Shown here piece after piece: positions 1 to 64,000 of a stretch of DNA of 64,000 nucleotides. Both the position numbers and the translations under genes were made by a program. Each line of letters starts with the position of its first letter. The first letter of the stretch is position 1. The notes under the pieces are model-generated. The model saw nothing but the letters and a program-made list of their open reading frames with translations. It was not told the origin of the DNA and made no database searches. The stretch comes from Polytrichum commune (Eukaryota > Streptophyta > Polytrichopsida > Polytrichales > Polytrichaceae), in the NCBI GenBank assembly GCA_950295325.1, contig OX485804.1, positions 30,814,001 to 30,878,000 of the forward strand, read 5' to 3'.

Positions 1-1007
1 CAATTGAGTGCTGCAATGCTTTAAAATCTGGTGCTGCAATGGCTATCACTTTGTCTGTGCTATATGGTATTCCGATGCTTTTTCTGTTTGTGGGCCACTG
101 CTTTTACTGTTTGGACGGCCCTTTCATCTTGGCAGAGGTTGGGTTTGCATCTGAAATGCCACTATTTTCCCTCCCCCGTTCTTGGCTGTACACAAATATG
201 GCATTGCTGAACCATTTTGTGCCGCTCTGTGAGTGGGTTAAGGTGTTCTGAATGTATTCTCCACCTTCCATGTTAGCTGGGGACCCCGTGTCTTTTTTTC
301 CCAGTGTGCACACACTGAAAAACTCCACAAGACCTTCAAACCCAGTCTGTCCAGCAGTCAACCTAAGCGACGAAACAGAAAACGACGACCAATGTTCGCT
401 GTGGTGGAAATTAACACATTCTGGACACAAAAATTGGCAATTGCATACAAGTTCGCATAAGGGATTGCATTGCAGAGTAGAATATAGTGTCAATAGTTTG
501 TTTCAACTGTGGATTTAAAGCAGGTTGTCCTGCACTTCTGAATGTCTAGTGCTCTCGGAATCACTGCTGCTCCACTGTATATGCATAATCCTAAATCCAA
601 ACCCAATGCCACCACACCCACTGATTGCACATTGCCACCATACACATTGATTTGTACTCCTCCACCCGTTTGTGTGCGTGAAGGTTCAACGTCCAAGAGA
701 AGAAACTGCTGCTCAATCAGGCTCTGGTCTTCGACGTCCCTCCGCGTGCTCCCCAACCCGCGATCTGCATTCCTCTGTGCACGGTGTTTTTGCTCCCGAG
801 CCAGTTGCCACAGGTCCCCTCCTCTCGCTGGCCGCCACTGCTGCTGCGTGGTCTCCGCTCCCTGCCGAAGCTCCCAGTCCATGCACCGCACCCGGGTCGC
901 CTTGTGGGCCACCTGCCAACATACCCCTACAACTTACACGAAACACAAAGTCAATCACTGCAACAAATGTTGCTGCCGTAGTTCCCATTATCGTGGCGTG
1001 CATAGAC
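1..1007. other. Left flank of Harbinger element, no supported gene
   Basis: The open frames in this stretch overlap on both strands and none has a recognisable domain. The frame of the downstream transposase is open back to about 672, but that extension has no ATG and is a low-complexity Ala/Pro/Ser sequence, so I treat it as non-coding or as an unproven upstream exon. I did not find the left terminal inverted repeat of the transposon; it may lie outside the window. Confidence 0.4.
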
Positions 1008-2399
1008 ATGGCAGTAGTCATGATGCACATGTACAATGCCTCGATGGAGGAAACCAGAGCCAAACTCGCGCATAGAAAAAGATCAAAGCGAGATGGTGAA
1101 GGCAATGGTGTCGACTCAACAAACAATGCATTTGCCAGGCTTGAACCCGACGAGGACGCGTTGCAGCACCCACACGAAAAACAAATCATTGACCTCATTC
1201 AGTGGCACATACAAAGCTTGGATGCAAAGTGGTATGTGAAACCCCGGTCCACATGCTGGTTCGAGGAGTACTTGTTCAACATTTACACACCAGACATGTT
1301 CTACGACATTCTGAGAATGCGGAGGGGGACGTTCGACAGACTTGTACACGACCTACGTCCATTCATACAGGGCCAGCAGACACACTGGCGGCAACCTATT
1401 GGAGTGGAGAAGAAGGTTGTTGTCACATTGTTCAAACTTATGCATGGCGTGTCAATACCTCTAGTTGCCGACAAGGCTGCACTTGGAAAATCCACCGTGC
1501 ATGGAATCCTGCGGCAAGTGTGCTATGCAATAAGCACACATTTTGGCCACCTCATCGCTTGGCCATCTGGCCGGAGGCTCGCCAGGGTCACAGCCGCATT
1601 CCAAGCCAAACAATGGTTACCGAATTGCATAGGTGCTGTCGATGGCACACACGTATATATTGCGGCTCCACCCAATAGCATCATGGCTGCCGACCACAGA
1701 AACCGCTACAAATCGTTCTCCATTTTGCTCCAAGGTGTTGTGGATAGTAAATGTTTTTTTACATCCATCAACACCGGCCCCCCCGGCTCCTTACACGACA
1801 GCGCGCACTTCAAGTCTACGGAGTTGTACCGAAAGGTGGAGGCGGGAGTTATGGGAGGCTTCCACGACGATCCGATGGCGTGGCCTGCGGCCTTGCCATT
1901 TCCACCCTACATAGTGGCGGACCGTGGGTACCCTCTCTTGAGTTGGTGCATAACACCATACAAGATGGGACCCATGGGGATGCCTCTTACACACGAGGAG
2001 GTCTGGTTCAACCGCAAGCACTCGTCAACCCGTATGAGCATAGAACGAGGGTTCGGTATACTGAAAGCGAGGTTTAAAGAGATTGGAGGAAAATCATCTT
2101 TGAAGCTCAATTTCCTGCCCACTGTTGTCCACACATGTTGTGTGTTGCACAACATTTTACTTGCAAGCAAAGACCGGACTTTGGACCAAATACTTGAAGA
2201 CTGCCATTTGCCCCCCATGGATGCTGAGGACTTGCCTACTAGGGATGATGTCGACATCTTTCAACCCCCAAGGCCTATGGGCCTTGTCAGCGAGGAAAGA
2301 GCATTACTGGAAGGGAAGATGGCAAGGGATGATCTATTGGACTACCTAGTACGTATTCAGAACTCCGATTGCATAGGCAGGCATCCGCATAGAGCATGA
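1008..2399 (+). CDS. PIF/Harbinger-type DDE transposase
   Basis: This open frame of about 463 residues encodes a nuclease of the DDE_Tnp_4 family, which excises and inserts PIF/Harbinger transposons in the nucleus. A helix-turn-helix-like region (about residues 100-175) precedes the catalytic core. The three acidic residues sit in family motifs: GAVDGTH (D212), ADRGYP (D305) and ERGFGILK (E346). The usual LHN motif follows (CCVLHNILL). The start is the first in-frame ATG; the open frame runs further 5' but only from a GTG and without homology. Length matches the family, and no stop or frameshift is present, so it may be recently active. Its 3' end overlaps the tail of the Myb-like gene on the other strand by 113 bp, and the two together form the standard two-gene Harbinger set. 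Confidence 0.93.
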   Translation: MAVVMMHMYNASMEETRAKLAHRKRSKRDGEGNGVDSTNNAFARLEPDEDALQHPHEKQIIDLIQWHIQSLDAKWYVKPRSTCWFEEYLFNIYTPDMFYDILRMRRGTFDRLVHDLRPFIQGQQTHWRQPIGVEKKVVVTLFKLMHGVSIPLVADKAALGKSTVHGILRQVCYAISTHFGHLIAWPSGRRLARVTAAFQAKQWLPNCIGAVDGTHVYIAAPPNSIMAADHRNRYKSFSILLQGVVDSKCFFTSINTGPPGSLHDSAHFKSTELYRKVEAGVMGGFHDDPMAWPAALPFPPYIVADRGYPLLSWCITPYKMGPMGMPLTHEEVWFNRKHSSTRMSIERGFGILKARFKEIGGKSSLKLNFLPTVVHTCCVLHNILLASKDRTLDQILEDCHLPPMDAEDLPTRDDVDIFQPPRPMGLVSEERALLEGKMARDDLLDYLVRIQNSDCIGRHPHRA

Positions 2400-3525
2400 C
2401 ATAGAGGAAAACCAAAAGATAGAGAGTTGATAGTCGCACACAAAACCTGGTTAGTGCATCCATTGAGGATGCGAGCATGAGCAGTGCACTCGTCATATTG
2501 CCCAAGTTTCTTGTCCTTTCCACCTCCAAATCATAAAGTTTTTTGTCCATGTGAAAAGAGTCCGCATCTTTTTGAGCAATTCTAGCCTCCCTCGCAGTGT
2601 CAAGTGCCATCACTTCGCTCCTCCATGAGCGTTTGTCTTTCTCTTGTGCCTCCACTCGTGAAAGGTACTCACAATTAAAGTCTTTAACAAAGTCCACAAG
2701 GTTGTCAGTGCCCATTGCTTTGCGTTTGCGACCCGTGGAACCAGGTGTGTCGTCACCTGCTGTCCCTAACGTGGGGGAGCCCGATGCAGTCGTGGCACTT
2801 GTGGCAGGGCTGCCTGATCCAACATAGGTAGCGGCACATGGAGAGGGAGGGGAGCGGCCAAATTGCTTTGTTGTGGGCGAGGACAGTCGGTCCGAGTCCA
2901 CCACATCTGATGGTCGACCAAAAATTTGACGTTTTCCAACAAAGGCTTCCATCTCAATGTACATGCACTCACTGAATTCGAGAGGCATCTTCCTCGTTTT
3001 GCACAACACTCTCTTCTGCTCTCTATCCATCCCCCACCAATTAGCCGAACCCGACGCCTCTATGTAATCCTTAAGTTTTTTGTAGTCCTTGATAAGCCCG
3101 TCCCACTTGTTTGTGAGCTGGTCAGCGTCCCTAGCCCTAAAACCCACCACAGCCATGCACCCCGCCAACACCAGTTTCCACGCGGTGGTCCCATACACAA
3201 ACTTCGCAAGAGAAGGCTGGCTGCAATTGTGCCTCCCATCCCATTCAATTCGTTTTTGTCCTATGAGCACGAGCATCTCCGCCTCCGTCCAATTGGGCCC
3301 GCGCAATTTGTGGGGAAGTGGGTGTTGCGATTGTGACGGACCCGACACTGACCGTGCCGCACATGTTCTGCCCCTTCCACGACCAACTCCTGTCCTGCTT
3401 GCAGGTGCAGTGGACACAGGATACTGGCTGTCCAGAAACTCGGTCCCATAGTCGCAATCCTCCCCAGCAGGCACTTGTGTGGAGGGACAATGTGAACTGT
3501 CCCCCAAATTTACAATGTCATCCAT
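2287..3525 (-). CDS. Myb/SANT-like (trihelix-type) protein, Harbinger second gene
   Basis: The reverse-strand frame gives about 412 residues from the ATG at 3525. A Myb/SANT or trihelix-like DNA-binding domain lies at about residues 76-175: NWTEAEM, then a Trp in TTAWKLV, the KWDGLIKDYKKLKDY helix, and WWGMDREQK. A Ser/Pro/Thr-rich linker with a basic GRKRKAMG patch (possible nuclear signal) follows, then a charged, probably coiled-coil region rich in Glu, Arg and Lys. In PIF/Harbinger elements such a protein recruits the transposase to DNA (established knowledge). The frame is open further upstream to 3573 but only from TTG, so a short 5' exon is possible. The C-terminal tail after the helical region is hydrophobic and lies partly inside the antisense of the transposase 3' end. 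Confidence 0.85.
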   Translation of the reverse strand: MDDIVNLGDSSHCPSTQVPAGEDCDYGTEFLDSQYPVSTAPASRTGVGRGRGRTCAARSVSGPSQSQHPLPHKLRGPNWTEAEMLVLIGQKRIEWDGRHNCSQPSLAKFVYGTTAWKLVLAGCMAVVGFRARDADQLTNKWDGLIKDYKKLKDYIEASGSANWWGMDREQKRVLCKTRKMPLEFSECMYIEMEAFVGKRQIFGRPSDVVDSDRLSSPTTKQFGRSPPSPCAATYVGSGSPATSATTASGSPTLGTAGDDTPGSTGRKRKAMGTDNLVDFVKDFNCEYLSRVEAQEKDKRSWRSEVMALDTAREARIAQKDADSFHMDKKLYDLEVERTRNLGNMTSALLMLASSMDALTRFCVRLSTLYLLVFLYVMLYADACLCNRSSEYVLGSPIDHPLPSSLPVMLFPR

Positions 3526-4994
3526 CACCTCCCGAGCAACCTGAACCTGCGCCCACACCAAAGCTAAATTCAAAAATGCAGCACGAGTTCATGCGGAATG
3601 CTGACAGAGAACGCAAGTACCATGGCCAAGTGCTTCCAGCCCCACGGACTGTGTGCACGCTTACAGGAGCTGCTGCAACCTGCGCAACGACAGAGGGCAC
3701 TGAATTTAGGCAGGAGCGAAGGTCCGAGGTGTGCACACTTACCGCCAGAACACCACAATCCCCACAGTCTTGCAGCATACATTTCCTATGTTGCCAGAAC
3801 TAAACAATCCCCACAGTCTTGCTACAAAAATACAGTGAGCGTTGCGTCCCTCTGCCGGTGCAAACACAGAGTACACCAGAACAGTGACAAACATTCAATC
3901 CAGAAGCACCAGCAAGGTTGCAACATGTGCTGCACAGCGGGTTTGCACAGCTCGAGTGTCTTCCAGGCTCCTATACAGTCACTATGGCAAGGAAAAAAAA
4001 CCAAATGGGGCAGTGGAGGAGACACTCCCATGGACGTGGCCGCACATTGGCCTCCGGAAGCCCGACAACATGGACAGGCGACTGTCGGGGACAAGGTGTT
4101 GGGAGACGCCGTCTGCAGCGAAGGCCGAGAAAACATGCCTCACACATACACAAATGGGACAAACGAAACTTGCTGGAAACAAATTGCGGAGAGGGTGCGG
4201 ATGTGCATACCAGCGATGGAGAACGCTGCCCCGCGCAACATCAAGCACAGGAGCATGGACTGAAACCCAGGACAGAGAGGCCACCTCGGAGGAAACCCCT
4301 AAACCCTAAACCCTAAACCCAGAGCGCGACACAGACACGAGGGCATGCTCCCCTCGCAGCAGCCAGACAGCGGCCTAGACGCGACGGCAGTGCATGTGCA
4401 CATTTGAGACACAGCCGAACAAACACATCCCGCTCACCAGATAAATGTGGTGTGCAGATCTCGAAGAACAGCTGCGCAGGTCGCTCCGCGGCGGATCTCC
4501 TAGGCAACACCAAAATCTCCTACACGAGCTCCGCGGCAGACGTGCACAGCAGTGCTTGCGCATTCGCATCGAGCATACACGCCGAACGACGACGAACTAG
4601 GAGCAGCAGACGTTGCGCACAATGTTTCGGTTGTGGCCCGACAAACCTCCCGCGCGAATCGACCTCCGGAGACTACCGCAAACCCTGCGCATCGCAAACC
4701 CTCGGGAACAAGGACCCCGTCAATTGTGACAGGGCACTGTTGGACAGATTCTGTCCCTGTTCGTCGCGTTCTCATCTGTACCCTCGCTTAACGCTGCTTC
4801 CGGGCGGCGTTTGGGTTGCCTCACATTTTCTGTGTTGCACTCCGTTTTCCAGGAGGCACACGGCACCACCAACCTCTGACACCCCTATAGCGACGGCAGT
4901 CTGGACCCTGCTGATGCGGCCTCCGGTGCAGGTAAAGGTCCGGTTAGCAAACCGGTTCCGGGTTGGAACCCCTGGGTGCGGGGGGGCCCTTAGA
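3526..4994. other. GC-rich flank of the Harbinger genes, no recognised gene
   Basis: Base composition is clearly more GC-rich than the rest of the window, like the two transposon genes beside it, so it probably belongs to the same element or an older insertion. Several frames are open on both strands but none shows a known domain. A short direct duplication (CCCCACAGTCTTGC) occurs near 3760 and 3810. A plant telomere-type motif lies at 4296-4320. Confidence 0.4.
4296..4320. repeat. Short interstitial telomere-type repeat
   Basis: Three consecutive CCCTAAA units plus a partial one. This is the Arabidopsis-type plant telomere unit. It may be an interstitial telomere trace or simply a telo-box cluster; three units are too few to show a chromosome end. 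Confidence 0.7.
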
Positions 4995-5705
4995 AAGGTA
5001 GAGGGTGCTAAAACCAACACCCACCCAAAACCAACACCTATAAATGCCTCCCAATCACCAACACCTACATGTAGGAATGTATGGGCCCATGGAGAGACGC
5101 TTTTAGGTGCCATTAGTGGCGCCACCTCATAGTGACCTCCACTACCTCCATGTAGGGTAGGTAACGGGCTCCACTTTATCTTGGGTTGGTTCAAGGTGGG
5201 TTTAGGGTAGCTTGTCAATGCCTATTCTAGCCATTCTCTACATTGCAGGGGGGGAGGGGTTACACCCATTCTATTCACAAAGTCACGGAGGTAGGCCCAC
5301 ATAGCACAATGAAGGTTGGTACCTAGGATGCAAGGTGATGGTTTTGCAAGCGAACTAGGTGGGATCATGGAGGTGGCCATGTGGCTTTGTTCACCAATCT
5401 TAGTTGATCTTTGACCTAGCTTGGGTCTAATACCCAACTATGTTGTGTTGGTTCTAGGCAATGAAGGTGGGGGTCCTCATCATATCCAAGGTCGTCATCC
5501 ACGGAACCTACATATTAGTTTAAGGAAGCTAGTGGTTTTGACTTTGAATATTCATCAAATATCTAATTGAGGCTAAAAATATTTTTTCTTTCTTTATACC
5601 TATGTTTAGAACAAAGGCTAATATGAATGTATATTTTTTACATCAACCATGCAGCCTTATGTATGTCCAATAGCTTAAAGTGTTGGTCTAAGCACCCTCT
5701 ACCTT
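4995..5705. mobile_element. Non-autonomous TIR element, about 711 bp
   Basis: Both ends carry the same inverted terminal sequence: AAGGTAGAGGGTGCT followed by a near-identical ACCAACAC block. There is no coding capacity inside. A clear target-site duplication is not visible, so the superfamily is undetermined. A related single end of about 45 bp lies near 27131, which supports a dispersed family. Confidence 0.5.
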
Positions 5706-5864
5706 AGTACCTAAGCTTAAGGACAAAGAATGCCATGACCGTACTGATTGCTTCCCATGCAGATAAATATAAAATTGGGTGACCATAAGCGCACCACTTC
5801 TTGCACAGGACAGAAACAGAGGCAGGGAAAGTCGAATGTACCCAAATCTGCCCTGGGTATTAGC

Positions 5865-5900
5865 TATATATAAAAACGCGTTCGTTTGCACAACACAGCA
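5865..5900 (+). promoter_or_regulatory. Core-promoter-like TATA region
   Basis: TATATATAAA at 5865-5874 is followed about 20 bp on by a purine-rich GAGAGAG leader, a common layout for plant core promoters. No convincing coding frame follows, so it could drive a non-coding transcript or be the remains of a displaced promoter. Confidence 0.25.
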
Positions 5901-5905
5901 GAGAG

Positions 5906-8900
5906 AGGGAGGAACTTGAGGCAGTTGAGGCTGGTTTTAGTATATAAGATATGCACATCCATCAGTTCGACTTCCATGGAGTTTGTTGACCTCTGCTAAG
6001 GCAGCAAGTAATAAGTTAGCTAGAAATTACAGGAGCGATGTTACACAGAGCGTCCTTATTTCTTGGGCCCAAATTGAATAGAATGCACTCAGAATATTGC
6101 AGGAACCTGGTTTTATGAACATGTGCATGTGGGAGATGTGAACTTCATATTGTGAGGGAGAAGAAGGCCTGGCTTGCAAAGGAACAAAGTACTCTATTTT
6201 TGTATTTATTCAGGCCTATATTTCTATTTCCTTTTCAAAGATTGGGAGAAATAACAAAATGAAATGACATATCTCTAAAGACTTGAAACTTCATATTCTT
6301 TTAGTGAGGGCAGTAGTGGGGTGGATGCTTCCAGTAGGCTAAAACTAGTCTGTTCCAACAACCTATTTGCAACTGCCGGTCATTGCAACTCAATTGTGCA
6401 TTTTTAGGCCAATGTGTCAAGCCACTGTTGCCTCAAGCTCATGTCAATTGCTTGAATTTAGTCATACACTTAGATAACTTTGACTACAAATATTTGGCAT
6501 GTAATTTCAGTTGTTCAAAAATAATAAGGGTTGTGCACCTGTGGGAACAAAAATATCAAATGACAACAACAAAAGTAACGACACAATAAACACATAATTT
6601 TGAATGTTTGTATTCCATGTTTGACAACCACTATATTTGTGTTGTTTTGCGATCTAGTGTACATCATATTGGTAGTTGGAAATTGTCCAAAATTCATGCA
6701 TAAATTCAAATTTGTTGAAATCCTTGTTAAACATACAATATCAACTCTTAAGACACGAGAAATTCATATAGACTATGAAGTTCTTGATATCTTTAATCCA
6801 TGTTATGAGATATTAGTGAAAACAACCTTTGATGGAAATTTGAAGCTCTATCTGTCCCCAGGGGTGCACCTCTCATAACATGTATGAGTATACGTGAGTG
6901 CAGAAAAAGGGTATTAAATTTGAACTTTGCCGTACTACTTATACATATGTTGTGGCTCATACTTATGTACATGTATGAAGGACCTCTAGAACATATACAA
7001 CATTAGTACTTGTATGGTAGTGTCACTAGACTTTATAGGATTAATATTTAATATTGGATGGAACCAAGATGGATAAATTTTTCATTTCCTTATTGCATTC
7101 ATGCATGTATATATGGAAGTAGGCAAAATTAGGGCTTTGGAAGGGGTCGTTGAGTTGAGAATGAGGCCACTTCTTGCTTAGGGTTGCAAGAGAAACATGC
7201 TGCACTCCTTAGTGAGGTTGATCATAAGGGATGTGGATGGTCGATGCAACTGGTTGATGTAGGTAGTGATTACATGCATTAGGTAAGTTAGAAGTTAGGT
7301 CTTGTTGCAAAGGCCAACATCAAAGTTAGATGACATTGAGCATCGTGCGGCTCGCGAAATTCAATAAATTGATTTGAAATGCCTCCATGTCTGTGCTTGT
7401 TATCATGTGGTTCACATATCTAATGCTTGCTCCATTTTTGGATGTCTTCTTTGTTGTTGTTGTTGTTGTTGTTGCCCATAGTCTGCCCCCATATGTGACG
7501 CCCCTGTCCTCGACGGTCCTTCGCGTCCCCACTTGGCCCCTAGCTCTCTTTCCCACAACGTGACGGACTTCCAAATGCCATCCCTCTACCAGTTCTTGGC
7601 GGTGGACGCGGCCTCGGCCGTGGATTACTCCCGGGATGTCAGCATTGACGACGTCATCGTGAACAACCCACCCCCAAGACTTGTCACCCGCGCGTACGCC
7701 CTGTCGCCCTCCCCCCTCTATCTCCAAAGAGAAACAAACGCTCGTTCGGTTGGGACACCTATCGCCCTCGAGGGACAACAGTGTCGCTCGTCACGGGCCG
7801 AGCCGGCGTCTCCGCATGGAAGCCCCCCGCTCGATTGCTGGCCGGCCCTCCTCGACTTCTTCCTTGGATAGGCACGCCTTCAAGGCCGCATCTTCCGAGT
7901 CTGATCATTGTTCGGCCCTCCGGCGAAGTGCAAGACATTCCCTCTCGCAAACGCATTCGTATTCCACTCACAATATCACTTCGTACAATTTAGGAGCGCG
8001 TCCGGAAATATGGAAGAACAACACATATTCCGGGCCTGTCAACAAAAATGGTTACAGCCGCGGTCCAGAGATTTTCAGAGCCATGGAGGCTGCCAAAAGC
8101 AAGGATAAGGCCGCAAAAAAAAATAGTGGGACGGACTAGTGGGACTAGAAACGTATACGGGCTCCCTAAATGCGTTTAGGGGTAGAACATATTAGTGCTT
8201 GCTTTCTATTTTATTTCAAGTTATTCGAGACATTGATGGTATTTCCATTATATTTGTATTTCAATCCCATTGAATTCATTCAATTTCCAATCATTCTCCG
8301 CATCTTCCCTTCCATTCATAACGATTTCTCATTTCATACGCAAATATTTTCATGTATACTTCACATTTTTGTTCGCTCTAATATAATTGTATCCAAAATT
8401 ATACATATGGGATTTTTAGGTTGTCATTACTGGTCCAAATTTGAAAAGTGTGTCCTTAAATAGTCTCATAATCAACAAAAAATCTCCAATTACCGAATAT
8501 AGTATTTTATTGTCTTTGCATCGTTGAATAACAAATTAGCAAATTTGCCAATGTGACAGATTATCAAGGCTTGCAATGTGCACATGTTGATGTCCTTTAA
8601 CTTACCCAACAGTATGTGTAGACATCCCAGGCTTGTGCTTGTGATATTGTATCATGGCGAGGAATGTCGCACTCTTTTTGATGGAATTGAGTTTTCTTGA
8701 GTAGCAGGCCCGTTGCCTAGGGTATCAAATAGTTTGGGCAAGGGTTTTATTACATGTTTATTTTAGTGATCATGTGGACCTTCATTTAAGGGTAAGCAAG
8801 GTTAGCTCCTTTATTGTCTGAGCATGTTTCCATATAGTAAACCATATCTTGCACCCTCACTTTCACCATTTATCTATGATATTTCTTTGATTCTAGATGA

Positions 8901-11900
8901 TTTTTGATAGCAACCTAAGTATATGAATAGCTTATTCTCAAATCTATAGGAATTTATGATAGTAGAACTTGTTGTTTGTTTTATGTAATTGCAGAACATG
9001 AACATAAGTTGGCAATTTGTAAGATGATTTTTCAAGACACAATATGTACTATGTGGAAGGGGGTTGTAGCATATATTATTTGATGCTCACTTACTAAGCC
9101 ACGTGGGGTGATACTACAACAGATGGGGTATTTTGTGACTAGGGAAATGTGACTGGGGATGACTGGTGACTACAGGATGTCACATTTGGCCAGACCTCGA
9201 CCTTTGGGGGGGGGGGCGGAATTCAAAAATACAACTTGCAGTCATATAGCACTGTAGCATTTGGCAAATGTACTTGTCTTTTAAATTTGTAGATTTCATA
9301 CTTGAATGTGTACTTATATGTTAGAAACCATTTAAGATTATAGACCACTTTAGGACGACATACCTTAGGTACACTTGAAAGTTCAACTTATTTGTTTTGC
9401 ATTGTTGATAATTGGACTTTGACAAGTTACGTAATCACTTCTGTAGGGCTCCAACTTGCTCTACAATAGGCAAGTGAGGTGACAATTTCAATTAGAGACA
9501 ATCAACACAACAATGGACCAATTCACAAAGGGAGGAATGATATTTCATGAGCATGCTCATATGAGCTTGCTCATGTTTGGGCAATTCTATTTCTATGGAG
9601 TGATCCCCATGACTAAAAAAAATCTTTTTCTTTTTATAGGCAAGTCAAGGATTTAAAAAAAAATCCCGGGCACTATATTTTGTTTATAGGTTGCCTGAAT
9701 TGCGTGAACTACATGTCAATAAGATTAAACTTAAGTGCACTACTTCACAGGTTTAATTTCTACATGGATGTGTGGAAATTAGTTGCCTTCACAAATAGGT
9801 TCCCTATTTACCATGCAAATTACCTTGGGTCAAAACTATATCACAAGATTATTCTTCTTCAAGTAAATTAGTATAAGCAAATAAGAAATTAAATGGCCCA
9901 TTAAGGCAAACTCTTATCATTTGGATGTGTCATTCTTTAATAGTAAATGATTTTTCTCCAAAACAACTACATAGTCCAATGATGATAAGGAAGGACAAAA
10001 CTTTAATGCAACGAGAACTAGAACAACTAATGAAGAATGTAAGATCTCAATTACTCCAATGGCTTACTAATGACCACGCTAATGACAAGAGTACATGCAT
10101 CATTTGAAGTTACTATGCCATAATTTGGATACGGTGAGTTCATCATAGTATTTATGCTAAGAGGTGGTTTCTAGCAATGACAATTTGCAATTGCACGTTG
10201 TGTTTTTCTTGTGGAATTTATTCAATTATTCTAATATCTTGTCCTTTTATAATTTAATTTAATTTGCGATCATTTACAATTTTGCATTAGTATTTCATAT
10301 TCACACTCAATTACTTGCATTTGCTTGAGAATTTATGACATAGTATAAACTTTCTCTTGCAACTGTTTATATGTGTAGTGCGACATGCATACAAGCAGTA
10401 AAACTTACATGAAATGAGATTTGCGGATGCTTAAAGGAAAATAATTGTATGAAGGGTGGTGAATAAAGACATCTAAATTGTCAAAAGATATTTAATATCT
10501 CAAAAACTACGGTGTGCTATTAAGCATAATAGCCACATATGCAAATCCTTGAAGAATGTAAATGTTAAGGGGCCTTGGGGATGATATTTGGATTATAAAG
10601 GCAAGGAATTGTTAGGATGAAGACAAATTGATTGGCCACCACCAACCAATTGTTGTAGGCACTCATGCCCATGTCATTTCTCAACACTTAATTTGTACCA
10701 TGACCTTGTTGTAATTTTTTCATTATTTTTTATCATGCATGAATTGGTGGCATAATTTGGGTTGTGGGGAAAATTGAAATCTATTAACAAAGGTGTATGT
10801 TTGAAGGTACAAATCATGGAGGCATGAACCAAAAACAATGGGGTCATCCTATGGAAGTAAAATTGGTAATAGGTATGACCTTCGAAAGAAGGAAAAAATA
10901 GTTGGCCATTATATATATATACATATATATATTATTTATTATTATTTCTCCTTCCATCCAAGTCATATCACAACCCCACAAAATTCATTTCTCCCACTAC
11001 CCACTAAATCAATTGGGTTTTGGATTATAATTCTGAAAATAGTTGCTTCCCATATGCGAAATTCATAGGGCATGTTTGAGGTCAACAAGCACATAGGCAT
11101 GCTCAAAGAAGTTTAGAGTGAAGTGAAGTTGGGGGGGGGGGGAAGGGGGGTGTTTGCAAACATGAAGAAACAAAGTGAGTTAGGGTCAAATTTCTTCTCC
11201 CTTAAAAATTAAAAATCTAGATGAAATTGAAATTAAAAATCATCAAGTAATTGCATCCCAATTCCACACATTTTAGTTATACATAAAAAAGTGTTTTATA
11301 AAGTACAATTTTGTTATTATTGATTCCATTGATGACATGAAGTCGGAGATGGCTTATGCCCTTTGTGATGAACTCCAAAGTGCTCAACCAATAAAATTTC
11401 GATCACTGTTTTTGGGCATATTCTATACATGTATATTATAGATTTTAGATTTTGACACTAGGGTTGAACTAAACATGCTCTCCACATTTGAAGTAGTTGT
11501 AGCGAAATAAGTGGAGGTGTAGATAGAAAGTAGAGAGATAAAGTGAATAGGAGGAGATAAATTGCTCGTCTACACATGAGTTGGGATGGCAAATACCAAG
11601 AATTTGCAAAGGCAATAAATATTATTTATCTTTAAATCCTACTTGGGGGGGGGGGGGGTAGATCAATTAGAATGTTCTAATTTGCAATCAATTTTTTCCT
11701 TGAAACTTAAAAAAATGATGATGTTGCTAGTTCCAGCTTTATGGTTGTAGTTTGAAATTCATGTTGTCAAATCCCTTTTGTATGTTCACTCCAAAGCAAA
11801 CATCTGGATTAAATTATTTTATTCCAGATCTTTGATTTGACTTGGAATCCCAACACTTTTAAATGGTCATTTTACCCTTGAATTCTTTCATTTGACTTCA

Positions 11901-12468
11901 TATAGGGTAATATCATGAAACATGATATTTATTAGTATTATTATGAACATGATTATTCAAAGTGAACATGCATGGAATAATTTTCATTCCCCCCCCCCCC
12001 ATGATACATGTCAATAATCAAATAATTCAACTTATAAGCAGTCTCAATATCCAAATTTAATTGATGCATATTCGACGTCAATGGTTGGGTGGAGCATCGC
12101 AAAGCTTCTAATGTAGTAAAGGCAAGTTAGTGGATGTTCCCAAACACCTCCAATAACATTGTCTTTAAAATCCTCACTTTTGGCTTAGTGGCAAAATATT
12201 AAAATTTACTAGGACATACTTTAAAATTCAAAATGTCAAATTGTTGCATGCTATAATTGTGGATGTTAGAGTGCATGTTATGACCATCTCCGGCATTGTC
12301 AAATAGGCTGGACGGTGATGGCCCACCATGAAAGTCATTGTAGAAGATGAATTTACTTACAAAAAATACACTTTTAATTTGATGTGATCAGGACATCATG
12401 CCTCAATCACACCAAAATTTCGATCCAGTTCCAGCTATGAAATTGCTAGAAATTATGTTGAGAAATAG
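5906..12468. other. AT-rich intergenic DNA
   Basis: No coding region is supported across these 6.5 kb. Short frames such as 6600-6878 and 8170-8463 have no recognisable domain. A GC-richer island covers about 7490-8130. A (TTG)n tract lies at about 7450-7473 and a (TA)n tract at about 10910-10935. Long guanine or cytosine runs occur at about 9206, 11131, 11645 and 11989. Confidence 0.5.
7490..8130. other. GC-rich island, possible decayed coding DNA
   Basis: This stretch is much more GC-rich than its surroundings and has open frames of 110-150 codons on both strands, among them 7533-7871 (+) and 7326-7778 (-). None carries a motif I recognise and the frames contradict each other. It may be a fragment of an old insertion. 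No function is proposed. Confidence 0.25.
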
Positions 12469-13057
12469 ATGTTGACCCATCGCTTTTCACACTATTACAA
12501 CCCGTCTGACGGTGTCAGAACTGGCCGGTGTGATAGCCCCTCACAATTAGCGCCGCTAAAACAGAACTCCACACGACACAACGTATGCCCCCGTCACAGC
12601 CCGTCACTCCTCCGCTCGGCGCCTTGTGTATTGCAATCGACCCTGGTTTGCCTCGTGCGGTCCTCGATTACTCCCACTCCCTCTCTTACCACCTGCTACA
12701 TACGCGGGCAATCACTATGCTTCGAAGATACGGCGCACTCCTTTTGGATCTGGACTCTCGAGGCACAAATGCTGACACTGGAGGTTTTTGTGGGTTTTGG
12801 ATGAAGTCTCTGAATGTTTATTAGCATATGTCAACATGATGGGCATTGCGATTGTCTAGTCAGAATTATGTAAGAAGTCTATTGCTCAGCAGTTTCTTTG
12901 GATTGCAGAGCATCCGATTCAAAAATGTCTCAAATGTTGTTGTGCACTACAACACAGGCCGCAAGGCTTTCCAGATTTGCAGACGTTTTTGAATGTAGAC
13001 CCTTATTAGAGCAGTGTTGGAATTTTTTGTAGCTGTCATCTTGCTTAATCGGTGACG
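12469..13057. other. Upstream region of the proline-rich membrane protein gene
   Basis: The first 300 bp are GC-rich with open frames on + but no domain. The segment ends directly at the start codon of the next gene, so it probably holds its promoter and 5' UTR, possibly with a non-coding 5' exon. I see no unambiguous TATA box. Confidence 0.3.
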
Positions 13058-13603
13058 ATGGCGATGAATGTGTCACATTGCTGCATCCTCGCTCTGCTCC
13101 TCACGTTCTTTGTCACTACAACATCTGCGGCGAACTATAACGTCCTCTGCTCCAGATCATCTCATCGGTGCCTGCTAAGTGTCCTCCCTCCGTCTCCTGC
13201 GCAAGCTCCAACTCCTATTTCTTTAGGTCCTGCATCAACTCCTCTTAGTCCGCCAGGTTCGGCTCCATCCTCGACAGAAACGCCTGCGGTGCTGACTCCA
13301 GGTTTACTCGGTCCTTCCTCTGATTTACCTCCGCTTATCACCCCCTCTCAACCTCAAGCTAGTATACCTCCTGATGCATTTGGCGGCACCTCTCCTCCGC
13401 CCGGGGCAACAAGCTCACCAACCCCAGGCTCGTCCAAGAAATCGAGCACAGGAGCCGTAGTAGGTGCTGCGCTTGGAATTCTTGCAGCGGTGTTTTTGAT
13501 TTCGCTTGGAGTCACTGCGTATTGCAAACCGGAGTGGTTTTCTTGCTGCGGGGGCAGAAAGCGGCGGGAGCAGCAATATGAGCATCATATGACCGCCTTG
13601 TGA
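13058..13603 (+). CDS. Small proline-rich single-pass membrane protein
   Basis: The protein has about 181 residues and no intron. It opens with a signal peptide (MAMNVSHCC, then the hydrophobic ILALLLTFFV, cleavage likely after TTTSA). A Pro/Ser/Thr-rich outer segment with SPP, APTP and SPTP runs follows (about residues 45-130), resembling arabinogalactan or cell-wall proline-rich proteins. A glycine/alanine transmembrane helix (AVVGAALGILAAVFLISLGV) comes next, and a short tail with CKPEWFSCCGGRKRR, where the cysteines could be acylated and the basic residues fit inside-positive topology. The start is the ATG at 13058; a GTG two codons earlier is not used. The layout suggests a plasma-membrane protein with a cell-wall-facing glycosylated domain (inference). 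I do not recognise a named family. Confidence 0.75.
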   Translation: MAMNVSHCCILALLLTFFVTTTSAANYNVLCSRSSHRCLLSVLPPSPAQAPTPISLGPASTPLSPPGSAPSSTETPAVLTPGLLGPSSDLPPLITPSQPQASIPPDAFGGTSPPPGATSSPTPGSSKKSSTGAVVGAALGILAAVFLISLGVTAYCKPEWFSCCGGRKRREQQYEHHMTAL

Positions 13604-16064
13604 CTAACTCGACACCTCTGAAGAATATTCAAACGTGTATACATTCGGATGCAGTCATACCTTCTGGAGTGTAAGACTTGCCGAAATCTTGAACAGCCAC
13701 TTATACGTCTCTTCCAACACATTATACATACTGATCTGATGCGATCAAAGTTCGTATACTTGCACTTGTAAAATGTTTAGGTTAATCGGACTGAGATGGC
13801 GAGCAGGTCTGCAAATGGATCGATACTCTAGAGCCTAGGAGATGCAAAGTGGCCATTTCTGTATCCTTTCAAAGACTAGATGAGGTAGATGTAATGAGAA
13901 TTTGAGTTTGCGCTCTGGTTTATTTGGCGCCCGTGAGACGGAACTCGTCCACAGTGCAATATTCGAGAACTTCCCATTCAATTGTAACCTTGCGGTATAT
14001 TTTTTTGCTTCTCACCACCTAAATGTGTTGATGAGAGATGACAGCTATGAACTGAATGCTTGAAGTTCTGTGAAACTGTTGAACATCTACAATTTGGTTT
14101 TGTGGATGCAATATACATAAAATTGTCTCAGTTTTGATTTTTACAATGAATTTTACAATTATCACATATAGATGTACTTGTTCGCTACAGAGCGTTGCCA
14201 AGCACCAGGTAGCAGATCACCAAAGCAGTTTCCCTGGCCACATATTGGACTTGGTAGGATCTGTGAAATACACGTTTGAATTTACTTGTTTTGAGTCACT
14301 ACTGGGATCACATGGCCATGTCACTGCAATAAATACATGTATTGTTGACATAAAATGTGAGATGTCACTTGTAAATTTGCACACAATATTGTAGTGCTTT
14401 GAGACCAGTGCTGGGGACGCTCCATATTTGAACATCTTGCGTTTTTTGTGAGACTTACAAGTTTGCTATAAGAAAGAAAAGGGAAAAAATGCATGTCGCA
14501 ACTGTCATCAAACGTGCTGACAGTTTGACAAAAAAAATTTGTCCACAATTGCTTAGTCATAAAATATGATATCATGGGCACACATATTTACATAATTTTA
14601 TTGACCTGGCATGATCATTGACAAAATTAACATTTTGCGTTCACAATCACATAGGAGGAAAAATAGACATAATGTTAGCAAAGACTGCAATACTTATATG
14701 CTCCTTTAGTCAGTTGTGCACAATAAAATGTGATACACTTTGAATTGTGCAAAATATTTGTAGCATACTCTTTGGGTATTGTGCACATTCCAAATAGTGC
14801 ACATAATCAAGCATACTCTTCAAATATTGTGGACATTCCAAACAGTGCTACTTCCCTGTCGCATCCAAAATATCAAAATTCATTAAGTCATGACTCACAT
14901 TCAAACATTGACAAATCTTAATTTAATCACAAAAGAATTGTGGCAAAACTTCACAAATACTACACATTTGGTATACACACAAAGGTAATATAACCAATGT
15001 CGTATTCCATTCCTCAAAATTGTACGAAACTTGATCTAAAACATATAGTAGGCAAATCCAAAGCTTAAGAAAGTAATGAAAATGTTTTTCACTGCATACA
15101 ACTATCATTGATCTTATCCATAGCCTTCCACATACCACTAAATCATTGCAAAATGTAGCAAGTCACCATGTGTTATGGGGCTACATAAATCTAGTACATG
15201 TATTTCTCCAATTCCCTAATGGGATGCTAGTAGTTCAATATATATTCACTCATTTCTCGCAATTCACATGCACCATAACTCGCGAATTGGCCAATCTACT
15301 TTCCACCCCATTGCATCACTTAAAATGGTCATCATCCTCCCATTTTTGTGTGGTGTTGGATAAGGGAGGTTGTAATTCTCGTTATGCACATCTGTGATTG
15401 TAATAACTTGGGCCCCCAAAGGGACCATGACAACGTGAGAAGAGTTGTTACGGTTGTGAATGTGCACTCGTCCACAACCAACAAATTATGTCTTTACTGT
15501 GGAGTTATACAAATTCACCATGGAGCCATATGGCATCACTCCTGTCACCCCATGGGGCATACACCACACACCAATGAGCACCTCATTAGCATAAGTATAC
15601 AATATTTGAACCATGATCCACATACATAACACAATACTTGTGAGCATGTTTACCATGTTCAACAAATTTCAATGCTTACTTGAACTATAGAGCTACCTCC
15701 ACTTCCTCGAGCACCAACAATTGCTTCACACTATCCTAAGTACTACTTTGCAACTTATCTGCATAGGTCAAATGGGTGTCCCAATGCTTTTTGCCACTTG
15801 CCATATACACAATGGGTGATTCTTTGTATGATATTGCCATAAATTGATCTCATACACATTAGCTAGAATGTTGCTACAAAGAAAGGCCCATACATTTGCA
15901 ACACTCACTTCTAACAAGCGATTGTGCTTATTGGACATGCATCTTGGTTTTGATAAATTATGTGGCTTTGTTATTGTAAAGCACCAACATATGGATTGAG
16001 TGCTCGACTACATATTGCCGTCGACCTCAATTTCCACAACATACAAGTTGTTGGTGTACGGTTA
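13604..16064. other. Intergenic, AT-rich
   Basis: The first 350 bp are probably the 3' UTR of the membrane-protein gene. The remainder has only short frames with no recognisable domain. A segment near 14296-14400 contains GTCACT..CACATGGCC words that recur near 16570-16680 and may be traces of one degraded repeat. Confidence 0.4.
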
Positions 16065-16297
16065 CACTAGTAGAAAACTATGTCCAAAAAACTGCAGTTG
16101 AAATTAATTGTGGTTCTTTCGACTAGCCTAATCTGCACTCGCTAAATGACTACATATTTATCTTTTTTGTTTTGCGACTGCAATTTTGCAGTTTTGGGGC
16201 GCGTGATATATTGTTGGAAAGGTATTCTTAAAACCTTTCCAATGGTGTATTACACGCCCCCAAATTCATTAAATTTTGGCATAGTTTTCTACTAGTG
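16065..16297. mobile_element. CACTA-like miniature transposon
   Basis: The element is 233 bp. It starts with CACTAGTAGAAAACTATG and ends with the exact reverse complement (16280-16297). TTA is present on both sides (16062-16064 and 16298-16300), a 3-bp target duplication as expected for the CACTA superfamily. Terminal CACTAGTAGAAA is the classic plant CACTA end. An inner hairpin with arms GGGGCG...GGAAAGGT and its complement lies at about 16196-16255. There is no coding capacity. Confidence 0.85.
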
Positions 16298-16720
16298 TTA
16301 CTTCAACAAAAAAATGCAATGTCACGAGTTTGTCAATCATTGTGTTCTTAAATAAAGTATGTGGGGAGGGGGAGAGTAAATGACATTTGTGGTGAGGGGA
16401 GAGTAAAATGACATGTGGAGTAGCCACCATTTGTTAATATTTTTGGATGCATTTGTAGTGACTATAATGATTCAGAACATCACATTTTTTGCATGTTTTA
16501 TTGCAGTTGTGGTCAAGCATCACAACAATGATACAATATACTACGAAAATATTAGATTCTTTCAATTCTTTGGTGACCACAGTCACTGGGAGCCAAAAAA
16601 GAGTGATTTTAAAATTCACATTTGGATTTTACTATAATATATTCCACATTTTGTAGTGCCATGTGACCCCAGTGACAACATCCAGTGGTTTGGCCTTATG
16701 GTTCTTGTAGTGAGTATTAA

Positions 16721-17253
16721 GGGCCGCTTTACACTTAGAGGCCGGGCCAATTCGTTGTGTAAGAGGCTTGAAATCCTCATTTGTGATTGGTCAAAAGGCT
16801 CAAATCGGCCCCAACCCCTTTACATCTAGAGGCCGGGCCGATTTGGTGGTATGATTTTTTAAATTAAAAAATGTATGTTATGACACGGCCCGAGCTCGTT
16901 GAATTGGGTGCACCCAAAATGGAAGGCCAATTCTTGGCCTAGAGGCCAATGTCATATTCCACTAAAAAAATCTTCTTAAATAAAGTATAAATTTTTAAAG
17001 TGAACTAGATCCATTGGATTATGTGGAATCTAAAGGCTCTATCTTAGATTATGCTACATCCGTTGGATTAGGCTAATTTTTTTGAATCAGCTTGGCTTCT
17101 TGGCCCGAGGGCCTTTACATATGGGAAAATTGGCCCCCGGTATAATCTTATTATAATGTGTAGTAGAGGCCGGCCTCCAACCCAAAAAAGGCTGAAATTT
17201 TGTGCAATCGGCCTCAAGGGAAATTGGCCCGGCCTCTAGGTGTAAAGCGGCCC
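16721..17253. mobile_element. PIF/Harbinger-like miniature element, 533 bp
   Basis: The termini are 32-bp inverted repeats with one mismatch, beginning GGGCCGCTTTACAC. They are flanked by TAA on both sides (16718-16720 and 17254-17256), the 3-bp T-A-rich duplication typical of PIF/Harbinger. Inside, further copies of the GAGGCCGGGCC block lie near 16830, as subterminal repeats. It is non-coding. The end sequence is close to that of the element at 30185-31177. Confidence 0.8.
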
Positions 17254-17624
17254 TAAGTAGTCGTCCAGTGACTCAAGTTTTCGCTTTCAAAGAGACTTCT
17301 AAAAGTATAGATGGACAAGGCAAACAAAGTATATTAGATGGACTCCAAAATAAGATATGTTAGAATCGTTTTACCAACATAAGCAGGAACCAATTATCGT
17401 CAGTCAGCAGACCATTCATCTACCCAAGACCAGTAGATACAAACTATGGTAAAGAAAGTGTTTATATTTACAGAAGGTCCATAAAATACTTACAAAATGT
17501 ACACTGCTAATGTTTCCATGTTTTGGTGATCATCAGCTCGAAATCTACAAACTCCGATTGAACTACTCAATTCATTATATCTAAGTCGATTTTGTCCACA
17601 GATTGATGAATCTCCTCTACTAAT

Positions 17625-18747
17625 CTACAGGTTGAGGGAGCTGTGGATGAAGCCCAAGAGTGGGCCCTTCAAGTAGATGTTCTCCGTGATGAGCAGAGCC
17701 ACCAAGCCTATCATGGCTGCTCGCCCATTCCACCTCTCGTTCTGTGCATTGAAGGGCCCGTTGGCTCTGCTGTCGGGGGACTCTTTGTTGTACATGGGGA
17801 TCAATGTGGCCCCGATGATGATGGGCGACACGAACAGGAAGTAGATCAACCCTCGCCCCTCCGTCACCTGCTCCCACACACTCTGCCCTGTCAAAATCTC
17901 CGCCACGAACGCCCACGTGATTCCCAACATCGCCAACCGGCTGTTGATGGTCTCCGGTGCGGGTCCATCAAACTTCATCAAACTGTTGGTGCTGGTGTTT
18001 CCATCCTCAGGACGCCGCTCGTTCTCGGGTCGGTAGAATTTCTCAACAGGGGAGCCTTCGAAGATGCGGAGGGGGTCATCCTTCTTCTCGGGGTCGACCT
18101 TGGTACCAGGCTGCGCATTCACGACCAAGAAGAATCAAAACTGGTACGCTGAAGTAAATCAAGCACAGCATGTACCTGGATCTCCACACTTGAACGCACT
18201 TGAAGTCTTTCTTTCAATTCCGAAATAATTAGGAAATCACATAGTTGTTTTATTTACCAGGTTTTAACATGTACTTGCAATGTAAGAGAGGTTGGAGCAC
18301 AGGGCCTTAAAGTGCATTCGCACCTCTGTCCCAATATCTAGGATTTTGGCAAATGTATGACTTTCTACAGTGGTACCATCTACACTCATCCTAGATACTG
18401 GACAGGGGTGATGACTTTCAGGCGCTTGTGCAGGTGCCCAACACTCACTAAGTTAGTCACATTACTTGTAAGTGCAAGGATTGACACAACTTCTGTCCAG
18501 ATTCTGCAATACGGATTAGTACTAATACAAAAAGCTACTAAGGATGGTTCGATGGACATACGAGAGGAGTGTCTGTGTCTTTCTGGGCGAAGACCACCAT
18601 GCTGCGCTTGCTTTCTCGTCGAAACTGTGACTCAAGAGGAGAGATGGCAGTTCTGGTGCTCTTCACCTGCGAGCTGGCACCCAGTGACGAAATCCCAGCA
18701 GCAATAGTGTGCACACAACCCCGGCTCAACATGGTGGATAATGCCAT
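17625..18747 (-). CDS. Early light-induced protein (ELIP), copy 1
   Basis: There are two exons on the reverse strand: 18747-18562 and 18110-17625, with GT..AG borders and phase 0, giving 223 residues. Exon 1 encodes a Ser/Arg-rich chloroplast transit peptide. Exon 2 encodes the mature three-helix protein of the LHC superfamily, which binds chlorophyll and carotenoid in the thylakoid membrane during light stress. Helix 1 carries ETINSRLAMLG (residues 115-125) and helix 3 carries ERWNGRAAMIG (187-197), the two pigment-binding motifs. Helix 2 is GRGLIYFLFV...GATLIP (147-166). The start is the ATG MALSTM, which has no competing upstream ATG in frame. The intron contains a fold-back around 18323-18402. 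A tandem copy lies 3.9 kb away on the same strand. Confidence 0.93.
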
Positions 18748-21618
18748 TCTCCTGAAACGGCTCCGAGGTTTACAAACTCAGCTCTATGTTCGTCCAAAAT
18801 TCTGTCAAATGCGGTAGGAAGTAGGTGCTTGATCAGAGGTGAGTGACTGTACAAGGCGATTGAAGTGCAAATATGATGAAGCTGAAGTGGAATGAGGGAA
18901 GACTGTAGATGATTCAACTTATACGAAGCTGAGGAGGGGTACCTGTCGAGCTATCGAGCTGCTATGACACTTTAATGCATGGGCAGCCATGTGGGCGTTG
19001 CAAATTGCAAAGTCTATCTCCGTTCAATTTCGGCCACGGAAAGAGATGTTGAACCCAAATACGTTGACATTTGACATATCCGTATTTGTTCGCCAGATGG
19101 CGGAGGTCCTGAAATCTCGCTGCAACATTTTTTGGAGTTTATTGCTATGTGTTCGCCACCTTGCTCACTCCAATTCAGCTATGCCTGATATAAGAATCTG
19201 ATACTAACATATCCTGTGATGTATACGTCTCACATTATCATTACAAAAGTAGTGTAGGCCATAGAGATAGGGGTATTCGGTTGTTTTTGTTGATTCTTTT
19301 GTGTTTTAATAGGGGCACTATAACCAGGGGAAAAACAATCAAACAATTTTCTATTGATTGTTGGTTCATTTACTCATGTGAACCATGGGGACGAAGCAAT
19401 GCTTGTTGGTGAAATTAAAAAGACATGTGGATAGTTGCCTATAGCGAGTAGAGAAGATGACTCCCAAGTGATTAATCACCACAACACTTAGATGCTCAAT
19501 AAGAATTGGAAGACGTTTATATGCATACATATGTGAGAGTGACTTTCTTCAAGAGAACTTCTCCTTTGCATAGTGCGATCCCAAGTGCCCACTTGAGCTT
19601 GGAAATGTTGAATTACTTTTGTTTTGGCGTGGATCTTTTTCTTTTTCTTACCTTCTACTAAATCTTTTGGCAGATTCAAAATTTTTACATCCTCACCTCT
19701 ACTGTCTTTCAAGAATAAGGTGTAATGCCTTCCTTTTAGGATATGTGGCGCTCCATAGTATCATGGATTGTTAATAAGGTACATATCACAAGGTTAGGGT
19801 TTGGTGCCACATGAGCTTGGTCATGGTCACGTTTTCTTCTAAGTATAGAGTATGTGAGGTATTTGATAGCGTTTTGGTGTATAGATTTCATGAGATCTTT
19901 AGTGGTGCTTTCATGGATGTGGAGGTTTGTGAGCTTGTCTATAGATTTTTCATGAATGTCTCTGTGGAATCTTGCCGTGATCATTATTACTAGGTTCACT
20001 TTCAACCTGTTAGTTTTTGAGATATTTGTTAGTGGTTTGTATTTGGTGTGTTTAATTTCAATGGTTGTTTCGAGGAATTTGTCATAGTTATCTGTGAATT
20101 AGATGTCAACAAGGGTGGGTTAGTGATGTTTGGCTTTAGTTTGGAGCTTCAATTATGCATAGGATGCCGGGCAAGAGCCTTGCTATATATTGACATGGTG
20201 GATGGGGGTACATAAGAGTGGGCACTCCGGGATTGTTGAGTTAGGCGTTTGTTGTTGCATTTACTACTGTGAGGAATGTAATAAATTTGTTGGCTCGGAG
20301 TGTTAATGGGCCATAAAGTGTGTGTGGGCTACGAATTGTACTGCTTTGTTGTGTAAGACATTGCATAAATACTAGATATGTATTCAATTAAACTCAATCA
20401 CTTCCAAATCTGATTGGTGGATAAATTGAGCAATCGTTGTTCTTTTCCATAGAAGTGTTCTCACCGTTTATGCACTCTGCTTAATACCATTTGATAAACC
20501 ATAAGTAGGTTCAAGAACAGTTTGTCACACAAGGATGCCTGGCAAAGAACTCAATATGCATTACCATTCTTGTGAATTTCCAAGTGCTAAGAGTTTAGTT
20601 TATGACCTCTCCTTTGGCATGAGCATGTAATGTCCTCAGAGAGTATCCATAGCAGCTCATCATATTTTGTCTGATATGTTCTATATGTATGGCTTCAAAG
20701 TTTACCAGTAATAAAGGGTAGAACATATTGACATAATTATGTGAAGAAATACCTAGTGTGAATAAATGTTCTATTGAGTTTTTGGAGAGAATGCAAGCAA
20801 CACGCTCATAAGGAACATGTGATTGAGGTTCACAAAGACATGCTTGCTTAATGGACTGGTCACCATGTTCATGAATATTTCTGCACAGATTGATTAGCAT
20901 ACTAGACTTCATCTGGTAAATTGCACAATGAGATACAAGTTTGACAGTGACATATTCGAGTTGATACTAAAATGCACTACCATTCTATGCGGTCACTAGA
21001 GTGACATAACCTACTTGAAAAAAAAATACCCAACGTTTGCTACACAAGTAAACAACTTTGTGTGCAGGATTAGGAAAAACTGCCTTGGAGCCAAGTCCAC
21101 TGCAATACGCCCAATTGCGTCCATCCGCCATCACACAATATCACCTCGACGAATTCTGTGAAGATCACTTCAAACCTACCACAGATTCCAAGGGTACAGA
21201 GATGCTATCGAAGAATGACTTGTCCAATATTATATATTTTTACAAGTTTCGGAATTGTATATAAAACCCGAGAATGGTATATATCCTCTTTGATTTGTTG
21301 CACAAATTCAAATGCTGAGAAACTCATTTGTCTTGAGGGCAAGTATTCAGTCACCCGGGAAAACGATATTCAATCTTTTTATTAAATGGTAAACAGAAGT
21401 TTCAGAAACTCTTTGCAGAAAACCAAATCAATTCCATTTGGGAAAATGTTGCACAATGCTTGCTCCGCAGAAGCTATGGATTTAGCTCAAATCTGAATTA
21501 TCACATCGAGCAAGTATGTGCCGAGAAGCTGTTCCTCGTACAAGCATGGTACACTCATGGTCACTAGCAATTTACAAACTACAAGTCTCTTTCAAGTCGA
21601 CAAATTATGTGTTTTGCT
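18748..21618. other. ELIP 1 promoter and spacer between the two ELIP genes
   Basis: The first few hundred bases hold the 5' UTR and promoter of ELIP 1; read on the reverse strand, a TATAAG word lies near 18920. From about 19200 to 21600 only short frames without known domains are present. The stretch just before 21618 is the 3' side of ELIP 2. Confidence 0.45.
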
Positions 21619-22441
21619 TTACAAGTTGAGGGAGCTGTGGATGAAGCCCAAGAGTGGGCCCTTCAGGTAGATGTTCTCCGTGATGAGCAGAGCCACCAAG
21701 CCTATCATGGCTGCTCGCCCATTCCACCTCTCGTTCTGTGCATTGAAGGGCCCGTTGGCTCTGCTGTCGGGGGACTCTTTGTTGTACATGGGGATCAATG
21801 TGGCCCCGATGATGATGGGCGACACGAACAGGAAGTAGATCAACCCTCGCCCCTCCGTCACCTGCTCCCACACACTCTGCCCTGTCAAAATCTCCGCCAC
21901 GAACGCCCACGTGATTCCCAACATCGCCAACCGGCTGTTGATGGTCTCCGGTGCGGGTCCATCAAACTTCATCAAACTGTTGGTGCTGGTGTTTCCATCC
22001 TCAGGACGCCGCTCGTTCTCGGGTCGGTAGAACTTCTCAACAGGGGAGCCTTCGAAGATGCGGAGGGGGTCATCCTTCTTCTCGGGATCAACCTTGGTGC
22101 CGGGCTGCACACAATCAATGCATCACCGTCAGGCAAAGAATTTATTTCAAGACCTCCAAATTCACAAAATCAAAAACAAAACAGCAAGTCAGTATTCTGG
22201 AGTCCGTGCAAGTTCATGTAGACATAGAAATTGGGCTTACAAGAGGAGTGTCGGTATCTTGCTTGGCAGAGACAATCAAAGTACGCCGCAGCTGCTGGGA
22301 CTTAACATAGTGTGTGCGCTTCAATTCTAGCCCTGCGAGGAATGGACTGCTAATTCTTGCCTTCACCTGCGAAGCTCCTAGCGAAGGAAGGCCAGCCATC
22401 GTCTGCACACAACTACTGCTCAACATGGAGGAAGACGCCAT
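21619..22441 (-). CDS. Early light-induced protein (ELIP), copy 2
   Basis: Two exons: 22441-22241 and 22104-21619, phase 0, GT..AG, giving 228 residues. The mature part (exon 2) has the same amino-acid sequence as copy 1, including both chlorophyll-binding helices (ETINSRLAMLG and ERWNGRAAMIG). The transit-peptide exon (MASSSMLSSS...) and the 136-bp intron are clearly different from copy 1. The start is an ATG 20 codons inside a longer open frame; it aligns with the copy 1 start and gives a normal transit peptide. On the reverse strand a TATA-like ACATATATTC lies near 22625, with a CT-rich leader about 160 nt upstream of the ATG. Expected role: photoprotection in thylakoids under high light, cold or drying (family knowledge). 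Confidence 0.94.
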
Positions 22442-22619
22442 CTTATACTCCCTATTGTAGTCAAGTCTGAACCCTGGCTGAATGCTGCTCCGACACAAAT
22501 GCAGACAAAGCTCCGGTGACTAATAAAATACAAGCTCAAGAAGAACAGCCTCTGCGAATGTTGTCGATGGTGCGATTACTGGATGCTTGAATGGAGAATG
22601 AAGAGAGAGAATGTGGTGA

Positions 22620-22632
22620 AGAGAATATATGT
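22620..22632 (-). promoter_or_regulatory. TATA region of ELIP copy 2
   Basis: Read on the reverse strand, ACATATATTC is followed by a CT-rich leader (CTTCACCACATTCTCTCTC). The distance to the ATG at 22441 suits a 5' UTR of roughly 150 nt. Confidence 0.45.
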
Positions 22633-22699
22633 TGGCAGGATCTGAGATTTGTGACCTTAAGGTACTGAGGCCTTTGAAGTGACACTAAGAAAAAATATC

Positions 22700-25635
22700 T
22701 ATTTCAGGAAGGTTAATTAGCTTCGTAAATTTTCAAAACATTTCCATAGGTTAGGGAATCTATATAGAATCTACAGGGAAAATTATAATTAATAAATAAA
22801 TAAATTCACATGCAACCTACATAAATTCTCATAGTCGTTTTAAGGAAAGAGCCTTTTACTGTCAACTAGTGGGGATCTATATATTGATGTTGGATTGTTA
22901 AGTGAGAATCATCAAGTGAGGATCTTCTATTTAATGGAGGTGTTGTCCTCCCTTTTGTGGATCACTTCTTATACTGGTTTGTTGAGTGGATAGATCTCTT
23001 CTAATAGCATTCTTGCATCCAATGTGTACGTTCGACAAATTTCATTTGACGGTCAACTTCAAATCCAAATTAAGTGTCACATGACGTTTTTCAAAAAAAA
23101 ATGAATGTCAATTGACATCTACAATTTCTTCTAGTTTGTCACCTCTAAGTCACATGCCTAGTAGTACGTGTTATTTCGATTTCTAACGTGTATCATTATA
23201 TTCGTTAATTGGAGACTTTGAAAAGTATCAAAATAAATGCAAATGGTTTAATACCTGATCCATTTTGTTATTGTGATGACATGTATTTGTGCCAAATTGG
23301 TTAGTGCCGCCCATGCAAATCGGTTTATTAAGTCACATTGAATATATTTGTGTTTTCCTTGTTCTTTATTTGAAAACCATGTCCTTAAGTAGTCTCAAAA
23401 TCATGAAAAAGTCTCCAGTTACCAAATACAGTGATGTGTCAACTGACGTGTGGTTTTTCCTTCACAAGTCAAACTACATGTCAAATTCAAAAACTGTGCA
23501 TGTCAATTGATGTGGTTTTTTGTTTTTTTACTTTACTTTTAAAGTGCGTGTGTGTGTGTGCGCGCGCAAGTTTTTTGTGTCGAATGTCAAAAACTTATAA
23601 AAACTTAGTCAAAACATACACACTTCTTACAACTTTCTTACACCGCTATTATGAATAGCCAAAGTGGTGTTATTCTATAGTTAATGCCGCATATGATTGA
23701 TCACTCTAAACAATGACTCACTTGATGACACGGTTTCACTCACTTGTTGACAACTTACAAATTAAACAAAGGTGGCATCACCAATGGGAAGGTGTTACTT
23801 TAAGACCTCAGTACCTTAGGGGGGTACCACATGGGGGGTAGGCAGGCCGTACTGCTTGCCCCCATTGGCCGAGCCCACCTGCCACTTACCACACCAAGGG
23901 CAGGCAGGTGAGAGGCTATCCCCGGTGGCATCCCCGAGCGGCAGGGAGACTCTACCAGGGAAAATACACTGGCAGAGCTCACCTGCCGTGCCACATCAGA
24001 TGGCGGGACCACCATATGGCGTCTCCTCCAGCACCCTCACTCCCCGCTCCTGCTCCGAGCTCCCCGGCAGAGTGTGGTGGGGGTCAGGGGCAGCGGCTGA
24101 CGTGCCACCCCCCACCCTAGGCTTTACCCTAGGCTTTACCTCCTCCCAAGCTGCCACTCATGTGGTATCGGCCTTAGGATGGGATGCAGAAAGAAAATCT
24201 GTCGACCTGGAGGGCGGCTATGGTGACACACACAGTACATGGGGTGCCAAGTGGAGGTTGGGCAGGGTGACAATGCTTCTCCGCCATTGCCACATCCTTT
24301 TCCAACACAGTGGGAGCAAATGTGTGAAAATTTCTGCACTGCCACCTCAAACAAACTTTCCACTTCATCCTGTGACAATGATGACCGGTAGAGCTTTTCA
24401 GAAGCAGAGCCCAAGTCCCTAGCTAGCTCCCACTGAAACAGGAGCCTTGATCTGGGCCATTGGTTCAATATAGAGAGTTCAGAGTCAATCACATTTTTTA
24501 ATCGAGGATCTCGGAAATAACATTACTGTTCTCCCTCTTTAGTATGACACATTTGGGAAGCACAAAAAAAAGGTCTTCTTATCGAGATGCCATCTTCTCA
24601 TTAATATGACAAATGGTGTAAAGTTGATGTATTATTGAGGAAATACGAAAATATAAGTAATATGAGCTTTAAAATATACACAATGAGTTTAAGCAATATA
24701 GATGGTATGAAATCATAACTTATAACTCCAAACAAATATAAATATTCTCAAGAATTCTTGAAATAGGAGTTCAAAGATCTTTGGTGTGCGTACCCAAGTT
24801 GGCAACTGTCATCTTATCTAAATTCCTGACTAACTTTTGAAAACCAAGAATTTTATTAACATCGAACTATAAAGAGTTCTCTAATAAGAAACTAGACAAC
24901 AATGATGCATGACGTTTAGCATCACTAAGCTTTATTATAAGTGGAGCAACATCATGCACGTCTACTAAATGTAGATCAATATTAAGATCAAAGTCTTAAG
25001 GAGAATTGTGTGTAGGCTGACAAAACAGAATTGGAGATTGCAAGGATGCCAAAGAGTGCACAAGATATTGGTGATTCTATATCACCATGAGTACAAGGCA
25101 ACGTCTCAGGGGGGGCAGTGTGTTAAAAAGTTAAGGATATAGGTGCGAACAACCACTATTTTATAGGGGGGTATTACTTTCAATTCTCTTTTTGTTTTTA
25201 CATGCTATCATTATGTAAATTTCTACTTTGGGTTAATAAAAAAATGGCTTGCATTACTTATAATTTCAAATTACCTATTATTCCATAGCTTATAGTACTT
25301 TAAAGATGTCCAGTGCCATTTTTGATACCGTATATTACCGTATATTATTAAGTTCCCAATGATAAGTGAAGTTCCCAAGTAGTCCCCAAGTGAAAATGGA
25401 TGTATTTTAGATGTACATAACATAGACGAAAGGAATTTTAGCATTAACTACCTCTTTAATATGACAAAACGGAGATTCTAAATGTCGCATTATCGAGTGT
25501 CGTAGGCATATAAAAGAGGAAGTTTTGAACTAAAAAGTTTGGTCTCGCAAAAATGTGTCGTAATATCGAGGGTGTCATATAAACGAGTGTTGTATTAACA
25601 AGCTTAGACTATACTTAACACCTAGGGTATTGCTC
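22700..25635. other. Intergenic DNA
   Basis: No supported gene. A GT/GC microsatellite lies at about 23545-23570. A GC-rich block at about 23800-24430 has overlapping frames on both strands without known domains and repeats the words GCAGGCAGG and CCCTAGGCTTTA. The rest is AT-rich. Confidence 0.4.
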
Positions 25636-25862
25636 CACTACATTGTTTATGGTATTAAGTGTCACTTACTATTTGGAGTTACACATTGCTATAACATTTT
25701 ATTGTTAATGTAACTTATTACCAAGTAAAGATGTTGATGTTTTATAGTGTGCAAACAACCAATTTGACCTTTGTTGGTTACAATTGAGATCCATAGTAAA
25801 ACATTATAACACAAAGAAACTTCACATAATAAGTGACACTAAATACCATGAACTGTGTAGTG
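25636..25862. mobile_element. Fold-back miniature element
   Basis: The two ends form an imperfect inverted repeat of about 65-70 bp, beginning CACTAC and containing the shared core GTGTCACTTA and GTTATAATGTTTTA-type words. The 227-bp unit has no coding capacity. The flanking trinucleotides do not match, so assignment to CACTA is not supported. Confidence 0.55.
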
Positions 25863-28216
25863 TTGAGAATCTAGTTAAAGTATATTAGGCCACCCCCGCA
25901 AAATGAATAGTACTCAGCCTGAGTATTGTTCACTCTCTAAGGGTGAACAACCAGCTGACTTGCGCTTGGTTATAGCAGTAAATTTTTTATTTTAGAGAAC
26001 AAACACATCCAACCAAGAGAAATATTATTTCAAGAGCAAGCTCATGAAAACGGGGTTGCTTACCCGTAGCCTTAGCCCCCATGAACAAGTTTTTATTTTC
26101 CTTTGCTTGTAGATTATTTATGTTGTGTACGGATATTTTATTAGAGTTGTACATGCAACCCATTAAAAAATTTGGATGCCCATGGAAATTTTGAGGTTAT
26201 ATTACATGAATGTTTGTTTAAGATAACTCACTTGATATCATTTCAGAGTGAGGATATTTTTATTTTTATTTTTGGTTATAATTTGCTCCACAATAACGAT
26301 GTTGCTAGAGTAAACAAGATACTAGCTTACAAAAAAGCTTTTTTTTTTTTGAATGAAACAAGATCAACAAATCGAGATGGAATATTATTTTTAAAAAGAG
26401 GAACTTTCCTTTGTTTATGCCACAATCCACTTAAAATAATCAAGTTGAGAATTGGTTTGGTCCCAAACAAGTGCTTAAGTGTTTAATAATTGTCATTTTC
26501 TTGAGCATTTGATTTTGTGTAATCCCAATGTGCACTTATAGCCAATCTCCATAATACCTTCAAGAGTTCACATGGCTAAAGGTATTTACTCACAATTATT
26601 CATGTATAAGCCTTATTCTTCATATGAAACTTCTCTTTAAATTTTAGTATACAACCTTGTAGAGAAATTTGGAGGTAGTTATTTTGCAAGGGGAAAAATA
26701 AACCATGCTAATAAGTTCCAATTGACAATACACATTGTGAATTGATTAATAACATGACCATTGTCAATAACTTGCTAGTTTGGAAATAGCTTTCATCAAA
26801 CCATTTACCTTTAGAAAACACAACCATGTTGCAAAAAATATGATTTTACATTACACAAAACATCATATAAAAAACCAACTAAATTTTCACATGGTAGATG
26901 TTCAAAGACACATGCTTATAGTCAGTTTCTTTATTATTTATTCTCAAATCTATAGAAGGAAACAACAACTTGATATTTATAGCCATTTTGAAAGTACAAG
27001 ATGTTCAAATGCATACAAACATGAACTTTGCTTACAAACACAAGGAATTCTATTTACAAACACCTAAACACTTCAGGAACTTTGCATACTAACACTTAAG
27101 TACTTCATGTGCAAGCTTTTTTCAAGTATTAAAGGTAGAAAGTGCTAAAACCAACACCCCACCTAAAACTCACACCCTGAAATCTTGCATAATAAGTACA
27201 TATTCATTATGAGAATGTCACCTTGTGAACATCATGCACCCCCCCCCCCTAACGGTTTTGAGTGACAACAAATCTTCACCTCAAAATTTTTTATTTATTT
27301 CCAAAAAAAAATATTGAGTTAGGGGGGGGGACTTGCAATAAACTTGGTTTTTTTTCTACATAGGAATAAAAAAATTAAAAATATTGAATAAAAATTAAAA
27401 ATATATTATATACGGCTACTACATGTATGCCAAAATACCTTAACTTCTTGCTTTAAGGTATTTCTACCTAAAGTACTTCAGAAAAACTACATTGAACAAT
27501 GCATTCAAGTTCCAAGACGATTCAAAAAGATGCAAAAATGCTAGAATTGAGGGATTTTTTTATAAATACTTTTAATCCAATACTTTTAGGAGTGATAACA
27601 ATCAAAGACAAATTAGAATGAGCACAATCCAAAAACTAAATTTTGTGATTCCAATTTTGATAAATTACACGTACTGAAATGGTTAAAAAATGTGTGTGAG
27701 CCCTATATAGGAGAGGAAAGGGGGTTGCAAACGGTACATTGGGGGTAGGAAGATGGTGTTAATTGCTTATAGTGAGGGAGCCTCAAATAACACCACCGTT
27801 ACCAACAATCATATTTTACAACCCAACATATCATCCATTGTGCACACAAAAGGCGTGCAAAATGCTCCATTTAATTGTAGAAATCATTTAAATTAGCTCT
27901 AAGTATATTGAAGATAGAAAAAAAATGATACAAAATAAAATCTTTAATTTGAATTACCCTTTATTTTAGTTTTGTCATTTACTATTACCACCTGTGCTCA
28001 AATTTGTTTGAAGGCCCCACATGGAATACATTGTGCTAAAGGACAAAGGAAGCGTAGTGGTGATATATGCCTATAAACAAGTCATAAAACCTCAAGTATG
28101 ATGCTTGTTTCCAACAATCCATTTTGGAGCCCAAAATGACACACCAAGCCCCGTATGGAAAGATGAGAGAATGTTTATTTTTATTTTTTTTCCTTTCTAC
28201 GTGATGGTTATAATGA
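25863..28216. other. AT-rich intergenic DNA
   Basis: No gene is supported. Near 27131 lies a single 45-bp match to the left end of the TIR element at 4995. C and G homopolymers occur at about 27239 and 27322. Confidence 0.4.
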
Positions 28217-28305
28217 GTGTGGTGACAATTGCTACTCCAATCGAAGTAACAACCTACAAGATTGGCCAAATGGGTGGACTACTCTAATGCTTCCAAGCAA
28301 TGACT
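28217..28305. repeat. Dispersed repeat, copy A
   Basis: About 90 bp with roughly 85 percent identity by eye to 36714-36802 (shared words GCTACTCCAA, AAGATTGGCC, CAAGTAATGACC or a close variant). It was probably carried by a dispersed mobile element whose limits I cannot define. Confidence 0.55.
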
Positions 28306-28779
28306 ATTTATCTCTTATAGTCATTCAATTACACCACATTTATCTGTGCATTACATTCACCTGTGCGAACCACCTAAATTCATCCTAAGTTATTTATTTC
28401 ATCCCTCACAAAATTGTTCTTCATCTAATCTAAAACATCCTAGCTTCATCTAAAATTCATCCATCCCTACCATGAAGGGAGGGGGATTATGTAACGTACC
28501 TAATCTCTATGAAATTGCACACCGGCCATCCTTGGTTGGGTTGGTTGAATAGTGGGAAGATAGAGGGTTAAGCCACCCCTTCCAAGGAATAGTATTTGGA
28601 TGGGTGACATTTTGCCACCCTCCAAGCCAACACTTCAATCAAAACTAAAGCTAGAGCTTTAGTTTTTAACTTAATCTTTAACTTTGTCACTAACCATCAA
28701 CTCTCTCTTTAACTACAAATTTAATCTCTACCTCATACTTCTAAGCCTCAAACCAGGAGCTAATGCAACATAACCTTAC

Positions 28780-29806
28780 GAAATCAGAAGTTAAAGCAAC
28801 CAATGTCGCACACCTCTCCATGAGAAGTCTTTGCAACACCATGAGCACAAGGGGGCCCCCGGAGTAACACCCATGACTTGTGTTGCCATTGGTGAGAGGG
28901 CCCAAATGATCCTAGTGTGGGTGAGGGCCCCGGGCTTTGAGACGCCTTCCATCCATAGAGATTAGGAGTCACAAGGATAAGGCCATGAGCATTGGGTAGC
29001 TTATGGCGTCCGGATTTTGAAATGCTCAAAAACTCCCCAATCAGAGATGTGAGCTAGGACATATAACAATTTGAGTAGGGTGTTGCCTAGGGACAACGCT
29101 TAGCACTCCAAGGGGCATTGTGGTGGGATAGCAGTGACCTAGGAGTGGCGCCCAAGAATACTGAGGTTAGGACAAACATATCTCCCACAATATTTGCCCA
29201 AACGGGGCAAGTGAAGAGTCTATTAGCATCTACGCAAAGAAAAAGTGTTGATGGACTAATTGCTTGATAGAATCAAAGATCGGACAACGAAGTTACGGAG
29301 GTTTGAAGCTGCTGGGGGGAGGGGGGCTCCAGCCTCAATGGCTAAGGGAAAACATCTACTTGGTCCCAATTCTTAGGAGAGAGACTAAATGTTACTTGAT
29401 GATGGGGTAAGGGCCTTGCCCAAAATCCTAGAGGCTTATGTGGGGAGGCAACTTTGCTAACCGACCCCGCCTATTACAAAACAACACGACCTTTATGGGC
29501 ATTGGCTCAATATGGGGGCAAAGTCGCCAAGTATGCTTTAGGTTATTGTAGTGTTGCTCTGGCAACGTGATGATGAACTCAAGATTGGATGGACATGTAT
29601 AAAAGTTTGTACCTAATCACTGGCTACCTACTAAGGGGAGAGTCCCGAATGCATGTGTAGGAGGGTTTGGTAGCCAAGCTACTAGCTTGGAGGTTGGCAC
29701 GAGGAGCTAACAACGCACGTGTGTGGGATGTGTAGGGTTAGTGCTTCTAATACTTGCTAGAGTTGTAAAACAATGAAGACAAGTTAGGGGGAGCTAGCAA
29801 GGGTCG
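28780..29806 (+). repeat. LTR retrotransposon LTR, plus orientation
   Basis: This region matches 39725-40680 over most of its length: GTCGCACACCTCTC, GGAGTAACACC, CATTGGTGAGAGG, then GCTCTGGCAACG and the GGGGAGCTA..AAGGG end. In the second copy the end is directly followed by a primer-binding site, which identifies the unit as an LTR. No coding internal region follows here. Confidence 0.65.
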
Positions 29807-29809
29807 TGT

Positions 29810-31330
29810 CACAACCTTTGCTAGGTCCCTTTAACGATCTTGACCGTTTCTTAATTCTAGCAAGGGTTACGAGCACTAACCCTTTGCAATCCATACATAC
29901 AAATGGTTAGCTCCCAATACCTTGGAACTCTAAGCTCATAGGTAGGTGACCAACCCTCCTACATATGCATTTTGGATTTTTCCCTTAATATGTAGCCAAT
30001 GGTTAGATGTGGACCTTCATGCATGGAAGTTCAATCTTTAATTAATCATCGTGTTGCTGAAGCAACACTGCAACAACCCGAAGCATACTTGGCAACTATG
30101 CCCCCCCATTGGGCCCACGCCCGTGGAGGCCATGCCTTGCGGCCTCGGGTGGATTCGGTCGACCACGCCGCCTCACCCATATAAGGGCCGGTTTACACTA
30201 CGGTGGAGAAGGCCTCCGGTCGGTCAAGAATGCTTGGCCAAGACATGGTTATATGAGGCAAATGGTGGATGTGCCGGAGAAGAATTAAAGGCAATAAAAT
30301 ATTTCTTAAGGAGTCTTGACCGGTTGAAGTCTAAACACCTAGAGGAGAAGTTTAGCGGAGAAGTCCACCGGAGAAGTCCACCGGTGCAGAGAAGTTCACC
30401 TAATGGTGAACATTTTTTGTGATAAAAAACCATAATTCTCTACATTCACATTGTATCAAAAGATTTCAACAAGAATTGTGTTCATAAGAATTGTGTAATA
30501 TAATGTTCAATTTTATTCAAAAGATAATGAAAATTGCCAAATTGCCAATTGTCAAGTTTGGCCCATGTAGGAAATAAATGTCTCCTTGGGTGTTTAAGAA
30601 TGAAGAGGGGAAAACCCATACACATTGGACAAAGCACTACTCTTTGGTATTATTTAAGACATGCTCTCCTCTTAATCATCCTCATCAATTTCTCTCTTCT
30701 TATCTTTGATCTTCAATCATGGATAATCGAAGAAGAGAGATTTTGTGCTCTCTTATGATCTTAATGGTTTTGAAGTATTTTATCGTTTCAACTATGGCGA
30801 TACAAAAAACCATCATGTATCACCATAATGCTTCAATTATGATGATGGCATATTTTTTGTTTGGGAGCAAGGAGAGGGTGGTGTGGAAATTTGACCGGCC
30901 AAGTGGATATGTGTCACAATTTTTTATTGAGTTGGGCTTCTCCGGAGGAGGAGTTTCTTGTCCGGCCTCTTGAGGCCGGAGAAGCCCAACTCCAAAAAGT
31001 GCCGCCATGTAGGCGGCCATGTCATTTTATCATCCATGAGAAAAGTTCACCACCATTGTTTTCTTCACCTAGTGTAAACACCCACCGGTCAAGAGTTGCA
31101 TTTTCGACCAATCACAATTGAGAAACGCCCTTTTTTTCATGACCGGTGGACTTCTCCACCGTAGTGTAAACCGGCCCTAAGCCTCTAGGACTTTGGGCAT
31201 GGCCCCTACCCCACTGTCAAGTATTCTTTTGTCCCTCTCCTAAGAGTTGGGGCCAGGTAAACATTTTCCCTTAGCCGCTAGGGCTGGAAGCCTCCAATAG
31301 CTTTGGACCCATTATGGGAGCCTATTACTG
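29810..31330 (-). repeat. Inverted LTR copy, interrupted by a miniature transposon
   Basis: The sequence 29810-30181 and 31181-31330 is the reverse complement of the neighbouring LTR (AGGGTT..GCACTAACCCT, CAACCCTCCTAC, TTGGGGCC..AAACATTTTCCCTTAGC). With the plus-oriented copy on its left it forms a tail-to-tail inverted pair. The interruption is the 993-bp element at 30185-31177. Confidence 0.6.
30185..31177. mobile_element. PIF/Harbinger-like non-autonomous element, 993 bp
   Basis: The terminal inverted repeats are identical for 27 bp, starting GGGCCGGTTTACACTACGG. TAA occurs on both sides (30182-30184 and 31178-31180). The block GAGAAGTCCACCGG is repeated near 30356-30400, and a GGGCTTCTCCGG palindrome lies at about 30937-30990. 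No transposase is encoded; 30719-30973 is open but has no domain. It sits inside an older LTR, so it inserted later. Confidence 0.85.
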
Positions 31331-32645
31331 TGGATTCTTGCATCCTCTCCCCATTAAAAACAAACATTTTATTTACAACAATGTGCCCTATTACCATGCA
31401 ATCATAATATTATTCATTTGAATTCATTTGAAAAATAACCTCTAATTTTCTCCTCAACATTACAAGGGTCTGAATTTTCAAATATGCGAACCACCTTTAA
31501 TATCAATGATGCACAAACTATGCATGTTGGAAATCCATATTCAATAACGATGTTGATGCAAAAACAACAAGGAAGAGTCAATATAATCACACATATAGAA
31601 TTACAAAGAGAAAGTAAGAGAATTACTATACATTGTCAATTATATTTAAGAATGTGCAAAGTTTAACAACATGAATCATTGAGCACCAAGAACATCATAT
31701 AAATATTTATTTATTTATATTGCAATATTTTTTTAAATAAGGTTGTATTTTCAAACACAACCACATGTACATAAACCAAAATGAAGTTTTAGTATAATGC
31801 ATATAATTTCACGTTAACAAAAAAAATTAAATATTTTAGATAAATAAATATCATTCATTTATTGATGATTACTAGTATTGGAAGAAAAAGTACTTGATTT
31901 TGAACACTCATCGGCGGACAAATCAAGATATTGTTTAACTCGAACATCATATTTAATCCCATTGTAGTAAACTTTATCAAGCCTAGATGCTAAAGCTCTT
32001 GCCATATTTTCTTGCCAAGGGGGTAGTGTAAAAGATTGAAAGGGAGTCATCCACAAATCCCAGTGAAAAATAAGAAGTTGCATAACGAGGAGTCCTAGAA
32101 ACAAAAAATCATAATTAGTATTTGATGAAAAATTATGATTAACTAGATAAATTTGAAATAAACAATAAAAAAAAACTATTGACTAACTTACACACAAAAT
32201 TCATTGAGCTCGATATCCTCATAATCGTCATCGTCATCGTCATCGTCAGCCTTAAGGTTTTCCACATTTGCATCAAGTGTAGAGGGGCATGCCAACAAGG
32301 GTTTAAGAACATCATTGAATAAAATGATGTCCTCCTCAAACCCCAAGAAATGCCGACCCAATGCTCAACACGCATGAAGTGCAGCACCTGTGAAAAACAA
32401 ACTTTAGAAAATGATTGAAGAATAATTATGTATAATATGGTAGACGGTCCTAATATTGCGCAGTGCTGACATCAACAAGGCATATCAGGCAAAAAGAATT
32501 GAATTTTAATTATTTTTTTGGGGAACATCTAGTGGGATGAAGTGTAATTTGGATGGAAGAAAAATTATTCCAAAATGGATGAAATCCAGACAAATAGTAT
32601 TGCCCGATTACCAAGGGGGTAGATATTTTAGAATTTATAATTGCC

Positions 32646-32699
32646 GCCCTAATACTGCGCAAATCATTGCGCGCGCAATGAACTGCGCAATATTAGGGC
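32646..32699. repeat. 54-bp palindrome related to the element ends
   Basis: An almost perfect inverted repeat with GCCCTAATAYTGCGCA arms and a TGCGCGCGCA centre. The arms repeat the terminal motif of the surrounding element, so it may be an internal copy of the two ends joined back to back. Confidence 0.75.
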
Positions 32700-34029
32700 A
32701 TGGCAAGAATTTCTATTGTCCACCCTGTTGACAATTATGGGTGGCATACAACCATAGCATAGGAGATGATTTATTTGAGACAGTTGTGCAAATGATGTTT
32801 CATGCCCCACATGCAATGAGGCTCTTCATAGGTGTACACTTGCTCCCTCAGAAAGCCAACTTTGTCATTATTAGTATTGGTCTCCCATTGAGAAAGTGGT
32901 TTTGGGGTTAAAGACTTTTGTCTAGGTATGTGCTTAACCTTGGGGAGATTTATTTCAAATTAAAATATCAGATTAGAAGACTTGATTTGGCCAACAAAAT
33001 TTGTTGCTACCACTAGACTGTATAGATCCATTGAAGGTCAACATTCATAACTTTCACCTATCCACACATGCTGATACATGTCACTGCAAGGAACATTTAT
33101 CTAATGATCACACAAGGACTTGTGATACAGGTGCAAAATGTGCAAAACAAGTTATAGAGCAAGGGTACAACCAACAAAATTTCGGAGTCATTTAAAACAG
33201 GGTTTGCAGACCTTCAATAAGCAATTCCTTTGTTGATAGCGCATTCCCATTCAGCAACTCGTAGGAAACATGATGGTCTACTATCTCATCCACTTTGCCA
33301 GAATAGGCAACTGAACTCAATTCACTCTAAAGTTGATAAGGAATCTTTGCATGAACAAGAAACTATAACCGCGCAATGATCAAATGTTCCAAAAGGATGG
33401 CAATCATCTCTGCCTCCAGTGCCTGAAACACCTTAATGCCACTTGGATAACATCTACCCCATAAAAGTAATACATCTGCAATTGGCTCCTAAAGCAATCT
33501 CCAACCATATCCATGTTTCTGCAAATTTGAAGACTGCAAATATCCTCAAGTTCCAGAAATACACAATTTCCTACCCTCCAGATGTTGCACCTGAAACCAA
33601 TAGTTTTCACCTTCTCACCTTCTCATCACCTTCTCTTCGACAACGTCTCCATAGTTTGAATAGCACATCCCTGCAAGGAACCTTACCGACAGAAAGTAAT
33701 ACATGAGGGGTCTCACAGAGGGTGACGCCAAATGAAGTAACAGCTCAGAAATTGCAGTGGCCCAGCAAAAAAATAGGGTCCTACTTTTATTGCACAAAAT
33801 CGAGCAATTTCTGAAAATCACGTCCTCTCTTAACCAAGATGCAAACCAAGATAAAGAAAAATGGGGAGTGGATGTCAAGTAATTAAACAATTATACTAAT
33901 ACTCAAGGTTCCAACAAACGTGTAAGGTGCAATACAATTGCCTACTGCTATTATTGATTACAAGACTATTGCAAACACGTAGAGGGTTATAATCATGGCA
34001 TACCTCATGTGTTGCTCTCCTCTTTCAGC

Positions 34030-34455
34030 ACGGCAATACCTCCCTAATCCGCACTTAATTTCAAACTATAAACTCAAAACCCTCAAGAAACCTTAATGCT
34101 ACAGTTAACACAAATGCAACTGCAAACACTCAAATCACAAACTCTCTATCTTAAACCCTCCACACCAAGCCAGCATATGAATCCGAAAAATTAGGTGCTT
34201 AAGCTCCTTGATCCGCCACTTAACCCCAAAACCACAAATCAAAACCCCCGGGCCCTAAGAATCCTTTGGTGCCACAGTTTAAACAAATGCAACTGCAAAC
34301 GTTTAGATCCCACAACCATCAAACCTCTATCTTAAACCCACCGCACCAAATGCTCACAGCCTGGCCAAAATTACGTAAGTTCCAAAGATTAGGCGCTCAA
34401 CCTCCCTTCCCTCCACACTTAACCCAAAACCCAAAACCCTCGAGAAACTTTGACG
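34030..34455. repeat. Tandem repeat, about 190-bp unit, 2.3 copies
   Basis: Shared blocks such as CAAATGCAACTGCAAAC and CTCTATCTTAAACCC recur about 190 bp apart, with diverged sequence between them. It lies in the captured, probably intronic DNA just beside the ankyrin exons. Confidence 0.6.
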
Positions 34456-34546
34456 CCAACTCTTCAACAAGCAATGCAAGGATCTGCACACATAAATGCG
34501 GATGATGCTATCAACGCTCTTGCCATCAACAGATCTTCTCAGCTTT

Positions 34547-34840
34547 CTTGCCGTATTGTTGTTCTTATCAAGTGCATCCACAGTAGCTCCAGCTTCCAGT
34601 AGGATCTCAGCACATTTCATGACCTGCGAGTCAAAAATTAATGGTGGCCCAAGATTTGCTACATAACAGGCATTCCTCTTTTCTTAAGGACATTTTGGTC
34701 ATGAACCTTACTCTCAACGAAGGGGATGAACTTCCAGATGATACTCACCTCACCATATCCGGAGGCAAAGTGCAATGCCGTCCTTCCCTCTACATCCTTC
34801 TCATCCTTATCAGCACCTTGTTGAAAGAGGTTGTTCAGAC
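34547..34840 (-). pseudogene. Captured exons of an AKR2-like ankyrin-repeat gene
   Basis: Two exon fragments with GT..AG borders in matching phase: 34840-34749 ([20 protein letters not shown]) and 34623 to about 34547 (MKCAEILLEAGATVDALDKN). Joined they give one and a half ankyrin repeats. The wording is close to plant AKR2/AKRP-type chaperones of chloroplast outer-envelope proteins, where [20 protein letters not shown] and LLEAGATVDALDKNKNT are familiar (from memory of the family, to be checked). Neither the N-terminal domain nor the later repeats were found, so this is a fragment, most likely carried in by the surrounding TIR element. Confidence 0.72.
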
Positions 34841-36713
34841 CTTGAAAAACCATCACAAGTGTGGAACACAACTATTAGCTACTTCACTGGCTCAATTGCA
34901 ATTTGAAACGAAGAAACGTTTTAAATCATTTTCGCTCAGGTGTATATAATAGGACTGCACCTGCTTATGAACCCAACTTCCAAGAAATCTCATAACTCGC
35001 ACATTTAGAAGGGAATGTGTGCTGGAAATGTGCTACATTGCTTATTAGGGGATCTCACGTCATTGGAGCACTCTGTTTACACAATAAAAAAATTCCTCCA
35101 CACAAACATTGCTAAGAATTACCAAAGAGCTGCAGATCTACATTTTCCATCCCATTGCTTGATCATCAACATTAATTAACTCCGTGAAGCATGAAAAGAT
35201 GACGACGAAGATGACCACAAAACCTTCCACAAACAGATCTACAGCAGAAAGCGGTCCACTCCGGTCTCCCTTCCCGTTCGTGAGAGTTGAAGCTGAATCC
35301 CCTCGGACTCGAAAACACTCAGAGGAGCTGTTTCCTTATTGTGCTTCCCGAATTGAAGAGTGGAAGCCGAATCTTTTCATTTCAAAGTGGATCGATTTCG
35401 CTCATTCTTGGCAACCAAATCTACAAAAACAACAACTCGCAGCCTTCGGCAGAAGCACCGGGGAAGCAACAAGAAAGGCTACCAAGGATGAAAGAGCGAT
35501 GAATATCTGTGCTTGAATGGTGTCGTGGCAGTAGATGGGTGGCTTGAACACTGATGAATGTTTGGTGGGATGGATGAATACTTGTAGATGTGGTGAATGA
35601 TCGTAGGGTTGGGAGGAAGCAGTAGCGAAGCAGCCCCTGCCCCAATGAGCAATTGCTGCGCAACATAAGGGCAGCATGAACTTTGCTGCGCAATATTAGG
35701 ACATGTTACCAAATATGATGTATGGTTGAGAAGAAAAAAAATTGCAAAAAACATTCGAGGAAGAAAAAACTAGTTTGTAAAAATTGATACTTGTTCCAAC
35801 AATCAAATCAACTATCCTACTATCCGGAGCAGAACATGCTTCAATAAGCATTTGCATAAATATGAAGGTTTTCTCCTGAGCAGCTTGTTATGGAGTAACA
35901 CCATCAGAATGCATAGTTAGATAATTTTTGTCAATGAAATTTGGAATGGATAGACCGGAAATAAGATCAAAATCGGTGTTAACCATGTCTTTGTCAGAAT
36001 GAAGATGAAAATATGGCTTTCATTTCATCATTTTAGAGGTGGCACGGACGAGTAAAACAACAACAAAATATGAAGTATGCCAAAAAAAAACATTGAATTA
36101 TTCATGTATGATATGAAATGGAATTAATGAAGGAAAAATACGATTGAAGATATGAAAGTGAATATATTACCTTTTGATTGGGAAGAATTGGATGAGTCAG
36201 CATCATTATATTGTAGCATGTCCATAACAAAGAAATTTCGAGACAAACCAATTTGAGATTTGGCATCAAAAACTTATTAGATTCAAGGGGTTTAAAAACC
36301 AAAAGGGCTCCATCATCATGCAAATATTTCTTGCAAAACCACAAAAATGGATTGAATGGAATTAACATTTTTAGCATTGCAAGGAGGAATTACATGATCA
36401 GGATCACACAGTCCATAATTTGGCAGACCCTAGGGTATGTCCGCAATAACAATATCTATCGAAGGTTGAATCACGTGATTTCCATGAAAATATACCTTAC
36501 GGCCACGGCTAATTTACACAAGGACAAATCATTGAGCAAAAGATAGTTATAAAAATGAATACAAAAAAAACTTCAAATGACGAATATAGTATTCATAAAA
36601 ATATAAAAATTACCGTATAAAAAAATGAAGACATTTTATGATACTAACTAAGGCCATTGTTTGGTGGCTTTGAAAGTCTTCTGCATATTGGCCATTGTAT
36701 TATGTAAGACAAG

Positions 36714-36802
36714 CTGTGGTGATAATTGCTACTCCAAGCGGAGTAACAACCCACAAGATTGGCCGGATGGGTAGAATACTCTAGTGCCTTCAAGTAATGA
36801 CC
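36714..36802. repeat. Dispersed repeat, copy B
   Basis: Matches 28217-28305 in the same orientation. It directly precedes the 13-bp satellite. Confidence 0.55.
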
Positions 36803-36829
36803 TTCTAATTCATGTAATGCAGAGTACTA

Positions 36830-37430
36830 GTATAGAACACTAATTCTAACACTTATTCAAAACACTAATACAAAATATTAATGCAAAATATTAATGCAAA
36901 ATATTAATGCGAAATACTAATTTAGAACATTAATGCAGAGCCTAATGAAGTGGATTAATGTTGAATATAATGCTAAAAACTAATGCGATGCCTAATATAA
37001 AAGACTAATGTAGAACACTAGCACAGAACCTCACGCAGAATGTAATGTAGAACACTAATGTAGAGCCTCACGTAGAACCTAATGTAGAAGATTACTGTAG
37101 AGGACTCATATAGAAGATTAATGCAGAGGACTAATGTAGAACACCAACGTAGAGCCTCATGTATAATCTAATGAAGAATATTAATGTAGACGATTCATAT
37201 AGTAGCTAATGCAGAGGACTAATACAAAACACCAATGCAGAACCTCACACAGATTCTAATGTAGAAGAACAATGTAAAAGATTGTAGAATACTAATGCAG
37301 ACGACTAATGTAAGAGACTAATGCAAGGGACTAATATAAATTATAGTGCAGAGGATTAATGTAGAACATAATGCTAAAGACTAATACAAAATACTAACAC
37401 AAAAACTAATGCAAGACTGATGTAGAAATT
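36830..37430. repeat. Degenerate 13-bp satellite, about 45 units
   Basis: Units of the form CTAATGYAGAACA, with variants ending in GGA or CCT, follow each other for about 600 bp. The first units are nearly exact (TTAATGCAAAATA three times) and later ones diverge. It is non-coding. Confidence 0.75.
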
Positions 37431-39724
37431 AATGAAGTAAAAGGCGAAATAACTATTCGTAAGATTATAAACTTAGGATATGAAGAGTTTATGCAACTAG
37501 GCAATAACAAAACTCCTCAATAGGGTTCAAAAACCCTATAATTCGATATTCATAAGATTCATAAGGTTCATAAATTATTTTGTCCAACATTCATATTCTT
37601 ATTCTTCTAAGAACCTTGTGCCTGTACCTACATAGTGAGGGAGGAGAAAATAATTGTCCTAACCGTGAGAGTAAAAAACGAAGTGAGCCCTTGCGTTCTC
37701 CTTCAAGGGACAATTCTTTCCAACCACAAAACCATATCGGTTGTATATCTAGCCATACTTATATCTAACGGTTGGCATTTATGGCCGCCACCATCCTAGC
37801 CGCCATACTCTAAACCCCTAAATCCAACGATCTTCGTTCGCCTATCGTTTGATCCAATGGCCTTCATCCGTTTGATGCTATCCTCCGTTCGTCTCCGTCT
37901 TATGTTTACGTTTTCATCCACTCAACATTTTTTTATTGAGCTTGACAATATCAATGGACAGTTTGGAGAAAGAGATTAAATTTTTTTACTAACACACTTC
38001 CAATTATCACTTAAAATTTAAAAAACCTCGGAAATAACAAATGCAAAATTTTCAGCTTTATCAGTAATCAATGTACCACAAATTTTCTTCAATCATGATA
38101 GCCGTGAACAAAATCTACCTCAAGTGCATTCACATATGTTTGTAGGATAGGATGTATGATAGGCCTAAAAGTCATATAGCAAAGAAGGATGTCGAGCCAA
38201 ACTTTTCTTTCGGTAGGATCTTCAAATATTCTAAAATATTTACAGTGTTAAGTTTTTCAATTATTTAAACATCTCTAAAAGGAAAATTGCTGAAGATTAT
38301 AGCGAATTGATGTTAGAAACTACTATCTAGAGAAAAAAAAACACACATATAACGATAGAGCAAAGAAGAATAATGAAAAGTAGACATATACTTCATAAGT
38401 CAAAAAAAAAAAAACACCTCATATGTGTATATTAAAAAATTCTAAATAAAATTTAAAACCGAGATAATTGAAAACTAATTATTCAAATCAATGCAAGAAA
38501 CTACAGTTTACAATGCTACTGCCTAGATACTACAACCTAGAACTATGTAAAATGAAGATTTTTGGCAAAACATTTCTACGCTTAATTCTGCAATATTATA
38601 GGCTTGTCGAAAAAACACATGGAGGTTTTGAATCCACAAAAAAAAATCCAAGATAAAAAGATGAAATAACAAGGTATTATAGCCTTCTGTTATTTAGTTA
38701 AATTTATGATTTTTTTTAAATAATTTATTTTTTAACTCCTCTCTTCAGAAAACATTCTTAACAACTTTTTTGACATATTATCTTCGGGACCACATTCCTC
38801 TCATAGTTTTCTTTACATACACTTCCAATCCTTCATGTGTACTACCGCAAATGAGCTTCCGAAAACTTGTGTGGCACCACATGGGTTTTCGGAGGATCCT
38901 TTGCGACTCAATGGAATTTTAAAAGTTTTTTCCAGACATTGGAAAAGATCCTCTAAAAACTTATGCGTTACTCCATATATTTTCGGAGGTTTATTTCCAG
39001 TATTTCAAATTGCCTCAAAGATGGGAGTAATTATATATGTGGTGCCAAAGATTAATCGTAATTTAATCTCTCGATCGATGTATTGGAATTTTTGAAAGGC
39101 CAACCTTTATGTACCCTGGTATTTCGTATTTAGTTCAATAATTGCTAGATAATCCTCATGCTATAATATTTGGTATCATAACTAAATGCATTTGAACCAA
39201 CATAAAAAAAATCTCCTTGTTAGATTTAAAAAAAATTCATTTATATAAATAACGTTTTGATACCCACATCATACGATATCAAGCAAAATAAAATATAGAA
39301 GTTTTTATCACCAAGTTCGAAATGTATTGTGACATCTCGAGCTACAATGATGATGAAATGAAAATAAAATGTTTTAGCTTATTCCTTAAGAAGCAACATT
39401 TTTGATGCTTCTGAAATGTAAGATTGACTATCCCGAAAGTAAGTTGACAAAATCCAAAGAGAGAGTGGTAAATTATAAAAATATGCCACATTGTCACATA
39501 TTAGATATAACGTTGCTAATCGTAATAAAATGAAAACTGGATCAAAACTTACAAAGGTATGCTTAAGAGCTTACTATCGTGTACTTTGAATGAAATTATT
39601 AGAAGAAAGCACGATTGGATAAATTAGAGTTTTCTACGCTAATTTAGAGATGGCAATTTGGCGTAGGGTGTGGTAGAGAGATAATCACCTTATAATGATA
39701 AAATCAATAATTCGCCGAATCGTA
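37431..39724. other. AT-rich intergenic DNA
   Basis: No gene is supported. Around 38865-39000 two copies of a block ending in TTTTCGGAGG, each after a similar AAACTT.TG sequence, are about 100 bp apart. The rest shows only short frames without known domains. Confidence 0.4.
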
Positions 39725-40680
39725 TGAAGAGTTGTCGCACACCTCTCTATGAAGAGTGCCTAAAACACCATGGGCACAAGGGAAACCCCGGAGTAACACC
39801 TGGGACTTGTGGCGCCATTGGTGAGAGGACCCAAGTGATCATAGCGTGGGCGAGGGCCTTGGGCGTTGAGAACGCCTCCCACTCATGGAGATTAGGAGGC
39901 ACGACGGTAAGGCCATGAGCTATGCGTAGCGTATGGCATGTAGATTCTAGAATGTTCAAGAACACCTTAATCGGAGGTGTAAGCTAGGAGATATGGCAAT
40001 TTGAGTGGGACGATGTCGCAGGACAACGCCTTGGTACAGTAGTGGCCTGGGAGTGGCTCCGGGGACTGCCAAGGTTTGAACAGGCATAACTTCCTCAATA
40101 CTTGCGTGAATGGTGCAATTGAGGAGTCCATCGGCATTTGAGTGAAGCATAGATGAAGATAAAGTGGTCGCTGGTTAGAATCAGATATCAAACAAGGAAG
40201 TTATGATGCTCTGAAGCTATTGGGGGCTTCCAGGCCCAACAGCTAAAGGAAAATGCCTACTTGGCCCCAATTCTTGGTAGAGAGACAAAAGGTTTCTTGA
40301 CGGTGGGGTAGGGGCCCCGCGTAGAGTTCTAGAGGCTTATATGGGTGAGGTGGTGTGCCCTCACCCACCCGAGGCCGAATGTGAGGGCATAGTTGCCTAA
40401 TATTCTTCAAGTTGTTATAGTGTTGCTCTGGCAACGCGATGATCAACATACTATTGGACTACCATGAATGGAAGTCCACATCTAAAAATTGGTTACCGAT
40501 TAAGAGGTGAGTCCCGAAAGAGCAAAGTAGGAGGGTTGGTTCTTGTCATGTGAACTATAAGGTCTGGGGTAGGAGAAGCTAACCATTAGTATGGCCGAAT
40601 GTGAAGGGTTAGCGTTCGTCACCCTTGCTAAAAATGAAATAAGTTAAGATGGTTAAGGGGAGCTATCAAGGGTTGGGATA
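39725..40680 (+). repeat. LTR of a retrotransposon
   Basis: Homologous to 28780-29806 and directly followed by a primer-binding-site-like sequence, which makes it a 5' LTR in plus orientation. The matching 3' LTR was not found in the window. Confidence 0.65.
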
Positions 40681-40682
40681 CG

Positions 40683-40702
40683 TGGAATCAGAGCACGGTC
40701 CC
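40683..40702 (+). promoter_or_regulatory. Primer-binding site, tRNA-Met type
   Basis: TGGAATCAGAGC at the LTR border is one base from TGGTATCAGAGC, the site complementary to the 3' end of initiator tRNA-Met used by most plant LTR retrotransposons. Confidence 0.65.
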
Positions 40703-41039
40703 AATTTTTGAGCTAGCATTTTGAAGGAAACATGGCTAGCAAAAGTGCGGGTTATGATTGTGAGCCCGGGGTTTCCAAAAGGTTGTGAGGTCCAAATTGG
40801 AACAAGGATCATGTGCAAGTGGAGTTTGACCACAACATTGTTCTAATGACATTGGTGGGAATAATAGTAAATTCGGTAAGGAAATGAGGGGAGTCCTTTG
40901 AAAGGGCTCCAGCAAACCTCAAAAATTATTCGAGGGCTAGAATATTGAATGCACCTAAAGGCTCGGACAATCGTAATGTTGGATTGAAATTCCAATTCAT
41001 AATACTTAGAATGTGGTGGTGTTAAAATGAACTTGGTGC

Positions 41040-41290
41040 AAATGAGGCACCCGAGTCTCTTAAGGTCTATGTGCGCGAATTTAACACCAAAATGAATGGC
41101 ACAACCGAGATAGATGAGTTCGGTAAAAAACACGTCGTTTTAGATGGGTTATAAAAATGGTTATTGGATGCCTTTTCAAATTTCCAAAGTTTATCGTGGT
41201 CGGGATCATCAAAATTGATGAGAGCATTGAAGCCGATGATCCCGAAAAGAAGTTAGGCGGTGCCTCACAACAAAAGGCTTAAGAGGAAAT
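41040..41290 (+). pseudogene. Gag relic of a gypsy-type retrotransposon
   Basis: Downstream of the primer site one frame reads LKVYVREFNTKMNGTTEI and DEFGKKHVVLDGL, followed by a stop. It resembles the retrotransposon gag domain (YVREF....M, then FxxGLxxW). The frame is broken by stops on both sides. Confidence 0.5.
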
Positions 41291-41298
41291 AGGTCCCA

Positions 41299-41790
41299 AG
41301 GCAATTCATGCTTGTACCGCGAACGAAATGTTGAAAGGTGGTTTTGTACTACCAAAGCAAATCATGCTTGTGCCGTGGATAGAATGTTGAAATGTGTCTT
41401 TGTGCAAACAAGGCAAATCATGTTTGTTTCATCAATGGAATGTTAGAAATTGGCTTTGTAGTATCAAACTAAATCATATTTGTGCCGCACACAGAATGTT
41501 AAAAGTTATCTTTGCGGATGAAGCCAAATCTTGTTTGTCTCGTTGACAAAATGTTGGAAGTTCACTTTATAGTACCAAGCAAATTCATGTTTATACCACG
41601 GACGGAATGTTAGAAGTTTGCTTGGTAGTAACAAACCTAATTATATTTGTGTCGTGGATGAAATGTTAAGAATGTGGCATTGTGGTACCAAGACAATACA
41701 TATTTGTGCCGCGGACAAAATATTAAACATTGGCTTTATGGTACCTAGACAAATGATGTTCATGCCGCGAGCTGAATGTGAATAGTGGAC
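41299..41790. repeat. Minisatellite, about 57-bp unit, 9 copies
   Basis: Each unit contains CAAATCATGTTTGTGCCG followed by GGA.GGAATGTTAGAAG and TTTGTAGTACCAA. Units differ by about a quarter of their bases but keep their order. The array follows the gag relic inside the same retroelement remnant. Confidence 0.8.
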
Positions 41791-42125
41791 TTACAAAATA
41801 AATGTCATGATTAATAAACAAAATCTAGCCATAAATATGCATAAGATTAAAAAAATTGTTATAAAAAGCCGTTGGGCTTGCTTTGGAGGCAATAAACTTC
41901 AATGCTTTCTGTTATCTTACTGAATCCAGCCACATTTTAGGAAAACTTTGTAAACTTGAATTAGACAACCATTGATCACTTTTATAAGCTGCCTAAAAAA
42001 ATTACATCTATAGTCTCGCTAGCCTAGTAAATGGTGACGGCTTCGGTTTTCTAGCCTAACTTCAACCTTGTAATAATGTAGGAATATATTTCCTATCACT
42101 ATATCTACTCCACATAGTTCACTAA

Positions 42126-42330
42126 TCATGAAGTCCTCTTTAAAGTTCGTCGTTTCCGTCTTGGACCGCACGCTCCTAGCAACCTGGCCACTTGAGAAGA
42201 TCTTTGCGAGAAATTAATCTTCACCAGCAAGGCCGTGTCATTCGCCTCCACCTTCAATCTCTTTACGTACGTTGGCGTCATGAAGGAATTCATGGCTCCA
42301 ATGTCAATCAAGATGGATATGTTAGTACTG
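42126..42330 (-). pseudogene. Gypsy-type aspartic protease fragment
   Basis: The reverse-strand frame reads ISILIDIGAMNSFMTPTYVK, which matches retropepsin of Ty3/gypsy elements (LVDSGATHNFIS...). The catalytic D-S/T-G is D-I-G here, so the active site is altered. No other domain of the element is joined to it. Confidence 0.6.
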
Positions 42331-42708
42331 TTAGTAAACCTTTCAAATAAATTAACCCTTTACATGTTGAATTAAATAAAGAGAGTTTAGCATCTAAGCC
42401 TCCCTTGGCAACTAACATCTTGAAATTCAAAATTTTAAACACTCATGGCGCTTGCTTAAAAGTTGATGCATTCTCTTTGACTGAGGTCACGTGTGACTTT
42501 TCAACTTGCCTATTGGGTGATAATATCGTGTTAGAGTGCAACTCTATATTTCCGCCCCCTCTTGGCACCTTTGCGATATTCTTTTGTCCTATAGCATAAA
42601 GAGAGTATATTGCTCTTTCTCAAACGAGGGCGAATCCTATAGGTAGGACAGCGTGACCTCTCAGAATTCTCTAGGTAGGACTGCCTGGTCCTCCCAGAAT
42701 CTAAGGTT

Positions 42709-42921
42709 CTAGCTTTTAGCTATTGTAGTTATGTTATAATGCTGCCAAGTTGACTGTCTAGCTGGGAAATCAATGAACCTAAGGTTTGTAAGGACGGCAT
42801 GTGTAGACTCGCTATCTAAAATGACTATACTTGAATTAGATAAATGTTGCTCACTGAATATCATATAATTCTCGACGTTCAGGTTATGTTTGGGGTGGAT
42901 ATCAAAATTATAATTCTCCAT
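42709..42921 (-). pseudogene. Copia-type protease fragment
   Basis: The frame contains IVILDSESTHAVLTN and STWQHYNITTIA, resembling the protease/pre-integrase region of Ty1/copia (ILDSGATHTIL...). The catalytic glycine is replaced by Glu. It lies downstream of the reverse transcriptase relic on the same strand, the wrong order for one intact element. Confidence 0.55.
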
Positions 42922-43339
42922 CGACTGATTCTAAAGTCTTTGTAATACCTTGTACAAGTCTACTACATACATTGAGACTCGGCATAATGACCTTTTCGGC
43001 ACTGGATGGAGGACTGATAGGACCACGTACAACATCATGAATTCGATACAATGGTGGGGCAAGTTAGTAGGAAGTTTTCATTTGATGGTTTTTTATTGAA
43101 TTTTCCTTGAATGTCTACTATACATTCATTCGTTTTGTGGGCATCAGATGACTTCAGATTATGACCCACGGTCAAGAGTAACATACGGTGTAACACCGCG
43201 TGCTCGGATGCTCTAAGCGCTTATGCCACTGATCATATTTGGCATAATGACCTTTTCGATTCGCTTTAATGAATCCTGCTTACATCTGTAAAACAAATGA
43301 TGCAATATCTTCGTAAATCACAGTTGGCATGTCTTTCAT

Positions 43340-44560
43340 TGGAATTCTGCATTGTTTGATGATGATCTCTTCCATTTTCCGGAGCCAGACCGCTTCACGA
43401 GCCGCTTCATGGAACGCCATGATTTCTGCATTATTAGTAGATCTAGCCGTTACTGTTTGTTTGACTCACTTCCATGGGATGAAAATATATCCTGTTTGAG
43501 ATTTTCCTACCACTTCATCAGTTTTGAATCCCGAGTTCGCAAAGCCTGTTGTTTCTTGATTTTCAATCCACATGTAATGCAAGCCTAAGTTTCGGTTACC
43601 CGTAGGTATCGCATGAAATGTTTCACACCGTTCTATGCCTAGCAGTCGGATTTTGACTGTGCCTAGGTAAGATACTAGTTGCAAACGCTATGTCAAGTCT
43701 AAAGTGAGTGGTTAGATACATAAATGCACCAACTGCACTGAGGTATCGTTGTTTGTATACAACCTCCTCCTCCTCCTCCTCACGAGGATGGTATGGGTCA
43801 TCTTTAGACTTGCTACGGCCTATCATTGGAGTGGCTAGGGGTAGGATTGATCCATGTTTAAATTCTTTAACAATTTTTGCTGCCATCTGCAAATTGGTCA
43901 ATCTGAAGTCCTAAGCAAAATTGTCTTTTACCTAATACCTTTATATCGAACTGTGGGTGAGTAGTTCTTCGTATATTGGCATAACTATGATATATCAATA
44001 ATATTGAAATCATCTACATATGTTCCCAGAATTACAAATCCAATTTCATTAAATAATGTGAAAATACATGGTAGTGTAGGGTTGTGCGTAAAACCTTTAT
44101 ATATGAGGTAGTTACACAAGTGGTAGTACCATGTACATCCAGCTTGTTTTAGTCTGTACAATGCCTTCAGTATTCGTAAGCATGCATGCTTATCTGGTTG
44201 GACTTTTGGTATGTAGTTTAAGAATAAGGGAGGGGGTGAAATAACCAACGGAGTATCTAATATACCATAAAAATAAATTATAATTACATCAAACAAATAT
44301 ATGTATAATAACAGGTGAATTATAAGAGCCAGCAGAAAACGAAATGACATGGTATCCATAACAAGTGAGTATGTTTGATCAAAATCAATTTAGACCTCAA
44401 AAAAAATCTTTGTGCCACAAGGCGTAACTTATATCTACTGACATTTCCACTTGCATCTTGCATCTCTGTGAAGATGAGCTTGTGGCCAATGGTATATCTT
44501 TTGGATTGTGTGACCGGGACCCAGAATTGACATCTGAAAACTCTAATATGAAATATATTA
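43340..44560 (-). pseudogene. Copia retrotransposon reverse transcriptase/RNase H relic
   Basis: Reading right to left, consecutive frames show DASGNVSRYKLRLVAQRFF, DTMSFRFLLALI, DVIIIYFYG, ILKALYRLKQAG, YVDDFNIID (the YVDD catalytic box), ATPM..., YLSAVGAFMYL, RLDIAFATS, RHSQNPTARH, then KSQTGYIF and EAAREAVWLRKM of RNase H. The order is that of a Ty1/copia pol C-terminal half. Several frameshifts and stops separate the pieces, so it is dead. LTRs were not recognised. Confidence 0.85.
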
Positions 44561-44704
44561 AGGATTCAATCAAATTGTAGTTTTTTGGGTATCGGTACAT
44601 TCTGTACATTCTGTAAGGTAGACGTAAGCTTAAATAAAGCTATAGCGTGTAATACGGGATGTCCCTACATAAAGGAAGGTAGGTTGGCTTGGGGGAAAGT
44701 TAGT

Positions 44705-44762
44705 ATGCGAGCGGAGAGCGGAGAGCAGAGAGCGGAAAGCGAAGAGCGGAGAGCGGAAAACA
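44705..44762. repeat. Short tandem repeat GAGAGCG
   Basis: About eight 7-bp units of the type GCGGAGA, with small changes, in otherwise AT-rich DNA. Confidence 0.7.
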
Positions 44763-45685
44763 CAATTTGAGACATGAATTGAGAGGAAAAATGCACCTAT
44801 ATCCGCGGGATTTAGGGAATATATTTGAACTATTTTTAGAAAAATTTAGGATTAAGGTACTCTATTACCGTGGAGATAGGCCAACATTTTCCCATTCATA
44901 ACGTTTATAGGTTTTTGAAACATAGAAATATTTTAATGAAATACAAAATTAGGGCTTACATCAGCATGACATCATCAATACAATATCCAATCACGTGTAC
45001 TAACATTCAGAAAACATAGTAACTTCAGAAAACATAGTGACTTCAGAATACATTAAAAAACTATATAGAGGGTAGGGCACCTCAATAAACACAATGCCTA
45101 TGGTCATAATCAGAAAGTAAAGAGAATAACCTTGAATAGGGGCCTCTTGAGGTGGCCACTTAACTGGTGAATAACCCTAAAAAGTTGTTGATTTAGTTAA
45201 AATATTAATATTGTGGCATGTACTCTAGCTCGCATGATGAAATACGTAATGAAACTAATCAAAATCCACACTTAATTGATATATGGAAAGAATTTAATTC
45301 TAGAGATCACAATGCTATTGCATTATATCTGCAATTCTATCAATGAAGTAATTAGGTTAAATTCTGAATTATGATAACGTTGCAATTACTTTAACTATCC
45401 GATTAGATTAATCCCTTCGTTTACATTAACACTGTAATATGTTTAACTATGAATGTGGTGTCACTCTCTAAGTGGATTACTTGAACTTTGTATTTAGTTG
45501 GATCGTGCATTTAAATTCGTTTAAATGGACGACATCAGATTATACAATGATTATCTTCAATTTGGGTGTTTTAATAAAAACGGTGCCTCGTATTTAATAA
45601 TTATGTGCCATCATCTTAAATAAACTAGATTCAAATGCAAAGGAGTACATATCATAGAATAATAAAATCCAATACAAAATGGAGG
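44763..45685. other. Non-coding, 3' side of the methyltransferase gene
   Basis: AT-rich DNA without a supported gene. The part nearest 45685 should hold the 3' UTR and polyadenylation region of the reverse-strand gene. Confidence 0.4.
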
Positions 45686-48600
45686 TCAGGGAATAAACTC
45701 ATCCTCACTCTCCGAAGCACTCTGATCTATGAATCTGAGTACTCTAGGATCGTATCTCAGACATGGACTAGAAGAGGCACTAGAACTAGGGGAGGAGTTA
45801 TTGGCATAAGCTACTGCCATATCCTTTGCATAACAAGGAAGTCGCATGCTAGAACTAGGAGGTGAACCGTAGTCTAGTGAGCGTCCGCCTTGAACCATCA
45901 GACTGCACCAACAGAGGACAAATGACGATTGTTAGAATCCTTCAAATTAAATGCAACATATTCGAAAAATAAGTTTAAAATGACAAAAGACTTACTCACA
46001 TAGATTAACTGCACCCTGTTGAGGGAGGGTATCGTCGTCATCGTCAAGGTCTACAAAGTGGGTTGGATCGACCCCCTGAGAGTCCGACCCTGCGACCTGA
46101 AGTGGCTGTAGGAGTTCTTCGTACAATTCCTTGTCTCCCTCAAGTGCCACTATTGCCCTGTTAGAAGATTGTGCTGCAAGAATCGAGGCACCTACAAAGA
46201 CCGAAATAAATGAATTAGTCGCATGTGATTGTGTAAGCCCGAATCCCCCTCACCCTTCGATTGCGTCCTAGTCCGGGTGAGGGTTCATGGACTACATTCA
46301 AATATGCAAGTAACAATTGTACCCAAGGAAAGAGGATTGGAAGAAGTGGTGTGTATAACACCTTTCTTTATTTTATTTTATTTCACAAGCAAGCGTTTAA
46401 GAACACTCACTTCACAATACAATGTCCTTGGATTATATTAACTGCTTTATTTCTCTATGGTCCTACTGTTTACCCACTTCGCTACGGGAAACACTCAACC
46501 TATTGTGGAGTGCAAGTGTGCAAGCCCGCCTAGGCCCTTACTTCTGTTGCCGCAACCTCCACCATTTCCTCGGCTGTCCCTGCATTACTCCTTCTAAACC
46601 CAGCAATGCGAACCCCGAGTCACCACCCTACCAGCTATGTCTCTCCTCCTTTCCGTTTGTTGCCAGCCATTGTACCTCCAACCCTCGTAACAGCTTGCTC
46701 TCACCTTCTTCCCCTTATTCGCCAATTTCATCCACCATGACTAACTCCGGACCCTAACTCCCAGCCGATGTCTCCTTGCCCTGATGCACGCCAACCTCAC
46801 CGCACATCCATCCCCCCTTACCTCTTCTGACGAGAGGCTAGAATCTGCCACCCGATCTCTTCAATACGTGCACAAGAGGGCCGACCCAGTAGCAATTGAG
46901 GGCCACTGCTTTGACTCCCGCGTCCCCAGTTCCCCATCCCTTGTAATCATTTCCTCCGAGCCATTGAGATCACCCGATTGTCTTTGATGACGTTTCGGAG
47001 AATCAGAGCTTCAATCAATTTGCAGTACTCGCTAGCGGCACGTCCTTGAGTCCTCACAGAGTGCTACAGAACTTAGAACATCAACCACATCAGTTCCATT
47101 GTGTAAGTGCATCATTCTTCAAACAATGTGTGGGGGCCGACCCCCTTGTAATGACCCTACACTCCACCAGCCCAATTGCTGAACCGTACAAGGAAGTCCT
47201 CGACCCTCAAAGTGGAATTTTGCACCTATACGTTTCACGACGTCGGTGGATACGAGATTGCTGCTTCCGCTATGCTGCTTCAGCGTTTTACAGTTGCTAA
47301 TTGATGCACTGACAAAGAGGACTATAAATCGGAAGGTAACGACAGGAGTACTTAACCAACACTTAATTCATGATCCACCGAATTCATCTGTGCAAGTATA
47401 GCAGTAGCCCTAGTATGGAATCACTAGCGGATCATCTCCCTCAACATTTACTGTCAGAGCGGTCGCATTCTAAACTAAGCCCCCGGGTTTTTTGCTTTCG
47501 CTCAGATCGAAGTACCACATGATGCAATTGCTCTCGTGGATGCTGGATTGCTTGTCCGTCACCTGACTCTGTAGGGACTGTGAACCAATTAATCTTACCT
47601 TTATCCTCAGCTGAGCTATTCTCGGTCAGACTTTGGACTTCTGTGCTGGAGTGAGAACACCGGACGCAGAACCCTCCTCAGTGAGTTCGGCTCCACTGGG
47701 TCCATGTTTACACTACACCCTTCCCTCAGACGCGTAAAGATCCCGACCACAAACTCGACAGTACATAGCCTAGCGAGTTGGAGCAGACTGTGTATTGAAC
47801 AGCTAAGGTGATATTAAGAAGGGAAAATAAGCAAGTGCCGTAGTGAAACTGTTAACACCATCCTCGAGACATCATATCAGACAGTAATCCATGCTCGACC
47901 TTCGAATCCTTGCTAATCTTCCTGTGAGAGGAGAATGGCCGTAGATCCCTTCTCCTACCTCACGACGCCGCTCAGATTCACACAAAATTTTCAGATCTCC
48001 GCAACAAGTTGCAGCTAAGCTACACTTGTGAAGCGCATGTGGAAGCATCTAAGATATGGCTCTTTATGATATAGCTAAAAATGAGAATGAGGGAGAGAAA
48101 AGAAATCATTCTTCACTGGAAAGAGACTGCCCTCTTCGTCGACCGTCGAAGTGCGCCCCTCGTTAGGCCTTGCAAGCTCCCTGCCTCCTTCTCGTTCCTT
48201 GCCACCTCAGTCACGTTGCCGGTTGGCTGCCCTTCTCCTTAACTCTCCCAGGTTTCTATTCCTTCAGCATGCCCTTTTTTTTCAAGCAAGGTGATCTCCC
48301 AGCAAGTCCTGGATCACCATTCTGCCAGAAGCAACAACCACTGCACTAAAAAAACGTACCTCTCGTAGAGGCAGCGCTTCCGCCTCTTTCTCACCCTACG
48401 CCCCTTCCCTCCTCCTAATGAGCCCTCCTCTCTTCTACCTCTCTACATGCATTCATTTCCCATCGGAGCAGGGCTTTGCCCTCTCTCAGTTCTCTCTCCT
48501 CCTCTACCTCTAGACATGCATAATGAGCTCCCTACCTCCTACCTCCCGAGACCCCTCCAACCTCTACCTTTTTTCCCGGGTTGCCCGGCATCTTTCGGGC

Positions 48601-51600
48601 CGCCCGAGAGAAAAAGCGGGTCAAGACCTTTTCTTTTGGCCTCTCCTCCTTTCCAACCCACTTTCCCTCTTCTTCTCTTGACTTCTTCTCCCCCTAGACT
48701 CCTAGATAACTCAAACTCATTGATAGATTGATAGATACATAAGATAAAATAAAAGTAACCCACCATAGTTGTTAGCAAGTAATCACGCTCGTGTTATGGT
48801 ATAAGTTGAGGTTTGTTGTGGTTGTGGTCACCAAGTCATGTTTCCTCGGTTGGTTGAGGAAGGATGTTAGTATTACACTTAGACGGTCCGGGTTCGATTC
48901 CCGTTGAGTTCGTCTGATCGTTTTGTGTCTTACACATGACTTGGCTAGTGATTTCTAGGCAGGAAAATCGTATCAACCAACCGGCTCCTACCCCTCTTCC
49001 TGAGCTATCGTGTACACCTTATTCAATAAATAATGGTCGTTATTATGACCCACCTTCTTTTATCCTATTGGTATTTCTTGGTTGTTTTTAGTACGTTGTT
49101 TACTAGAATTACGATTAACACTTATGTCTTTTACTCCCCATTAATCCTTTACGGTTTACCGCCCTTCCTAGCTCTTATTCCCCCTTTAACTTAACCCGAT
49201 CGAGACTTTTGACCATTCGCGTTGCTTATCCTTTTGACTAACCCCAAAAATACCATATCAAGGTTTTAACAAGATTTTACGGTTAAGTCTTAATGTGGGC
49301 ACAAGTTTGGGCTCACAAATTGAATTGCCTAAGTCTTGAGAGATAAGAATGTTGAACAAAATACTCATACCAGTTCCAGCAGTGAGGTCACATATAATCC
49401 CCCCTGGAGGGCTAAGGCCACTGATTAGAAGCTGAAGCAAGGACATTGCCTTCTCTTTAGGGCCCCTCCAGAATTTGTCACCGTCCTTGCGCTTGAGTGC
49501 AATATCAGCGGTGACAATGTTGAAAAGAACGTCATCACTTGCAAGGTCAACATCCTCAAACTCGTCACTAGAAGAAATGACAAACTCCTTCGGTTGCCTA
49601 ACCAAAGGTGTGGAGAAATACCGAACCAACACAATCGCTTTGAATTTCAGAGTCTGGACAACAACCATATGCTCGAATTGTTAGCAATGTGATTCTAGTC
49701 ATGAAGGACTGAGAACTTGAAGAGCAGATTCACATCAATATACAGTCTAACCTCAAATAAAAAACCACAATATTTGCCCCTAATCTAAGGCTGCCTTCCC
49801 CTTAACTCAGCACATTCACATACATATGCTGCCGAAGCACATATCAGAAACCACAACATCTGCCCCTAATATATGGCTGCCTTAACAAAACCCAACAAAT
49901 ACACATACATATGTTGAAAATGGTTAAAATTACGGACCCGCTTGGAGTTATGCATAGGGTGAGTGAGGTGGAGAGAATTAACGACGGTCCATTCCTCCTT
50001 GACCTCTAGATTGTTGTTGTAGAGAAAGCTCAAGACCTCCTTCTTGATTTGCACGTTGTTAGGATAAAATAGAAGTAGAGCCCCGTCGTCATGAAGATAG
50101 CCTTGACAAAACCCAATGATGAACTTGATGAAGTTTGGAACTTGCTTATTCCAATTTGGAACTTGCCCTGGGAATTCGGAAACGCCAGGGACAGGCAAAC
50201 CATCGGGATACTCTGCAATAATGAGGTCCACCGCACCCTTCTGCACCACCTTGCCTGAAAAGAAGAATTCCCTGGATGCTCCAACCTTTGTTTCAAAACA
50301 ACCATAGCGTTTAGTAGAGAATTAATTGGTGATTAGGGGCATGCTAGCTAAATTGAATGGGAATGAAGCTGGATATGTACCTCACTCAGAAAAGCAACCA
50401 TGTCATCGTATGTGGAAGGGAATTTGTTGTTTTTCGCCTTATAATCCAACATTCCGTGGAACGAGTCATTGAGTATGAGAACCCGAGGAGAAGCAGAGGA
50501 GGAGGTCCACGCCTGGGAGGACAACATTGCCTTTACCGCAGGTGGGACAAACCTGATCGTTTTGGCTTGACTAGGAGCTCCGAGGTGAATACGCTTCGGA
50601 GCAGGTGCACGTGGAGGATGAGAGCTGAGAGGCTCTGCAAATTCAACATCTGGAACACCGATATCACTACCTGTTGCACGAATATCTTCATCCATTGGCT
50701 CCTCAACCAACTCAACAACCTTCCGCTTGGATCCCCGAGGCCTACTCCCTTTAGTGGCCGTTTTGCTTCTGGAGGAGCCACCTTTGGGGGGTGTGAAAGA
50801 CTGTGAGGCTGGACCTGAGGCAGCGGGAGAAGGTAAGAGAGGTTGGATTGAGTCCCTTAGTGCAATGTCAAAGGGAGGAGGTTTTTTCAACGGGCAGTCC
50901 AAATACCACCCGCATTGGTGAAAGTGAACTGGATCCCATGTTTTTAGAATTGCAGGAGTGAACATGGAATCTGGACTTTGGATATCCAGGTAGTTAGGGG
51001 AAAAAGGTGGTACCTTAGAGATGGCCTTCATGGGTAGGAGAACGTACCGAAAATACATGTAAAGAACCCTACGGACAGCCTGAACAAAAAAATGTTGTTT
51101 CTCCGGGGGGTTGTTCTTGTGAGCACCGTTATCTCCACCCAACTCAATGAAAAAGGCAAACTCCCAAAGCTGACACCTCATCGCTTTGACGTAATCAAAG
51201 ATCGTTAAGATCGGATCTTCGCCATCGGGATTGTAGCCAATAATTTCCCCAAGGTCAGTGAGAACACCTGAAAAGAGCTCCTCAACCTCCACTGCTATCT
51301 GAGGCCATGCACACAAAAATGTTGTCTTATTGGTTGCAATCAAATGAGCTCATTAGGGGTCAATCAAATGACAACATGAAATGTGAGATGAATACTAACC
51401 TGTGCCCACCATGTTGCCCGATTAAGCCAATCCGGAAACTTGGAGTCGGCGAAGCTAGCTTTCGGAAAGCGATGCGCATCCCGAATTGCCGCAGAGGAGT
51501 TCCACCTTTGGAGCCACTTCACCATCATGCTGGGAGGCATCGCGGAAGTAGCTAGCATATACAATTTTTCCTGGAGCATCTCAGGTTCATCGAACTTTTC

Positions 51601-52837
51601 ATAATGAGCTTTTATTTCCTCTAGAAAAGCATGAGTTAGCCTAGGATCCGCAACAGGCAAATGCTTCATGAGCTTAGCGACAAGCTTATCCTCGACCTTC
51701 TTCACAGCCTTCCTAACCCATTCCTCTGCATTAAGATCCGTCCAATTGCTAGAATCTGGATTTTTCATCTTGTACTTGTCTTCAGCAACATGTGCAGCTT
51801 CCGCAATCTCTTGCTATAGTTCAAACAATTAATTATATGAGTTTCATGAATTCCCCATTGAAAATGAAATGACACGATAACATTTCAGTTAGACATTACC
51901 TGATAAATGACCGCTTTGAGACCTTCAACGGTGAGGGTGAACCAAGTGCGATTCTTTTCAGCCTGCTTCTTCCTTACAGCTTCCAAAATAATTGGAGAGA
52001 CCAAACCCTCGAAGTACGACAGCGGCTGTGGAACAAGATTCTGGATGCGAAATAACTTGTGTACTAGGTTCGTGGTGACGTGAGATTTCTGATTCTTCCT
52101 GCAACGCCAAAATGTATATAAGAATGCGACATATATTTAAACATTCATGAGTACTTCAAACATTCACAGCATGGATGAGGATCTTACCAATTCACTTCGT
52201 GCAGAGCGGCTATCACTGAGGGTATGTCTCCCCTTGGGTTAAAAATTACAACCTCAACACAGAAATGCCAATTGATATCATGAGTATGAAACTGCTTAAT
52301 GATGGGCATCCATGCCTGGAGCCGATGGTTCCCACCCCAAACCATGAACATTTTATTAGGAAAAACCTTCAAGTCATTATCTGATAGAAGTTTCTTCTCG
52401 AATTTCTCATTCACCTCCTTCCACTCCGGTGACCACTTCGCCACCACACTCGGGGTAAGGTCATTGGTGTGGCCATGGTTTTCCTCGAGTGCAAAATAAA
52501 AGAATCCATTCCCCTCCATATAGCCATCGGTCATAAAATGTGTTGCAAACAGTGATACATCGTTCTTAAGGGAAGGTCTCACTACCGGAAGAGACATCAT
52601 GCGGTAGAGGTAAATAAAAAGGCGACCCTTCTGTTTTGGTTGCCATTTTAGTTTCTCTAACCGAGAAGCTGTTGGAACACTCTCCTTAATGGCGAGGTCG
52701 TGAAGCTTCATCTTCAACTCAACATCCGTAAGGCGGACTGCATCAAAGAGTAGCCGTATAAGTACAATATCATCCAAACGGCATATCCTCCTAACTGCCC
52801 AGCCTCTATTGCAGAGATCATAACTTTTACATACCAA
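45686..52837 (-). CDS. ParB-like domain/beta-class DNA amino-methyltransferase fusion protein
   Basis: Eight exons join in frame with GT..AG borders: about 52837-52188, 52098-51900, 51813-51400, 51298-50381, 50285-49938, 49653-49371, 46191-46000 and 45888-45686, about 1,050 residues. Exon 1 holds a ParB/sulfiredoxin-like domain (FATHFMTDGYM, then VWGGNHRLQAW, then VEVVIFNP...IAALHEVNW). Exons 2-4 are helical, then Pro/Ser-rich and basic (KGSRPRGSKRK, likely nuclear). Exon 5 has the motif IV region (VDLIIAEYPDGLP) and YLHDDGALLLF. Exon 6 has FWRGPKEKAMSLLQLL and ICDLTAGTG (motifs X and I), and exon 7 continues GASILAAQSSNRAIVALEGD. Motif IV before I defines a beta-class N6-adenine or N4-cytosine enzyme. 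D-P-P-Y is replaced by E-Y-P-D, so catalysis is uncertain. No ATG starts exon 1 in frame, so the true 5' end is unresolved. Bacterial and phage proteins pair these domains (knowledge); the role here is unknown. Confidence 0.83.
46192..49370. other. Large intron of the methyltransferase gene
   Basis: At 3.2 kb this intron is far longer than the other six (about 80-290 bp). It contains GC-richer stretches with open frames on + at 46422-47300 that have no recognised domain, pyrimidine-rich repeats at about 48180-48700, and a tRNA-like B box near 48890. It probably grew by insertion, but I cannot define element ends. Confidence 0.45.
48840..49010 (+). mobile_element. tRNA-derived SINE-like segment
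   Basis: GGGTTCGATTCCCG at 48890-48903 is a consensus RNA polymerase III B box. A possible A box (GGTTGGTTGAGG) lies about 40 bp upstream. The rest does not fold as a tRNA, so a SINE or decayed tRNA gene is more likely than a functional tRNA. Confidence 0.4.
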
Positions 52838-53148
52838 CTCTGAATGATAAGCTCCTTACATCGTTAGAAAGCCTGCTTCAGCATCTACAATATTGTAAAA
52901 TTTCACACCAAACTAAAACACTGCCTAGATATTATGGGTTAGAAACCTAGTGCCGTCAACGGCATGCCTCCAAGCTGACCACCCTGTATTACAGAGTCCA
53001 TAACTTTGACATGCCAACTGTAAATGAGGAGGTCTTTACATCGTTGGAAAACCTACTTTACCATCTGCAATGTCATGGAATTTCAATCCAAACCACAATA
53101 CTGCCTAAAAATTATGGGTTAGAAACCAAGTGCCATCAACGGCATGCC
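52778..53148. repeat. Tandem duplication of a 185-bp unit
   Basis: Two adjacent units (about 52778-52963 and 52964-53148) share GCATGCCTCC, CAGAGTCCATAACTTTGACA, TTACATCGTTGGAAA, ATTATGGGTTAGAAACC and CAACGGCATGCCTCC. The first unit overlaps the start of the open frame of exon 1 of the methyltransferase gene. Confidence 0.8.
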
Positions 53149-55129
53149 TCCCAATATTGAATATTGGATTGGTTACGTTAGTAAAAATCTGACATTTAAA
53201 ATAATAAACTAAATTTTATGTCAATTTCACTATTTTGAACTAAAATATTTTAAAAGTTTAATATGAATAATTTAAGAGAGCACATAGTTTTTATAAAATA
53301 AAATAGACTGATTAATATAAAGACAATTAGATAAGATCTGGCCATAAATTTGCATAAGATCAAAATATTTGGTATATATAAAACCTACATTAGTTCCACT
53401 CAATTCATTTTCTTATACAAAACCGTTTTACTTCCTTTCGGGCCATTGATTTTTTTTTAAAAATTGTCTTATTGATTTTCACTATATTTTTATAAAATTT
53501 TGTAAACTTGAAGTAGGTTTCCATCGATCATTTTCGTATACCATCTAATAAGATATATTTTTAAATAAACTCGTCTATTTTAAGTATAGTATTTATTTGG
53601 AAACTAAAATCATACACATTAGTTTTAAATGACCACATGTGCCTCATTTGTATTAAATTCATATCTTCCGTAATTTTCAATGTCCTCCTATGTACCTATT
53701 GACAAATAGTTCTTAGATATTCGGATATGTATCCTAATAAAATTTGGCCTCATTTCGGACTCTTATTTTTTTTGCTCGTTGGTAATTGAAGCGTATTTTT
53801 TTAAAATCATCACTGCAAAGAACTTATGGTCATCTTCAGATGTTTCAACATCATAGATTGTAAATTCCCTAGTACAATTATTTGTCGTTTCATACCTTAC
53901 TAAGCTTTGTAAAAATATGTGGCATGCTTATTTTGGCCTATTTCTTTGTCAAAAACTTTGACCTAATACCTTGCATGATGAGGAGTTTAATTATGCTATC
54001 TTATTGGAGCCTTTTATTCTTGACAAATTTGGATTTTGATTTATTGTGTCTATAAATTCTAACATTCAAAGTTGAAATTTTAAATCTACATCACCATCTT
54101 ACAGGCTCTCGCATACATTTGATAGTTTAGTTTTTTAAATTTTCTTCGAAGTTAACGAGATTCCTTTCAATACACACTTTTAATTCATCCCTTATAGGCT
54201 GCTTTATCAAGGTCAGAAATGAATACATGTTTTAATATCCATGATAATTCATTTTCAACATCTTCATGAGAGAATAATCAGGGTTAAGAATACCTGAACC
54301 CATACATATTAGTTTTCAAGGTTGAAATGAGGATGTCATTCCATCTTGTACGTACCATCCTTGTAGCACTATTAATATCCAAACAACCTCCTAGCCTCAA
54401 TATCTGACACACTTGCATAAATGTATCCACCACCACTTGAATAGTTTCTTATATGTTAGTATTTGATAGAGTGACATGATTTAGCCCAATGTAAGAGCTT
54501 CCCTAAGTCCATGATGATGAGTAATGTTGGTGTCCATAGTACGTATATATGCTATTGAATTAACCAAATTATTATCCATAATTTTAAGATGAACTTAAAA
54601 ATATGCAAATTAAGTAGAGTTATTATACAATTCAAATTTTAGGAGAGAATTCTCAACCAAAATTTTAGAATATGGAGTTATTCATGCCCACAACAATTCA
54701 AGAGAACCAAGAACAAATTATCACAATAGTTTTGATTACCAAGATAAAAAAAATCCCATCTTGGATTGTATAGGGAGGGTCTGCCCAAAGCAGACCCCAA
54801 GGAAATACATGAAATTACTATGCAAGATAACAAATTCCTTGTTAATTTTTGTACAACCTCTTAAAACCACACATATATGTATAAAGACAACAACGTAAGT
54901 CAACACGAGTATTCACATATGAAAATTGAATCTCAAAATAGGAGGGAGATAATTACCGGTTTTTAAATTAACAGCTGCACAAAGTTACTGCAAAATTGGG
55001 TTATAGGTAATGATGTTTATACAATCAGCTGAAACAACCACATGAGTTCAACAACTTTAACCATCTTAACCACCGCAATCATCACCAGTGAGGGCCTGAT
55101 TCCAAATCAAGATGGAAAGAAATCATAAA
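53149..55129. other. AT-rich intergenic DNA
   Basis: No frame above 60 codons with a recognisable domain. If the methyltransferase gene has a further 5' exon or its promoter here, I cannot see it. Confidence 0.4.
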
Positions 55130-56087
55130 AATGGCCCAAGTTCATGATGATCAATCACATTATCAAGATATTGATCCCAGCCAAAGCAAGAATGTTAGGA
55201 TAGCTAAAGGAGTGAACCAGACTAGCATTGAAGTGAGAATGCAATCTTGCATTAATATGAAGACTTCGTAGAAAGACAAAGGAAAAACATCCCAGGTGAG
55301 GGTAATAGAGGATGTAGTATTCAGCACAGAAATGGCAGCTTTAGATTTTAAGCCAGCTCGTGAAGAATAAACATTCCTACAAATGGTAGGGCTGGATAGA
55401 TTTGTGACTAGGGTAACATGGGAAGGTATGAACACTTCAGTAGTTCAGGAGGTCATCTCAAACTTGAATCTTGATACCATAGACTCGATTATGAATGGAC
55501 AAGGATTTCCTATTTTCAGCAAGGATTAGAAAAACAAGATGAGATCCATATTTTATATTACCACTTTTTCAACAAGGAGAGAACCATACACTCCAAAGGT
55601 CAGAGCTGTGGAGATCTTTCTGAGTTACCACGAAAAGATACGGACTAGAGCTGGAACATGCAAGATCGCAAACTGCACCATACCAGAAACGAGACGGCTT
55701 TTAAGGTTTTTCAACTCTATTTTCTTATTAAAAACTAGTGCCAACACAATTTCTTGTTCAGCTATTGCACACATTACAGATGCTCTAAATGGGAAATTAG
55801 TGGATTGGCCAACATTGTTCCAAGAAAATTTGATAACAGAGCTAAAAAACATTAAAGATGGGTTATTCAAAGACAAGACCACAGGGTTAAAGACCATCGT
55901 AGGACCTCCTCTCACCATGTTGCTCATCACGGAATGGTTATTAACCGTTCAACAAGAAATTGAAGCAGGCATACTAATGCCAGCTGACTTCATTGAGAAA
56001 CCAGTTTCCAAGAAGATAAAGATGGAACCATCAATGGAACTTACCACGGGCGAGCCATCAGAAAAGAGGCACCACAGATTTTTGTAG
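55130..56087 (+). pseudogene. Degenerate transposon-like ORF
   Basis: A single reading frame runs through the region with a few stops: TSIEVRMQSCINMKTS stop, VVFSTEMAALDFKPAREE stop, RFVTRVTWEGMN..., then an open part from 55539 of 182 residues that contains AIAHITDALNGKLVDW, LKNIKDGLFKDK and a basic SKKIKMEP tail. I do not recognise the family. The shape (broken frame, isolated in AT-rich repeats, ending in a charged tail) suggests the N-terminal or gag-like protein of a retroelement or another transposon protein. No function is assigned. Confidence 0.4.
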
Positions 56088-56199
56088 CCATGGCCGAACC
56101 CACCATAGCCAACCAAAAACAATTCCTAACATTGTTATAGATTTAGAACTCCCTTTACAGGAAGGCGAAACATAAAACATTTTTAATACAACCATGGAA

Positions 56200-56480
56200 C
56201 CAACAGTCAGCAAAAATATAAATAAAAAATAAATATCAGACCATTAATAGTAATAATATACTATAAATATTAAATATTAAATATCATACCATAGTAAATA
56301 TGATAATATAATCAGTAAATACGAGGCAGTAAATAGCAAATATGAGACACTTAATAATAAATAATAGGCAGTATACAACAAATACAGGATAATAATTTAT
56401 AAAAAGTAAATAATAGATAGTAAATAATATATGTCGTATATAGTTGATATTATATTGTATACAATAAATAAAAAATAAAG
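56200..56480. repeat. AT-rich degenerate tandem repeat
   Basis: Words of the type CAGTAAATA and AATAATAGGCAGT recur at irregular short intervals for about 280 bp. It is low complexity and non-coding. Confidence 0.5.
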
Positions 56481-56529
56481 AGTAACTTGGGGCCTCTATA
56501 TACAAATGTTTTAAATACTTCTAATATAT

Positions 56530-56725
56530 CATGCGCGGAGTGGTGGCTTAGTGGCTAAGGCCTCTATCTGGGAGCCGAGAGGTTCAAGGATCAAACCCCT
56601 TGGCCCCCGCCCTAGGCTTAACCTACTAGGTAAGTGGCTAAGCATTTAGAACTATAGGTGCTTATAGATGGCAAGGCTCGGGAGGTGAGGATTGGACTTA
56701 CTAATGATGGATATCTCTTTTAAAA
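56530..56725 (+). mobile_element. tRNA-derived SINE-like element
   Basis: GCGGAGTGGTGGCTTAGTGG contains a good A box (TGGCTTAGTGG at 56544-56554). GGTTCAAGGATCAAACC at 56581-56597 resembles a T arm with B box. The spacing of about 35 bp is tRNA-like. A non-tRNA body and an A-rich tail near 56720 follow, which is the SINE layout. Confidence 0.55.
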
Positions 56726-58350
56726 AAATAAGACCACTCATTATTCAACATATCAACCAATGATAGCCCTACACATGCATGCACGCTTTAATGTTAAGTA
56801 ATAATTTAGTGTGGAGTCCGTAAAACAAGTAGTATATTCAGAGATCATAAGCAATGGTCCTAAACATATTGGCTATGTCCAAATCAACGATTCATGGGGT
56901 GTAGGGCATGGTCCCCCAAGGCATGTCGTAGACAACATAATTTCTAGTAATATATGATATTAAATCATGTATTTGTTTACTTCAATAAATGTCATGTTAC
57001 ATGTCTAGATTGTACACAATCTCTAGTAGTGTGTGTGTCATGTTCACAAAAACATTACATATGGCAGCTAAGCTCAAAACATAGTCTAGTATGTCACTAT
57101 ATTGTGCATAATAACTATTGTTTCAACCAAGTAATAAGTTAAGGATGTAATGTGTAAACTTACATACCTCATTTGTATGTATTCTCAATATCTCAACTAC
57201 TTTCCATAGTTTGTGTACATACCAACATACTAGTTCAAAGTAAAATAGTAACTTTCACAAATATAAGACATAAAGTGAAAGAATCTCCAAACATGAGTAA
57301 TATACTATTGTTGGTGTTGAAAATGTGAAGAGTTAGCCTCACCTGCACCCGTGCCAACCCAAACATACAATTGTGTGTTACAAAGGCGTGTGTTAGGCGT
57401 CTTCAGCTAAGCTCAGTTGCAATCCATGTCACACATTTACCTCACCTGTAAAGTCCATTAAATGTTTGTAACTACCAATACTCACTACAAAACAATGAAT
57501 ATACAAACTTGCTCTTTTGTCATATTGTGTAACTTCTTGGATAGTAACAATCTGTAATACACCAAACACCATGCACCTCCACACTGTTCTTGTATCCACC
57601 TTCTAAGCCAAGAGTTTGCTCCTCCAAGCATGTAAAAGAGTTTTCACATGGAGGGGCTTAGGGTTTAAGTATTGGTTTAGTAAGTTATAGTGGCTGCTTT
57701 AGGTCACTGAAAACCCTAAAACGTGGAGCATGGTAACTCTCCCTTACCATGGTAAGTTAACTCATGGTTAGGTTTAGTTTATTGTTTTAACTGTGGTGTA
57801 GATTATACTAAGTGTCTTAGTCTTAGTATAAGGTCTTAATCAATTTTCCAAGACTGTTACATTTAAGTACATCTCAATGGCAAAATCTAGAGCAAAGCGG
57901 GAGAGAGAGAGAGAGAGACACACACACACACACACAAATGCATCTATAACACTATATTTGTTAATCAGAGACTTTTGAAAGTCTCAAAATAAAATCTGCC
58001 CATAGTTTGGGATGCCAATATTGTGGGCATACGGAATATTGGGAACATCAAGAACATAACGATTTAAAAAGTTGCACATAAAGAATATTCTTATTTCTAA
58101 AAATAGAGAATGTCAATTAAAATGCAAACGTGAGCTCCATGTGGAAAATAACAATCGAATCTAAAAAAACAAATGGTTTATGTCATTATAGAGTTTGGGA
58201 TGCGCATCCCATAAGTAAGGCTCTTATGAATTTGGATGGCACATCCCAAACGTATACCACAATGGAGTGTGACAAGTCCATGAAGTCTATTAAAAACCAA
58301 GTCTACTAAGCGTCCATGTTTTTCGCCATGAACTCCCACCTATGTTATGT
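56726..58350. other. Intergenic DNA with a compound microsatellite
   Basis: A (GA)n(CA)n tract lies at about 57900-57937. A GGGATGCGCATCCC palindrome occurs at about 58198-58211, with a related half near 58230. No gene is supported. The part next to 58350 is the 3' side of the reverse-strand gene. Confidence 0.45.
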
Positions 58351-61300
58351 TTACACATCTCCGTCTTCCGCTTCATATCCATTATCGGCGTCATTTTCCG
58401 CAGCTGCAATACGTGCCAAGTTGTCTTTGGCAAAATCTATATGTTTTTGGGGGATGGTCATTGTTTCTGTTTTGGAACCTTTGCGCGGCTTCCAAGCACA
58501 AAGTATAGTATCCGTGTTTATCCAAACCGGTGTGTACGCTGAGTCCACTGTCCACTTAAAATTCTTTTTGGTGTCCCAACCTAAATAAGTGCGTAGCACG
58601 TTCTGGTCTTTAGTACTTGGACGACAATATTCCACCTCAATCTGACGAAAGTTGGGGCTAGTTCGAACAAAATTGGGTGAAGACAATGCTTTCACCAACC
58701 AAATTGGCTTGGGATGTTCCTCATCCCCTGCTCGTACAAGGACCAAATAACCTTCATGGCAATCAACACCTACACGAAACGACGGTGCCGGTCGATTGCG
58801 GGCAGGGCCAACGTAATGCTCGTCCATTGCGAACTCTTCACGAACGTCTCCATTGCTAAAAACCATGGTGTCGGACTCGACAACCGTCAAACGACTTTGT
58901 GGCCAAAATCCTTGTGTTAAAGTTGTACGGGTGTCGCCACCAAGTGTCATTAGGGCCGAGCGAATGCGATCCCAATACGCAATCAAAGGTTCATGAGTAT
59001 CTCTAACACGTCTAGTGATGTCCTCCTCACACAACTCTTTCCAATATTCAATGAATCCGGATATGCCTTTGATGATTTCCGGCCCATTCCTCATGGGGTC
59101 GGGTTTGCAAGGCTTTGGATTCCCATCCGGGAGCAAACATTTCCCATCATTGTCTTGACGCCATACGAGTATACCATCATCCGGTCCCCAATTAGGAGAT
59201 GTGCACAAAAGCTTGAATTGCATGGCTGGGAGACCATCATCCCTTATATAGAATCGGAATTGTTGTGCTTTGGTATGCCCCACCAAACGGTCCCCTCCCT
59301 TCAACATGTATGACTTGATGAAGGCCTTGAAATCTGGTATTTCCTCAATCATGTGCGGAATTACTGGCATATGGTCCAAATCCATATACGATTTCATAAG
59401 AAGAGGTATGGTTGGAAAATCTTCTTCATGCAACTTCATGCTCCACCGTCCGAATGATGCATCAATGTCGTCGTGTGTATGTCCCACCATCAAAAACGAC
59501 ACAAACACCTCCTTGAAGATTCCTTTCGCCATGAGCAATGACCAAAAACAAAATACGTATCGACATTTGTTGTCTTTCACGCAATTATCAAGTTGAACGT
59601 GAAGAATTGGAGGCAATGGTTTTGCACAAATAGGTTCTCCCGGTGGTTCTGGCAATGACGACATACAAACCTCCTTCCCCGCAAGCACTGCTTCGTAAAG
59701 GGGTGTCGTTCCACAACCATCAAAAAGTGCACGTGATGAATGTAACGGCGGCTTCTCCAGATCGCGCAAGAGTTTTGCAAATGAACCCACTGTGTGGTTA
59801 GCATCGCCAGGGTAAAAATCCAACCCATAATGGGCATACTTTACGTCTCCATGGCCGTGGGCAATCATCCCTGCGAAAAAAAACAAACGATGCTTGAACA
59901 ACAACAATAACAACGACAACTCCAACGGAGGTATGAAATTGGACATTTGGCAAACACACCCAGTAAAATTTGAGAGAATTTGAATACATATTTGTGATTC
60001 AATACAAACCTGTGACAGATACGGGCAACTTGAAGAGACCATCCGTGGCCTTAATTTTGCGTGCATAACAAGGGCATGCGGTCTTGGCGTGGTCCATTTT
60101 ATCATGGATGATTGTTAGAACCTCTGTAGGCCTCATTATGGATAGAGCACGGTTCTTGTAGTAATCTTGACGGTGAGCCTCTTGGTTGTTGACATGTTCA
60201 ATATATTTTGCTTGGTGTCTAGTGTGGGATTCGGTGCCTATGGGGTGGGCGTCTCAAAGACCTTTGTATTTTTCACACATCGTACACCTAGCGAACTTGT
60301 CCCCAGGTCTCTTCAAAATGTATTCGGCAAACTGTTGGTTTTTAATCACACTCAACTTGGACAAAGAAATGGGCCCACATCCCGCTATGCGACCCACTTC
60401 ATTGATGTCCGTTAATATGTTCTTCCATTTTGTACCCGTGGGCAATACCATTTGTACAACTTTCTCCCCTGACGACAATGTCCTCGTCTTGTGGGGCATT
60501 GCATCGGCCAATGGGACTATGATGGTGGAGAGTGTCGCGGAGGCTTGGAGTGTAGCCTCCCTAGATTTCTTTGTGCCCGAATTGCCATGAAATCGAGAGC
60601 GGCGACCGAACAATGAATATTTTTGAAACCTATAAAAGTCAGACTTTGACACGGCGTGGATGGTATACCACGCAGTACAACACACTTCCACATTCTCAAG
60701 TGTGACCACCTTACGCCCATGGGTGTCAGTGTGGACATTTCTGTGGACCTCGAGTTTCTTTGCCGATCTCATACGGAAATCCGCAAACCACATCTCTTGA
60801 CGTAGGGACTTAATTTTCTCCCGCGGGAAAAATTGGCAACATTTCCTCTCACAACAGTCTTTGGCGGACACAAGACGGATAGTTTCGTCTCCCAATATGC
60901 AATCCCGTCGACGTTCCTTATCTCCACGAGGCACACGGTTAGAATCATATCTGCGTAGGCCTTTGCGAGGACGTATTTTGGTCAACAAAGCTAATTGCGT
61001 TTGATTATGGCGGCGCTCATGGTCCAACAAGCTTACTCCGTCATGGAGAACCCGACAAAGAGGCCATCGACGCAAGGAAAATCTCCATGTCACCGGGACG
61101 TCAAGCGGAAGCAAAGAATTCAAGATGCACACACCCACATCATCGGGACCAAGGGGGTTGGCATCAACACAATCACGGGGATCAGAGTTTCTACATATGC
61201 CATTTGCCACGGGGACACCAACATCGTTGAAAAGAACAACATCAAGGCCCACCCATTGCTCCCTACCGAAACCGGCACATAACGGAATGTCATCATTGTC

Positions 61301-61486
61301 ATCCCCGGAACGTATAGATTGTTCGTGCGCTTCAAATGATTTGTGGGAGGATGCATCCACAAACCCACCCATGACATTTGCCATGCCATGACTACCCGCC
61401 GATGGCGAAGATAGTTTACAGTCATCATCGGAAGAGGAAGCTTTTGTGGACAACTCCAATGAACTATATCCAACGTGCATCGCCAT
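58351..61486 (-). CDS. DUF7869-like domain protein with one in-frame stop
   Basis: Two exons, 61486-60010 and 59870-58351, join in phase to 999 codons including the stop. The first in-frame ATG (MAMHVGYSS) is used as the start; the frame is open further 5' from a GTG only. Exon 1 has a cysteine-rich region (CCERKCC) and CTMCEKYK, a possible zinc site, then IIHDKMDHAKTACP. Exon 2 has HVQLDNCVKDNKCRYVF (about residue 585) and FLMVGHTHDDIDASFG (about 615-632), the signature I associate with DUF7869, whose D and E/D spacing could be an RNase-H-like nuclease (inference). A low-complexity acidic tail ends the protein. Codon 411 is TGA (60256-60254) where CGA would fit; no other break is present. 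The function is unknown; many relatives look transposon-linked. A striking palindrome array lies just upstream. Confidence 0.72.
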
Positions 61487-61630
61487 CCAACCTAAACAAA
61501 CCACCAATAAAATGACCAACACAACAACCACCGCAATGCATACAAAAGTGGATACGAGATATGCCTACATATATGGCTCAAAAATCACAAACAACTCTCG
61601 CCACACCGTTGCGGGACCTCACATATGAAG

Positions 61631-62717
61631 ACGAACGTGCGTTCGACAACAGCTCGATGACATGCAAATCCTACACGGGACTCAGACGTCCCTGCACAAC
61701 GGAACCCCATTCCGATATATATTACCCATGAAGGGCTTTCAAATTGGGTCGAGTCGCCAATAAAACATTGGAAGGGTTGTCCACCACCAAGGGACAACAC
61801 AAGCACATATATTCACGAACGCGCGGACGAAAATATCAACCCAATATACAATAAAATCTAAATGGGACATATTATAAGAGCACCTAAAATATACTTGCCA
61901 CTTTATCCACATGCAGTAAGCATCATATTTGATGGGCGAGTGTTTACGAACGATCGTTCGTAAGTTCCAGCCGAAACTTAGGGGCGGATGCAAACGACCG
62001 ATCATCTGTATGTCACAGCCGCGACAGTGTTTGGAAAAAATGATTGGACACGTCCGAATAGAGGTATCTATAGCCACGTTACAGGGAAACATGTTATCCA
62101 ATAACCAGTGGAAAATGACAGTCGACATCTATCACTAAATCATGATTGCATAGATACGAACGAGCGTTCGTATCTATCATAAACACGGTGTAGTCCTCTA
62201 CACATGCTTGCGTCAACAGGCCTGTTGGTGGATGCGTGGACGGTGGACAGGTGGTATTTACGAACGTGCGTTCGTAAAATTCAACTAACATAATTCTCCG
62301 CGGACACAAACGGTAGTGAGAAATACGAACGCTCGTTCGTATTTAACTTGCATATTGTTAACGTGGCCAATGCACTGAAGTGTATAAATTAAGGAATGTT
62401 TTTTGGATTCTTGAAAAATAATCCCAGGTGATATTTACGAACGCACGTTCGTAAATATCCCATCACCAGATGTTCCGTTGGAGAAAACGGTTACACGGGA
62501 ACTCATGCGCGTCTGGGTCTTGAAGGTAGATATACGAACGTACGTTCGTATATCATCGACACAATTTTCGTGCCTAGTTCTGTCTATAAGGAACTCAATG
62601 TCGAGTACGGTTGTGATCAACTTACGAACGCACGTTCGTAAACAACTCATATCATATCGATGTACCTATTGTACATGTGCTACCAACTCACGTTTACGAA
62701 CGTGCGTTCGTAAACGT
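61631..62717. repeat. Array of spaced palindromes, core TACGAACGNNCGTTCGTA
   Basis: Eight full copies: 61944-61963, 62151-62176, 62257-62278, 62321-62344, 62430-62459, 62529-62554, 62622-62641 and 62690-62717. Two weaker copies lie at 61631-61645 and 61814-61830. Centre-to-centre spacing is 210, 104, 65, 112, 97, 90 and 72 bp. The central two bases vary (AT, AG, TG, CT, CA, TA, CA, TG). Beyond the core, the arms have different bases in different copies yet stay complementary. The spacers show no repeat between copies. The array sits 150-1,230 bp upstream of the start of the reverse-strand DUF7869-like gene. Confidence 0.95.
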
Positions 62718-64000
62718 CCGGTATTTGCGGCGGTATATACGGGTATGTGCAGTCTGTAGTGGACCTGGGTGGTGTAGGGTTGGCGCACAAGAAAATGGTT
62801 TGAGCGCGTTCCAGTCATGTCTGTGGAGCGCACACTTGGATGTGCCGCAGAAAAGAGCTCTTCTGTGGGGGGGAAGAGCTTTAAGTACCTTCCCCCCGAT
62901 GGTTCAAAATTCCTTGGATGCTATTTAAAAAGCGGATTCCCGCCGCCTACTTTGACCTAACAATATGCCATTCCATCCATGCGCAATATATAAATAGCAT
63001 TATGTATGGAACATGTCTTGCGTGCACGCAACATATTGTAAATCTATAAATCCGTCGCACACCTTAGTTGTTACCAAGGTCGCACGAAAATATGTCTATA
63101 TGTCTATATGTCTATATGTCTATATGTCTATATTTATATGTATATATATGTATATTTTACTATTTTATATATGGATTATTATATTATATATATAGGTTGA
63201 TGGGTTAACATTGAGTATTAAATTATTTGCGACTAAGGTGTGAAGTCCAAGTGAATTGATGAAGGTCTAAGTGATATATATATTCACACACACAATGAGG
63301 TAAGAGTGGCTAAGAACATATTGTGGAATCCCCTAAAATTGTAGGTATCATATGATTCACATAAAAAAAATGCTTGTAATATGGTCACCAAGTGCATGAA
63401 TACCAATAAAAAGTCGCTTAATCCATAATGGCTTGTGCTAGGTAGATTGAGGACATTTGGAACTGGAGGCTCACCAAACATCGGCCCATATTAATATGAA
63501 TCATTGTTGCAATTCATCATTGGTGAAAATTAAAGTTTAATGCACTAGTATTCGATCGTTAGTTCAAGTTGACACCTAATTAAATGACTTGACGTCCTAT
63601 TGGAAATTCACTTTAGGTCCACCATGGTGTGGAAATGGATAACGAATTTGGAATGGTGCATACAATAGTATGCACTTACAATTATATATTTGTATTATTT
63701 GCAACAAGAAGTATGTGCATGACCATAGCTTAACTGTTGATTTAAGTTGAAGTCTTATACCATTCATGTTATAATAAGACTAAGTGTGTATTGTGTGATC
63801 AAATTGCACTCAAAACTATTAAGGTGAAAGGGCTAGCATTTCAAAATTCACTCTTCACCCCCTAAACCAATGTTTTATATCAAAATGACAATTATTGGCA
63901 TGAGTCTAGATTATTATAGTTGCTATGACCCAAATAAAGCAATTTCCAATCGAACCAACATTGGTAGACCATTTTGACATGATGCGCATAGACCACAACA
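62718..64000. other. Right flank with a microsatellite, no gene
   Basis: A TTGCGTGCACGCAA palindrome lies at about 63013-63027. A TATGTC microsatellite followed by (TA)n covers about 63090-63150. The rest is AT-rich with no recognisable coding sequence. Confidence 0.5.

Follow-up and report, generated by a model that had tools for sequence, protein, structure and literature searches.

What keeps the members of a palindrome array symmetrical? In the 64-kb stretch analysed here (the window; positions 30814001-30878000 of contig 2 of the host genome), an 18-bp core, TACGAACGNNCGTTCGTA, recurs beside a DUF7869-like gene. An earlier note on this DNA had proposed that the copies are under pressure for symmetry, as at the sites of a dimeric binding protein or a recombinase or in a cruciform, or that they arise by a mechanism that builds palindromes. 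Our results favour, with fair probability, a reading in which the palindromes are family-specific sites of fixed geometry, predicted to bind a dimeric protein and grouped in arrays within noncoding stretches of a giant Sola-like transposon that probably belongs to a moss or other plant.

Geometry and conservation of the palindromes

An exact search for TACGAACGNNCGTTCGTA returned eight copies in the window, extending over 61945-62712 (Table 1). Each consists of two half-sites around a free central dinucleotide (NN). When up to 3 mismatches were allowed, nine sites were found, the eight exact ones and a weak, inexact copy at 61630 (given as 61631 in the earlier note), against 0.08 expected; dinucleotide shuffles (n=100) yielded at most one match at this threshold. 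A further weak copy is located at ~61815. These scans and shuffles confirmed that the core recurs eight times in ~800 bp, with two weaker copies nearby. Scans of the window with Rfam (at gathering scores) and for tRNAs gave no match.

Symmetry continues outward past the core in all eight copies, for a total of 27 symmetric bases; the local base composition would give ~2.7 (negative binomial P 5e-11). When right arms were permuted among the eight copies, 23 of the 40,320 permutations equalled or beat the observed symmetry. Gapped extension gave a weaker result (499 and 734 of 40,320 permutations), and longer, eroded palindromes are therefore not claimed. With the central NN disregarded, inverted repeats reach 30 bp, as originally described; perfect symmetry through the centre is limited to two window copies, of 20 and 26 bp. 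The description of the spacers as unrelated also needs amendment, as 62248-62314 resembles 62425-62491 at 70% and an inverted copy of 62619-62644 (92%) occurs at 61941-61966.

Table 1. Positions of the transposon, its first gene and the core palindromes (window coordinates; window-equivalent where marked).
Feature	Position	Strand	Remark
Left target site duplication, CTAT	57944..57947	.	Right copy outside window, from C2:30887950
Left terminal inverted repeat	57948..57976	+	Match to right end; shared homology start in five copies
Gene 1 exon 2, DUF7869, RNase-H/DDD transposase-like (modelled)	58351..59870	-	Own gene model
Gene 1 intron, 139 bp	59871..60009	-	Own gene model
Gene 1 exon 1, N-terminal part	60010..61486	-	Own gene model; in-frame TGA 60254-60256
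Degenerate core, 3 mismatches	61630..61647	.	Mismatch scan
Degenerate core, weak copy	61814..61831	.	
Core 1, NN = AT	61945..61962	.	1 extra symmetric pair
Core 2, NN = AG	62155..62172	.	5 extra pairs
Core 3, NN = TG	62259..62276	.	2 extra pairs
Core 4, NN = CT	62324..62341	.	3 extra pairs
Core 5, NN = CA	62436..62453	.	6 extra pairs; 30-bp palindrome with NN ignored
Core 6, NN = TA	62533..62550	.	4 extra pairs
Core 7, NN = CA	62623..62640	.	1 extra pair
Core 8, NN = TG	62695..62712	.	5 extra pairs
Intergenic part of element, cut by window end	62713..64000	.	Array B, gene 2 and intron cores beyond
Array B, upstream of gene 2	66102-66665 (window-equivalent)		
Gene 2 intron cores	67998, 68056, 69454, 69531, 69608 (window-equivalent)		

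The 408-Mb host genome (64 contigs) contains 4,680 exact copies of TACGAACGNNCGTTCGTA, where fewer than one is expected at the base composition of the window (own arithmetic) and the reversed control has none. Among the matches listed (100, all on contig 1), exact cores fall mostly into clusters. With this many genomic relatives, the array is not the random local event that the earlier note had considered.

The spacing of the half-sites proved to be rigid. The 266 kb of sequence fetched contain 134 exact inward-facing pairs, every one with a spacing of 2 and none at any other spacing from 0 to 20, and no direct pairs were detected; 17 outward-facing pairs at 15 or 16 bp are neighbours within tight arrays. 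A perfect partner accompanies 134 of the 159 forward half-sites in this sequence, a 7-of-8 partner 23, and a poorer one 2, and solitary half-sites are accordingly rare. Comparison of element copies revealed differences at 49 of 592 core bases, 23 of 74 central NN positions and 3,351 of 14,268 other aligned bases (coding included). Core bases thus vary about one third as often as other bases, with a core rate only about half that of the surroundings in two of seven copy comparisons. The constraint is one of fixed two-fold geometry with a free centre. Among decayed cores (n=57, with 1-2 mismatches), CpG transitions make up 26 of 71 changes. Gene 1 has an observed/expected CpG ratio of 0.90 and the spacers of the window array (array A) one of 1.05; the ratio is 0.67 over the following 1.3 kb of the element and 0.38 over the 5 kb on the left of the element.

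The arms were examined in 53 non-redundant copies, drawn by exact core sequence from 132 flanked copies in the fetched sequence. The half-site proved to be longer than the core: its first outward base is only A or T, and the second is A in 80% of the 53. These copies contain 123 symmetric arm bases, compared with 83 +/- 6 when right arms were shuffled (maximum 108 of 5,000 shuffles) and a mean of 94 when they were shuffled within first-base classes (maximum 117 of 2,000). Much of the arm symmetry is therefore a longer half-site consensus, which weakens the proposal that left and right arms changed together as a main point, although a residue of true within-copy matching beats the shuffles. The pressure for symmetry itself is supported by the fixed 2-bp spacer and by core conservation relative to the surroundings. 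Both features fit a putative site for a dimeric protein, and neither a palindrome-building mechanism nor a cruciform is needed.

A 16-kb transposon with two genes

The array lies in a DNA transposon with terminal inverted repeats and 4-bp target duplications, which is cut by the right edge of the window. The window copy (W) is a 16,002-bp element that runs from 57948 to window-equivalent 73949 (C2:30871948-30887949). Its terminal inverted repeats measure ~30 bp; the right end carries AACACTATATTCGGTA... in W and in a second copy, U, and the first 29 bases of the left repeat of W agree at 24 positions with the reverse-complemented right end (C2:30887949). Target site duplications of 4 bp flank both copies in which the two ends were found (CTAT in W, CATA in U). 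The left end is common to five copies: W, V (C1:2231389-2246924), Y (C1:2532922-2544980), Z (C1:2265808-2290279) and U (C1:639070-648560). Right ends with the inverted repeat were found for W and U; the homology of V, Y and Z stops before it. Excerpts from PMC10741241 describe the Sola superfamily as having 4-bp target duplications and a DDD transposase, and as present in the moss Physcomitrella. The element is called Sola-like here by this description, on its 4-bp duplications, and is not assigned to the superfamily.

Gene 1 carries DUF7869 (PF25273, E 2e-38) and models as a DDD/RNase-H transposase-like protein. Its single in-frame TGA suggests that the window copy is inactive. Named relatives come from Ceratodon and Physcomitrium, from which the host is taken to be a plant, probably a moss; no papers on DUF7869 were found in the literature searched. 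In a search for the domain, none of 70 candidates from viral contigs and 3 of 70 from prokaryote genome contigs were confirmed, the latter probably being eukaryotic contamination. Seven viral contigs contain one core site each.

Gene 2 starts outside the window, at window-equivalent 66698. Its middle domain has a predicted ParB/sulfiredoxin-like fold that, as a model, matches ParB structures. Pfam gave no ParB profile and no significant domain (rows for DUF6551, E 0.03, and DUF1015, E 0.043, were set aside as weak), and PHROGs gave a weak ParB-like match, at E 0.096, in one of 15 gene 2 sequences. Nothing significant emerged from a sequence-profile search of solved structures, and Foldseek searches with the gene 1 and gene 2 models returned no row at E 0.001. 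The C-terminus, modelled at low confidence, resembles a methyltransferase by eye only; gene 2 matched no DNA methyltransferase profile. No ParA was recognised in the two genes of the element. Elsewhere in the window, parts of a further gene lie at 49258-52855 (minus strand); by eye they include a ParB-like motif, 'GGNHRLQAW', and a methyltransferase-like one, 'DLTAGTG', and Pfam gave no domain. Partial relatives of two of these pieces occur at C1:2258500-2259613, near a divergent DUF7869 gene.

The palindromes mark both genes. Of the 21 exact cores of W, those upstream of the genes number 8 for gene 1 and 7 for gene 2; gene 2 has another 2 in its intron 1 (116 bp), 3 in its intron 2 and 1 near its 3' end. 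None of the 21 falls inside an exon of our gene models; at least one of the 1-mismatch copies is within the reading frame of the last exon. Association of the array with a DUF7869-like gene was thus correctly noted and is part of a larger picture, a two-gene transposon whose second gene, beyond the window, is also marked. The position of the arrays is not subterminal, as 4 kb separate the left end of the element from the closest exact core. In predicted proteins related to gene 2, which read through into introns and flanks, the core appears as peptides (YERSFV, RTCVR, TNARS) in nine of 12 cases (the exceptions being P0122, P0127 and P0132); among the matches listed, it appears in none of 120 DUF7869 proteins.

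Copy U bears on the role of the sites. Both its ends and its middle match the window element, but only ~170 bp of gene 1 (near the 5' end) and nothing of gene 2 was found at the thresholds used. Although it has no recognisable gene 1 or gene 2, U contains 33 exact cores, compared with 21 in W, in tandem arrays with periods of 34 and 160 bp. This retention of arrays suggests that the sites act in cis for the element and not merely in gene expression.

Divergence among W, V, Y and Z is mosaic: at synonymous sites it is ~0.11-0.16 for gene 1 (measured on the C-terminal exon) and 0.45-0.81 for gene 2. The right parts of W and V are again 93% identical, as if a gene-2/array module had been exchanged between elements. 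A frame of ~61 aa (C-terminal in L021:7629-8447) recurs at 72-98% identity at many places in and around the copies, and also in L026, L028, L029, L030 and L022; it looks like the end of another, repeatedly inserted repeat.

Different palindromes in related families

A paralogue of gene 2 at C1:2473716-2479536 (24% identity over 227 residues, E 5e-11) is accompanied by a different palindrome, TTGGGTCGNNCGACCCAA, present in 10 exact copies, all with a spacer of 2. The sites lie upstream of the first exon, before an exon-2-like frame (the matching intron) and further on. The frame that follows the intron stretch matches exon 2 of the relative P0132 by eye, and two of the copies are within that open frame. 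In shuffled controls (n=20) no palindrome type occurred more than once, as against five at this locus.

A third case is provided by L008, one of the three confirmed prokaryote genome contigs, which was assigned to a cyanobacterial MAG. It contains a full DUF7869 frame, and the named proteins aligned with this frame, at 50-64% identity, come from mosses. Upstream of this frame, a 23-letter, odd-centred palindrome, GTTTAGCTCGANTCGAGCTAAAC, occurs at 33, 113 and 488 with 2, 0 and 1 mismatches, respectively. Other similar sites, with 5-9 mismatches, are near random expectation; at up to 9 mismatches there are 14 sites, versus a random mean of 3.2 and maximum of 9. Near-palindromes in general number 4 on this contig, not above the shuffled maximum of 4 (mean 1.0), so it is the recurrence of the motif that carries this case. 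A CG is close to the centre of all three palindromes. For two other relatives, at C1:2258500-2265800 and window 45000-57900, the surrounding sequence yielded no recurrent palindrome. Comparison across families indicates that the architecture is common to some of them and that the letters are family-specific.

Candidate binders, rival readings and known systems

A dimeric protein is suggested by the fixed spacing, symmetry and conservation of the sites, and its origin in the element itself by the family-specific letters; with its predicted ParB-like fold, the gene 2 product is the first candidate. We infer that this protein is most likely the binder. It would bind the palindromes as a dimer at promoters, introns and 3' regions, and the bound protein would let the element recognise its own copies. 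Such recognition might serve to counter silencing by the host, the role that VANC has in VANDAL elements, or to recruit something to the DNA of the element or modify it. Co-evolution of protein and site would keep each family's own palindrome, and gene-less copies might survive by retaining sites. In bacteria, the parS sites on which ParB dimers load are palindromes of ~16 bp, and the resemblance lies in a ParB-fold protein (predicted here) and clusters of a fixed-length palindrome; the differences are that ours is a eukaryotic chromosomal transposon, with thousands of sites and no ParA recognised in its two genes. A eukaryotic system of the ParB-parS kind is conceivable, and we put it forward tentatively: the ParB-fold dimer of each family would load on its own arrays, spread, and mark or modify chromatin of the element, providing a code for self versus nonself that would protect against silencing. 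Under the same tentative scheme, gene-less copies would profit, and new families might arise by joint change of protein and palindrome.

Other readers of the sites are less probable. The palindromes might be sites for the gene 1 (DUF7869) transposase or a cut-and-paste complex, internal counterparts of subterminal repeats. This would suit the DDD/RNase-H-like model of gene 1 and the kept, even expanded, arrays of copy U, but it sits poorly with arrays that are not subterminal, with sites in introns and mid-element, and with the lower synonymous divergence of gene 1 than of gene 2 between copies, and we judge it unlikely. Somewhat more doubtful still is the idea that they are promoter and intron enhancers for a host transcription factor, amplified because they raise transposon gene expression. 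Arrays 5' of both genes and in introns are what it predicts; yet at equivalent places a related family in the same genome carries a palindrome of quite another sequence, copy U retains its arrays without recognisable genes, and half-sites are almost never single.

That the sites are cruciforms, RNA hairpins (as sources of small RNA) or products of palindrome-building replication errors is improbable: beyond mere pairing, the core sequence itself is conserved between copies, the spacer is invariant and much of the outer symmetry is a shared half-site consensus. In favour of this reading are within-copy matching in excess of shuffles and a freely varying central pair. That the palindromes are a separate miniature parasite, with a preference for inserting in this transposon, seems very improbable in spite of the high copy number and dense clusters, given that no common direct repeat flanks the eight cores, that gains resemble tandem duplication (the 34-bp and 160-bp periods of copy U), and that the matching intron of another family contains a palindrome of its own.

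Binding by the element's own protein, the reading that we prefer, has precedents in part. Judged by excerpts from PMC12477816, gene content places our element closest to Sola1-1_Ec32 of Ectocarpus, a giant Sola-1 transposon with an accessory gene for a ParB-like domain and a DNA methyltransferase. Both are giant DNA transposons in which the transposase gene is accompanied by an accessory gene, transcribed in the opposite direction, for a ParB-like protein (predicted here); they differ in host (Ectocarpus there, probably a moss or other land plant here) and in the methyltransferase, here a resemblance by eye only. The excerpts mention reports of similar accessory proteins in green and red algae and suggest that ParB-methyltransferase proteins may bind and epigenetically modify their own transposon; in these excerpts such binding is only proposed and no target site is named. 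The words 'palindrom' and 'subterminal' are absent from the main text of that paper, and the cis sites are added here. Excerpts from PMC12730594 describe fungal DNA transposons encoding TET/JBP dioxygenases, which likewise carry an enzyme acting on DNA methylation; the accessory protein is a different one, and these excerpts contain nothing on palindromic sites.

The nearest tested analogue of the putative self-binding is VANC of the Arabidopsis VANDAL elements, which are Mutator-like. According to excerpts from PMC5735166 and PMC10398659, VANC binds arrays of a family-specific motif in noncoding VANDAL sequence and causes loss of methylation; the motifs are 8-9 bp long, and those of VANC21 are arrayed in one orientation. 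As described there, VANDAL resembles our element in being a multi-gene plant transposon with many short, family-specific noncoding motifs that differ between related families and are gained by tandem repetition. The present element differs in its 4-bp duplications, DUF7869 gene and palindromic sites; 'palindrom' does not occur in either of the two papers.

Palindromic, family-specific, fixed-spacing arrays as likely targets of such an accessory protein were not found in the literature searched. The kind of transposon and the kind of accessory protein are already known, and the palindrome arrays appear to be new. As fixed-geometry arrays beside a ParB-like gene, they offer a concrete, testable candidate target. 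If the ParB-like protein of each family reads its own palindrome, sequence-specific self-recognition of transposons would have a second, independent example besides VANC, built on a bacterial-type DNA-segregation fold, and escape from silencing without genome-wide deregulation would become testable by simple binding assays.

Other features were observed in the window and genome. Window 654-3588 encodes a DDE_Tnp_4 transposase (plus strand) and a Myb/SANT-like frame (minus strand, below the Pfam cut-off), an arrangement seen in PIF/Harbinger elements. The ORFs at 17625-18134 and 21619-22122, each of ~167 aa, are nearly identical, which indicates a recent duplication; by eye they resemble a light-harvesting-type chloroplast protein. 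HAD/FCP1-like phosphatase frames ('FLVLDLNGVL', by eye) occur among these transposons at L023:823-1608 and C1:2479990-2480838 (L038), perhaps as part of another repeated element. Finally, window 41296-41793 is a tandem repeat with a period of 56 and eight or nine diverged units.
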